NCBI GenBank assembly: GCA_000310025.1
Contig: FN649727.1
Location: 680,821 to 744,820, forward strand
DNA: 64,000 bases
From: Ectocarpus siliculosus
Lineage: Eukaryota > Sar > Phaeophyceae > Ectocarpales > Ectocarpaceae
Reading direction: 5' to 3'
The translations under genes were made by a program, and so were the position numbers. Every line of letters begins with the position of its first letter. The first letter of the stretch is position 1. Positions 1-64,000 of the stretch are shown in pieces. The notes beneath the pieces were generated by a model. It was not told where the DNA came from and did not search any database. It saw nothing but the letters and a program-made list of their open reading frames with translations.

Positions 1-22
1 GGGGGGGGGGGGGGGGGGGGGG
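1..22. repeat. Homopolymer G run at window edge
   Basis: The window opens with 22 consecutive G. Long C/G runs recur elsewhere, for example at 32932, 34020, 37110, 37386, 39209, 14947 and 17729, so this may be genuine. It may also be a collapsed or low-quality contig edge. Confidence 0.8.
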
Positions 23-97
23 CACCGGTTACAGCGTGGTGAGCGCCAGTAGTGCAGACACCGTGACCGTGCAGCACGCCGCGACTGACACAATCAA

Positions 98-1105
98 GGT
101 TTGCTTTCGCCAGAGAGTGATTTGCTTTCTGCTTCTTCCCTACTTGTCTTCAATATGAGTGAGAGCCTACGTATGCATATGCATCACGATCTGGTCTTTT
201 GGCTTTCATTCTCGGTCTGAAATCGAAAGAAATGCGGACCTACTTTACATGCATCAGGCATTCAAATCGACGATGGCGACGAGTAGGACATGTGAGGGAA
301 AGAGCTGCGCTGAAGTTCGCGGCCCCACACACTCACATAGGCGCTGATTCGCCGTTGCTGTGTGCTTGAAGCATTTCGAAATCGGACCGCACAGCAGCTT
401 CAACAATCCTGCTTGTAGCTCACCGATCTCGATGATGAGAGAAGGATCGTTTGGAAATCGCGGACCACTATTTAGTCTACAAGTCTACCTACCCGTTCTG
501 CCACAAGGGCTAAATCTCAGACACCTTAACATTGTACACAATCGACGGCTGCGGACGGTTAGTTTGCGATGGTAATTTCGTACTGGAGTTAGACTTTGGA
601 AAACTGAGGTATGCAGGCATTTCCTGGATTTTTCAGGACGCTGCGATTCGTACTATGAACTATGCATGCATACAGTATCACTGCTGTAGCCCGGGTGCAA
701 CGCGATGCCCCAGTGAGTTATTGTCGTGCATTCCTTGATTTGGTGCGACGCGGGTGGAAGAACTGACAGGGTATTGTGCTAGAGTTGGAGGGCTGGGCCT
801 TCTTTGCTTGCCTGAGAAAAGGGAATCAGGAAACAAACTCGGGTTCATGTGTTCACGTGTTTTTTATTTGTCCACGGGCATTTTTGCGGAGAAACCCCGC
901 TCGCGTCTCGCACCGTGTCCTTTTGTCATCATTTTACATCGAATGCTGGTAAGAGTATTTCATCGTTGTTGTTCGGCCAGCCGGGGATTAAAATCGCCGA
1001 ATTGCTGTCCATATCTGATGACACATGGGCCTCTATTTACTACTGGAGTATTTGCAATGAGAGGCCGTTGTTATCGATGCCAAAAACACCGAGCAAGAGA
1101 ACGCG
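98..1105. repeat. Segmental duplication block A, copy 1 (partner about 46680-47255)
   Basis: Stretches of 30-50 bases match the partner with few differences: about 98-200 matches about 46680-46780, 690-830 matches 46870-47000, and 1021-1090 matches 47185-47245. Copy 1 carries about 450 extra bases (about 240-690) that hold a fragment related to the inverted pairs at 3.1/3.4 kb and 50.8/51.1 kb. Neither copy has a long intact reading frame. A stretch reading roughly FLDLVRREWKSWQGIVLEG (+ strand of the second copy) could be a decayed exon, but I do not recognise it. Confidence 0.75.
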
Positions 1106-2889
1106 CCCGTTGAATCAAACACAGAAAACGGGTTCTATAGATTTTGGTCCTTGTTGCTATCGTGATGTCATTGTTTCCTTTCGGCGAAACACGCCGTGCT
1201 CGACACACACCAGATCGACTTGGCTTTGCTTACCATAAAGCAGTGGTACAAGCACAAAGAGTAGCACCCAGCACTAAGGACAGCACACTTACAACGACCT
1301 TGCCCACCCGGCCTGCTGTTTTCAGCACCGGGAGCAGGGCGAATTGTCACAACCTGGGTGCTGCCTGCGATTTCCTCAAGTCTTGCCCCTCATTTCTCCC
1401 GTTGCAGCCCCCTTCTTTTCACCACTCTCTGTCGAAATGTAGACGAGCCCAACGGCCACGGAGGGGTAGTGGCGCTGAGGACCAGCTACACATCCGACCT
1501 ATCCGAAAGAACTAGCGTGTCAGAGGCCTACTGATCTACTCCTGCACGGTGCCGTCAAGTTGTGTTCCTGGTTTCGACCAAGAGCAGGTCATCTCACCGC
1601 ATTTTTTCAAACGGTTGTTTGGGTATATGGCACCCGTCTGCACACACCTTCTTGAGCAGCACCCGAGCCCCCAATACCCACGAAGCAGCACAGTGCCGGG
1701 AGTGAGTATGACATAGACGGCCAAACCAAAGAATCAGAGCGTTGGAGGCCTTGCCGCTGTTGCTGTGCTAATTCTACTGTTTCCGATTTTGTCATATATG
1801 TGTGATAGAAAGAAATGCAGCGCATAAAGGAGCAGCAGTTGAAGACGAGGGTACCACGCTATGTCGTGGTGTGGACAAACAACGGGCTGAACCCGTCTTC
1901 TGTCGCTGGTCTATCTTTGCAATTGACCTGGACGTGAGTCTGGCAGGTCTTGCTGGGGTTGTGAGTGGTGTTTCAGCACCCGTGGTGTGCCTGTCAGAGT
2001 CTTAGGTCAAACATCCCGACCGGCGAAAGGAGCACGCGGTTTTCTTTTTGCCTTTGCTCCTTTCACCGATCCGGTTCCACATGGATAAACTGCCTCCGTA
2101 TACCTGCACGCAAGAACCCGAAACGTTTCCCCCCCCGTGTTTTTGGGTTCGATGATAACGAGCCTGAGCCGCGGAGCGCGAAGCGCGGCCTTTTTTCCCT
2201 TCATCCCAGGAGGGAGAAAAAGGCTCTAAATATCGGCCTGTTCATACGCGATGTAGGGGCCCAAGTTTGATTTCCGCCTAATTTCCGGGGATCCTAAATG
2301 ACCCTCCTTTTCGACCCAACCAAGACCTATAGGACACCAATTGACGATCTATTGGCTTCTGAGGAGGACGAAAAATAGGGCACTCTTCGTCACACCGGTT
2401 TGGTCTTGCTCCGACAACAGAAGGTTGTGCTAAAGAGGCGTTTGTGCCCAAGATTCGTAGGAGGCACCTCACCCCATCCTTGGGTGTTCTGGAGGAAAAG
2501 GGGGATTACAAAGCGGAGCTTTCACGCGCTTGCGATTCAAACCAGGAGAAGAAACAGAGGTACCACTGATAGAACCCCGCACATCGACAGAATCACCCCC
2601 TCCCGTCGTGGTCCAATGCCTTCCGTAGGTGGAAGCACAGCAGTACCATACCTGGTGCCCGCTCTCTGGCTTCAGCACCAGGGAGAACCTTGACGGTTCT
2701 TTTTGCCATTGGAAAAATGGACGAGTGAATATTCCATAGGATAGGTTGAATATGTGCTCAAAATGCCAACAGTTCAGTGTTCATACCACGAACAGAATAT
2801 GCTAGCATCAAATGACGCGTTTTCGGAAAGCTCTCGACGAGTGTTCTAACGCGGCCGTTTTGGGGACCGCCACGCACTGCTTGTTATTG
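1106..2889. other. No gene recognised
   Basis: Only short overlapping open frames on both strands, none with a recognisable domain. I found no match to the partner duplication at 47-50 kb, so insertions or divergence have replaced this part in one copy or both. Confidence 0.5.
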
Positions 2890-4400
2890 CTGCAGAGTAG
2901 TCCAGGTTGTGTCTTGTGCGACCTGGAACGGGATATCGGGACCGCCGACTATACCGCGGCGTTCTCTAGGTGTAGGGCGGGGCTTCCTTGGAATTCATGG
3001 AGCGTCGGGGAACAATGTGTATGTGCGGCAGCAGTATTGCCGGCATCGTGTTGACGTGTACTACAGGAGTCCGTTTAGCGGTTCGCGATTGTCATACGAT
3101 CCCTCTTGAGAGCGGCTAGCTACAAGCAGGATGTTTGGAGCTTTTTGCGGTTCGATTTTGAAACGCCTCAAGCACACACTGACCGCGATTCATAGCCTAT
3201 GTGAGGGTGTGGGGCTGCGAATGTCAGCGCAACTATTCCCTCACACATCCTACTCGTCGCTATAGTCAATTTGAATGCCTGAGGTCATGTATATGTAGGT
3301 CTAGCCATGAACAAAGGTGCTTGAAGCGTTTCAAAATCGGACCGCACAGCAGCTTCAAAAATCCTGCTTGTATCTCACTGATCTCGATGATAGATTGATC
3401 GTTTGGCAAATCGCGGATCGGGTAATCTGTAGTGTATCACAAGGGCTAACATCTCAGATACTAACATTGGTCACGAGGGGGAGTCAGCGGACGGTTAATT
3501 TGCGATGGAAGTTTCGTACTGGAGTTTGAATTAGGAAAACTCGGATGTGCAGGCGTTCCTAGATTTTTGAAGAGGAAGCACTGCGTACCCCAGTGCCCCC
3601 TAAATGAACGGGGAACTTGTAACGGTTTCACGCTCGTCGGAAGCCACTATCATAGGATGGCTCGCTCCCTTTTTTTAAAGGGTGGTCCTGATCGGCACAT
3701 GCAGGAGACTCCAGGCGATCGTTTCGTGTGAGCACCACTTTCCTTTCTCACCAACACTGTCATGATCATAGACACCCAATACCTGCCCCTTGCATACCGA
3801 TCGAACTTATGACAGATAGTGGCGGCTTTCCTTGAATCAGCATGATACAAATACGGTCTGACAAGAGGTGATAACGGTTTTCGAGAAAAGCTGTTTCGCA
3901 AATTTCTTCAACTTCCGTTTTTGAGGGCGGTCCCCCCTTGTCACATTGGCGTCGGGGCGATATGTCTGAATTTGATGGCACAACACAACAAGTCTTGGCG
4001 CTGTGCACGGGCAGACCTGGAATGCTGGGGAAGCGGTAATACACGAACGTACCCGCAACCGTCGAGGTCTTGAGGTCTTACGTGAAGAGCTAGTGGAAGA
4101 AGATTGAACACGTGCACGTGAACACTTCAGAGCGTGGACATCCTCCGTGCTTCTGCAACCCGCGTGCGCTCAAAACGACCAGCGAGGTGGTCAAAACGCG
4201 CTACAAAATCCCATCGAGTATAGCAACATCAAGAAGGAGAGTGCCCGCTGCAGCGCCACGCTGCTTGTTGCTTTTCTTTTTACGACGGGCTAGGGGTCGC
4301 CCACTGCCGTCCCCCACGCCCCTTCCGACGTGGCTAGGGGTGCACGACCATTTCGCCATCCCCTTTGAATCCACCCTCTCCCGTTGCTTCTATGGTGGTC
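2890..4400. repeat. Segmental duplication block B, copy 1 (partner about 50570-52140)
   Basis: Matches the partner over most of its length, including the pairs 2990-3080/50690-50780, 3316-3420/51007-51105, 3700-4080/51370-51770 and 4120-4200/51800-51880. It contains an internal inverted pair (about 3085-3180 against 3316-3420). One arm read on the appropriate strand gives IGEIQAGFLKLLCG followed by PILKRFKH. The repeated peptide suggests a decayed gene-family exon that was duplicated in inverted orientation before the larger duplication, because both large copies carry it. Confidence 0.75.
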
Positions 4401-4638
4401 ATCTCTACCATCTGCTGATGCTACTGTAGTGGATGGAATGTGCGCGGCAGCTCGACTTGCTGTTTACCCCCTCCACACCAAAGCGGGGCGGGGTTACGAC
4501 AACCCTTTTGGTATTCTGCAATGCTCCACAAACCGCCCTGTAGTGAAGTGCGTGCGGTGATCTAGGTGACGTCGTACGTCCGCCCACAATAACCATTGCC
4601 GATGGCCCCGCTGCCGTGCCGTGTCTCGTCAAATTATA

Positions 4639-5721
4639 CCCGTAATTGTGCGTGTTATGGCACCCATCGTTGATTTCGCACCCATGGGTGTTATGGCACC
4701 GGGGTTGTGTGTGTGTGTGTGTGTGTGTTTTCATCCTATTTATTTTGACGATAGTCCCCCCATTTTTCGTGGTGTATGTGGAGTACTATACTTTTCAGTG
4801 TACTTTTTCGTACAACTACAACCATCCAGGGTCACACAGGAGGGGGTACAACACCAGGGCTCTTTTCTTCTTTATTTTTATTTTCGTGCCCCACCTTCTT
4901 CCTGCGGTGCGAGCTGTTTTTTTCTTTGTCGGGTGCGCAAAAGTATCGAGAACGGCCTGATTTTATTGCTTTTCCGCACCGGTATCGGTGTAAACGCACC
5001 CGGTGCGCTATCAACGATATATAACCGGCTTAGGACGTACATTTGCGTGCTTCCGCGATGTACTGGTACCCTCCGGGCCACGTGTCGAACTGTATGTAAC
5101 GAACGGCTGAGAGGGTCGGTAGATACTAATTCAGGCGCCGTTCCTTTCATGTGTGTGTATCGTACCGTCGAGGAGTGCGCATAGAAATGATCAAGTTTTT
5201 CCTACGGTATTCCGTACATCGAATGCACGCACTCACTCAATCAAATGCGCAACACACATTCTAAGCCTCCAACCAACCGAACAGGAAGGAGGTCGTATAC
5301 GGTACTACAATTGTACCGGTACCAAGTCCCTTGAGGCAGACAAAGACAGAGGGAAGCACCAGCCAACAAATCAGGGGCTTGCGACCAATAAAGAGGTTGG
5401 AAGAAAAGCGATACCGCACGGTATACCGTTCCCAGCAGGGAACCACAGTGTCTGTTGTCTTTGGTACACGGTACCCCAAACTTGCATCAGCCGCTTCATT
5501 TTATGCACCGTATCAGGCACAATTACGGTATTTGTACCCGGAAACGCCTGTGTTCGTTTCTTGAGTATCGCACCAATCGGTGTCATCGCACCGGGGTGCG
5601 TTGGAAATAAAGAACGAATTGATTTCATTGCATTTCCGCACCGGTATCGGTGTTGTGGCACCCAAGATAGGAATGATTAAAAAACGATCGAACCCCGGTG
5701 CCATAACACGCCCAATTACGG
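4639..5721. mobile_element. TA-flanked MITE-like DNA transposon, non-autonomous
   Basis: Imperfect terminal inverted repeats (24 of 25 bases) run CCGTAATTGKGCGTGTTATG-GCACC at 4640-4664 and, reversed, at 5697-5721. TA lies immediately outside each end (4637-4638 and 5722-5723). Subterminal copies of a GCACCGGTATCGGTGT motif occur near 4977 and 5638. No transposase frame is visible. In the duplicated copy of this region (about 52510) the sequence runs straight across the insertion point as TAGG..ATGAAGTCG, which looks like the empty site. The TA target suggests a Tc1/mariner-type or related superfamily. Confidence 0.7.
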
Positions 5722-5734
5722 TAGGTGATGAAGT

Positions 5735-6240
5735 CGTTTTCGGGAGGTTTGCCCTAGGCCGACCGGTTTCCCCTTTGTCGCACCTTCAACACCGGCGACG
5801 TCCCTCCTTGCGTCGGCCGCCACCTCCGCGGCCTTTCTCGTCGCACTCACCGTTAGCGCCTTTACCACTGCCGGTTCAAGCCGTTGCAATGGTCGGTTGC
5901 CGCCGTAGCGTCCGTGTCCGTGGCCATGGTTGCGACGAGCTTGCCGCTTGCCACCTCACTGCCATTTTCGCGAGGAAGGCCTGTTCACCCTTATGGTGAT
6001 GGTCATGACTGCAACGCTGATCAGTCACCTATTTAAGGTTGGCGTCTTGCGAACCCACAACGCAGACGATTCCCCCCCGACCCAGGCTCCGCGCGCGGAC
6101 TGCAATGTGAATTTGTCATGGTTGTGCTCGGGCCGTAGGACGGAGAGGAGGAAAGAACGATAGGGACATCGTTGTTGACCCGTTATGTTTTTGGCTGTTT
6201 ACAAGTTGCTCCACCACGGTCAGCGACTCGGTTGGGGTCT
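5735..6240. repeat. Segmental duplication block C, copy 1 (partner about 52518-53045)
   Basis: Shares GGGAGGTTWGCCCTAGGCCG and the following GC-rich 200 bases with the partner, then a second shared stretch at about 6060-6240 (partner 52865-53045). Low-complexity open frames occur in both copies, but none is convincing as a gene. Confidence 0.75.
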
Positions 6241-6441
6241 GGTTGGCAGGTATCGTTCATTGAATATTGTTGAACAACCCTGTCTTCGTTACATGCGATT
6301 GTGGGTCACATTTACCTATTCGGGCTTGTCCCCTCTCTTGCCAAGTGTGCGTGTTCTTTATAGATCTTCTGATGGCTCTAGCATTTTTGTGACCACGGAC
6401 CGAGTCTTTGCTAGATTCTGGAATTAGCAACTGATGATTTA

Positions 6442-6476
6442 ATGTGAAGACAACAACAACAACAACAACAACAACC
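6442..6476 (+). repeat. (CAA)n tail, possible LINE 3' end
   Basis: ATGTGAAGACAACAACAAC is followed by further CAA units. The same junction ends the LINE at 44202-45660 (read on its own strand), so this may be the end of a short, 5'-truncated LINE copy in + orientation. The sequence upstream is not clearly alike. Confidence 0.35.
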
Positions 6477-6849
6477 ATAATACCCCGTCTAATGGTTCAG
6501 AATATTTTTCGCCGTCACTCACCTGGCGGGGATAGCTTTGTCGGAGTTTTCTGCTAGAGCCCAAGGAACTAGGAGCGTTGGGTGTGATCGTGTTGTGGGC
6601 GTTCCTTGTGGAGTTGTCACGATGCCTAGCCTCCTGCAAACGGATAATTGGCAATTGCGCTTGTGCGCCCTTCTTTTTCTCTTTTTTGTTCAGAGGAGTT
6701 GGGGCATGTTCGGTCGCCAATTTCGTTGTTATGAGTTCTACCGCATGCACCCTTCGCGTACAACACTAGTGTTGCAGCGGGGTCAATTACTGCTGAAGAT
6801 GTGATCCGGATATGGTGGTGTGTGTTGTTCTTGCTGGTGCTCTTTGCAG

Positions 6850-6921
6850 GTGCCATACCGTGGGAGCTTGGTGGACTCGGTAACCTCGTGAAGCTGCATC
6901 TTGACCGCAACAAGCTGTCCG
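6850..6921 (+). CDS. LRR exon cassette upstream of the ROCO relic
   Basis: A 72-nt, phase 1-1 exon between a tttgcag acceptor and a GTAAGC donor. It encodes one 24-residue LRR: GAIPWELGGLGNL followed by VKLHLDRNKLS. About 300 bases of upstream intron (about 6540-6849) and 100 bases downstream closely match the introns of the cassettes at 57472 and 56517. It therefore shares an origin with the 55-64 kb LRR gene. Whether it was ever spliced into the ROCO transcript or is a remnant of a separate LRR gene cannot be told from sequence; about 2.7 kb separates it from the next recognised exon. Confidence 0.75.
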
Positions 6922-7059
6922 GTAAGCGAAACCAGTGTTCACATGGGTGACAGGTTGGGGTGACAGGTTGGCTCACCTCGTTTGCGGTTGTAGACGTCGT
7001 GTGTTTGAATGGAGTACGCTGGGGAGTATGAGCGATCGTGATGGTTTTGGCGGGCGCTG

Positions 7060-9627
7060 TGTTAAGTGTGTGTATTGTGGATCGAAATTAGTTCAGGTTG
7101 TCCTTGCTTTTTTCCTTTCTGAGCAATCCGTCCTCACTTTTCCCCGCTTGCTGCAGAGGCGCGCGACGCTCATTTCCGCGCGCGACATCCCTAAGTAGCG
7201 TGCGAAAACGTGTACGTGTTGTTGACTGCCTTGCCTCCTACTCCGATGATGAGCACGCCGCAGCCTCGTAACGATGCGAGTTTGCCAACAATGGTATGAT
7301 GACATACGATACCCCGTTGGCCGATTTCAAGGATCAAGACATTCCTGGGGTCGGTAGTTTGAGAATCAAATTTGATTTCGTTGTCATCGCGTAAACGCTT
7401 GGAATGGCGTTTGGAGCGGCATCAAGAGCTTCAACTTCACGTCTCAGGCTCGTTTCCTCGACTTTCGCTTTTGAATTGCAACAAATGGGGAACGCGCTGG
7501 AGCACGTATTCTGAAACGTGCTTTTTTATGACACCACTCTCTCTTTGTCCACTCCCGGTGTGGTCCGATTCCCGGCGTGCGTGTTTGTGTTGGGCTTGGA
7601 CGCCAACGGAATGTCGTGCATTCAGTTTTCGGCCCAGAAGGTTGCTCGTGCATCTTTGCTACAACAATTTATTGACTGAAACGGGGGAATTCGACATGTC
7701 GCCACGCACTGTACCGCTTCTCTTGGCTCTCCATCGGGATTGGGGTTTCGGGATTCTTGAACGGTATTGGTGTGCTGTATTGCACAATACGATTGTGTTT
7801 TTTGCTTGATTGATTTTGGTCATGGTCATGCCATGCACTACCCTCGCCCGCAGTCTACATACCTTACGGCCCTGCCTCTGACGGTAGGTAGAGCCCAGAT
7901 CCAGGGCCCCCAAGAAGAGCTCATCCTCGGCGCACACGTTGATGTTGAATGACCCGATAGAGATTCAGCACCTCTTTCTGTCGAGTTTACTCATCAACGA
8001 AGAGCTCTTTACGGCTGTAGACACGAACTAAAGCTACTGACTTCGCCTGAGAGTCGAACTCGCGACATAGTATAGCTGTGGGAGGTTTTTGAGGTAGACG
8101 AATGACCGCTGAGTTGACCGGTATTCTGCTTGCACTTGCGGAGTCAGCTTTCCAGCCGTTATTGTACCCATGCCTGGAGTTGTAGGGTCGCGGGTCATCT
8201 TCAACACAAGCACTTTTATGCTGGAGGTTCCACATCCAACAACCGTTTTGAACACTTGGCGCTTTATTCTACATTTCGAACAGAAAATATTGCGCTGGCT
8301 GAACATTGGCAGGTATACTGCCTACTAGCAGGGTTTTCAAGTAATGTTCGGCATGTTATTTCACCACACCGTGCGTGTGTATGAGTTGCATATCTCGAAT
8401 GGGTAGTCTTTCTGTGTGTGTATTTATTTTTCCTAACGAGTTGGGGCATATTTTGCCGGGCAAGGCCTGATGTGGGCCACAAGTACAACAGGGCTGACAA
8501 GCAAACCATGACTGCGTGGTTCAGCATAGCTCGTGCGCTCTGTTTGACGCGATGTGTTTACCTTCAACTTGAATGTAGGTCAAACACCACCTCGCTGCGT
8601 ACTTCATGTGGCGTAATTTCGCCGTACTTAGGAGGGACTAGCACGGGTTGCAAGTAGCGAGGAGATGCTCCAGCGCAGAGCTAGGCGCGCTCAAACGATC
8701 AGGTTTACCGGCTGCGCACGTGCCGAGCCAGGATCAACGTCGATGTGCGGTACCTATTTTTCGTGTTGATCCAGGAATATCCAACTTTGTCCTCACGAGG
8801 TGCAAGGTGGGCCTTCAGGCCACAACCCACCTGTTGTGGTACAAATGACGATATTGACCTACTGCGCTGTGTGTTTCCCGAGCATGGTCGCCCCAGGCTC
8901 GATGTTAATCCGTGATTCGTGCTCTGGCTCCGCGACTCTATTGGCTGCCTGCGTTATTGCTATCTTCGGCCATCTTTGTTTGCTTGACAGCTCTCTGGGA
9001 CCACACGGAAAACGCCAACGACATCGGCCATGAAGAGGGAACTCACCGCACGTCAGGTATGCCTCCATTGAGCAAGCAATGCATGCAAGCGGTGTGTTCC
9101 TCTAGGCAGTCGCTGTCAGAGTGGGCCAACACGTATCCGGCATGGCTTTGTGTACATTGCTGACGAACGGGTGTGCGTCGTGCCGGTTGTCCTCCATGCC
9201 GGCATGCCAGATTGGATTTCTCAGCTCATCAGAGCTCGTCTTGGGGATTTTTTCTTGTGAGCAAGGAAGATATGGGTCGACAGGCGGGTGCTTCTCTGTT
9301 GGCAAATACATGAATGAAGCGCCTGACACATCGCACACCATCCTGTAGAATCTATTTCGACCCGAGATGACGTGGGAAGTTCGTCGGAGGTAGTGTGTCG
9401 ACGTGGCACTGTTCACCTGCCGCAGCTGCACTGCCTCGTTCGGTAACATCTCAAATTTGTCGACGATCCCGCGTCTACCATGAGAAAGATGAGTAGGATA
9501 CGTGTTGACTGCGAACATCACCAGACGATAGCTTTTGCTGGAGGCTCTACTCTCCGAGATCGCAGTCACGTGGTGACTCGAGCGACGATATTCATCACTT
9601 CATCTGCATGCTCTACATTACTCGTAG
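7060..9627. other. Putative ROCO intron or unassigned sequence
   Basis: No LRR-like exon or other domain found. The longest unexplained open frame is on the minus strand (9102-9569, 155 codons); its protein is not recognised and no neighbouring exon supports it. Confidence 0.4.
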
Positions 9628-9883
9628 GTGGGCCGATGCCTAGCCAGCTGTACCGGTTGCTTGAGGTTCTAGAAGATCTTCATTTTAGAGAAACATGGGA
9701 TTGGTCGCTCGCGTCGCTCGAGCTACACTTCAACCCGTGGGCTGAGCCACCAGAGTCCGTTGTGGCCGAAGGCCTGAAGAGTGTCAGAGGCTACTTCGAA
9801 GACCTCTATGCTGATCCTTGCAGGATCAAGCGCCGCAGCGTCAAGGTTATTCTTGTCAGGCAGGAAGGCGCACGGAAAACGAG
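9628..9883 (+). pseudogene. ROCO exon: terminal LRR, linker and P-loop
   Basis: Phase-1 acceptor (ctcgtag), donor GTCAGT in phase 2. The frame starts GGPMPSQLYRL.., a terminal LRR, passes through a linker with SVRGYFEDLYADP and RRSVKVILV, and ends at the Walker A site. The site reads RQEGARKT where a Roc P-loop should read GxxxxGKT. Both glycine-to-arginine changes are single G-to-A (GGG to AGG/CGG-type) steps. The lysine and threonine remain. Confidence 0.8.
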
Positions 9884-10032
9884 GTCAGTGATGTGATGTC
9901 CTGCTGTTGGCCACTACTTCACTCGCACTAGATCTGTTTGACCGAAATCGTAGGGCTCAGCAATCGATATTTAACAGTTTGGTACTAGATCGACTTTATC
10001 GACCATTTTTGGTTTGTAGTGTTTTTGCAACA

Positions 10033-10116
10033 GAAACATTTTTTTAGTCACGGCGGGTGGTAGCCACCTGCCGAGAAACATTTTTTTAGTCCCGGCGGGT
10101 GGTAGCCACCTGCCGT
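10033..10116. repeat. Two 42-bp direct copies, each with a hairpin
   Basis: Units starting GAAACATTTTTTTAGTC occur at 10033 and 10075. Each contains CGGCGGGTGG-TAG-CCACCTGCCG, a near-perfect 10-bp stem. It lies in a ROCO intron; function unknown. Confidence 0.75.
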
Positions 10117-10609
10117 TTCATGTTTGAGCTTTCCCACATGGCTCTGATTTTGTTTGCCTTGTACCTTGATCGTGCGTGTGATAGAATCCCTCCTAGACCG
10201 ACTTTGATCCCTCGGTTGCTCCAAATCCGAAAATAGGTCGATACGTCTCTGAGGATAGGTCTCGATCCGATGTTTCGAATCGAACCTTTTCGGCACAGGT
10301 GCCCTATTGGCCATGCAGCAATCGAGATATGAATGTTGGCGTATAGATGGTGCGAACACTTGCACTATTGCGGTTTTCGTGCGCCTTTTTCTGCCCAAAT
10401 GGTGGTCTTAAACATCACGTTGGAAACAAGCTGCTGTCGGGGACAACATGGAACCAAGATTCCATTTGCTCTTGCCGTGCATCGGCATGCTCTCGAACGT
10501 TGATTCTCCACAACTAACAGTGTGGCTTGAACCTTGTTCAGCCCGAACGACCCTTTTGCGGCATGCTCTCCAATATGCGTTGTTGGGTACTCGCGTCTAC
10601 CTCTTGCAG

Positions 10610-10749
10610 CTCGCGCCAGAGCATGAAGGCCAATGAAGCAACTCCCGGCTCGTCAACAAGTCTGACGGTAGTCTCCGAGGAAGTCAGATGGTCCTTCCTC
10701 GCAGCTGGGATATTTCCCTCGCTGTTCTGGAAGCCCTCGAGCATGGAAG
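10610..10749 (+). pseudogene. ROCO exon: Roc remnant with NKSD (G4) motif
   Basis: The 5' part, in the frame delivered by the upstream exon, reads S-SRQSMKANEATP, which follows the P-loop in this family. The 3' part reads, in another frame, RLVNKSDGSLRG then LPRSWDISLAVLEALEHGR, where NKSD is the GTPase G4 motif. The segment that should carry G2 and G3 (DxxG) is absent between them. The last codon is completed correctly by the next exon (AG+A, then DPVEVV), which confirms the second frame. Confidence 0.75.
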
Positions 10750-11910
10750 GTGAGCTTGATTTTCGATTGACGGGTGGGGGCTAGAGCGACTTTGGATCAT
10801 TCGTACGTGGAACCAGGGGGACTTCTGGACACCAGGCTCACCTTACCTCCTGATGTTTGGGCATAGAAAACTATGCCCCTATCTAGAGGGGGTTTCGCGA
10901 ACCCCCGATTGAAACGCGGACGAAAACAGACAGGTGTCTTGTGGTTGGCGAGTTCGCGACGTTCATGAACGCGTTGTTTGGTGCCTATCGCAGTGAAACA
11001 AAACCAATCAGCTCTCCATTGTTGGAGGTCCTTGCGCACCACAGCACCGTTGCTTGGTCAAGAGCGCGAAAGGCACGACACACACAACGCTAGTGCACCC
11101 AAATATCCCGCTAGCGCAACACGGAAGAACCGGAACGCCATCTCGACCTCTGTGGCAAATTGTAAATGAATATTTCTGGGTTATGCACGAAAGGCTGCCG
11201 ACAAAAAGCGGGGAACCTGCGTGCTGTGGATGTAGGATGTATTCGGAGGTTACCGAGGCTTGCGATGGTGCCACACTGAACAGAAGCCCATCAAGAGCGC
11301 ATTGTTGTTGTTGTTGTTGCTTTTGTCTTCAGTTTTACCACCCGTGCTGCCCTCCATTCAGTACCTCCTCGTCCGCGCTCGTCATGGCGATAAAACGAAG
11401 TGCTTTTACCTCACTCTAATCTTAACTCGAGGTAAACATTAAAGTGGACCCAGAGAAAATCCCGCCACTCGCGGGGCGTAACAATAGATGCCAAGCATTA
11501 AGACAAACAAGGGGGTGGCAGGTATGTTATTCGTAGGGCAATCAAAACCCCAAAGAAGTAGAGCCAATCGCTTCATCTGGAATCCAAGTCGAACGGTATA
11601 GCATACGTTAAAGCCTACCTAGTGGGTCGGTGCAAAACCAGGGAATCACCCGCGAAACAACCCCGCCCACCTCCCGTCGAGTTCGCGTTGGTGATTATGG
11701 GGCCTAAATGCCCTTTGGTGTTCACACGAGTGGCCCTCATTCGAACTGTCGTTGATGTTGGGGTCTGCGTCACCTGTACTAATGGCCCGTACCGTCCATA
11801 CGTATGGATGAAGTCCTCGAACACTGGGTGCTACGAGCGCCGACTATTCTCCAGGTTGGGATATGTGAACTACATTTGACCCCGTTATTTTTTTTACGTT
11901 GCTTGCCTAG

Positions 11911-12117
11911 AGATCCCGTGGAGGTGGTACTGCGCAAGTCGCCTGACCGTGACAGAGAAGACGCGACGGAAACGGCTAGAGGCGCGATAGTCGTGTATCA
12001 GGGGTTCACGGTCGAGGACCTCAGCAGCAAATGGCAGAAAACAGTTGATGAGCTCAAGAGGAGAGGGATTACGGTCACAAACGCCGAGAATGCTTTGGAA
12101 GGAGCTCTCTCAATCAG
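11911..12117 (+). pseudogene. ROCO exon: Roc-COR linker
   Basis: Acceptor gcttgcctag, donor GTAGAC. It encodes DPVEVVLRKSPDRDRE.. and ends TNAENALEGALSIR, with an open frame throughout. Phase 2 at the donor is completed by the next exon (AG+G, then EFDGSLIRHEK). This exon itself looks undamaged. Confidence 0.8.
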
Positions 12118-12391
12118 GTAGACATATAAGATTGGCATTCCGATACGGAGACCACCTTTTCAACGACATGGTGAGGCCGACTGGAAACTAGATCGTTACG
12201 AATCGCTGCCATTCGGTATTGTGCATCGCTTCGCGAAGAAGAAGAGTGGTGGCCTCGAGTATGGTGTCGACCTCGTTCCGGAGGAGATGTGCGTAGAATG
12301 CCGCTGGCTCAATAATCTGAATGCTTTGGGATTTTATCCTGGGTGGATACTGCCAACTCGATCTTTTGACTTTACAACGTTGTGCATGCAG

Positions 12392-13160
12392 GGAGTTCGA
12401 CGGATCCCTCATCCGCCACGAGAAGTTTGTCTTTCTGGACGTGGTTTGGCTGGCAAGAATCCTGAAACCATTGCTCAACCACAAGGATCAAGAGACCTTT
12501 GATGGCCTCGTGAATCTTGGGGATACGGGTGACGCGCGCATTACACTCGACGATCCATCAGACATTGCTTCGTGGGACCGACTCAAGAGCCAGGGCGTGC
12601 TTGAACCCAGGTTGGGGTATGCCATCTGGCCTAACGGTCTGTCCAAGTACGTTATATCCCAACTCTTGCGTTTTGGGGTCTCACTTTTCCGCTCTAGGAC
12701 GATCCGGCTGAGGACGTGGTAGTTCTGCTGAGGCTAAACCCAGAGCGACCCGAGAGTGTGGGCCACGTGATCGACACATGCTGTTTGGAGCACACCCCGG
12801 CACTCAGCGCCAGTTGGAAGATATTCCTCGGTGTACCGCCTGGTGCGATTGGAGAGGTGTTGACACGGTGCTGCGGTCTTGGTGGTGTGCGAACATTCTG
12901 GCGATATGGGGTTCTTGTGCACGGTGGCCTCGGGGAACTAGGTCAGTGTGGGATATTCGCTGTGGTCTTGGAATACTCTTCCATGGACAATGAACTTGTT
13001 GCTCAGATTTTCGGCGATATCAGCACTCCAGCTCCGTGGGTGGCGCTGTCATACGTCGTGACTGCCGTGAGCTTTTATGCTGAGGGATTTCCCAGGACTG
13101 CGCTGGAGAGGCTCTCTGACGTGTCCTCAGCATGGTGACACGATGCTATTGGCGAACAAG
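12392..13160 (+). pseudogene. ROCO exon: COR domain
   Basis: It starts EFDGSLIRHEKFVFLDVVWL, a hallmark COR start, continues through NGLSKYV, and then changes frame near 12690 to DPAEDVVVLLRLNPERP. It carries on through FLGVPPGAIGEVLTRCC and APWVALSYVV. A second frame change near 13070 leads to FMLRDFPGLRWRGSLTCPQH and GDTMLLANK before the GTGAGC donor. CPQH may pair with CPKC of the next exon as a zinc-ribbon-like site. Confidence 0.8.
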
Positions 13161-13682
13161 GTGAGCCCCGTTACGTAATCCGGAGTCCCAGGGGGTTGAA
13201 GCGCACAGTTTATGGCACAATCGATTTTGTCAGCAATTGACCTTGGACTTTACTTTCTTGTATGCATTCGGCACAGGTATCTTGCTTGTTTAAGCGTTGT
13301 ACCGTGTGTCGTCTAGTTTGAGAAGAGTTTTTTTACGTGCCTTCTTTTATTTCGTGACTTCCTAGCATTTTCCCCGCGGCAACCCCTCGAGTTGCAGTGT
13401 ACCGCTTTGAAGGACTGCTGCAAACTAGCACCAACTCACCGCGGTGGTGGTTTCGGAACCTGTATTTGCGCAATTTGAACGCTTTGGGAAAGCATTGATG
13501 GATTTGGTACGGGCACGTTATTGCAGGGCTATGAGTCTTGATTTAGTCATTCAGAAGTACATTGTGTCGTTCGGTGAGCGTGGTGCGGCTGTGGTTTAAA
13601 TATGAATGTGTGCGTTTCACGGCTGATCTTTCACATTGACAACAACCAAGACATATTTACCACACGGCACATCACTTGTCAG

Positions 13683-13806
13683 GCGACTGACGCTGGAGAC
13701 ACTTTTCTGTAACGGCGCGCATGCCCAAAGTGCAGTCCCGAAACCAGGGGGCTCGGGGCCGCGGCCATCGATCTGGTGCGCATGGTCGACATCCGTCTGG
13801 GCCGAG
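13683..13806 (+). pseudogene. ROCO exon: CxxC/VRMVDIRL segment
   Basis: Acceptor cttgtcag in phase 0, donor GTATGC in phase 1. Reads ATDAGDTFL, then an in-frame TAA, then RRACPKCSPETRGLGA and IDLVRMVDIRLGR. The split codon G+AC joins correctly to the exon 4.8 kb downstream (DVIFDEAKARF). Confidence 0.75.
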
Positions 13807-14580
13807 GTATGCATGACCAATGGCGAGGAGTACGGTGCAAGGGCGAGTGGACGCAAAGGGGAGTGCCATTGGTTTCGAGTCATCTCCAACTTGATCTTGG
13901 TTGACATCCCCGGTGCGATATTAACGACTCACGAAACATCTCGAATCCCTGCGCGGAAAACTATTTCACTTTTTTGGTTGTGCCAACCTCACGCACACTC
14001 CTGTGCAAAAAGCCCCAATTACGTTGAACGAAGTCATTCCGGCGATAATGGTATTTGTATTCATTTCCCGCATGCAGTGTCTCCGACTCTACGATACCGA
14101 ACGAATCGCAACGTACACCTAGTACGCGTGTACTCCTGGCCCGGAGTCTGCGATTGTTCGTTACGAACGAGCACAGCAGCATACGAAACACACCCACATG
14201 ACCAGAAAAAGCAACAGAGCCGCTCTTTGAAATGCCGTGACGTGCGAGTGGTGACCAACAGGGTAGACGGCGAGTTGGTTGAGGCTGTGTGAGAAGAACG
14301 AAGAACGACACAGCAGTTCGTTGAAATATCTCCTGTTTTTCTTGTAGCTTTCGTCTCGGCTGTCCGAGGATCTAATTTGTTCATGTGCTTGCATGAGTGA
14401 TTTCCATTCTTTCCACCGATACAATGAAGATCTGGAGCAGGTCTACGAGTTGGCGGCCACACTACGATGCATACTCCAATGGGGTCCCGAAAAAAAATCG
14501 CGAGACGAACATATTGCAAGAAGATTTTGCAGCCCAGCATGTTCCCGGAACCTACTTGCGATGGCCCGAAACTAATATTT

Positions 14581-17500
14581 TTCGGCAATGCTATTTGCTC
14601 CACCGGTGGAGTAAGTTCTTATTTGCTACCCCAGGTAGATCTCCACCCACAGAGCTCCAATCGACCTCAAACCAATTGCATCGTGTAGGTATGGGCTACA
14701 GCTATCTGCAATGCTACTTACAAGCTAAATTTGACCGGGGGCGGCAGAGATATGCTGAAAAAGGGGATTCCGCAGCATCCCAGGAAGCAGCAATCGTCTG
14801 GAACCTCCGTCCACACCGCTTCAATTGACCTCAAATTTTTTTCATTGGGTGTGCACGGTCCATGCCGTTTTTTTAAGCTTTCGGACACTCACTTCCGATA
14901 TATTCCCGCAGAGATATGGTCACCCGGGGGGGTTCCGCAGCATTTGGGGGGGGGGGGGGCGTAACTGGCAATAGTCCCGCTATGCCTCCCGCCACATAGC
15001 TGAACCACGCCTATCTCGGCCCGCATCGTGTTGGCACGGCTCACAGCTATCATTCAAGCCATCCTCCACCCCAATCGGACCAGTGGGTGCAGAGAAACGC
15101 CCCCACGCGGGGGCTCAGTGGGTCAAGGGCCGAGAAGCTTATAAGCTTATCTGCTCCACCAGGTCAAACTTCATCTACCGGGCGCTGGTTGTCTTACGAA
15201 GACTTGCCTTGTGTTGGCCCGGCTCACAGCTGTCATACAAGCCATCGGACACCCCGATCGAACCAATGGTGGCAGAGGAACACCCACCCACGGGGGTTCA
15301 GTGACTCAAGGGCCGATGGAGCAGAAGAGCTTAACTGCTTGTATTGTGTCGGCACGGCTCACAACTATGATTCAAGCCACCGGACACCCCAATGGGACCG
15401 GAAACGCCCACCCATGGGGACACAGTGACTCAAAGGGCCGGTGGAGCAGATAACCTTAACTGCTCCACAAGGCCAAACTCCATCTACCAGGTGCTGTTTG
15501 TCTCAAGAAGACATCCATTGTGTTGGCCCGGCCCGCAACTATCATACAAGCCATTAGACACCCCAATCGGACCTGTGGGTGCAGAGAAACCCCAACCCAC
15601 GGGGGCTCAGCGGCTTAAGGGCCGGTGGAGCTTAACTGCTCCACCAGGCCAAACTCTATCTACACCGGGCGCTGATCGTCGTACGAAGACTGTGACAGGA
15701 TATAGGCACCCCCTGGATATGGGAAATTTTCTTAAACGGGCTCCCCTCCGGGCTAACGGGCACTCCTCCCCACCCACCCCGACGAACGGGCACCCCCCCA
15801 ATAACGCCCCCCTCCTGGTGGTTTGGGGCACTCCCTCTCAGCTAACGGCACCCTCCGTCAACAACGGCCACCCCACCTACACTGTCGGTACTCCTCTCTG
15901 CTCACGGACACCTCTTGGCGCCGTGTTCGGACGGTGCAGTGCTCTGTATGTAGTATACACTGTATTTGTTGATCAGATACGCTAAACACTGCATTCCCTG
16001 AGCAGATTCACTGTATTCCCTCATCAGATACTCCGTATTCCCTCGCTCGTTTCACTGAATTCCATAATCAAATAAATTGTATTCCCTGGTCAGCATCACT
16101 GTATTTCCTTATCCGATACACAGTGAGTGCTCGTCGTACTTTTCACTGTATTCCCTGAGCAGATTTACTGTGTTCCTTCATCAGATACACCGTATTGCCT
16201 CGTTCGTTTCACTGTATTCCCTGATCAAATACACTGTATTCCCTGGTCACGATCCCCGTATTCCCTCTTCAAATACACTACCGTGTTCCTTGTACTTTTC
16301 ACTGTATTCCCTAATCAGATTCAATGTATCCCTCATCAGATGTGGACGCCGTGGAATGCAGTGAATTTGATGAAGGAATACAGTGTATCTGATGAGGGAA
16401 CACAATTAATCTGCTCTGGGAATACGGTTTATCTGACAAGGGAATACCGTGTACCTGCTCTGGGAATACAGCGTATCTGATCAAGGAATAGAGTGTATCT
16501 GACGAGGGAATACGGCGATTCTGATCAGGGAATGAAGTGAATCTGGTAAGGGAAACATTGTATGTGATGAGGGAATACAGTGAATCTGCTCAGGGAATAC
16601 AGTGTATCTGACGAGGGAATACAGTGTATCCCCTCAGCGAATACAGCGTGTGTGATCTGGGAATACAGTGTATATCCCATGACAGCGTAGTATGTGATGA
16701 GGGAATACAGTGAATGTGACTAAAGGATACAGTTAATGTGACGAGGAAATGGCTCAGAGGCCACATATCTGCTCCGTCGGCCTTTGGGCGATGAGTCCCC
16801 ATGGGTGGGCGTTTCCCTGCACCTACGTGTCCCATTGGGGTGCCCAATGGCTGGCAGTGATAGATGTGGGCCGGGCCAACACAACGAATGTGTTTTTGAG
16901 ACAAACAGCGCCCGGTGTAGATAGAGTTTGGCCTGGTGGAGCAGTTACGCTTATCTGCTCCATCGGCCCTTGAGTCACTGAACCCCCGTGGGTGGGTGTT
17001 CCTCTGCCACCACTGGTTCGATCGGGGTGTCCGATGGCTTGTATGATAGCTGTGAGCCGGGCCAACACAAGGCAAGTCTTCGTAAGACAACCAGCGCCCG
17101 GTAGATGGAGTTTGGCCTGGTGGAGCAGATAAGCTCTTCTGCTCCACCGGCCCTTGAGTCCCTGAGCCCCCGTGGGTGGGTATTCCTCTGCCACCACTGG
17201 TTCGATCGGGGTGGAGGATGGCTTGTATGACAGCTGTGAGCCGTGCCCACACAATACAAGCCGTAGTAGGATAAACAGTACCCATAACGAAGATTTGGCC
17301 TGGTGGAGTATTTNNNNNNNNNNNNNNNNNNNNNNNNNNNNNNNNNNNNNNNNNNNNNNNNNNNNNNNNNNNNNNNNNNNNNNNNNNNNNNNNNNNNNNN
17401 NNNNNNNNNNNNNNNNNNNNNNNNNNNNNNNNNNNNNNNNNNNNNNNNNNNNNNNNNNNNNNNNNNNNNNNNNNNNNNNNNNNNNNNNNNNNNNNNNNNN

Positions 17501-18106
17501 NNNNNNNNNNNNNNNNNATTTTGGCCTGGTGGAGCAGATAAGATTTTTTGCTCCACCGGCCCTTGACCCATTGAGCCCCCGCGTGGGGGCGTTTTTTTGC
17601 ACCCACTGGTCCGATTGGGGTGGAGGATGGCTTGAATGATAGCTGTGAGCCGTGCCAACACGATGCGGGCCGAGATAGGCGTGGTTCAGCTATGTGGCGG
17701 GAGGCATAGCGGGACTATTGCCAGTTACCCCCCCCCCCCCTAGATGCTGCGGAACCCCCTCGGTTGACCATATCTCTGCGGGAATATATCGGATGTGAGT
17801 GTCCGATAGCTTAGAAGAACGGCATGGGCCGTGCACACACAATGAAAAAGATTTGAGGTCAATTGAAGCGGTGTGGACGGAGGTTCGAGACGATTGCTGC
17901 TTCCTGGCATGCTGCGGAATCCCCTTTTTCAGCATATCTCTGCAGCCACCGGTCAGATTTAGCTTGTAAGTAGCATTGCAGATAGCTGTAGCCCATACCT
18001 ACACGATGCAATTGGTTTGAGGTCGATTGGAGCTCTGTGGGTGGAGATCTACCTGGTGTAGCAAATAAGAACTTACTCAACCGGTGGAGCAAATAGCATT
18101 GCCGAA
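14581..18106. mobile_element. Fold-back element with tandem subrepeats (3.5 kb)
   Basis: Near-complete inverted symmetry. Ends TTCGGCAATGCTATTTGCTC (14581) and its complement (ending 18106) are flanked by TATTT at 14576-14580 and 18107-18111, a possible 5-bp target duplication in AT-rich sequence. From the outside in: about 420-bp unique arms (14581-15000 and 17690-18106); arrays of roughly 170-bp units rich in CTCCACCGGCCCTTGA-type sequence (about 15000-15690 and, inverted, 16750-17690); a GC-rich spacer on the left (15700-15960); and arrays of CTGTATTCCCTGATCAGATA-type units (16000-16350) facing their inverse (16360-16740). No transposase seen. It lies wholly inside the ROCO intron 13807-18627. 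The form resembles Drosophila FB elements; the family is unknown. Confidence 0.8.
17314..17517. other. Assembly gap (204 N)
   Basis: A run of N inside the right-hand tandem array of the fold-back element, as expected where inverted tandem repeats defeat assembly. The true array length is therefore unknown. Confidence 0.99.
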
Positions 18107-18627
18107 TATTTTTTGTTTTAAAGTCGTCACCTGATGGGATGACTCTGACCCTGTCATAAACACAATACATTCCTTTGATTTTGGTTTTCGAGCCTCTGTT
18201 CGATCGGCCCGACCTGTGCATTCACTCATTTTTTTCGGCATGTCTACATCTCTGTTTTGTTGGCGTCAAGTTGTGATCTTGGGTGATTAGCGAACGCCGC
18301 ATCTCCTGTGTTTTGGCCGGAGCCTAACTGAACGACTGTAAAATAATATTGGAAACATAACACGAGATTCTTGTCCGGTTGCGTTGCCTGCCCCGACGTG
18401 TCGTCTACTTTGACTTTGTGTTTGTCGCCTGTGTTGTACGTTTCGTTAAGAATCAGTGGGGGAGTGAAATTTGTGTTACCCAAATGCATGCATGTTTGAG
18501 ACCCCAGCTGAGTCCGATTTCGACCGTTGTCATGCTGCTGATGGGGGTTGCGAGCATGACATCGTTCGTAAGTAAAGAAACGGTTTCGGGCACTGAGTGA
18601 CTTGTCCCGCTCATTTTCGCTCGACAG

Positions 18628-18698
18628 ACGTGATTTTTGACGAGGCGAAGGCGCGGTTCGACGTCGTGGGGGGTCAGTACGCCTTCCCTCGCCCGACG
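18628..18698 (+). pseudogene. ROCO exon: short linker
   Basis: A 71-nt exon (acceptor gctcgacag, donor GTAAGA) reading DVIFDEAKARFDVV and GGQYAFPRPT after the codon split with 13806. The frame is open. The split-codon match across 4.8 kb supports a single gene spanning the fold-back element. Confidence 0.75.
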
Positions 18699-19249
18699 GT
18701 AAGAACGGGTTTCATATCCTGAGTGGTACAGACGTGTGCATTGTCGAAAACCTTGGAATGATTGTGCCACAAGAACGCGTGTTCTCCAACTACACCCGCT
18801 AGGGAAAACCAATGTTTCTTATTCTATCGACAAACGATGCCCTTCGAACGAGCCCATTCACATCGATATCTGGGCTAATACAGCAGTCTTTCGACCATTC
18901 ATCGTGAAGCGTTGGGATGGCGTTGATTCTCGCTGATCGTGGCGTATGGCGATCGATATGGTATTTTTCGAGTTCAACAGCTCTGTAGTCAGCGGGGCAG
19001 AACGGGTGTGCACTACGCCATCGCAACAATTACGTCCTGAGAAAACCTGTTGTGAACGGGGGCGTTAGGATACATGTCGCATTTCTTTTCGCTGTTGGGT
19101 GCCTTCTACCCCTTGTTTAAGGCTGGTAGTTGTGTCATGCACCGTCGAAGACAGAATCGTTCTGAAAAGTGACATCGTGAACTACGTTGTGAAAATAGCT
19201 GCTCAATTTTGTTATGCTGTTACCTTTCCCTGCGTCATGTGCGTCACAG

Positions 19250-19840
19250 GGTAGCTCGAAGGATGAGGACAAGTTGGTTCGAAAGATCGACGACGTGGCC
19301 AAAGCGATGAAGGGGGGTTCAACGAGGTGAAGGTTCAGATGAAGGAGGGGTTTGGCGATGCCAAGGCCGGGTTTGATGACACCAAGGCTGGGTTTGACGA
19401 CACCAAGGCCGGGTTTGACGAGGTTAAGGCCACGGTTGACGAGCTCAAGGGAGGGTTTGGCGAGGTACAGGGCGAGATGAAGAGAGGGTTTGACGACACC
19501 AAAGCTGAATTCGGCGATGTGAAGAACGAGTTGGCCATGGTAAAGAAAAAACTGGACAAGGTGGCAGAGAGCACCCAGGAAAGCCTCATGCACCTCAAGG
19601 ACTTGCAGGCCCCGAACTACCCCTACCCTCACCTTGTGGTCGTAAAGGAGGTTGGATCTAATGGCACCTCGTCGAACGCTCATGGCGTCAAGAGATGGCT
19701 GGGCAAGCTTCGTGGCGTGGGGAAGAAAGACATGACGCTGCACTTCTTGTGCCCGGTCGACATGACTACGGTATGGTGGCGAAGGCTATCGGTTTCAGGA
19801 GAAGCGTGGCTGGGTGAAGAAAGTATCGCCGGTGATTCAG
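19250..19840 (+). pseudogene. ROCO exon: heptad-repeat and LCPVDM region
   Basis: Starts GSSKDEDKLVRKIDDVAKAM, loses frame at a G-run (about 19313), then continues with about nine seven-residue units of the type GFDDTKA or GFDEVKA and a tail KNELAMVKKKLDKVAES, a predicted coiled coil. Then PHLVVVKEVGSNGT, VKRWLGKLRGVGKKDMTLHF, LCPVDM and, after another frame change, GEGYRFQEKRGWVKKVSP. Donor GTAGGA. The 21-bp coding units are a minisatellite that could vary in number between alleles. Confidence 0.8.
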
Positions 19841-20084
19841 GTAGGACAAGGGTTTTGCCACTTGCAGTAATTGCGTTGTTTGGGTTCTACGCTGCTGAGT
19901 CACCCCTACTTTAGCTCAAGTCGCACTTCGAACGACGAATTTTCCCTGTGCGAAACATGATTTCATTTATGACTTTGAATATAGCGACTGCGTCGCGGAA
20001 GTATGCCTTGAAACGTGAGCAATATTGAACTGTGGTGAGTTTCTTTTAGCAACCTCGTAATGTATGTGTTTGCTCTCTTCCCAG

Positions 20085-20435
20085 GTGGCGGTGGTGACCG
20101 CAAACGTGGCACTGAAGGCGACGACAGGAGTGGACGTGGATATGTCGCATTTCCTGAAGGGCGTGAAAGATGGGTTGGTCGAGGAGGTGGTCGACCGTAC
20201 TCTCGACGAGGACGCGCTGCTTCGCGTCATATCGAGCGAGGAAGATATCGGCGCGGGCATGCAACAGGATGCAAGGGCCTCGTATGAAGCGGTGAAGAAA
20301 TGTATGGAAAAGGAGGAATTCAGCAGGCGTAAGACGGCCAGGCGTGGTGATGGGTACATTGACTTCAGGGACGAAGTAACGCGTGTAACCGACGGGAGGG
20401 GGCGGATGGAGTGGGTCCGGAAGAGAAACGTTTAA
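20085..20435 (+). pseudogene. ROCO C-terminal exon
   Basis: Acceptor cttcccag; open to TAA at 20435. Reads VAVVTANVALKATTGVDVDM, then DGLVEEVVDRTLDEDALLRV, and ends MEWVRKRNV. It is intact and well conserved in reading frame. Helical C-terminal region of the brown algal ROCO family; no enzyme motif. Confidence 0.8.
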
Positions 20436-21850
20436 TAGTGGTTGGACTCGCATTCTATTGCTGCACCGACGAGCTAGATGCCGGGCTTTTAGGGGTGTGC
20501 AGCGTACCGTATGCACAAGAAATCATATGCCGTAGACGTAGCTTTTTCGTTCTGCAGATTCTTGTTGGAAGACAGGATACAGACAAGCACGCCGCCCGAA
20601 ACAGCACGTGTTGGGCGTGCAACCGACAAGAGGGGGGTGGTGGTGTTGGGTTCGTAACAAAATTTGCAATATGTGGTTGGAGTTGGATTCGGTTGCTCGT
20701 TCTGCAGACTCTTGTCGGTAGACAGGGGGTGCAGACAAGCATTGGAAGTCGACAAGAGACGAATCGAAGAACTGGGCGAATGCGCGCATCAGTTCCCGAC
20801 CCTACAACGGTGGTCAAGGACAACAAGCTGTAAGAAGGGCCAAGCGCCCAGCGCGACTTCCGTCACCCATAAAGTGGCGGTGGTATACGCCGAGAGGCCA
20901 ACTCTGTTCTCAGCATTGTTTTCGGTAACTTTTTTTCCCCCGCTATCGTTTGGGCTCTCGCACGAACTGTACAGCAGTTCGTTTCATTAGTTGTTTTTTT
21001 CCTTTCGTGTTTGTGTGTTTAGTGGGGTCGCCCCCTTGCGATCACCTTATGATCACCGATTCGCCCTACCTAGACGGCGTGGGTGCGGTTGCCCTGTCGC
21101 TGAGGGAATACATAACGGCTGTTGTCCGGTTGTCGGAACTCGTATCACGTACCCTTCCCTACAGCGAGTTGCACACGGTAGACGGACCTTTCACTCCCGT
21201 ACAATGGGAGCCTCACACACACCGCGATCACAACAAAGGCAAGCACCTAGGCATTAAACGGCCGTTGGTTCGTCGCATCAGCTCCGGTCTGCGCTGTCTC
21301 TGCTCTCTCTCGCACACGCTGGACCGGGTTGATCGCATGTTGGGGTGGCGTTTTGTGTGGATTGTTGTACACATGGCCAATGTGCGTGTGTGCTTTTGTG
21401 TTGGGTTTCCGCTTTGTCTCTTTCTGGGTCTCTCGGCATGTTATCCCTCTTAGGTGAGGCACGTCCCCGATCTTTCGGCGGCACAAAAGTAATCGGAGCT
21501 GCACACAATATATGGTATCATACGTGTCACCTTAACAATCGACCTCTCCAGCGACGACAACTACGTGTCAAGGCACACGCCAGATACCACACCACTTTAT
21601 TGTATTTTTCCGAAGTGTCATTTTTATTATTATTTTCCGCGAAGTCTGGAAGGTAACTCTCTGGCCAATAACGAGGGGAGGACACCGGTCGCTTCCCTCT
21701 CTCCTCCAGAGTCCAAGTTCCCCTTCCATGTCAACTGGCAGGCCCTAACAAAATGCCGTCTCAGTACACCGAGACCCCCAATGGTACTCCATACCATTGA
21801 CATCCACCAACATCGACGTTTAGTGGGATGGCATTCTGTCCCTTTGCCCG
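20436..21850. other. No gene recognised; short direct repeat
   Basis: Related 60-80-bp segments (TCTGCAGAYTCTTGTYGGWAG-type) recur near 20555 and 20698. An open frame at 20950-21453 (+) has no recognised domain. Nothing else supported. Confidence 0.45.
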
Positions 21851-21859
21851 TTCGTGTGT

Positions 21860-24440
21860 GCTAACCCTTCTTCTGCTCCGTCTGCTTCCCCTTCGCTAGT
21901 TTACGGGATACCATGTCTACGTCCACCATATTATTCCTAGTATATATTTTAAACGTACCCGAACCTTCCTTCCATCTACCCTCTCTCTGTATAATTCTGT
22001 CCGGTACGTCTCCTCCTGCTGCCAACGTGGTGGCGGCCCCGATTCTCACCGAATGCAAGCCAACCTGTCTCGGGTCGCCACCTGCGTTCTCCACAATCTG
22101 GCGAAGGGCGCTAAGAGCTTTGGAATTATCCCCAAACCTTAACCGTATTGCTCCTCCTACAGCGAAACGAGCACAGAGGGGCGTCCTCAGGTAAAGCGAG
22201 ATGGCACGCCATCAATTCCACCAACACCGCCACGGCACCGCCACCGGCTCCTGAGAATGCGCGCCTCGTGCATCGCGCACCCGTGTAAACACGCCCCCGT
22301 CTCCGACTGATCCCCCTTGTGGCCGCGAAACCGAACCCGAACTCCTGTGGCCTTGTGCCAGTGCAACGGGGCTAGCACGTACTCCCCATCAAAGAATTCG
22401 ACGTCGCTACGCCGCAAACAAAGCACCTGGTGGCATTGTCCCGACAGTGTGGCAAAACCTCATCTGAACGCGCCACCAGGAAGTACGACACCGCCAAACA
22501 CAGCCACAACACGCGGCCACCTGTACCCCACGACGCCGTCAACTGCTGTTCTTCCAACAACGTCTCCCACGAGACGGGAACACGACTGCGACTCTTCGTA
22601 CCCGCTCGGAAGTGAACACGTGCGACACCCAACAAACTCCGTTTGATAAGAGGCGCACCGGTAGGCAACTCAAGCTGCTTGTCAACTCGATGAAGGTACT
22701 GTACCGCGGCGAGCTTGCCGGATATGGTCGGTGCAATGTTACCCTTATCTGCACAACACCACGCCACACACTCCAAAAGTGCTTGTTCCAGCACAGCACC
22801 ATCTGCATCCCCCGAGAGGTACTCCGACTCACCAACCATGCGGCGCAAAGCGCACCAAGCCCGCCAACCCGACAGGTAAGTTCTTCGAGACGACTGCGCA
22901 ACTGACTCGCGGACGTACTCGCGGCTAAGACGCCGGTACAAAGATCGGCGACCTCCGGGCCCAGGACAAGTTGGCGCCATGCGACATTGGGACGGGACAG
23001 GCGAAGACATGCGTCCATGGTCTCCGGCTCTCATCGGGAAATACCATCCGCAATCGTGTTATCGACACCCCTAACCTGAGCGCCTCAAAGCACCACCCGC
23101 TGCCCATCTCTAAACATCCGAGCATACGCATAAGTGCCTCCCGACCGGGGCTCGCTTCCCCCCCGATACTTGTTCACCCAGGCCACACGCGAGGAGTTGT
23201 CTCCCATCAATTGGATGCTATTGCGGGCGTACTCCGGCCTCATGTCCGATTGCACAATCAACACCCAGGCGACAACCACCATCGCGAGGAGTTTGAGCGT
23301 GTTTATGCTCAAACCATCGCGCCCCTCAGCCTGCTGGCGAAACCTCTCCCGTACTTCCTGACTGAAATCGAAACGCCACCGTACTCCCGAACAGAATTCG
23401 GCGTGCAAGAAATACCCTCCCATGGCATCACCAGATACGTCTGACCACGAAAGACGCGAATATGGTTGATCGAAACATAACCAACCAAACAAAAAAGTGG
23501 GGCTGTTAATAACCGCGACGGCGACCCCAAGCCCCCTTCTACCATCAGACGCCAAAACCGCATGTCCGAACGAAACTCGGAACCGATCCGTTTCTGTTCT
23601 CGCCCCCGGGCTGTCAATCGCACCGGCGGTAGCCCCCAACAGGTGGAGCCTACGGCGAACAAATATTTACCAGGCCGCACGACTTCACAGATATGCAACA
23701 GTGAACCAATCACCCCCCGTAACTTGGACTCAGAAGCACAGCAGTGGCGCGCAGGGCCACTTGCAGATTGTCGCTCGCAGAACTTCCAGCTTATGAAGCA
23801 CCACATGCGGATGTTCACCGAGCTCCACGCGTTCACCCGCTGGTCCATGATCACCTTCTCCATCCGCCGGTGGGCGGACGACACCCCTGCTCCACCCCTG
23901 TATACACCGGAATCCATGTGTGAGCCTCCCGCTCCAAACAGGGACGGCACCGCGGGAGCGAAGCTTAAGCCGCCCCCGCTGCCACGCCGACCAACGCCCT
24001 GCAGCAACCCGGGGCTTGGACCACCGTGATGTGACCCGTAGCCGGACGAGAAGCCATTCGCACCCGCGCCCCCATACATCGGCGCTGGTGCAACCTCGGC
24101 AGCGCCACCCACCGCGGCCCCGCCGCCCCGGACGCACACGGTCTCCAGCAACTCCGGGAACCTCGCCGCCATGTCGGCCCTGAGGTCTTAACCGACGCGT
24201 TGATGACAGCCCGTTCATTGGTGCTGTCCTTTCCTCTCCGCCGCGTACTCCTCGCGGCCAGTAGCGGATTCATCCGAGGTGTTCCCGTCCCCGCTCATAT
24301 CTCCGTCCCTGGACGACGTGCCCCCGATATACCGATCAATATCCTGATCACGGGGGACAATTGGGCATGAAGGCACAAGCAAAGCAAAATAGATATCGAG
24401 AACGTGAGAACGATGACGAGGTACACGCGTCACGGTATGC
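21860..24440 (-). mobile_element. DIRS-type (tyrosine-recombinase) retrotransposon fossil
   Basis: On the minus strand, in order: a glycine/alanine-rich gag-like stretch (about 24.4-23.8 kb), the RT-RNase H connection reading LRGVIGSLLHICEVVRPGK, an RNase H-like stretch with WSDVSGDAMGGYF and GDNSSRVAWVNK (about 23.6-23.1 kb), and a tyrosine recombinase (about 23.0-21.9 kb) with an N-terminal SAM-like core and the catalytic box GLHSVRIGAATTLA. RNase H followed by tyrosine recombinase marks DIRS-like elements. It is broken, with roughly five or more interruptions, so it is not recent. Terminal repeats were not located; edges are approximate. Confidence 0.75.
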
Positions 24441-25165
24441 ACCTGCCTACCGGCGCGCATCGTAAACGTCTCCTCGCTCGTGTTGTCGCCGACGCATTCG
24501 GACCGTGCACCCCCCAAAGCATTGCACACAATGTGATATGCCTCGCCATGTACCCCAGTACAGCACGCGTGGATGACCAACGAACGTGCATGTCTGTGGC
24601 CCCACCACGGTCATGTGTAGTTGCGGTAACGGACCCTCTCGCGACCGTCAACACGCATCACTGACTCCGCTTACTGCGCAACCCCCGGTCCACACACCGG
24701 TACGAACCACACAACACCAGATGTAAGGCATTGTGCTTAGACATCACCGGGCATAGGTCCATGAAATGCGAAGTTGTGTACGCCGGTACCTCTGCCGAAT
24801 AACTCGCGAACACCTTTGTGTGCTGTGGCTCTTTCCACCAAATTATGATTTGCACATTCATCCCTCGCGTGTGGTAAGCCTTTTTCGATCCCCGTACCAG
24901 CGCCAGCGATAAATCCATCACTTGATGCGCAACGGGCGAACGATATGCACGCTACACACACCGGCCGACAGCGATTCGCGTTAGGTGGTTTCGATAAGGA
25001 GACGCCGCACCGATGTGGTACATGTAGTCTGATCACAGGCCGATAGACATGTTGGTTCTGTGTCCCCTGTACTCTCGCATATTTGTGTTTCCGTACACAC
25101 ACGTGTCAGGAGAACTGACAAACCATGTCTCCCTGCCCAGCACCACGTGGGCGAGACGCGAGGCT

Positions 25166-25700
25166 GTGAGTCGGCCGACCTACGCTCCAGCGTAACCAGC
25201 TGTATATATGGTGTTCTGTCTTGGTGCCGTTCCACCGATTGTCCCGTGCACAACGACCCACAGTCTGCGTACACACCTGTCCGTGCAAGATTCAGTATGT
25301 GTCATAACGACCGCATACAATTGTACCGTCTCGCAGTCACACTAGCGACAGACATGCCATACATCTTGCGTGCGGCTCCTGACCACCACGGATCATCTCC
25401 AGATGACCCGCCATCCTGGTCTACGATCAATAGGTCGTGAGCCGGCAAACATGCGCTCCAGCGTAACCAGCTCTATACATTTGGTTTGGTTTGTTTTGCC
25501 CTCTTGCCGGTCCACCGATTATTCCATGCACGACGACCCACTTCGTGCGTGCACAACCGGTCCATGCAAGGTTTACTTTGTGTCATTACGGCCGCATGCC
25601 GGCTCGCAGTCGCACCAGCGACATACATGCCACACATCTTACGTGCGGCTCCTGATAACCACGACTCATCGCCAATGACACGCCATCATGGTTGACAATC
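25166..25700. repeat. Tandem duplication, about 271-bp unit
   Basis: Copy 1 (25166-25436) and copy 2 (from 25437) both run GTGAGYCGGC.., then GCTCCAGCGTAACCAGCT, CACCGATT, CGTGCGGCTCCTGA and CGCCAT. Roughly 80% alike by eye. Non-coding as far as I can tell. It could be a terminal part of the neighbouring DIRS fossil. Confidence 0.75.
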
Positions 25701-25894
25701 AATCATCGCACCCCTTCTCATCCGGTCCACATCGACTTCTGGAAAACATCGTGAGAAAAAAATAACCATCCGTCAAGTGTACACGACATAACAAGCAGCA
25801 GCGACAGTCGAAGTGGATTTGTTTTTGTTTTTCTTGAGTGTGGCGGGCGGTTTTCACCTCCAATAAACACCAATTTCAGACTCCTCCCCCCATA

Positions 25895-27711
25895 CAGAAC
25901 CGGCCCGCACTTAAGAACCTCTTATTTGGAGCGAGGCTCGCTTCTTGTTGGCTGCCCCAAGCAGAGCACAAGTTCTTATTTGCTAAGTTCTTATTTCCTC
26001 GTCCAGTTCTCCAGAAAAGGTGTGTTCTTGTTCTTTTGTCATCATCGAATGCTCAATTGGTGCACTACTCTCAACTGCACTCGACCCAGAGTTTCATGCC
26101 GCAAACACCCCCCTCATATGGGGTAACTGTCAACCGTCTTGGTCCACAAGAGTGACGTTGGGGGTGCGTACCCTTCCCGCCCTACTGACGCTCTCAAGCA
26201 AAACCCACGAGCCTATCGCCGCGTCCGGATCTCCGCTGTACTTGTCCAAGGGCAGCTTCATCTTGCGCGTACTGTGGTCTACCTCCAGCTGCACACAGTA
26301 GTCGTACAGGTGGCGCTGCGGAGATTGCTGAATGATCAACCCACCGAACCACCCCATGCCCAGCCTAACAAGCACTCCACGTTGCAAAAGCAATCTGTCA
26401 AGAGCAGCGGGGGTAGATTCTTGGAGGCGAAAGCCCGCCGGGATCTCCATTCCCTGCGTCTCGTCCTCCGGGTCGTCTGGGTCCATGCTGTCGTCCTCGT
26501 CCAAAAGAGCTAGCTCGTCGGTCTGGGATTGAGACATGTCTGCGACAAAGGGTACCGTGAAACACGAGAAGGAACGTACGGGTGTCATCGCCGTTACTCA
26601 ACTGAAGCACACCATGTGTTCGTAGACGTGACGCGGAAACAGAATATCAGCAATATCCCAAACAGCACAAGGAAAAATGAACAAAAAGGACAATCAACAA
26701 CGGTAAAGATGAATAAGCTGTAGTCTATGTAGTGCCAATCAAACTCACCGTCGTCGTCTTCATCGCTGTATCCAGCGTCCTCCACGCCCTCCCCGTTGTT
26801 GGCACCGTTGCGCTCATCTCCGACGACCGGCTCGCGCCCTCCGGCGCCCTCCTCCTCCCGCCCCTCGGGCCCATCGCTGACGTCCTCCGAACCTCCTTCG
26901 TTCTCGCTGGAGTCTTCATCGTTTGCGAAGGTGTACGGCTGGTCCAAACCCTCCAAGGTGATTCGATCATCGCCTGAGCCGTCCACGGTCATCGCCATCC
27001 CGCACTTTTCGAAAAGGCGGTGTCGGTACCCCTGATTGCTGTTGAGTTTTGCCATGGCCGCTCCCGTCCATTGAGTGATCAGTACGCGCCGGTCAGAAGC
27101 TGTCAGCGACGCGGTTTCCCACCTCTCGATGTTGTCCGACTGATCGAGCCACTTGTCCATCTCTTTACCGCCTTCACATGTGCCTTGATCGTCTCGAAGT
27201 GACGGTCAAGAATCAGTCCTCGTTGTTTCATCTCCGAGAGTTTGCCAAGATCCTTCAACAACCCGTGGGATAAGGGGTTGGACAGGGACATGATCCCCCT
27301 GCACGGCAGGTAACTCGTGGCACGCTGCACACGCTGCTTCGAGTAAATTGAAACATCAACAAAAAAACCCTCCGCGCTGGCACAGGGGCACGATGTATAC
27401 AGCATATGTACCCCCTGATTATAACCCTTAAAAAAATCAAGAAAGGGAAGTCTAGGTAGGTACCGACTACCCAAAAACCTGGGAACGCCCCCCCCCCCAC
27501 CTCCTCCTCCTGCTGTGTATGTTCTTCTCTCGCCACCGCGTCACGTCATATATGTTCTTATCTGTAGAACCAGTCGTACACCTCACTGGGGTTCTTATTC
27601 TTAACAGCAGGTCCGATCTGAGCACGTGTTCTTAGGGGCAAGTTCTTAAAAATTGGATTTTTTGAGGCTCAAATTCTTAACGTCCATATTCTTAAGTGCG
27701 GGCCGGTTCTG
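25895..27711 (-). mobile_element. pogo/Tc1-like DNA transposon, internally reduced
   Basis: Terminal inverted repeats start CAGAACCGGCCCGCACTTAA (25895) and are perfect for 23 bases to the complement ending at 27711. TA flanks both ends (25893-25894 and 27712-27713). Both ends also carry several AGTTCTTA-type subterminal motifs in the same orientation. The CAG start plus TA target fits Tc1/mariner/pogo. The minus strand encodes only the C-terminal part of a transposase, and at 1.8 kb the element is shorter than a full copy needs. Confidence 0.8.
26130..27160 (-). pseudogene. Transposase C-terminal fragment
   Basis: The first part (27160-26738) reads MDKWLDQSDNIERWE, LTASDRRVLITQWTGAAMAK and MAMTVDGSGDDRITLEG, the pattern that follows the DDE domain in pogo/Tigger-like transposases, then an acidic stretch. 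A second frame (26588-26130), probably after an intron, ends MKLPLDKYSGDPDAAIGSWV. No DDE catalytic core or helix-turn-helix is visible upstream within the element, so it cannot move on its own. Confidence 0.6.
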
Positions 27712-29617
27712 TATAGGTTGGATCCATCTGAAATACTCGCTTGTCTAAGCGTGTACGTTCGGTTTTGTAAGAATCAACCAAGGAATTGTGTCATAAGACG
27801 CTGTGTGTGAGTCCTGGCCACGAGGTTTATGCGGGACGGGACAATAGCGCCAGCAGCACGCTCAGACATGTAGAACCGTCTCCAGTCAGCTGGCGCGCAG
27901 GGCAAAACCATCACGTATGCCGTTGATGTTTGAAACGTCTACACATTCAAACAGACCAGAGTTCCTGCAATGCCTACTCCCGTGCTACCATCCGCTGCCT
28001 CACCGTTGCTCTATTCGACTTCTCATGGGCTCGGCACTTGCACTTGGGACACTACAGCAGTACTGCTACTGCTGTACTACTGCTGTACTATACTTAGCAG
28101 TACAGCGAGACAGCAAGCCAGCTGTAAACGGACCGTGCGCCTTAGCCAATGATCATCGCTCGTTGGCACCTCGTTCGTCGCGTTTCTCATTCAAATCTAC
28201 AACTATATTCGAAGAAGTATGTGGATTTCAAGGGTGCATGTCAGAGAGCGAAGTCCCTCGCAATTCGAAGAAGTAGTGAATCGCTGCTTATTAGTCAAAG
28301 TGACCCCGCGATTGTCCCAGGCGCGAACGAAAGGAGCACTACCTCGAGTAGCTGGTGCCTGCTCTGCTTCTTTCTCGATGTTGACAGAGTTAAGGAACAA
28401 TAAAAACACACACAGTTGACAGTGCCGCGACAAATCTCCGATATTTTCTAATAATCTCGCCGCTTCGTCTCCTCTCGTTCAACGTTCAACGCTGTGCACG
28501 CACGCGCGCACGCACGCGCACGCACGTTCGAGCCGCCTCGATCCGTACCACTCGTCATGCGCCATTCGCTTGTTGTGTCTCGCTGCGGTTTCTCTCGGGG
28601 CAGCGGTAGCCTTCGCCCCTAGTCGCGTCCCCAGCGCCAGCCGAGCATCGTCAGCATCAGCGGCAGCAGGAGGACAGCAGCAGAGCAGCAGCAGAGCAGC
28701 AGCAACAACAAACGATTGTCCCGCACCCATGTCCGACGGCGGCGCAGCACGGTTGCGCCGCGTGCCCCCGCAACCACACACCACACACACGTCTCTATAG
28801 GAGGAGGGGCCCAGGCGGTTGAGCACAAGACTCTACTAGCTTCTCCTTCCGGGTCTAGCGCTCCCGAGTGCTGTGCCTCGACTGTGAGTATTTTTTATAG
28901 ACCCTAGCCTTTCCGTGAGCCTCAACCCACATTGCTGTTTTCCAAGAAGCTACGCCCTCCAACTCCAACTACGTTGATCTGTACTATTGTTTTGCCATGT
29001 ATCAAGGCAGCAGCCGTTTGGATTACGGGCTCCCTACTCTCTCGTCTAGTCTGTGCGGTACAGCTGGTGATCATGTGGATGAGGACCCCATTTATTTTAG
29101 TAGAACATCCGTCCTCCCTGTGCATCCTTGCGCCGATATCTTGGTGCAACACAGACAAACGCATGATGATACAAACATGATAACGTCACCGGTGCACTTG
29201 AACAAACCGCGCTCACCTACAATTGATACATACCTCGCTGGCCTTCCTCCGTGAGTAGGATGCACCTCCCTTGGTTTGAATTTCACCCGTGAGACTCGAA
29301 GACAGCGGTACAAGTTGAGAGACAAACAAGGAATCCAAGAAAGAGAAACAAGAGTATTACACAGCATATCACACAGCGTACCACCTCAGCCAAGCATGAT
29401 AGACCAAGGATTCTCAAGTGCGTTTCACACGGTGAAGCCTAGGGTGCCTACGAGGCGGTAAATAGGCGTTTGAATGCTGTGTCCCTAACGTGTCCCCATC
29501 GGGCTTCCAGTACTATAATAGGAGGGTTAAAGAGCCGCGATTCTATTGCGGTGGATTAACGATGAACAGTTCAACCACAGAATTTTCCGTCGGCACAAAA
29601 GACACCTTAAAGTTGTG
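27712..29617. other. No gene established; CAG tract and possible plastid-leader exon
   Basis: A CAG/AGC-rich stretch lies at about 28668-28712. An open + frame at 28570-28797 contains LAAVSLGAAVAFAPSRVPSA, which resembles the signal peptide plus AFAP motif of stramenopile plastid pre-sequences. It lacks an in-frame ATG nearby and stops after 76 codons, so I do not call a gene. Confidence 0.35.
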
Positions 29618-30904
29618 TCATGCTAAGACCCATGTTTATGGTCGCCAAATCTTTGAAAAAAATCTTCAAATGTTATCAAACATTTGCGCGCGAATATCTG
29701 CCAGAGGAACATTTGAGTACCGTTTTTATGGGCAAACAAATCTTTATCGTGTGGTTTTCTCGAAATGCATCGCACGTGCGGCGGGAATCGTGGTCTACTG
29801 CTACCAAACGATTTGTGACAGACAAACCACAAATGCGTCATGGAAACTGAATGTAACGAGCTCGCAAAGGGCTCCCCACAACCCTTGATGCACTGAGCTA
29901 ATGCTGTGCCCGCCAATATGTGGCGATAGCGCTCCGTGCGTGCGAGAAAAAATGTTCTCGGTGTCAAAAAGAGACCAAAACGTGCGTCAGCGCTTCCCAA
30001 CGGCAAAAAGTCGGCCGCTTGAGAGGACATGTGAGTACAAAACTATCCAGCTCTCGTCCTCTAGACCATCGATTCATGTTTTATCTTCTTGGGTGTCTTC
30101 TCCATCAACGACTCTCATCCGGTTGTGCGTGGGTTAGCAGTGGCCGCGCTCAGCCGGCAGGGAGGCACATCGTTGTGCGCGCAACGTTGTGGACACAACG
30201 TTTTTTTCGGTCTATTTTTTCACTTGAATATAGAGGGCTTGTTCCTCCGTCCCAAAAAAGACTTTTTCAACACATCGAGTTCACAGCGACGCGCCTCCCT
30301 GCCTGTTGAGTACGTCCACTGCTGAACCACGCACACCCGGATGAGAGCCGTTGATGGAGAAGACACCCAAGAAGACAAAACATGAACCGATGGTCTAGAG
30401 GACGAGAGCTGGATAGTTTTGTGCTCACCTCTCCTTTCAAGCAGCCGACTTTTTGCCGTTCGGAGACACAAACCACGCTTTCTCCGTGCCCTCCAAACCA
30501 CCCCTGTCTGTTTGTTTTTTTGTGCACGCTTGACGAGCTCCCGCCATGTATCAGCCGGCAAAACATTGACACGGTGACTCTAGGGTTGCCCGGATCCCTC
30601 TATGAGCTTGCTACGTTGAGTGTGCGCTGCGCAGTGGTTGGTGTTTAGGACGGAAGGGGCGGTCGGCTACTAATCTCGCCGCTCTTGGGAAACATTTTCG
30701 CGACCTGCCCCATTTCAAAATGTTTGAGAATATTTTGTCAAACGAGCGACTTTTGCCCCATTTCAAAATGTTTGAGAATATTTTGGCGAAGATTTTCTCC
30801 CATAAACAGTGAAACAAAATCTTTGTCCGCAAATGTTTGAAAATATAAACATTTTCGCAAAGATTTGGCGACCATAAACATGGGTCTAAGAAAAAAAAAA
30901 AAAT
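29618..30904. mobile_element. Inverted-repeat (fold-back) element, 1.3 kb
   Basis: Arms starting AGACCCATGTTTATGGTCGC at 29626 and its complement near 30888 continue inward with decreasing similarity to a centre near 30240. Inner arms at about 29990-30150 and 30310-30470 are very alike. A 16-bp direct repeat, ACACCTTAAARYTGTG, flanks it at 29602 and 30905, a possible old target duplication. Each arm reads RPLDHRFMF and LLGCLLHQRLSSGCAW in its own orientation, so a host or transposon gene fragment was captured or duplicated in inverted form. The right arm holds a 49-bp tandem duplication (about 30701-30800). Confidence 0.7.
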
Positions 30905-30920
30905 ACACCTTAAAACTGTG

Positions 30921-31692
30921 AAGTCAAATACCCCCCCTACAAAACTCTACGTTGTCAAACAGCAATCGGGGAGGTTTGGCACGTATACCCAGTAGCAGGA
31001 ACACATCGCAGGGTTCGACCGTGGTCAAAACGCTGGTTTAGTTGGGTAGACTTCCGCTGGGTGTAAGAAAGAGAGTGACTGTTGCGATCTTGTCCGCAGT
31101 GTGTGAAGAGATACCAAATTATCTCAGCATTCTTACCGTAAGGGTGAAATGCAGGTCCCAAATTCGGATTTGACCGTTAGAAACGGTGGAGGGTGTGACT
31201 TCATGTGCCAAGGTCAACATAGGAGGTGAGAGGAGTAGATAGGACAGCACTGGCAGGTCAAGGAGAGGAGTAAGTTATCCAGACGGGGAAAGAGCAGTGT
31301 AGATAGCCACGATAGCAGAGATGTTTTACGCGCGTGAAAACAAGCAGCGGCATCTCTAGTTCAAAACTCCCCTTTATGTGTGTGGAATATTACAACGGTT
31401 GCCAGCAGCCCAACCAGCTCGGCTTGGCGGGCGAGGCATACACCATCGGAACGAGTGTATCGAGACCACACGCGAGCGAGCTTGCCCGGTCCATCGCTAG
31501 TATCCTCGTGTGGCGACAGAAGAACACATATGTGCCAGCGGTTTCAGAACGATGTGTGGTCTGCCTGCCCTGTCCCGAACGGTATGGGAGCCAATGACGC
31601 AACGACCCCACAAACCGTTCCTCTCCGAGAACCCCACCCCTTCCCCACCCTCTCATCTTGAATCGCTGTTCCCCCACAGCGCAGGCCAAGAA
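30921..31692. other. Upstream region and 5' UTR of the importin gene
   Basis: No coding sequence recognised. A pyrimidine-rich stretch ending CCCCCACAG at 31679 could be the acceptor of a 5' UTR intron just before the ATG at 31693. No TATA box is evident. Confidence 0.4.
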
Positions 31693-33467
31693 ATGACGTC
31701 TGCTGCAGTTAGCGCGGGCAATCCACAGCAGCTGGAAATGTTACTCGCGGCGTTCACTAACGCGGACAACGAGGCCAGGCAGAGGGCGGAGGTGGCTTGG
31801 GAAGACCTGAAGCAACGGCTCCCCGACGAGGTAGGTTGTTGCAGGCGGATGGGCCAGCGGGATCACCACTGCACCAGTGCTTGGATATATTTGGGAAAAG
31901 CCCACGTCTTGTGATGAAGCATGGGCACGCGGGATTTCGTATTTTACTGGTAGCCTGAAGTCATTCCTCTTGTCGTGAAGTCAAGAGACACCGTCGCCGC
32001 CCGCGTGTGTCTTGGCTGCTTGTAGTTGGAAGGCTGGTAGTTTTTGTCGTCAGGTACGGGCGAAAGTTGGACTAACCCAAACTCCACCACCAGCGTAACG
32101 CCCAACACACTACAACGGCACCACCATCACCAACACAACATCAACCCAGACACGTGCCAAACCGCAACAACGCTCGTCACACCGTCTAACGTGGCCGTCC
32201 GTTCGCGCAGGTTCTGGAGAACATGTGCGCCATCCTGGGGCGCGATGATGCGGAAGCCGGCGAGGCGGCGGGGCTGCGAGCCATGGCGGCGGTTCTGCTC
32301 CGCACACTGTTCGACGCCCGCTCCGACGTCTGGTTTAGGGTCCAGGAACGCACTCAGAAAGCAGGTGAGATGCGGTGCTGATTATTTCTGACCTAGGGTC
32401 TGGGAACTCACTCAGATTGTATGTGGAATGTTCGGATGCATTTTTCTTGCTGCTTGGGCGTGCGTCCCGCGGTCCGGGAACGCCCTCAGGTGGAACGGGA
32501 TGGTTTCAAGATGTTATTTTCCCCCCCGGTGTGGACGTGCGCTGAGCCGAGCCGCTCATGCTGTTGCTGCGTTCTTCTTTTTTTCGCTGTTGCTCTTGCT
32601 GTTGTTGTTTTGAGGTCGTGGTGGTGAAAGCTGCTGGTGTTCGCTGTCCTGTGCTGATATTTTGTCAACCGCCGCCAGAAGAGAGGTGATGCTCGTCCGC
32701 GGACCTTTCCCCCCGCATGGTGATAATGCTAGATTTACCCATGTACCTGAGGCGAGATGGCATACGTACGTGACCATGAGGCTCATCACCATCGCTAGGC
32801 AGGCAGCCTACTGAACATAAGATACCTTGAACGAACACGCTCCGCAGCAAGCACGACGCTCGCTGCTTCACCGAAAAACACCCTCCCTCGAGTCCACATC
32901 TGGTTGTTCCCTGTTCCGATGGCTGTGAGAGCCCCCCCCCCCCCCGAGCCCGTCGCGTATCCCCCTCAATCGCGTCCCTCCGGCCTCGTCGCTTTGCCTT
33001 TGCCAGTCAAAGTGGCACTCCTAGGCCGCTTGACGAAGGAGCCCGTGGCGCACATCAGGAGAAAGCTTACCCATACCATCGGGCAGCTGGCGGAAATCTC
33101 ATCCGAGACGACGGAGGTAACTGAGTCCCGTAAACAGTTCCTCTTGTAGTGGCATTTTCATGTTTTTCGGGGAGGAAACGACGAAATGACCAATGCGCCA
33201 CTCTGTGGCGCTATTACCTGATGGCCTGTGTCGCGTTTTTTTTTTTTTTTTAACCAGAGGCGATCAAGACTGCTGCGGTATGAAGACGTACACCAGGAGG
33301 TTGCGGTGTTTGTTGTTGGCCGCCCTCCATGATTTTCTTTTCGAGAGCAAAAAATTGGCCGTTCTTTACCCACCAGCTATCCCAGCCCCTAGACCCGTAG
33401 GCCGCTTATTCGTCAATGCATTCGCCGGTTGATGTTGCTGCTGATGTTGCTGCTGCGGTTGCTGCTG

Positions 33468-33501
<34 letters not shown>

Positions 33502-36500
33502 GCTGTGGTTTGTGTTATCCGACACGGTTGTGCTTCTGCGCGGCACAATAATAACGACAACCACTTTGAACACCAACCCGGTTACCAACAACAACGGCCA
33601 ACCGTCGACGGCTCCCCACTGTCATAGTGGCCAGAGCTGGTGGCGGTAACGGTGGCGCTCTGCGACGCGACGGAGCAATCCCCGCAGATGAAGGTCGTCG
33701 GGCTCGACCTCGTCAACATCCTCGCCGAGTTCTGCCCGGACATGATGGCTCCTCACCGGGCCAACCTGCTTCAGGCACGACATTTTTCTCACCCACACCC
33801 CGTTGTCTTGTTGGTGTAGACCTCTGAATTGCCGGCGCCCCGCTTGTTGTTCTGGGTTGTTCAAACCGGTGCGTTGGGGCGAATGAGTCGCGTACCCCAA
33901 AGTTCGAGCTTAAGAATTATAAAGTGCGTTGAATGTTCCTTCGTTTTCGTCTTTTCAGTTTTGCCTGCGGCTCGCTTGCCTTCTTCATGACCTGTATTCG
34001 AGGTAAGGAAGCCTTCTCCACCCCCCCCCCCCCCCTCCGTTACAAATTCATTGACTCCCTACCCACGAATCCGGTGAACACCGTAATCATCGGAATCATC
34101 GCACATGTCGGAGATATCTCACCCAAGTGCAAAAAAACACGGGTTACTAACGATTTAGTTCGATTTTCACACAGGTATCGGAGTCATCGCACATTTCGGA
34201 GATATCGTACCCCTATGCAATAGATACCTGAGAACGAAAACGTTTAAAAAGGCGATCGCACGCTGTGCGATGACTCCGATTATTGCGGTACATTGATCCC
34301 CTGTCGCCGTGGGTGTCTCCACCCGGATCGCAGCTCAACAACAAGGTATTATACCACGTTTTGCCACCGTGTCGGGCTTTATGTTGCAGATGTTCGAGGC
34401 GTGCCTAGACGACGCCAACGTCGGAGTGAGGGACACCGCTCTCAAGGCTGCCTGCTCTTACCTGCCAGGTGTCTACATAAACGTGGTTCGTTTGCTTGCG
34501 CGCGCTCGGGCCGGGTGCCCCCCAACCAAATAGTTGTCGGTGGTCGTTGTCCGTGCGGCCTTGAGTTGTAGCTCAAGCTGTTGGCCTTTGTTTTGCTGTT
34601 GCTGCTGCTGCTGCTTGTGATTCTTTGGTTTGTCGTCGTGGCTGCGGCACCGTGCTTAGAACCGAGTGTTCTTGTCGGTCATATCTGGCGCAATGCCCCG
34701 ACCGTCTCTCGCTCCCCTCGCCCCCCCCCCCCCGTGTTTTGATGCGTTCCGAAGGGCCGTCCGCTGTGGCGGCGTCTTCTCTGGTGCCGAAGATGATGTC
34801 GGTCTTGGAGGCGAGTTTTGTTTTGTGGTCTCCGTTTGATGGTGGTGATAGCGGTGGTTTTGCTGCTGCTGCTGCTGCTGCTGCTTGTTTGCTCATTTTT
34901 TTGTTATTGTGTTCTTCTTCAGCCTCTTGCCTCTGCCATTGTATTCCACGCCGCTTGTTTGCGTTTCAAGTACGTACATGTTTGGGCCCAAACCGAAAAA
35001 GGGCCACGCCGTCACGCGTGGGTGGATGCTGGTATTTTTTCCCAGCGCACCGTCAGCATAGCATCTCACCCCCCTCCCCCTGTCCATCAACATCAACGTC
35101 CACAAACCAATAGGCGACCGTCAACAGCGCAGGCGAGGGCGTGGCAGGAGACGTGCTCGAGGCGCTCAACGTAGTCGCGGCCAACCAGCCCCTGATGCTC
35201 ATAGGCGACCCTCAAAGCCTTGACGTGGTGGGATCCGCCATGCTCTCCCTTGCCGCCAGCCCCACCCTGGAGGTAAGCGAGCCCTGCAGGTACCTACTTT
35301 CCCCCCGTGGTGTGTTTGCAAGGGGCGCAAGCTGCCCTCTCTCCTGAATTACTCGGAGCTGGGGTGGTGTGGCCGCAAGAGGTAGATGTCGACGGGTTGA
35401 TTGAGTGCGTAGACATGCGCGTACACCTCGGCGGACACAGCACGCCAGCAACCCCCTTACATGGCATCATTTTCCCGTGTTATTTTTTGTTGAATACTTG
35501 CCAGGATTCCACGAGGGAGCTGTCGCTTGAGGTCATCACGGGATTGTGCGAAAGCGCTCCTTCCGTCTTCCGTGAAGGCGGAGGGGGGATCGTTGGTGCC
35601 GTCGTACCGCTCACCATGAACATGGTGGCACGGCATCCCAAAGGTAATACATCAGACCTGACAGCCCCGTTGTTGTCTTGGCTGTTTATCGGGTTGGTCG
35701 CCGCCAGCACTGCCAGCACATAGGCGGTGACGTCACTGCCAGGCTCCTGGGCCCTTTTCTCGCTTTCTCAAGTGTCTATCATTTATCGATGCACCCCCGC
35801 TTGATTGTCCTGTATTTTTTTTCCCCGGCAAACAGAAGGAGGGATAGGCCGCCTTACCTTGTTCCTCGATCTCTGGCATTGGCTATGGTTAAGTCTGTTC
35901 GCTCGCTGTGCTTCTCTACTCACAAAACGTTCATCAATCTGGTCGATGTGCGTGCTTCTCTGCGCGCGAAACTTTCCCGCCGTGTCGTGTTGGTTGGCAG
36001 GCGACGAAAGTGAAGAGGAGCTGGTGGCTTGGCTTTCCACGGCGGGAGGGAGCGAAGACGACATGAACGGCCACTTGGACGGGGATGGCCTCTGCAATAT
36101 ATTCGCGAACGCCCTTCACAGGTCAGTTTGTTGTTCGTTGCTGCTGCTGCTGTTGTTTTTGTTGTTGTTGTTTTAGTGTTTGGTACCGGCGTTTTTGTCG
36201 TTTCCGCTCAGGGTTGTTACGTTCCAGCGAATGGTTTCGTAGGTGGTGCCTTATTTGTTTTTGGCCGTGCGTTCGTCGAGGTGTACATGGTCAGATCAGA
36301 TGAATAGACTTTGCTTTCGTTTTTTTTGTTTTTGTCTGGCCCACGGGGGACGAATTTTTCACAGAGGTGATGCAACAGCGTATTGTACTCTCTGTAGCAT
36401 CAACAGACCCGACCTCAACATCAAAGGGCGAAAGAACTGCCCCCAATTCATCGCCCCCTTGCCATCGGGGTTGGGTTTTCGTCGCTTGGCAACGACGTTG

Positions 36501-39500
36501 TAAAACAAGCCGCCCCCCCCGGTGCTTGCCATCGGGGTTTGGGTTTTCGTCGCTTGGCAACGACGTTGTGAAACAAGCCCCCCACTCGGTGTTTGCCATC
36601 GGGATTGGGTTTTCGTCGATTGGCAACGACGTTGTAAAACAAGCCAATTCACTTCGTGAACTCGGCAACCAGGTTACCGTATTTTTTTTTTACCTCTGGT
36701 TTTTTTTTTGGCGGTAACCATAATGGTGGTCGAGTAGATCATGTTGTGCGGGGTCGAGAAACCTCACTCCGCGCAACGGGGGATGATCGCACCACGTTGT
36801 GTTAAAATGGTCAAGCTTCCTCGAGGCAGTTACACAGTGCTTACAACTATCTCTGGAAGTGAAAGCACCAGAAAATAAATTAAGTCATACGTAGCTGTCA
36901 TCCGTACGCAAGGAAGTAAGCAGAAGATGCCGAACACCCTTAGCAGGATGCAGCTCACCCTTCATGCGACTCGCCAAATACCTCACGGCGCTTCGCGCTT
37001 GGTGATGTGAGAGCCTGGTCCGGTGAGAACCCGGCGTGCTCCGTCCCGGCTTTGTAGGGATGCGAGGTCAATGGTCAAACGACTACGGCATGCACGACTA
37101 TGAGTACACCCCCCCCCCCCCTTGGGGCGTACAGGGAGATGTTTGAGGCATGGAATAAAAAGCAGAAGGCGGTAGCTGTACTGGGGAGTAGGAAGTGGTT
37201 TGAAAAGGCGGGAAGGGATATCGTTAGGATAGACAGATTAGGGAAGACATTTTTGAAGGACCTTTGGCAAAGTAGGAAGGAACGATTGGCCATCGGTGAT
37301 CGGTCCTGTGGGAACAATGCTCCGTCCTCTCGAGGACGCGTGGTCAATGGTCTAACCGCTAAGGCATGCAAAACATAAGAGTACGCCCCCCCCCCCCCCC
37401 CCCTTGTTTTCTGACCCCCCCTTGCCGCCTTCTCGAACAACAAAGGGGTCTCCAACGCGTTGGGCGGTCAGGCCATGCTCTCTTCTGTCATGCCGATGTG
37501 CTCGGAGTTCGTGCAAGACATCTCCAGCTGGCGCCGTCGAAAGGCCGGCTTGCTCTCTCTGTTTCTCATCGGCGAGGTGCGCTTTAAAATAAAATAAATT
37601 TTTTGTTTTTCCACTCACCATGTCCGATACAGACTCGAGTGGGCGTGTAGCCCCCATTCGTTATTTTCGTTCACAAAGACACGAAGATAGCTCTGGTTAG
37701 CGTCTATGGTTTGTGGCCGTTAAACTGTGAAAGGTGTGGATGACGTTTATTTGCTGCAACTTTGTTGGCAGGGGTCTGGCGAGGACCTCGCGGGCAGCGG
37801 GATCCTCCCAGAAATCGTTCTGGGACCGGTTCTGGCGGGGATGCAGGACGAACATCCCCGGGTGCGGAACGCGGCGCTGTCTTGCGCGGAGCACATCTTG
37901 GAGTACCCCGCCCCAGATGAAGGGTCGTTCCAGGAGGCGTTTCGCGGCGAGGTGAAAGCTTTGAGACTACATACTGTAGCCAGGAGACCAACTACGGTAT
38001 CGTCCACACTCAACAGAGACCGGACTTCTGTTGTGGAAGTATGGTAGGCATTCCACATAGCAGGGACGTAGTTTTGGTCCAGTCGAGTAGACGTTTGTTC
38101 GGATTAAATTTTCGGTGTTGTGGGTGGCGGCGTTATCGATGATGGTGGTTGGCATTGTTCCCGGAATCATCCTGGTCCCGGTGAACCGTGTTCTCACGGA
38201 GGTCAGTCCAACCAGATCCGGGACCTTGCGTACTGGGGAGGCAGACGCGAAAGGACGTGAGCTGATGATGACTTCACCCAGCGGACAGGGGTGTGCATTT
38301 TCCGAGATATGTGCTGATTTTTTTTCCAAAGTCTACGCAGACCTTCCTCCTCCCAAGCAGCATGGCATGTATGCCCACAGATGGCTCGGGAACTTAACCT
38401 ACAACTCCCCCCCCCTCCCCTCCCTTATTTGGTGGCTTCCATGCCCACCGCCAAGCTCTTGCCCGTCCTGGTGGAAAGCTTGGGCGGCCCCAACGCGAAC
38501 ATGCCGCGCCTCCAGGCCGCCGCGGCCAGCGCGATCACAACCTTCTGTGACCCGGAGAGGCTGCGCGCAGAGTGGCTGGACGAACCCGCCGGCCCCCCCG
38601 GCAGCAGGCTTGGCCAGGAGGCCGTCGGGCTCGTGCTGCTGCGGTCGCTGGAGGGGCTCGTGCCTCCTTCTGGGTCGTCGTGTGTTGCGGTCAGGGAGGA
38701 GGCGTGGGCGGCGTTGGGGGTAGTCTGCCAGGTGTGTGTGTCGAGGGGGGGAGTTGTAGTGAGCCGTGCTTGTTTTCCCGGTGTTCCACGTTGGTGGTTG
38801 TGGTGCTAACGCTTAGCGCTGAGCCTGAAGCCTAGCGGGAGGGGGGTGTTGACGGCGGTGTGGGTAGTGTGGGCTTGGTGGGGTGCGGTGCTACCCCCTC
38901 AGGGGGTTTCGCCTCAGGGGGTTTCCCCTCAGGGGAGTTTCCCCTCAGGGGAGTTAGAGGATGGTTCCTGATGCGGTGGTCAAATTATTTCGTGTGGATG
39001 CGCGTGGGCGTCTGTAATGGGCTTGCGCGTGCTCAAGATCCTGTGCTCTTGAACTCTTGAAAGGTTTGTCTCCAAAAATCTTGTTGGGTTCCGGATAATG
39101 ACGTCTTCGCCAACTATGTCGCCCACAGAAGGTCCAGCTACGGACAGCACCGGGACAAGTCCCCGGGTGTGCAGTTATGCACGCCCAACAGTGCTACCAA
39201 CAACAAAGCCCCCCCCCCCCCCAACATACACACCATATTTGTGTTCCAGGTATTGGGTCCCGAGTTCGGGTCCTTCTACGGCACCTTCGTGCCGCTTGCC
39301 AAGGAGATTATCTTCGCCGGGGCCACTCCAACGGGACCGGCGGCAGCTGCGGCGGCGACGCCGTCGGAGGATATGGATGCTGTGCGCGGCAAGGCGGTGG
39401 AGGCGATAGCGCTGATGGGGCAGGCAGTCGGTCTGGATTTGTTCCGGGAAGACGCGCACCAGGTGAGGTCGGTTTTGCCGGGGGGAAGGGGGGGGGTTGC

Positions 39501-42500
39501 GGGGGGTGCAGTCGGCAAATTCCGCGCACCCTTTTGGTCAGTGACACATGGTGCATCGAGCACCGTGTACGCGATGGTGATGAGACGCTGATATGGTGTC
39601 TTTGCGTTTGGATGGTTTGTTGGCATGGCCGGCGTCTTGTCCTGCTGAGCTTGTTGCGCACTTTCGAAGCTGTTGGCAATTGAATGTTAAGTGTCCCCAA
39701 GTCTCGTGGAATATTGTTCTGGAAGCCCCTTGGGGATTGTTTTTCATCTACCGGCCTCTTCGTTGCTCCGCCTGTTTCGGACTAATTCAGGACAGGCCAA
39801 CTTCAGCTGGGCACGGTGGTGTCGGATCGGCTCTTTAACGTTTCTGTTTCGCCTGAAACTGCCACGACGAATGTGCAATGCCGCCTTCATCTGCTAAGAA
39901 GATCCGGTCCCCCGTGGACGACCCGCGACCGAGTTATGTTGACTTTAGCTCGCGCACTTGCGCTGTTTTCCTCGTTGTGTTGCTTATTTCACGACAATGC
40001 CACCCTGGTCGCAGGTGATCCGGCTCCTCCTGAACGAGCAGAAGAAGACGGTCGAAAGGGACCCAGCCAATCCTCAGTCCACGTACACCTTCCAGGTAAA
40101 GATGCCTCAATCCTCAAACGTCTCCGGATAACATGGGCGGAAGATAGATAGGTAGGTAGGCAAACGGTAGAGGCACGCTACCCACCCTTCCCTTCCACCC
40201 CACAATGTTCTCGTCGGTTTCGATGCCGCTAAATCATCGTTGCCCCTATTGTACCTGTATCTCCCAAAAAGGACTAAAATAATCCCTGCTTTCTCGAGGG
40301 AGTATTGTAGGCGGTCTGAGGAGAGTCTATAACAGTGCAACAACAGCACATTCATCCCTCACGCCCGTCCGTCGTCCCAAATCCTTCCCACCTGCTCCAA
40401 TCTCCTCCGTGTGGAGGAACATAGCAAATACACACCGCAACCAACTCACGACAAACCGCCGTTGTTGTCAGGCGCTCGCGCGGATGGCCGGCGTCCTCGG
40501 CGAAGAATTCCTCCCGTACCTCTCCGAGGCGGTAACCCCGCTCCTCGCGGCCCTCTCCACGGCGGCTGAAATGAAGCTGTCCGACGCCCCCGACGCTGAC
40601 GCGGCCACCCTAGAGTTCGAAGACGCGGGCCTGACCGCCATGACGATGGACCTCCGGGGCGCTGGGCCGCAGGTGTTCGGGGTCAACAACTCCCTCATGC
40701 AGGCCAAGGAATCGGCGTGCAAGGCCCTCTACCAGTACACGGAGGACCTGGGCGAGGGGTTCGCGCCCCACGCGGCGGCGACCATGTCCGTCGTCCTGCC
40801 CAACCTGGGACCCCAAAATCCGGTTGCGGTGCAAGTCGTTAGCGCCGCACTCGTGCCGAGGCTGGTGGGGCTTGCCGCCCGCCGCGCGGAAGCTGCGACG
40901 GCTGCAGGCGGAGGCGGAGGCGGCGGTGCCGTTGAGTGGGCATGCGAGGCGCAGGCCATGCTCGACGCTTCGGTAGACGCGCTGACGGAGATGGTGTCGA
41001 GGCTCGGCGGCGAAAGCGGCGGCGGTGGCGGCGGCGGCGGCCTCGGCGGTGGGAGCGCGCAGCAGGAGGAGCTGTTCGAAAAGGGGGACCAGGAGCCCGC
41101 CTGCGTGGTGGCCGACTCGCTCTCGAACCTGCTCGAGGGACGCTGCAGCGACGGCGGCGACGGAGCGGCGGGAGTCTTGAGAGTCTCGGACGAGAGACTG
41201 TTGAGCACGGTAACCGTGCTGAGAGATGTAGCGGCGGCCTCGATCCGGCGAACAAGGTCGCTGTTAGCGGCGACGGCGGCAGCGGCGGCGGTGTCGGCCG
41301 GGGGGCTGGGGGGAGTGACCGGTGCCGAGGAGGCCGCGGAACTCGCGGAGCTCGAGGAGGGGGAGGAGGAGATGCTCGTTTCCGTGGCGGACGCGACCGG
41401 GTGGATGATTAGGGGGAGGAAGGCGGCGTTCCTGCCGACGTTCGAGGCGGTCCTGAGGCCACTCGTGCTCCCGCTCCTGGACTCTACCGCGGCCGCCGCT
41501 GCCGCGCTTCCCTCGTCACACCGCTCGTTCGCGCTGAGCATAGCGATCGACGTGCTGGAGCTCGCCGGGGAGGGAGGGCGGAGAGCCGTGTTTCCGGAGC
41601 CGCTGCTGCCGGCGCTGCTGCAGGGGTGCCGGGAGGACGAGCTGGCGGCATCGGCGAGACAAGTGTGAGTAGACGCCCTCTTTTTTATCGAAGGCGATCG
41701 TGGCGTAGACATCGATGTTGTTTTTTGAAGTAGGAGGTGATCTCCCCCTAAAAAAACACGGAACAGGCAAGATGAAATGCAAAGAGGAAATGACAAGATG
41801 TTTTCGAGAAATCAGTCCCATACAGCCGCGATCCCAGGTGGTCTAGGTGGTATCCACGCAACGTACCAATGCGCCAGGTCATGGGTTCGAGTCCCGACGA
41901 AGCGAGTTTTTTCATGCTGTCGTTCCTGGGACACTGAAAATGATGACTCGTTCTTAAATAAATGCTTCGACTTCATTGTTAACGGGGTGGGGAGGGCTGG
42001 ACCCTGCTCGGAAAAAAACATTGCAAGGCAGAGACAGCAGGAGAGGGTGTCCCACCTACCCCGTCCGTTGTGACCCCGGATGGATCGTCTAGCTATTATA
42101 GTCGCAGTGACGAGGAGGAGGCACGCGACGAAAAACCAATAACGAGAGAAAATATAATACTTCTGTAAAAAAAAATGAATACGAACGTTAAATCAATAAC
42201 ATAAGTTTCTCGAGATTCTACCGAAAAATGGTTTTCCATGACGCACCCGACCTCAAGGATTTTGACGAATTTTCGCACAAACACAACTACCCCCCGGCAG
42301 AACTTTATTGCAACAGAAGGCACATCTGTCCAAACTCGAGTTTTGATCCACCACAACCAGTATGCAGCAAGTGTTGTGATGACGTTCGGGTCCCTCGCCC
42401 TCCGTTAGGTGCGCGTACGGGCTGGGGGTGGCAGCGGACTTCGGAGGCCCAGAGTTCGATCCTCACAGCGCGGAGGCCCTACGGCTCCTCCTTGCCCTCG

Positions 42501-43225
42501 TCGCCCAGGGTCGAGGGGGCAGCACCGCCGGCCCAGCCCAAGAAGAAGACGAAGAAGAAGACGACGAAGGCGACGAAGACGGCGAAGACGACGAAGAAAA
42601 CGAAGACGACGAAGACGACGACCGGTGGGAGAACGGCGCGCTGACAGACAACGCCATCTCCGCGGCCTTCCGGGTGCTGTTCGCCCGCCCGGGCCCCGTG
42701 GACGCCGCCTTCGCCGCCGTGCCCATGTCCGGGTTCGTGGGCTCCCTCCTGGACGCGCTGCCGATCGTCGTGGATGTGGAGGAGGCACACGTGTGCCACC
42801 GGAGGGTCGTGGACCACGCTCTCAGCCGCCACGAACTGTTTTTCGGCGGCGGCGTTGGGGGGGGTGATTCTAGCGGAGCGGCCGTCTATGCGGCGGTGGT
42901 GGTGCCGAAGCTCATGGCCGCCTTGGCTGGGATGGTGCGGTACCAGCCGAGCCCGGAAGAGGGAACTGCCGCGGCAGCGGCGGCGGCAGGGGGTGGCTTG
43001 CTCCCGTCTTACGGTCGTAGCGGTGGTGGCTACGGCGCAGGAGACCCCGAGGAGGAGCTGTGGGCGCGGCAGCTCGTAGACAAGGAGACCCGACAGAAGG
43101 CGGAGGAGGTGCTGGTGCGGATCGAAGGCGAGTACCCCAAGGTTTTCGAGGAGGCGTGGGCGGGGCTCGGGGAGGAGAGTCGGCGAGCGCTGCAGACGAC
43201 AACGGCGGAGATTTGCGCCCGGTGA
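31693..43225 (+). CDS. IPO5: Importin-5-like karyopherin beta (IPO5/RanBP5/Kap121 type)
   Basis: Nuclear import receptor built of HEAT repeats; the family binds RanGTP through its N-terminal repeats and carries ribosomal proteins, histones and other cargo. Exons: 31693-31830, 32211-32364, 33007-33116, 33628-33774, 34390-34468, 35133-35272, 35505-35643, 36001-36121, about 37447-37576, 37772-37951, 38456-38731, 39250-39462, 40015-40095, 40472-41664, 42409-43225. Phases agree at nearly all joins. Marks of the family: LRAMAAVLLRTLFDARSDVW, RRKLTHTIGQLAEIS, DSTRELSLEVITGLCESAP, WRRRKAGLLSLFLIGE, DEHPRVRNAALSCAEHILEY, ALARMAGVLGEEFLPYL and RQVCAYGLGVAADFGG. At about 1,300 residues it exceeds the usual 1,100 because of Gly-rich loops (40910-41058), Ala-rich stretches and an acidic Glu/Asp run (42541-42625). 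Oddities: a GC donor at 33775 and an acceptor near 37445 that fits only if one G is extra. The fully open frames indicate a working gene. Confidence 0.92.
32932..32946. repeat. Poly-C tract before importin exon 3
   Basis: A C run about 60 bases upstream of the acceptor at 33006. Similar runs precede exons 9 (37386-37403), 11 (about 38406-38420) and 12 (39209-39222), as if C rather than T forms the polypyrimidine tract. Confidence 0.6.
33440..33512. repeat. CTG microsatellite in importin intron 3
   Basis: About 20 mostly pure CTG/TTG units just before exon 4. Related CTG tracts occur in introns at about 34600, 34862 and 36140. Confidence 0.9.
34081..34288. mobile_element. Short MITE in importin intron 4
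   Basis: A 208-bp element with inverted ends CCGTAATCATCGGAATCATC and the complement of CCGCAATAATCGGAGTCATC, then GCAC on both. TA follows the right end (34289-34290) and CA precedes the left, consistent with a mutated TA target. Internal GTATCGGAGTCATCGCAC resembles the subterminal motif of the 4639-5721 element, so the two may be one family. Confidence 0.65.
36461..36650. repeat. Minisatellite, three 65-67-bp units
   Basis: Units run TTGCCATCGGGGTTGGGTTT and TCGTCGCTTGGCAACGACG, then TTGTRAAACAAGCC, at 36461, about 36526 and about 36593, in importin intron 8. Confidence 0.85.
36690..37118 (-). repeat. SINE-like dispersed repeat, copy 1
   Basis: About 420 bases nearly identical (roughly 90%) to 45903-46303. 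Read on the minus strand it starts near GTACTCATAGTCGTGCATGC and ends in an A-run (the T-run at 36701-36710). It lies in importin intron 8. A related start-like segment recurs at 37335-37385. Short, dispersed and A-tailed, with no coding frame: SINE-like, but no clear A/B box pair. Confidence 0.7.
41827..41900 (+). repeat. tRNA-like (SINE head) sequence in the last importin intron
   Basis: TGGTCTAGGTGGTATCC resembles an A box and GGTTCGAGTCC (41884-41894) is a perfect B box. The flanks do not fold into a complete acceptor stem that I can see, so I call it a tRNA-derived repeat rather than a tRNA gene. Confidence 0.5.
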
Positions 43226-44201
43226 TGGTGGCGCAGACCGGGCGGGTTGCTTTTGGGTGGCCTTCCCTTGGGTGGCGGGTGTAGTTCCTTGCGTCGCATA
43301 ACCGTTGCACCCGCTGCAGCGCTGCGTGGTTTCGGCCATGCGTCAGTTTCTCCTAGCGGATTGGTAAGAGGGTTTCCTTCTCTAGTTTTTGTTTCACCCG
43401 AAAAGCAGTCTAGCGGGGCCTCGTCACTCTTTTTTTCAAGTGCCGCACATGTTTTTCCGCAACGCAGTTTCAGGGGGAACCGGGCAGGCGTGGCTACAAC
43501 TGGGTAACGAAAGACAGCCGGGGGACTTGCTTTACATAGCAAGCTACGTCGGCGGGGAGCGGGTATCTGTTGCACCGTTTTCCTTGAAGTAGGGGCCAGG
43601 AATGCGCGTGCTTACGTTTTCGGTGGAAGGTAAGTTGCTTTGTGATCTCTCAAGTACAAACATACCTGTTTTATCTCTCTGCTCTTTTTTGTCCCGAAAA
43701 CGGACGGCAGTGACAAAAAAAATTTTGATTGTCCCCACACCGGCAGTGGCACGTACGTCGGGAATATTATATACATCTTCTCAATTTACTATTCGCAGAA
43801 AATCGTCGACCGTCGGGCGCATTTGACTTGAAAAAAGAGTTGCCCGGCGCATATTTTTCTCCCTTTTGTTTTGGTTGTTTCTGAAGCCGTAAAAGGCATC
43901 CAACCTACACGAACATGCATGTGTGGCCTACGTAACTACAGCACAGCAATACTACGCCACATGTACGGATTCGTGTTTACGTACTAGGGTATATGCGCTG
44001 CCAGTGAGCGCGTTGTTCTGTCGTTGTACATGCACGCCTACATGTCGGTGTCTTCACGTCATGCGCACATGATGAGGAGTCCGTCCCCGCTTCCATTCTC
44101 AAGCCTGAAACGATGAGCAAAAAAAGCCAGCTTGGGACTACACTGCTGTAGCAACGCCGACGATGATTTTCGTCGGCTTGCTTTCAACAATGTAGACAAT
44201 A
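43226..44201. other. 3' flank of the importin gene
   Basis: Short open frames only; likely 3' UTR at its start, then intergenic sequence. No clear polyadenylation signal stands out. Confidence 0.4.
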
Positions 44202-45660
44202 TGTTGTTGTTGTTGTTGTTGTCTTCACATTATAAAACCCGTTCGGTCTCCGCTCAGTACCTTCTAATGTGGTCCGTAGTGGTCCAACTGACACGGACGC
44301 TGTGCGTGGTCACAAGCTAACCACCCAACAAGGGGGTACACCTTTCTACAATAAAAATACATTAGAATGGACACCAGAAAATCTCTCCAAGGCACGATAT
44401 GTCTTCTACCTTGTTCTGTGTAGTACCCAAATGAAAAGAAAAACCTAAGGCATAATAACTGGGATACAGACGATCGACCCCGGCCAAATAGGGATGAAAG
44501 AATGAAAGACAAGGAAAGAAAGAAAAGAAAGGAAAGAGAGAGAAAGGCAGACAACACGGAACAGATATATATATATGGCGATACGTCCGACTGGTATTAT
44601 TATTCCTGCTATCGTCTATCTTCAGTCCGGGACGCATCTCTTTATCCGTTCAGCCATCCCCGTCCTGCTCTCTTCGGCTGCCGTGGTGTCTTCTGTCTTT
44701 CGACGTTTCCCCTTCCGGTGTTACCTTCCCCCCTCTGCTCTGCAGTCCTTTTTTTGGTCTGTTGGTCTGTCCGGTGTTTTTCTTGTTTCGTTCTAGCGCG
44801 TACAACACTTTTAGCTTCTCTTTCTCCTTGTGCCAATTGACCATGAACTCCATCACCCCTTTGTACCATGGCACCCCGTTCTCCACCTTGGCAGCGATAG
44901 GCCAGCAGTCATGCCGTATCCCGAACGTCCTCAGGTCGTCAGCCGTGGATTCAGCATTGGCACCGAACTCTACGAAGTCGTCCTTCATGCGTAGACTAAA
45001 CACCCAATTATTTTTTTCCGGACGCCCGCTGTCTGGGTCCTCCCCATGATCTATCCCCATGATCTATCTCCGAACATCAATCGCTTCGGGGGTCGCCCGT
45101 CCGGTTGTCTGGCCAATGCTCCAGCAAACAGCAGTAGCTCTTTCTTTGTCGAACAGTAAGTAGTATAGCCTCCACGCTTTGGCATCCAACCTTTTCTTTC
45201 AGGGCTTGGGCGTACGAGAGCTGCCAATATTTGCCGCGCGTGCGGCGGTGGGAGCCGATAACCCGTAGCAGAAGACGGTGTGGTGCGTAGTTGTCAGTAA
45301 TGTCGTAGTGCTTACGGTGCGGGGTCCACGTCATGCATCCGTACAGCAGGGCCTCTATCGCTTCCGCTTCTTTAGTCCCCACCGTGCCGTCGGCCTGTCG
45401 AAGAAAGAAGAAGAAGAGCTCCCGGGCGTACTTCCGGGAGACAAGCCCACGCCGCTCTTCTCCGTTGCTGTTGGTTGATCTCCAGCGTGAGTTCCGGCAT
45501 CTTCTCTGACCCGGCGACCCAGATATCGGAACTCCACTGTCTGGGCATACTTCTGTCCCGCTGCTTCGATCACCAGCGGTGCCGTAGGTGGCATGTATCC
45601 CCGCGTATCATCATTATTACTTTGACGCCTCCAAGGCCGTACATGCATTCATTCATTGTT
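44202..45660 (-). mobile_element. 5'-truncated LINE (non-LTR retrotransposon)
   Basis: The minus strand encodes the end of a LINE reverse-transcriptase protein in three successive frames, so about two frameshifts. It reads LVIEAAGQKYAQTVEFRYLG (about 45575-45515), then IEALLYGCMTWTPHRKHY and LLRVIGSHRRTRGKYW (about 45355-45240), then GRPEKNNWVFSLR and WYKGVMEFMVNWHKEKEKLK (about 45020-44810). The 3' end is a (CAA)n tail at 44202-44221. No catalytic YxDD motif lies in the retained part. Dead on arrival through 5' truncation, which is common for LINEs. Confidence 0.75.
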
Positions 45661-45902
45661 GTTTTCAGGGTGATGTGAAATCTGAGTCTCGGCACAAGTC
45701 AAAACCATCTATCCCCGTGTATCACTATTTATTTACACAAGGAAGGGCCGGCATGCCTTGTTTGTCGTCAGGGAGGAATAGTGGAATCTGTTGTAGTCTC
45801 CCTCAAAGACACGGCACAGATGGACTACTACTGCTGTATCTACCTCTACTCAGCTCGCTCTTTTTTCTTTCCCGCCCCAAACACCGTTCGTTTTGTTTTG
45901 TT

Positions 45903-46303
45903 TTCACCTCTGTTTTTTTTTTTGCGGTAACCATAATAATGGTGGTCGAGTAGATCATGTTGTGCGGGGTTGAGAAGCCTCACTCCGCGCAAGGGGGATG
46001 ATCGCACCACGTTGTGTTAAAAAGGTAACGCATCCTCGAGGCAGTTACACAGCAGTGCTTATAACTGTCTCTGGAAGTGAAAGCACCAGAAAATAAATTA
46101 AGTCATACGCAGCTGTCATCCGTACGCAAGGAAGTAAGCACAACAAGATGCCGAACATCCTTAGCAGGATGCAGCTCACCCTTCATGCGACTCGCCGAAT
46201 ACCTCACGACACTTCGCGCTTGGATGTGAGAGCCTGGCCCGGTGAAAACCCGGCGTGCTCCGTCCCGGCTTACCGACTACGGCATGCACGACTATGAGTA
46301 CAC
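45903..46303 (-). repeat. SINE-like dispersed repeat, copy 2
   Basis: Partner of 36690-37118. Shared landmarks include GCGGTAACCATAATGGTGG (one copy with an extra AAT), GATGATCGCACCACGTTGTG and CGGCATGCACGACTATGAGT. A poly-T lies at its left end, consistent with an A-tailed element on the minus strand. Confidence 0.7.
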
Positions 46304-46679
46304 CCCACACACACCCCCCACAGCAGTAGATAGATAGTTCTTCCGCTCTGCAATTATCCTCCGGTCCGTTGCGTTCCTCATCATGTCACTACCACCAGCA
46401 TGCCCCTTGTCCTTCTTCGGGACACGAGTGGCAACCACAGATATTTGCAACACCTTTTTGCCAGAGAGGCGGCGTCGGGAATATTCCTGGTTTCAGGTTT
46501 CACACATACATACATACATGGTGTGGTTGCAGGTATAAAACCAGGTAGCACACAGACGGGAAGGGGGGCAAGGGGGCACCGGCGCACCGGTTAGGTGCTG
46601 GACAATGCAGAGCAGCCAGCAGCAGATGAAAACACCAGTTCTGATGTGCAAGTGACTTGAAGCACGACGCGACTCACAC

Positions 46680-47255
46680 ATCAAGGTTTGCTTTCACCAG
46701 AGGGTGATTTGCGTTCTGCTTCTTCCCCTAGCTTCTCTTCAAGGTGAGTGAGAGCCTACGTATGCATATGTATCACTATCTGTTCTGGCTTCATGCTCTG
46801 TCTACTACGCTGTAAAATCGAAATAAGAAATGCGGACCAATAGAAAATACTCAATCAAGTTCTTGCCTGTGCAACGCGATGCCACAGTAAGTTATGTGTT
46901 GTTGTGCATTCCTTGATTTGGTGCGACGCGAGTGGAAGAGCTGGCAGGGTATTGTGCTAGAGGGGGAGAGCTGGGCCTTCTTTGCTTGCCTGACAAAAGG
47001 AGATCGGGAAACTCGGGTTCATGTGTTCTTGTGTTCATGTGTTCACACGGGCATTATTGCGGAGGAACCCCCGCTGCTCCCGCCTCGCACCTTGTCCTGC
47101 TGTCATCATTTTGCATCGGATGCTGGTGAGAGTATTTCGTGGTTGTTGTTCGCCGAATTGCTGACATTATCTGATGATATGCACACATGGGCCTCTATTT
47201 ATTGTTTGTTAATGAAAGGGCCGTTGTTATCGATCCAAGAAACAAGGGAGGGAGC
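46680..47255. repeat. Segmental duplication block A, copy 2
   Basis: Partner of 98-1105 without its 450-bp inserted segment. A (+) open frame at 46894-47262 gives an unrecognised peptide. Confidence 0.75.
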
Positions 47256-47466
47256 AAAATAACCCGATCCGTTTAGAGGGTGAGGTGGAAAAGCTTTTTG
47301 CGGAAAAAAGTACCTGCTACCACACAGCTGCAGCTCAGTGTTGAGTTGGTGGGCACCAGTGTGATTTGCAGAGAGGGGGGGCGGGTGGTGCTCATCATCA
47401 TCAGCCAGAGAGGGGGGGGGTGGTGTTCATCATCAGCTAGAGAGAGGGCGGGGTGTTATTGTTGGC

Positions 47467-47640
47467 TGCTGACTAGTGGTGTAGTGGTCATCGTGCTTCT
47501 CAATAAAAGTTAATGCCCATGTCCGGTCTGGCTTTGCAGCCACGAACACGTCCCCCCAGGGATACCATCCCTGTGATCAGCGCTGTCTTGCCGCCCTCAA
47601 GTGATGCCCGTGGCACGATAGTCTGCTCGTCGCAGCGCCC
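47467..47640 (+). repeat. tRNA-headed repeat, copy 1
   Basis: Starts CTAGTGGTGTAGTGGTCATC and GTGCTTCTCAATAAAAG, and continues GTCCGGTCTGGCTTTGCAGC and CACGAACACGTCCCC. The body recurs, inverted, at about 49395-49530. The head resembles a tRNA D-arm region. Confidence 0.6.
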
Positions 47641-49195
47641 GGGCTCCCATCGCCAGTACGCCTCCTCCCTCATGTTATTCGAGGCTGACGCTGAACCGAA
47701 CACTGTTTCCGCTTCCGTGAAAGCTTTGGTCCCAGTCTCTGCTTCTTCCTTTTCTTCACGGATGCCTGGCGACTGCTTGCTGCCAGTGGCAACGAACCCA
47801 CTGTTGTGAATCGTTAGTTTAGGTGTATCCTGCACCTGTTTGTGATCGGCACCGAGCTCATCTAACATCGCTACTGCAGGCGCAATCGGCACCTGCTTGG
47901 TGATAGCAGCGATATCCTCGTTACTCTCTGCTGCAGGCGCCATCAGCACCACCTGCTCATCACCGGCGACGCGCTCCGCTGGCTGCGACGTAACAGGCAT
48001 CTCCGGCACCTGTATTTCTTCAGCAGCGCGCTCCTCTGGCAGCGCTGCAGCAGGTTTCTTTTGCGCGGCGTGGTCGTTTCCTGCGTGGAATGTGCCTGTT
48101 CCTTGGCATCTTCCTTGGCATCCTCTGCATCATGCGAACTGTGGAGCGGGCAATCGTACCACCCGTGCTCGGTGGAGTTGCGGCTGTACCTGCATCTGCC
48201 ACGGTGGTTTCGGCCGGTATCCGGACCTATTCCTCGACCTCCGGAGGCTTGTCTTCCGCGATATGTCCGGCATGCACCATGCGCATTTCCCGCGCTGCCC
48301 CCTCCGTTCGAAATTCCACCGATGTTGGTGTTGTGCCCGCTCGACGCGCCACCATCGTTGTTCGAACCGTTCCCGGTTCTGCCGCCATTTCCTCGACGAC
48401 CTCGTCCTCCACGACCGCCTTGCTTGCGGAATCCACGCACTCCTCCGTGCATGACTGTGTTCAGCGCACGGCCGCCGTTGCCAGAATCACCATCATATGG
48501 GGTTACTTTCCCCCGGATTGACCAGCATGGTAGTTCTTCGCCATTCTGCGAGATCTTCGACTTTCGGGTCGCTGCGAGCTCGTTGCGAATCAATCACAAG
48601 AGCAGCCTTGAAGGCGCCGCATATAGTTCGTCTGGGAGTGCATTGATGAACGCATGAGTCTTCCTCGCCTCGACTACTTTGTCGCCGAGAGCGTCTAACT
48701 CAATGCATATGCGGCGCAATTCCTGAATAGCCCGAGCTGGATCATAGGCATCGCCTTCGGTCACGGCTAGTTCTGCACATTGCGCGTGCAGCTCTTGCGT
48801 ACGAACTGTCCCCCTCGACCGAAACTTTGGTTGGAGTGCTACGATAGCGCTGCGTCCGTCCCCAAACCCGTCCAACCCTATCGGTCCATAGGTTTGGACT
48901 GAATGCTGCAGGACTGTCATATCCTTCCGAGTCCGTCGTCGCTCAGGCGGGTATGAAGTTTGCCATTCTTGTCTTTGAACGCTTTTACGAGAACCTGATC
49001 AGCCGATCTCTCGGCCGGGGATGGTATTCCAGTCAGTGCCGCAGGCTCTTGTCTCCGCCCCAGTCATGATCTCTCCCAGGCCTGCTTCGAACATGAGGGC
49101 TCGCTGGAGAGGCATCCAGCTATTGTAGTGCGCCGACTTTCCGCTGAACGGCGCGTATCCCTTCAGGATAGATAGGGTTGACAGACGACATTATG
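47520..49195 (-). mobile_element. Copia-type LTR retrotransposon gag fossil
   Basis: The minus strand shows gag-like segments in order: an N-terminal PFSGKSAHYNSWMPLQRALM segment near 49.15 kb, a UBN2-like capsid segment containing RAIQELRRICIELDALGDK and AFINALPDELYA (about 48.85-48.63 kb), a Gly/Arg/Asn-rich region, a zinc-knuckle-like stretch near 48.15 kb and an acidic tail. No pol region follows and no LTRs were identified. It is broken, with at least several interruptions, so it is an old partial copy. It is bordered on both sides by tRNA-headed repeats. Confidence 0.65.
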
Positions 49196-49230
49196 ACTTG
49201 ATGTGGTTAACCTACCTAACTAAACCTCGC

Positions 49231-49310
49231 TGACTTGACTAGCGGTCTAGTTGTCATCGTGCTTCTCAACAAAAACTAATGTCCGGGGTTCGAATCTCCC
49301 CTTGAGCAAA
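49231..49310 (+). repeat. tRNA-headed repeat, copy with B box
   Basis: GCGGTCTAGTTGTCATCGTG is followed after about 25 bases by GGGGTTCGAATCTCCCC (49276-49292), an A-box and B-box arrangement with a paired T-stem. This is the copy that shows the tRNA ancestry of the family. Confidence 0.6.
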
Positions 49311-49490
49311 ATTTCTTTGAGCCCGATGTATGGGAAGGAAAAGTCTGGGGAAATAGGCTTCGCAATAAAAGACGATGAACCTCTTGTACCGATAGCAATT
49401 TACGGGCAAGACAGCGCTGATAACAGGGATGGCATCCCTGTGGGGACGTGTTCGTGGCTGCAAAGCCAGACCGGACACGGGCATAAACTT

Positions 49491-49568
49491 TTGTTGAGAA
49501 GCACGATGACCACTAGACCACTAGTCAGCGCTGACTAGTGGTCTAGCGGTCATCGTGCTTCTCAACAA
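49491..49568. repeat. 78-bp palindrome of two tRNA-like heads
   Basis: TTGTTGAGAAGCACGATGAC to the centre at 49529/49530 and back, with one mismatch. It arises where two copies of the tRNA-headed repeat meet head to head. Confidence 0.85.
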
Positions 49569-49569
49569 T

Positions 49570-50569
49570 TGTCATGAACTCGGGTCAGGTGGGGTGCTAT
49601 CATCAGCTAGCTACAATATGCACCGAAATAAACAACTTTCTGTTCGTTGTCATTGATTTGATCCGTGTGATTCGATCGAAGAACAATCGGTCTGGTTCGA
49701 GCTTTGATCCGGGGCAAAACTCAAGAGCGTGTGATTTGTTACCAGGCTAGGACACGAAAGGCACAGGTGGCACCCTAGGCCCTCGCACACAAGTATAGAG
49801 ATGTTTTCGGCAGTACATGCATCGTCAATGGTAGTGTCTAGCAGCGTGTTGATGTGCCTCTTGTCCTCTCTCTCGCTGATGGCAATAATCGCTGCCGCTC
49901 GCAAAACGCACAACAACGCAACCAACGCTTCTTCTCTCCTCTCGCTTCCTCCACCGATAGCTAACAGCGGTATAGTATAGGGCACACCCTCCCGCCTCGC
50001 TCTCCCGGTGGTGTGTGTGTGTGTCCCGCCCCCCTTGTCCATGTTCCCTGTCTCTGTGTTGCCTTTGTCTTACCACAGCAGCAGCAGAGATGGTGCTGCT
50101 GAGCACACCGCCGGTGGAACAACAAAAATCACGCCTGCCTGGGTTTTTGGGCGGGGACGCGTGAATCCTACATAAATATCAGCACAGATGCTGTGCGATC
50201 TCGACGCACCGACCACGGATTGAAAAGTTAGCAGTTGGGACAGCTCGGGCAAAAGCAACTTGTTGTGCACAAGTTATAGATTGCAATTTGGCGCCTAGGC
50301 GGTGAAATGGGCTCCAATCTCCCGTGTATTTTTCGCCGCACAGACAGACAGACGCCGGACACTATCAGTGCAAAAGTGCCTCACCCGTGCGGCTTTTGTT
50401 GAATTTTCACGTACGTAGATGTACATCACGATCCCTCTAAACAGGGATTTTCTTGCTAAAGCAACAAAGCACCCCTATGGGCCGCTCTTCATCAAAAAAG
50501 CTATTAAAACACAGCAGACGGGAAGTTTTTTTCTTTTTCTTTGTCTTCATTTCAAATCTTGTTTTTGAT
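49570..50569. other. No gene recognised
   Basis: Short frames only; a GT microsatellite lies at about 50012-50024. Nothing else supported. Confidence 0.45.
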
Positions 50570-52140
50570 GCAGAGTAGTCCAGCTTTGAAAATCGATCTT
50601 GGAGGTGTCGTATCCTATGCGACCTGGAACGGAATATTAAGACTCCCGACTTAAACCGCGGCGTTCTCTAGGTGCAGGGCGGGCTACCTTGGAATTTATG
50701 GAGCGTCGGGGAACAATGTGTATGTGCGGCAGCAGTATTGCCGGCATCGTGTTGACGTGCAATACGTTAGTCCGGCTAGCGGTCCGCGATTTGTCAAACG
50801 ATCCTTCTATCACTGAAATTGGTGAGCTACAAGCAGGATTGTTTAAGCTGCTGTGCGGTTCGATTTTGAAACGCTTCAAGCACACCGTGGACGCGATTCA
50901 ACTTTACGGAATGTCAGCGCAGCTTTTCTCATACATCCTACTCGTGGCCATAGTCGATTTGAATGCCTGAGGTCATGTATATGTACGTAGGTCCAGCCAC
51001 AAGCAAAGGTACTTGAAGCGTTTCAGAATCGGAGCGCACAGCATCTTCAAAAGTCCTGCTTGTAGCTCACCGATCTCAATGATAGAAGGATCGTTTGGCA
51101 AATCGGGCACCGTTAATCTGTGGTGTATCGCAAGGGCTAAAATCTCAGACACTAACATTGCATAGGAGGGGAGGTCAGCGGACGGTGAATTTGCGGTTGC
51201 TATTTTGTACTGGAGGTAGATTTTGGAAAACTCAGACGTGCAGGTGTTTCCTAGAAGTACTGCGTACCCAGTGCCCCCTAAATGACAGGGGGGTCTGTAA
51301 CGGTTTCACGCTCGACGGAAGCTACCAGAATGGCTCGCTGCTTTTTTGTAAAGCGTGGTCCTGATCGGCACATGCAGTAGACTCCAGGCGATCCTCTCGT
51401 GTGAGCAACACTTTCCTTTCTCACCAAAAACTGTCCTGGTCATCGACACGCAATACCTGGCCCTTGCATACCGATCGAACTCGTGATAGATAGTGGCGGC
51501 TTTCGTTGAATGAGCACGATACAATTACGGTCTGACAGAGAGTGATTACGGTATTCAAAAATAGCTGTTTCGCTCTGACGTTTGAAGAGGATCAAGTTTC
51601 CCCAACGTCCGTCGAGGGTGATTCCCTCACATTGGCGTCGCGGTGACATGTCTGATTTGATGACACAACACAACAAATCTTGGCGCTGTGCACGGGCAGA
51701 CCTGGAATGCCGGGGAAGGTGTGATACACGAACGTACCCGCAATCCGTCGAGGTCTTGAGGTCTTAACTGAAGAGCTAGTGGGAGAAGATTGGACGCGCG
51801 GACGTTAACACCTCGGAGAACACGCGTGAACACCCGTGCGCTCGAAACGACCAGCGAGGTGGTCAAAACGCGTTCCACATCCCATCAATTACAGCAACAT
51901 CAAGAAAGAGAGTGCCCGCTGCAGCGCCACGCTAGCAGTTGCTCTTCTCCCTACACCGTTTGTGACGTGGCTATGGGCGGCATATGGCCCTCCTCCGTGC
52001 CCCTTCCGACGAGCTAGGGTTCGCATATTGCCGTCCCCCACGCTCCTTCTTGCGTGGCTAGGGGTACACGACCATTCGGGTGTGTTCTTTGACTCCGTCA
52101 TTTCCCGCTGTTGCAATGGTGGCCGTCTGCTATGGTGGCC
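50570..52140. repeat. Segmental duplication block B, copy 2
   Basis: Partner of 2890-4400. It contains the better-preserved inverted pair. The + frame at 50689-50970 reads DPSITEIGELQAGLFKLLCG and ILKRFKHTV. The minus frame at 51158-50973 reads DPSIIEIGELQAGLLKMLCA and PILKRFKYL. The shared peptide in opposite orientations shows a duplicated exon-like unit. Confidence 0.75.
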
Positions 52141-52517
52141 GTCTCCACCATTTCCTGCGACTGGTGTATTGGACGGAGTGCGCCCGGTATTTCCCGCGAC
52201 CCTCTTTTTCCTTCCCCTCCCCACATCATGGCGAGGCTGGTGTACCACGACCCTTTTTCCATGCCGCAATCTTTAACCCCCCCTGTGGTGGAATGCGCAC
52301 CGTGACCCGCGCGTCTTGGCCTTCCCCCGCCCTCCGCTGTACAGCAGGGCTGAGTGCCCTGCCTCGCTGCCATGCCGTACCTTGTCGCATCGTACGCACG
52401 TACCCGCGGCTACCACCAGATGGCCTCTACCTCCACGCCCAGTTCCTGGTCGCTGTGCGACATCTCGATTGCTAGCGTGCCTGCTCCGATCCCTCAAGAG
52501 TTATCGCAATAGGATAT

Positions 52518-53045
52518 GAAGTCGCTTTCGGGAGGTTAGCCCTAGGCCGACCGGTTTCCCCGTATGTTGCACCGGCAACACCGGTTGCCTCCCCCGTCGC
52601 GTCGACCGCCACTTCCGCGACCTTCCCCGACGATATCGCCGTTGCTGCCGTCATTGCCGCCTTCGCCATCGGCGTTGAAATGGCCGGTTGCCGCCGTGGT
52701 GTCCGTGTCCATGGCCACGGCAGTTGCGACCAGGTTGTCGCTTGCCACCTTTGTCCTTTTCGTCACGTGTGAGGAAGGCCTGTTCGGCCTTTCGGTGATT
52801 GTGGTGGCCATCCCGCTGATCCTTAACCTATTTCTAGGCTAGCGTGCTGCCATTCCTTAGCGCAAGTGATTCCCCCTCCTGATCCAGGGTCCGCGCGGAC
52901 TGCAACATCATTTTGTTATGGTTGTACTCGGGGCCGCGGGGCGGAGAGGAAGAGTGAGGGACAAAAGGACATCGATGTTGATATTTACCTTCTCATTGTA
53001 GCGGTCTGCAAGTTGCTCCAACACGATCAGCGACTCGGTCGATGT
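52518..53045. repeat. Segmental duplication block C, copy 2
   Basis: Partner of 5735-6240. Its left boundary preserves what looks like the target site of the 4639-5721 transposon without the insertion. Confidence 0.7.
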
Positions 53046-54185
53046 CGACAAAGTGGTGCAGTTTGTTGAACAAACCGTCTGGGCTGCCTGTGATGTTGTG
53101 TCATATCCCCCGTCCACTTACTTTAGAGCCTTTTTTGCCATCAGGCATCCGGCGAAGACATATTTCTCGGGGTCTTTTACTAGGGCCAAAGACGGAAGGT
53201 CTGAGGTGGATTTGTCCTATTGGGTGTAGCCGTCAAGATGCTTTCGGTGTTCCAGCGTCTCCGACAGCACACGGCTCTCTGTGTGACCGTCTAGATCAAG
53301 TGTTTTGCAGCTTGAAGAATTGCTCCTCCGTGTGTATTTCCCGTGGTCACGTTGTTCTCCGTCAAGAGGCGGCGCGTTTACTGATGCATGCATTGTTGTT
53401 GAAAGGGGTTCTCGAAAACCCGCCTGCTCCTCAGCTGCACCCACCAAGACCACCACCACCTGTTGACTCCAGGAATCTCACGTTGGAGGGATGAGCCCCT
53501 GACGTCTCCGCTGGCCGACCCCGTCTCCGGGCCTCTTCCAGGAGGGATCCTTGGTACAAATTGGCTGGCCCCCGGTCTGTTGTTGCCTCCCTCTTGGCTT
53601 CGTGTTATGGGCGGCGTGACACTCTCGTCCGGATGCGGCTCCTCCGCCCGTGACGATAGCGCCCACCTTTGTGCTGCCGGACTCCCCGTCCTTTTCTCTC
53701 TTTACCAGGACGGCTCGCTGCAGGTTCTACAGCTCATGCACCTTGCCCGAAAGTCTCTTCTATAAGTAGATCGTTGCCCTTCTCTTTCTCACGAGTAGCG
53801 TCGGTGGAATCACCGCCAGCGTCATGCCACTCACATTTAACGGGTTTCCTCGAGGAATAAACTCGTTAGTGTACCCTTGTGTGCGTGGACGATTGGAGAT
53901 TCCGCTTTCCCCGTATACCTCATTTGGTTTGAGTGCCTACTGGCGCTCCACTCTCGTTGTGAAGAAGACCTACTCATTCGTACTACGACGGGGCGGTTTG
54001 GGGGTTTGCCCTTTTTCGGTCAACTACCCACCACCACACGCACCGCCATCGTTTCTGCCTTCGTTGGGCTTTCCTTCGTGAACCTTCGCTTATCGCGCAC
54101 ATGTGTGGTTTTTCGCCAACCGGTCTCAGATCGCAACCAGCAAAATGAATGATTTTCCACAACACTCCAGTTACCCCCTTTGAAA
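53046..54185. other. Upstream region of the LRR gene
   Basis: No recognised exon. Open frames are short and overlap on both strands. Promoter elements could lie here, but I can point to none. Confidence 0.4.
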
Positions 54186-54396
54186 ATGTCAACGGCCGTT
54201 TTCCCTCGATGCAACAAACACTGCTGCTTCCGGCTCATTGTTGGGGGACAGCGTATGGCATGGACAAGAACCCTAATTGTGTATGTATTGTCCTTCTCGT
54301 TGACAATTGCCTCCGTGTCGAACTTCCTCAACAGAGTCATGACAAGCACGAGTCAGACACCGATGGCGTCATCAGCAGCTCCGCTGAATGCACCAG
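54186..54396 (+). CDS. LRR gene exon 1: hydrophobic leader
   Basis: ATG at 54186, alternative ATG at 54255. The stretch RTLIVYVLSFSLTIASV (residues 28-44) follows basic residues. From Met24 this would be a classic signal peptide; from Met1, a signal anchor. It is followed by a Ser/Thr/Ala-rich linker ending LNAPG. The donor GTAAAC in phase 1 exactly fits the acceptor of exon 2. Confidence 0.6.
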
Positions 54397-57300
54397 GTAA
54401 ACCTTTTAGAACTGGAAACACCTCCATGCTCTGGTAAAAGCCGTGTTGGGTATTTATGTATTCCCCCAGACGCCCGAAGAGGACCTTGAAAGCGATTGTG
54501 ACCTTCTTGAGGTCGTCCCGTGGTTGAACTCTTTTGTTTCACTCTCTGTTTCACTCAATGGTTATGTCACCTGCCCGTGCAGAAGCACCGTGCGATTTAC
54601 GTTGTCAAAAACTTTGACATACATGCCGATGTGCTCTGATCGCCTTGAACAGGCTCGGCGGAGACAGATCTCGAAGTTCTCCGTCACTTTTTTGGAACGA
54701 CGGGCGGGGAGTCGTGGACACGTCAAGAGGGCTGGGCGGAGAATGCAGACGACCTCGGCAGCTGGTACGGAGTCACGTCGAACGCAGAGGGTCGAGTGGT
54801 GAAGTTGGAGCTGCATGGAGAAAGAGATGAGTTTGACATTCCCACCGGCAACAATCTCACCGGTGAGACCAGGGAGAACGTAAGCGAGATAAGTTTCTAT
54901 CGACCATCTCATGGGCTTCAGCACATCTGTTTATCTCTCCATGTTCCATGGGCAGTCAATAAAAGTGTACTGGGGCCTGTTCATGGTCTATGTCTACAGC
55001 GTTACAGAAATTGCAAATGTGGCGTTTAGCTGTTGGTGTGGATTCCACAAATGATGCACCGTTCGTTCACTAGAACCGCGGTTGGCGAAACCGGTTCTTG
55101 CGTTCGTCTCCCAGGCGTACCTCCCGTCGATGACCACGTATGTCTTGCCCAACCGTGGTCCTCGTGGATTTATACACTTGCTTTATTCGGGTAAGGTGGT
55201 TGGGTTGCTACGAGTGTGCACATCGTTCGTTGCTTTATTGTTCTGGACGTTGTGCGATCTTTTTGGAGTATCACGAGTCGTCGTCTTGTGATCCTGCCGT
55301 GTGGAGGTGTCACGATGCCTAGACGCCTGTAAACGGATGATGGGCCATTGTTCCACCGTTCATGTTCTTTCTTCTGCTTCAGAGGAGTTGTGTGTAATCG
55401 GTTGCCATCTCGTTCTTGTGTCGTCTACCGCACCATTCGCGTACAACACTAGCGTTGCAGCCGGGTCAATTGTTGCTGAGGATCTGGGCCGGATATGTTG
55501 GTATGTGTTCTTGCTGGTGCTGTTTTCAGGTTCCATACCGCCGGAGCTTGGTGAACTCGGTGCTCTTGAGGTACTGGATCTTTGCTGGAACAATCTCTCC
55601 GGTAAGCAAGGCCAGTGCACGCATGGGTCACAGGTTGGGCCACAGGTTGGCACGCATCCTTGGCGATTGTAAACCTCGTGTTTTGCAAACGACAAAGATC
55701 ATGCGGACATTGTCTTGAGGCGTTGTCGTTGGGTGTGGTGAGCCATCTGGTGGTGTATAACAGAGGCGTGGCGAGGTATATGGGCGTGGTGCTCTGGAGG
55801 CGCTTGGACAAGCAAGATATTTCTTCGCCTCGAGTGCATGAGACTGTGTAGGTTATGTGTGATGACTACGATACTTGTCTAGACTGACGAGTTGTTGCCA
55901 ACCTTCCGACCTCAAGATGCATTATGGAAAGAAGGAGGGTGTCACGGTGTGAATGTGAGGTGCGATTGACGAACATTGGACAGATGCATGCCGTTGAATA
56001 TGTTATCCTTCGGCACTCATGTTTTTTTGTCGTGCTTGCCAATTCGATGAGTCCGAGTTCGCGTTTGGACCGTTGTCGGTGAACCTCAAACCTTCAACTG
56101 TGTGACGGCCCTCGAGTCGAACGCCAGTTTCGGCAACTGATGCTGCTCGCCATGATCCCGCAAGACCGTGCTCCGGGTGGATTTCTCTGAAGTTGGAGCC
56201 CATGGTTGTGGTCTAGTCGTTGGACGACTTGCGATGTTGTCGGAGTATTGAGTATAGTCGTGCTGGGGGCGCTCCTTGTGGAGTTGTCACGAATCCTAGC
56301 CTCCTGCAATCGGGTAATGGGCGATTGTTGCTCTCTACCCTTCGTGTTCTCTCTACTGCTTCAGAGGAGTCGGGGCATTTTCGGTCGCCACTGTCGTTGT
56401 TATGGCTTCTACCGCACCATTCACTCACAACACTAGCGTTACAGCGGGGTTAATTGTTCCTGGGGATCTGGTCCGGATATGTTTGTGTGTGTTGTTCTTG
56501 CTGGCGCTGTTTGTAGGTGCCATACCGCCGGAGCTTGGTGGACTCGGTGCTCTCAAGGTGCTGAATCTTCGCAGTAGCAGGCTGTCCGGTAAGCAAGAGT
56601 AGTGTTTTCATGGGTGACAGGTTGGGGTCACAGGTTGGCTCGTGTCTTTGGCGGTTGTAAACCTCGTGTTTGGCCAACGCCGAAGCGCGTTCGGACATCG
56701 TCTAAGGCGTTGTCGTTGGTTATGGTGAGTCATCGGGGTGTGTGTGACAAAAGGCGCACCGAGATGGATGGTGTGTGTGTGCGTGGTGTTCCCCAGGCGC
56801 TTGGTCAAGCAACCTAATTCGTGGCTCGAGTGGATGAGACTGTGCAGGATATGCTTGGTGACTACGATACTTGTCTAGGCTGACGAGTTGTCGCCAACCT
56901 TTCGACCTCAAGGTGCACTATGGAAAGAAGGAGGGTGTCACGGCGTGAGTGAGAGGTGCGATTGACGAACGGTGGGCAGATGCATGCGGTTGAATATTGT
57001 TCTTATGGGTCCCATGTTTTTTTGTGTCGTTGCTCGCCGCTTGGATGAGTCCGAGTTCGCGTTTGGACCGTTGTCGGTGAAACTCAAAACTTCAACTGTG
57101 TGACGGCCCTCGAGTCGAACGCCCATTTCGGCAACTGATGCTGCTCGCCATGATCCCGCAAGACCGTGCCCCGGGTGGTTTTCTCTGTTGGAGTCCACGG
57201 TCGTGGTCTAGTCGTTGGACGACTTGCGATGTCGTTGGAGTGTTGGGTGTGGTGGCGTTGTGGGCGTTCCTTGTGGAGCTGTCACGAAGCCTAGCCTCGT

Positions 57301-60300
57301 GCAAACTAATAATTGGCAATTACGCTTGTGCGCCCTCCTTGTTCTCTCTGTTTGTTCAGAGGAGTTGGGGCATTTTGGCGTACAACACTAGCGTTGCAGC
57401 CCGGTCAATTGTTGTTCAGAATCTGGCCCGGATATGTTTGTGTGTGTTGTTCTTGCTGGTGCTCATTGCAGGTGCCATACCGCCGGAGCTTGGTGGACTC
57501 GGTGCCCTCGAGAAGCTGCGTCTCAGCAACAACCAGCTCTCCGGTAAGCAAGACCGGTGTTCGCATGGGTGACAAGTTGGGGTCACAGGTTGGCTCGCGT
57601 GTTTGGCGGTTGTAAACCTCGTGTTTGGCCAACGCCAAAGCGCGTTCGGACATTGTCTTAAGGCGCTGTCGTTGGTTATGGTGAGCCATCGGGGTGTGTG
57701 TGACAAAAAGCGCACCGAGATGGATGGTGTGTGTGTGCGTGGCGTTCCCCAGGCGCTTGGTCAAGCAACCTAATTCGTTGCCTCGAGTGGATGAGACTGT
57801 GCAGGATATGCTTGGTGACTGCGATACTTGTCTAGACTGACGAGTTGTCGCCAACCTTTCGACCTCAAGATGCGTTACGACAAGGAGGGTGTCACGACAT
57901 GAGTGTGCGGGGCCATTGACGAACGGTGCGCAGATGCATGCGGTTGAATATTGTTCTTACGGCACTGGTGTTTTGTGTTTCGGCTCGCCGGTTCGATGGT
58001 GTGTTCGGAAAGTTGGTGTGAAAACCCCACAATTCCAATTGTGTGATGGTCCTCGAGTCGAACGCCAATTTCGGCAACTGATGTTGCTTGTCATGAACGT
58101 GCATGACCGTGTCCCAGGTGGTTTTCTCTGAACTTGGAGCCAATCATTTTCGTGTGATCTAGTGACGGGATGTGTACCGCCTTGGCACATGGCTGCACGA
58201 GATTGACGTTTGCACTAAGTTTGTGTCGCGCTCGGCCAGCGTGGTCGGGAGGTACACAGTTGTGAACGCTTTTCCGACGTTCAGCGGACTTACCTTGCGA
58301 GAGCATGGAAAGTGTTGGCGATGTCATGGAGAAGGGTAAGTGGCTCTCTCGTCTCTCATTATCTAGGTAGGCACCTAGATGCGGAGATGCATAGCCAGGA
58401 TGGGTAGGGTAAACCTGGTTGGCCGACCGTTGTACAACCATTAACGGACACACCATAGCATGTGGAGGGCAGGGTTCGATGAGGTGCAGGTTGATGTGGT
58501 CCATATTACTTGTGCGCCTGTCGTCTCGCTTGCATGCAGGCGCGATTCCATCGGAGCTGGGTCAGCTCGGGGCTATGAAGAAGCTCAAGCTTTGGAGGAA
58601 CAGACTAACCGGTGAGTAATTGCAAGCCAGCCTTGATCGGTCGGTGCTTTCGCTGCCAAAGGTTGCCCAGTTGCAACGTGGGTAGTCTGTATAGTTTTGG
58701 TGGAGTATCCGACAGCTGCTCCCTTGGCTGTCGAATTTGTTGTCGTCTACTGGTCTCATGGCGCAATACGAAAGTTTGCTGGTCGTGAAGTGTGCCAAGG
58801 AGATGCACGAGAGACTGATGACAAGGATAGCACCCCGAATCCAGTGGATCCACCTGTCACAACGGGTATGGTCCACCCTTTCTGGCATTTGGTGGTCGAG
58901 CCATGGGTAGGGCCTTCGTCCAATGCACACCTCGATGAGGTCGTTAACCCGTCGATTCGGCTATGGCGATGCGGGGGCTTACATCTGAATCAACGAATTG
59001 CATGTCAAGCGGTCTTGCCTGGTCATGGCGTAGTCGTTGGGTGATTTGCGATGATGTTGGGTTGTTGGGTGTGTTCGTGTTGTGGGCGTTCCTGGACTTG
59101 AAAGATGGGCGGTTGTTCTTGTGCACCCTTCTTGGTTCTCTCTAATCGGAGGAGTTGGGGCGTTTTTGGCCGCCAATTTTGTTGTTACGGCCTCTATCGC
59201 GTCTTTGACAGCCTCACGCTGGTGTTGCAATTGGGTCAGTTCTTACTGATGACGTGGTCCGCATGTGGTGGTGTGTGCTCTCGCTGGTGCTCTTTGCAGG
59301 TGTCATACCGCGGGAGCTTGGTGGACTCCGTGCTCTTGAAGTGCTGGATCTTCAAAACAACAGGCTCTCCGGTAAGCAAGATCACTGTGCGCACGGGTCA
59401 CCGGTTGGCTTGAGCCTCGGTTGTAAACCTCGTGTTTGGCCGACGCCAGAAAGCCGGTCGACGACGCGTTCGGTGTGGTGAATCATGGGGTGGTGCGTGG
59501 CAGAGGCGTGCCGAGACGGATGTTGTCTGTGGGCGTGGCGCTCTCCAGGTGCTTCGACAGTCAACCTTTTCCTTGGCCTCGAATGGACGAGACTCAGCAG
59601 GTTATGGTTGATGGCTGCGATACTTGTCTAGACTGAAGAGTTGGTGTGAGGTGCGATCGAGGAACGGTGGGTAGATGTTGCAGTGGAATTGTTTTCCTAG
59701 GCTGTAGTTTTATAGTGTTCCTCGCTGTTTTTTATAAGTCATCGCCGTTTCGTTGAGTACATTCCGCGTTCGTAGCGTTGGGGAGACTTATATACTCAAA
59801 TTGTGACCGGCGTATTGTTGTCGTCTACTGACTTCATGGTGCAATACTACGGTTTTCTTGTCGCAAAGTGTCGCGGCAAAAGCGACGCCGTCTGCTAAGG
59901 CAAGGAACACCCAGAATTCAGTTAATCCACAAACACAACGGGTAAGCTCTGCCCCCTCTGGCGCCGGTGGTCGAACCATGGGTAGGGCTTTCGTCCACTG
60001 CACACCTCGAGGAGGTCGTGAACCCGTCATTGCCGCTACGGCCAGGCGGGGACTCACATCTGAATCAACGAATTGCATGTCAAAAGGGCTTTTCATGTTA
60101 GTGTCCTTTATAGTCTTGAGACGACTTGCGATGTTGTGGAATATCAGATGTGGTCGTTTTGTGAACGGTGAGTAGGTGTCACCAATCCTACGCTCCTGCA
60201 AGTGGGTGATGGACGTTTTTCTTGGTGACCCTTCTTGTCTCTACGCTTTTGCAGAGGAGTTGTGCATGTTTCGGTCGCCAGTTTCGTTGTCATGGCCTCT

Positions 60301-63300
60301 ATCGTATTTGAAAATCTCAAGCTGGCGTTGCAACCGGGTCAGTTCTTGCTGTTGATGTGGTCCGCGTGCCGTCGTGTGTGTTGTCGCTGGTGCTGTTTGC
60401 AAGTGTGATACCCCGGGAGCTTGGTGGACTCGGTGCTCTTCAGAAGCTGGATGTTAACTTCAACCAGCTCTCCGGTATGCAAGCCAAGTGTTCGCATGTA
60501 TCATAGGTTGGGGTCACAGGTTGGCTCGCCTGTCGATTGTGAACCTCGTGTTTACGCCGGGGATCGTGTGGACGTTGTCTTGAGTCGTGGTCGTTGGGTT
60601 TGGTGAGTCATCGGGTGGTGTGTCACAGCGACGTGCCGAGATAGTGTGCCTGGCGCTCGCCAGGCGCGTGGACAAGCAACGCAATTCTAGATACTAGGCA
60701 GGTTTGGTTGCCTAGGCTAAACACTTGTGGCCAACCTTACAACCGCAAGAAGCACGACGACAAGATTAGTTCCACGGCGTGAGTGTGAGGTGCGATTGAC
60801 GAACTGTGAGCAGATTCATGCAGTGGAATTGTTTTCCAGCGGCAGTGGTGTTTTTCAAGTGTTTTTGCTCGCCGCTTCGATGAGTCCGATTTCGCGTTCG
60901 GAAAGTTGGTGAGTCTCAAAACTTCAATTGTGTGACGGCCCTTGAGTCGAACGCCGATTTCGGCAACTTCGAATGCTTGTCGCGAACGTGCGCGACCGTC
61001 CCGCGTGGGTTTCTCTAAACGTGGGGCCAATCATTTTCGTGCAAGTTTGTGACGGGGCGTGTACCGCCTCGGCACATGGCTGCACGAGATAGGCGTTGCC
61101 GTTAAGTGTTCGTCGTGAATGGCCAGTATTGACAGTTATAAACGCTATTCCAACGTTTAGCGGGGTTACCTTTCTGGAGATCGCGGAAAGCGATGACGCA
61201 GTCGTGGGAAAGGGCAAGTGGCTCTCGCCTCTCTCATCATCTAGGTAGGCACCTTGATGTGGGGATGTGTAGCCCAAACCACAATGAACAGGATAATGCT
61301 AATCCTTTTTCGCCGAGAGGCGTACAACCGTCAGCGGACACACCATGGCTTGTGGAGGGCAGGGAGCCGGTTGCATGAGGCACAGGTTTATGTAATTCAA
61401 ACACCTTGTGCGCCTGTTGTCTTGCTTGCATGCAGGCGCGATTCCATCGGAGCTGGGTCAGCTCGGGGCCATGAAGGAGCTGAGACTTTCGATGAACGGC
61501 CTAACCGGTGAGTTTAAGCAAGTGTTTTTTTTATGAGGTGATGCATTCGCTGCCATTTTGCTGTTAGGCTGGCGGCGTGAACGGTCTGTTTCTACAGTTT
61601 TGATGGAGTATCCAGCAGCTGCTTGTTTCCCGGCGTGGGGTTGTCGCCTACTGCCCTAACGGTGCAATACAAACGTTTGCTGGTCGCGAAGTATACCAAG
61701 AAGAGTGGCATAAGCGACCCGTCTGCCAAGACAAGGAAAGCACCCCAAATCCAGATGATCCATGTGTCACAACAGGTATGCTCTGCCCCCTCTGGCATGT
61801 GGTGTTGGTGCCATGTCTAGGGGCTTTGTCGACTGCGCACCTCGATGCGGTCGTGACCCGCTGTTTCCGCTACAGCCATGCGGGGGCTCACATCTGAATA
61901 AACGAATTGTACGTCAAACGTGGGAAATCGTCGTGAAGGTGTCACGAAGCCTAGCCCCCTGTAAACGGATACTTGGCAGTTGCTCTTGCGTCCTTCTTGT
62001 TGTCTTTTTTTCTTCAAAGGAGTTCGCGTAGTTGGAAGCCTCACGCTGGTGTAGCATCCGGGTCTCTTCTTGCCGATACTGTGGTCCGTGTATTGTGTTC
62101 TCGCTGATGCTGCTAGCAGGCGTCATACCGCGGGACCTTGGTGGACTCCGTGCTCTTGAGACGCTTCATCTCAGCAACAACCAGCTCTCCGGTAAGCAAG
62201 ACCGGTGTTCGCATGTGTCACACGTTTGGGTCACAAGTTGGCTCGCGTTCTTGTTGGTTACCAGCCTTGTTGGATGTAAACTTTGTCGGTTATGAACTTC
62301 GTGTTTGATCACCGGCAAAGAGCGTACGGACATTGTCTTGGTGCGTGACCGTTGGGCCGTTGGGTTGGGTGAATCATGAGGTGGCGTGTAACAGAGGCGT
62401 GCCGAGATGGATGTTGTGTGTGGCCGTGGCTCTCCCCAGGCGGTTGGGCAAGCAAACTAAGTCTTTGCCTCGACTGCATAAGACTATGCAGGTTTTGGTT
62501 GGTGACTATGATACTTGTCTAGGCTGAACAGTTGTCGCCAACTTTTGGACCTCAAGATGCACCATGACAAGATCAAGGGTGTCACCGCATGAGTGTGAGG
62601 TGCGATTAACCATCGGTGGGCAGATGCATGCAGTGGGTGTTGTGTATTATAGTATTCTTCTAGCCGCTTCGATGAATCCGATTTCGCGTTCGAGGAGTTG
62701 GTACGTCTCAAACCTCCATTTGTGTGACGGCCCTCGAGTCAACCCCCAATTTCGGTAACTGAAGTTGCTTGTCATGAACGTGTGTGACTGTGTCCCAAGG
62801 TGGCGTTCTCTAAACGTGGAGCCAATTATTTTCGTGTTTTCTTGTGACGGGACGTGTACCGCCTTGGCATATGGCTACACGAGATTAGTGTTGGCATTAG
62901 GTGTTGGTCGCGCATGGGCAGCTATATAGCAGGGTTTCACATTTGTGAATGATACTCCGATTTGTAGCGGTATTACCTTTCGGTATAGTGCAGAAACTGA
63001 TGACGCGGTCGTGGGGAAGTGCTCTCTTTGTCTCTCATCATGTCGGTAGGCACCTAGTGTGGAAAGAGTTCTATTTACGGTCTGTTAGTGACGATTTAGG
63101 TCGGGTCGGATGTTGAACCTAGGCTCCGCACATGGACACGGTGGCCGAACCAACCCAACCTAGCCCTAACCCTCACCCACGGCCAACTGCCGCGAACTGG
63201 CCGAGAACGCGGCTGCGCCACGTTGTCAGATTGCGGGACAGAAAGAGGGCGCGGGAGAGTAGCCTACCGCCCGAACCAACGCTCGACCAATCAGAGGACG

Positions 63301-63582
63301 TAAAAGCCCGTAGATGCAAAGAATCACGAACAGACGGAAAAAACTCCTGAGCCCAAACCAAGATGGACAAGGTTATCCTTTGTCGCCGACAGCGATGCAA
63401 CCATTAGCTGACACGCCATGTTTTTTTCCAGGACAGCGAACTATTTGCGATGAGGTGTAGGTTTATGTGGTCCAAGCAACTTATGCGCCTGCCGTCTTGC
63501 TTGCATGCAGGCGTGATTCCATCGGAGCTGGGGCTCCTCGGGGCTTTAAAGTCACTAAGACTTGCGCGCAACAGCCTAACGG
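54186..63582 (+). CDS. LRR protein gene with signal/membrane leader and LRR exon array (5' part)
   Basis: Exon 1 (54186-54396) encodes a hydrophobic leader, exon 2 (54653-54862) an LRR N-cap, followed by nine 72-nt LRR exons. All joins are phase 1 (codon G|GN), so the frame stays open through eight of the nine LRR exons; that at 60403 has lost its AG acceptor and would have to be skipped. The predicted product is a secreted or type II membrane LRR protein of at least 70+70+8x24 residues. The 3' part lies beyond the window, so the C-terminal domain (kinase, ROCO or none) is unknown. Introns are 0.7-1.3 kb and repetitive, built from duplicated modules. LRRs of the plant-like GxIPxELGxLxxL type bind peptides or other proteins. 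Brown algal members are proposed immune receptors; that role is inference here. Confidence 0.7.
54653..54862 (+). CDS. LRR gene exon 2: LRR N-terminal cap
   Basis: Acceptor cgccttgaacag, donor GTGAGA, both phase 1. Reads SAETDLEVLRHFFGTTGGES, WTRQEGWAENADDLGSWYGV, TSNAEGRVVKLELHGER and IPTGNNLTG. The GGxxW..W..WYGV..N..GRVVxLxL pattern is the cap that precedes LRRs in plant and brown algal proteins. Confidence 0.8.
55530..55601 (+). CDS. LRR cassette 1 (type A)
   Basis: 72 nt, phase 1-1, acceptor gttttcag, donor GTAAGC. Backbone GSIPPELGELGAL; variable part EVLDLCWNNLS. Confidence 0.85.
56517..56588 (+). CDS. LRR cassette 2 (type A)
   Basis: 72 nt, phase 1-1, acceptor tttgtag, donor GTAAGC. 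Backbone GAIPPELGGLGAL; variable part KVLNLRSSRLS. The LRR asparagine is replaced by Ser. Confidence 0.85.
57472..57543 (+). CDS. LRR cassette 3 (type A)
   Basis: 72 nt, phase 1-1, acceptor cattgcag, donor GTAAGC. Backbone GAIPPELGGLGAL; variable part EKLRLSNNQLS. Confidence 0.85.
58540..58611 (+). CDS. LRR cassette 4 (type B)
   Basis: 72 nt, phase 1-1, acceptor gcatgcag, donor GTGAGT. Backbone GAIPSELGQLGAM; variable part KKLKLWRNRLT. Flanking introns are of the B module. Confidence 0.85.
59300..59371 (+). CDS. LRR cassette 5 (type A)
   Basis: 72 nt, phase 1-1, acceptor tttgcag, donor GTAAGC. Backbone GVIPRELGGLRAL; variable part EVLDLQNNRLS. Confidence 0.85.
60403..60474 (+). pseudogene. 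LRR cassette 6 (type A), acceptor lost
   Basis: The coding part is intact (GVIPRELGGLGAL then QKLDVNFNQLS), but the acceptor reads GCAAGTG where the others read GCAGGTG, so AG is gone at the proper position. Using the shifted AAG would break the frame. The donor is a weaker GTATGC. Probably skipped. Confidence 0.7.
61436..61507 (+). CDS. LRR cassette 7 (type B)
   Basis: 72 nt, phase 1-1, acceptor gcatgcag, donor GTGAGT. Backbone GAIPSELGQLGAM; variable part KELRLSMNGLT. Confidence 0.85.
62120..62191 (+). CDS. LRR cassette 8 (type A)
   Basis: 72 nt, phase 1-1, acceptor gctagcag, donor GTAAGC. Backbone GVIPRDLGGLRAL; variable part ETLHLSNNQLS. Confidence 0.85.
63511..63582 (+). CDS. LRR cassette 9 (type B)
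   Basis: 72 nt, phase 1-1, acceptor gcatgcag, donor GTGAGT. Backbone GVIPSELGLLGAL; variable part KSLRLARNSLT. Last cassette before the window ends; intron sequence continues to 64000. Confidence 0.85.
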
Positions 63583-64000
63583 GTGAGTTTTAAGCGTGTC
63601 CCGTTTTAGCCCTTCGCCACCATTTGTTGCTAAGTTGGCAGGCTGGACGGTTTGTTTCTGCAGTTCTGAGGAGTATCCAGGAGCTGCATTGTTTACCCGC
63701 ATAAGTTGTTGTCTACTGGCCTCGTAGTGTAACGCGAAAGTTTGCTGGTCGCGAAGTGTACCAATAAGAGCGGTATGAAAGACCCCGTCAGCCAAGGCGA
63801 GTCGAACACGCGGAATCCAGTGGATACACAAGTCACAACGGGTGCGCTCCGCCCCCTCCGGTCGCCGGTGGTCGCGCCATGGGAAGGGCCTTCGTCCACT
63901 GCACACTCGAGGAGGTCGTGAACCCGTCGTTACGGCTACGGCCATGGGGGGGTCTCACATGCGAATCAACATTTTTTTATGTCAAAAGGTCTTTACATGC

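Follow-up and report, generated by a model that had tools for sequence, protein, structure and literature searches.

A row of LRR exons of equal length in the genome of the brown alga Ectocarpus siliculosus raises the questions of which gene these exons belong to, whether selection has shaped their variable residues and how a repertoire of this kind could be shuffled. In the window analysed here, a stretch of 64,000 nucleotides of contig FN649727.1 (positions 680,821 to 744,820), a sequence-only reading had reported nine such cassettes, all of exactly 72 nt and in phase 1-1. Nine do lie within the window, but the array comprises ten, the last one being placed just beyond the window end. All ten are on the + strand: cassette 1 (55530..55601, SIPPELGELGALEVLDLCWNNLS), cassette 2 (56517..56588, AIPPELGGLGALKVLNLRSSRLS), cassette 3 (57472..57543, AIPPELGGLGALEKLRLSNNQLS), cassette 4 (58540..58611, AIPSELGQLGAMKKLKLWRNRLT), cassette 5 (59300..59371, VIPRELGGLRALEVLDLQNNRLS), cassette 6 (60403..60474, VIPRELGGLGALQKLDVNFNQLS), cassette 7 (61436..61507, AIPSELGQLGAMKELRLSMNGLT), cassette 8 (62120..62191, VIPRDLGGLRALETLHLSNNQLS), cassette 9 (63511..63582, VIPSELGLLGALKSLRLARNSLT) and cassette 10 (64301-64372, AIPRELGGLGALEKLDFGCNKLS). 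Border reading, a strict scan and a profile scan agreed on cassettes 1 to 5, 8 and 9; cassette 6, like cassette 10, was recovered by border reading and the profile scan, and cassette 7 was identified by the two scans. Each cassette encodes one LRR as 23 whole codons plus one split codon, the introns falling after codon position 1, and AG/GT borders in one frame, with all introns in the same phase, hold for nine of the ten. Cassette 6 departs from this rule in having AA instead of AG at its 5' border, the next AG leaving 71 nt and a frame shift; it is absent from the strict scan because the acceptor AG is lost, and it is probably skipped or frame-breaking. The profile scan, run on both strands of the window and 40 kb downstream, returned cassettes 1 to 10 and a further one at 6850, and every hit lay on the + strand. 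Genome-wide, the 5' skeleton pattern gave 297 matches and its reversed control none, so the pattern is not due to chance.

Upstream of the array, a putative first exon of 211 nt (54186..54396, +) has an open frame from an ATG, encodes a hydrophobic stretch and ends at a GT donor in phase 1. The exon encoding the N-terminal LRR cap (GSAETDLEVLRHFFGTTGG...NNLTG; 54653..54862, +), read by eye, measures 210 nt in phase 1-1 and, when joined with cassettes 1-4, yields matches to Pfam LRR_1 and LRR_8. Downstream of the array we found the G-motifs of a ROC domain, namely a P-loop GQEGAGKT at 67176, DCAGQ and TKCD. The main ROC piece has 81-54% matches at 17 other genome places and weaker ones beyond, amounting to 45 places when pieces are counted apart. 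The segment in COR position (71220-71858) matches 29 places, itself and fragments counted in, the best ten others at 83-76% identity. In the Pfam search Roc remained below threshold (14.1 bits against a cut-off of 27) and COR was not matched at all, so that the assignment of both is based on the G-motifs and the matching paralogs; the joints between gene parts are putative. COR was likewise missed by InterProScan in the available text of Teng et al. 2024 (PMC11378527). ROC and COR-like segments following the array mark the gene as of the brown-algal LRR-ROCO type, and a plain plant-type LRR receptor was set aside for the same reason. The best explanation is thus that the array is very probably the LRR-coding part of a brown-algal-type LRR-ROC-COR (ROCO) gene, which bears out the earlier suggestion of a brown algal LRR receptor and specifies its kind.

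The copy itself is not clearly functional, and its reading frame is not intact. Besides the lost acceptor of cassette 6, the COR exon lacks one base near 71831 with respect to all ten aligned paralogs, and these two lesions indicate a copy that is probably broken and decaying. A second ROCO copy lies upstream in the window; it has a lone cassette with AG/GT borders (6850..6921, +, AIPWELGGLGNLVKLHLDRNKLS), recognized by border reading and by strict and profile scans, as against ten in the focal copy, and its COR-like segment (12354..13175, +) is broken, running in two frames with an internal stop.

The focal array has grown by tandem duplication of blocks in which exons were multiplied along with the long introns next to them. 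The stretch 55244-57193 matches 56221-58139 at 80.6%, and 57388-59011 matches 60322-61920 at 72%; cassettes 1-3 are the most recent, and cassettes 4, 7 and 9 constitute a second unit type. The gene would have encoded a receptor of the ROCO GTPase class, with an LRR face binding ligands that varied and were probably non-self; after each duplication, new faces may have been favoured by selection.

The sequence-only reading had described the variation between cassettes as a ten-codon block of strongly differing exposed residues, apparently under diversifying selection. By eye, variation is not a block but concentrates mainly in codons 13, 14, 16, 18, 19 and 21 of the 23, and not all faces differ, cassettes 3 and 8 having SNNQ in common. 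Positive selection at LRR sites 14, 16, 18 and 19 of brown algal LRR-ROCO genes is published in the available text of PMC11378527, and these four sites were fixed from there before testing, which consisted in counting differences against introns, with no codon model, in five disjoint pairs of focal cassettes. The same sites stood out here: non-synonymous difference reached 28.0/49.7 (0.56), compared with 513/2045 (0.25) in introns (Fisher p 4e-6), 29.0/91.8 (0.32) at synonymous sites (p 0.004), where the fifth pair, which crosses the two unit types, is strongly diverged too (14.2/19.7), and 15.0/177.7 (0.08) in the backbone. Within the focal array, the residues assigned to the concave face have therefore changed at about twice the rate of the surrounding introns, while the scaffold is conserved, and the expected difference between exposed and structural codons is upheld. 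In the sister arrays considered below, 49 of 84 disjoint pairs had a flank divergence <0.15, the remaining 35 (>=0.15) being left out, and gave 0.195 at exposed sites against 0.039 in flanks and 0.037 at synonymous sites, an exposed/flank ratio of 5.0 [3.9-6.5].

LRR surface positions are generally tolerant of change, and it could be argued that the exposed positions vary merely as unconstrained sites in a tandem repeat evolving without special selection. A wider set of 67 sister pairs (flank divergence 0.02-0.3) leans that way, synonymous divergence being twice the flank rate, which makes the flanks an imperfect neutral yardstick. Relaxed constraint, however, cannot raise non-synonymous change above the neutral rate, as both the focal values for exposed sites, introns and synonymous sites and the sister-array ratio require, and we regard this explanation as improbable. 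We give equally little credit to gene conversion, in which exons replaced from other loci, instead of point mutation and selection, would account for divergent faces in similar introns. Different loci of the sister arrays do share identical cassettes, but in the focal pairs divergence at synonymous sites does not clearly exceed that of introns (ratio 1.26 [0.78-1.68]), that of the backbone falls below it (0.34), and the moving unit of the sister arrays is not the exon alone but takes flanking intron with it (medians of about 100 nt on the 5' side and 60 nt on the 3' side). Diversifying selection is thus the reading retained for the exposed codons. Of the repertoire claimed for this locus, the LRR-ROCO gene and the selected exposed codons stand, whereas a live repertoire is doubtful in view of the lesions.

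A different organization emerged elsewhere in the genome, where 19 of 40 arrays carry cassettes on both strands (a count lacking six of the 297 cassette places). Fifteen of these 19 were fetched, and this sample was thus selected for being mixed; in it, 121 neighbours have the same and 137 a different orientation. Recent copies are single cassettes in 142 of 143 cassette-bearing matches (165 matches less 22 with no cassette), inverted as often as not, and the moving units are mostly 200-300 bp long in either orientation. Many recent units are bounded by a quasi-palindrome like CGCCNAYGCRTNGGCG. Breakpoint clusters fall within 10 nt of its AYGCRT core in 99 of 237 cases, as against a random mean of 27.4, the other 138 lying farther away, and 59 of 189 gaps between sister cassettes have no such core. 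Among 100 joints, that is, with exclusion of the 158 of 258 neighbour pairs that do not have exactly one AYGCRT core, copies of a unit agreed in their own half-core letter at 0.865 (chance 0.514, p 0.0005) and in the neighbour's at 0.512. A cassette thus retains its half-site irrespective of the cassette next to it, which would place the joints at the centre of the dyad. The site was not found in the focal array, nor was it seen at TPR-type exons in six fetched stretches searched with a crude pattern. Across 189 Mb, CGCCNAYGCRTNGGCG itself occurs 38 times, and 22 of these occurrences lie no more than 1.5 kb from a listed cassette; a general MITE as its source was set aside on these grounds. 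Fifteen places are >6 kb from cassettes; seven of these, on C1, C2, C12, C25 and C30, were left out and eight were fetched, revealing a further cassette on C20, one unrelated repeat on C158 (three times), C83 and C455, and no cassette on C138 and C271.

From these patterns we infer a site-associated recombination of single LRR exons in the sister arrays. Part of the picture might arise from assembly artefacts or ordinary inverted duplications, given that the assembly has N gaps and near-identical units can mislead assemblers, and neighbour pairs recur above random (30/144 against a mean of 10.7), meaning that some blocks were copied jointly. Such an origin seems nonetheless quite unlikely, only slightly less so than the two alternatives weighed for the exposed codons, for each cassette is oriented at random with respect to its neighbours, a common sequence marks the unit ends more often than chance would have it and each unit retains its half-site. 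Antisense cassettes are also more often broken than sense ones (18/59 against 7/74 in six arrays, p 0.003), an excess driven by array L038, without which p is 0.23. Somewhat better placed, yet still unlikely, is the view that the sister cassettes form a family of very short transposons, which would end in terminal inverted repeats and owe the AYGCRT core to duplication of the target site. The units are discrete and dispersed, and at least one has clear terminal inverted repeats (GCGTTGGCGTCCAC...GTGGACGCCAACGC, L037 5613-5887). A duplicated target core would nevertheless belong to the site and not to the unit, which instead keeps its own letter, and past about nine bases the unit ends differ by eye between families.

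Recombination at the dyad being preferred, we consider it fairly likely that an enzyme or a repair process cuts and rejoins there, and that the focal array is of an older type, its expansion being due to ordinary unequal exchange. More speculative, and in our judgement rather doubtful as a whole, is the existence of a eukaryotic shufflon in brown algae. Its dominoes would be single LRR exons, each complete with splice sites and bearing equal half-sites (CGCCNAYGC) at both ends; a putative recombinase would join any end to any other at the central GC, so that a cassette could be inverted, inserted or passed from one ROCO locus to another; and the mRNA would take up sense cassettes only, antisense ones serving as a silent reserve. 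An intron-blind search for recombinase families (E <= 0.001) gave one PF00589 place (C76) and one PF00239 place (C16). Bacterial shufflons and other invertible-gene systems likewise hold segments either way round, joined at short sites; unlike them, the sister copies spread between unlinked loci in a eukaryotic intron setting, and no recombinase is linked.

Brown algal LRR-ROCO genes are reportedly the subject of Zambounis et al. 2012 (Mol Biol Evol). As far as the text of PMC11378527 was available, such genes share with the focal one a single LRR per 72-bp exon in one phase, the order LRR-ROC-COR, with COR in the focal gene a candidate by position, and, considering the probably broken focal copy, the abundance of pseudogenes. 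A term search through the body of that paper (Teng et al. 2024) found no mention of reverse-oriented cassettes, and its available part does not mention a junction sequence; Zambounis et al. may describe either. The VLR loci of lampreys and hagfish, according to the available parts of PMC3308329 and PMC11335541, also have LRR cassettes, LRRv typically of 72 nt, lying forward or reverse around the gene. Those serve as templates from which an incomplete gene is filled in by somatic copying, whereas each algal cassette is an exon flanked by splice sites of its own, and both orientations are found in 19 of the 40 arrays of this genome but not in the focal one. Tetrahymena, as described in the available portion of PMC6564038, has nearly 50,000 equal-length LRR exons of 90 bp with exon shuffling and introns in one phase for over 96%, which is attributed there to unequal crossing over, possibly along with a LINE-like element; that portion mentions no dyad junction.

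A one-directional row of LRR exons is therefore of a published kind, and the focal array by itself adds to a known family a further copy that is probably broken. The new part is the mixed-strand sister arrays with their dyad junction, outside the focal coordinates. In 2012, as cited in the available text of PMC11378527, controlled recombination was proposed as the means by which brown algae shuffle their LRR exons, a proposal that has so far had no signal sequence in the literature covered, within the parts available; in the same portion, Teng et al. 2024 state that there are no reports of somatically recombined ROCO loci or of V(D)J-like site-specific recombinases. A junction with half-sites travelling with each cassette gives the recombination question something testable, and mixed-strand rows with a common short symmetrical joint hint at how such repertoires are shuffled. 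If the proposed shuffling were true also in body cells, brown algae would have an adaptive-type repertoire independent of that of vertebrates.

The surprising part of this analysis is the sister arrays of LRR cassettes found elsewhere in the genome and not the focal array, which in the 189 Mb genome falls in the window at G000:C2:680821-744820. The sequence-only reading had counted nine 72-nt LRR exons here; nine do lie within the window on the plus strand (55530-63582), but a tenth follows past its end (64301-64372, plus strand). A profile scan of both strands over 104 kb (the window plus 40 kb) retrieved these ten cassettes and one at 6850, all on the plus strand. The earlier statement that every exon is exactly 72 nt and phase 1-1 stands for nine of the ten, which have AG at the 5' and GT at the 3' border, and fails for cassette 6, where AA replaces AG and use of the next AG would leave 71 nt. 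Two bases at the start of each cassette exon and one at its end belong to split codons, so that the loss of any cassette keeps the frame, in agreement with the earlier proposal that cassettes are removable without harm to it. Upstream of the array we recognized by eye a cap exon (54653-54862) and a putative first exon (54186-54396); the latter, when translated, shows a hydrophobic stretch, TLIVYVLSFSLTIASVSNF, that may serve as a signal or as a membrane anchor and is unexpected if the ROCO protein is cytosolic. Self-comparison revealed block duplications including introns (55244-57193 with 56221-58139, 80.6%; 57388-59011 with 60322-61920, 72%) and two unit types, cassettes 1, 2, 3, 5, 6, 8 and 10 versus 4, 7 and 9, between which intron divergence is near saturation.

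Downstream of the array lie a P-loop GQEGAGKT (67176), the motifs DCAGQ and TKCD, and a segment in the COR position (71220-71858). In the focal gene Pfam recovered the LRR families clearly, Roc below the cut-off and no match to COR. For the main ROC piece there are 17 matches elsewhere in the genome (81-54%), and for the COR-position segment 29 genome matches if itself and fragments are counted; apart from itself, its ten best matches show 83-76% identity. Judged by its predicted domains, the architecture is that of a brown algal LRR-ROCO gene, and excerpts of Teng et al. 2024 (PMC11378527) describe for such genes the same 72-bp exons, alternative splicing, and positive selection at sites 14, 16, 18 and 19. 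All ten aligned paralogs have a base near 71831 that is missing from the COR exon of the focal gene; together with the lost acceptor of cassette 6 this points to a decaying gene, unless both are assembly errors. The focal array is a real and probably decaying member of the known LRR-ROCO family. A second, broken ROCO copy (window 2906-21253) lies upstream, as part of a segmental duplication of about 18 kb there and about 26 kb at 50.6-76.6 kb, with matching blocks 2906-4339 and 50607-52019, 8867-10645 and 66191-67919, 10645-12144 and 69429-70922, and 12171-13180 and 71019-72021. It has no counterpart of focal 67919-69429, its COR is divided between frames, and its sole cassette (6850-6921, plus strand) makes a tenfold difference in array length between the two copies. 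After both COR segments (window 19267-19911 and position 74753-75316) there are open frames with GGFGDAKA/DDTK-like repeats, which could be either a duplicated neighbour gene or the C-terminal part of the ROCO gene. Long reading frames resembling the reverse transcriptase and integrase of an LTR retrotransposon were seen by eye on the minus strand at 92084-97963 (window numbering, stretches L003-L004).

The suggestion of diversifying selection on exposed codons was borne out. With introns as the neutral yardstick, uncorrected distances over five disjoint focal cassette pairs and sites 14, 16, 18 and 19 fixed beforehand from those published as positively selected, the non-synonymous difference at these sites was 28.0/49.7 (0.564), against 513/2045 (0.251) for introns, 29.0/91.8 (0.316) for synonymous positions and 15.0/177.7 (0.084) for the backbone. 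The ratio to introns was 2.25 (1.71-3.31), and Fisher tests gave p = 4e-6 for the comparison with introns and p = 0.004 for that with synonymous sites. The sister cassettes gave the same outcome with more pairs: in the 49 of 84 disjoint pairs with flank divergence below 0.15, the four sites differed by 0.195, versus 0.039 for flanks, 0.037 for synonymous positions and 0.015 for the backbone (ratio 5.0, 3.9-6.5). A wider bracket of 67 pairs gave a ratio of 3.06 to flanks, which are there an imperfect yardstick, since synonymous change also ran at 2.05 times the flank rate.

A 5' skeleton pattern matched 297 genome places (reversed control, 0), and among the 291 used for the census 40 arrays of at least three cassettes were found, some of which may be other LRR genes; 19 of the 40 carry cassettes on both strands, the focal array not being among them. 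In 15 such mixed arrays (stretches L036-L045 and L052-L056, on contigs C4, C5, C9, C11, C15, C16, C26, C234, C476 and C477) the two orientations are interleaved, mostly at 200-300 bp spacing, and many gaps contain dyad sequence like CGCCNAYGCRTNGGCG. Neighbour orientation in these arrays, picked as mixed, is random (121 same, 137 different). A profile search of six COR-linked mixed arrays gave 133 cassettes or remnants, intact in 67/74 sense and 41/59 antisense cases (Fisher p 0.003), a gap traced mainly to one array, L038, without which the figures are 48/53 and 34/42 (p 0.23). Faster decay of antisense cassettes is thus shown in L038 alone; antisense cassettes are mostly still intact, as expected if orientation switches often relative to decay.

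The unit that moves is mostly a single cassette. Between and within ten mixed arrays, 165 matches (at least 94% and at least 80 nt), not independent because copies of one unit match one another, contained one cassette in 142 cases, two in 1 and none in 22; 76 were in the same and 89 in inverted orientation, and 118 were 200-299 nt long. Several copies on different contigs are 100% identical from 70 nt before the exon to 70 nt past it, and in L037 two inverted copies (5613-5887 and 7550-7824), each flanked by dyad sequences, agree at 275/275 bases. The 15 arrays contain 39 multi-member cassette families, of which 34 are found in at least two arrays and 23 include copies in both orientations. 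Neighbour pairs recurred in 30 of 144 cases, whereas 500 shuffles gave a mean of 10.7 and a maximum of 24, which means that blocks, too, are copied on occasion.

Many of the joints between units lie at the dyad, a quasi-palindrome with core AYGCRT. Of 237 breakpoint clusters, 99 are no more than 10 nt from this core (random mean 27.4, maximum 47 in 500) and 138 are further off; clusters that stem from copies of a single unit are not independent. The 189 inter-cassette gaps hold 188 copies of the core, against 29.6 expected by composition, although 59 of these gaps have none; the focal array holds 11, against 8.1. By eye, about half of 22 consensus ends from 11 larger families with differing outer sequences share the half-site. 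CGCCNAYGCRTNGGCG occurs at 38 genome places (control, 3), and 22 of these have a listed cassette no more than 1.5 kb away, against an expectation of 0.09. A 24-base form, allowing up to 2 mismatches, has 72 genome matches (control, 0). For 70 of them a listed cassette is at most 1.5 kb away; the other two are on C20, where a cassette was later found, and on C80, at 6.3 kb from the nearest listed cassette. This array specificity partly reflects shared descent, as the form includes cassette intron sequence. The 258 neighbouring pairs include 100 gaps with exactly one core. There, copies of the same family and the same end agreed in the pyrimidine of the cassette's own half-core (agreement 0.865 against 0.514 by chance, permutation p 0.0005, over 17 family-ends) but not in that of the partner half (0.512, p 0.51). 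Own halves are kept and partner halves are not, which argues for breaks at the dyad centre and for different ends joining each other. Target-site duplication is opposed by this ownership of the core and by the random orientation of neighbours; from the sequence patterns we infer instead a site-associated cut-and-join at the dyad. At E <= 0.001 the serine (PF00239) and tyrosine (PF00589) recombinase domains each matched one genome place (G000:C16:5122087-5122275 and G000:C76:55488-55793). In stretches L057, L060 and L061 the perfect palindrome CGCCGACGCGTCGGCG belongs to a repeat that has no tie to LRR cassettes.

The literature excerpts compared contained no report of brown algal LRR exons that run in reverse or meet at a palindrome, and a term search through Teng et al. 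2024 (PMC11378527) returned nothing on cassette orientation. For the equal-length LRR exons of Tetrahymena, PMC6564038 invokes unequal crossing over, perhaps together with a LINE-like element. In lampreys an LRRv cassette typically measures 72 nt (PMC11335541), and at VLR loci the cassettes are placed around the gene in either direction and are used as templates (PMC3308329); the sister arrays resemble them in cassette length and in the use of both directions, whereas the template role belongs to the VLR system.
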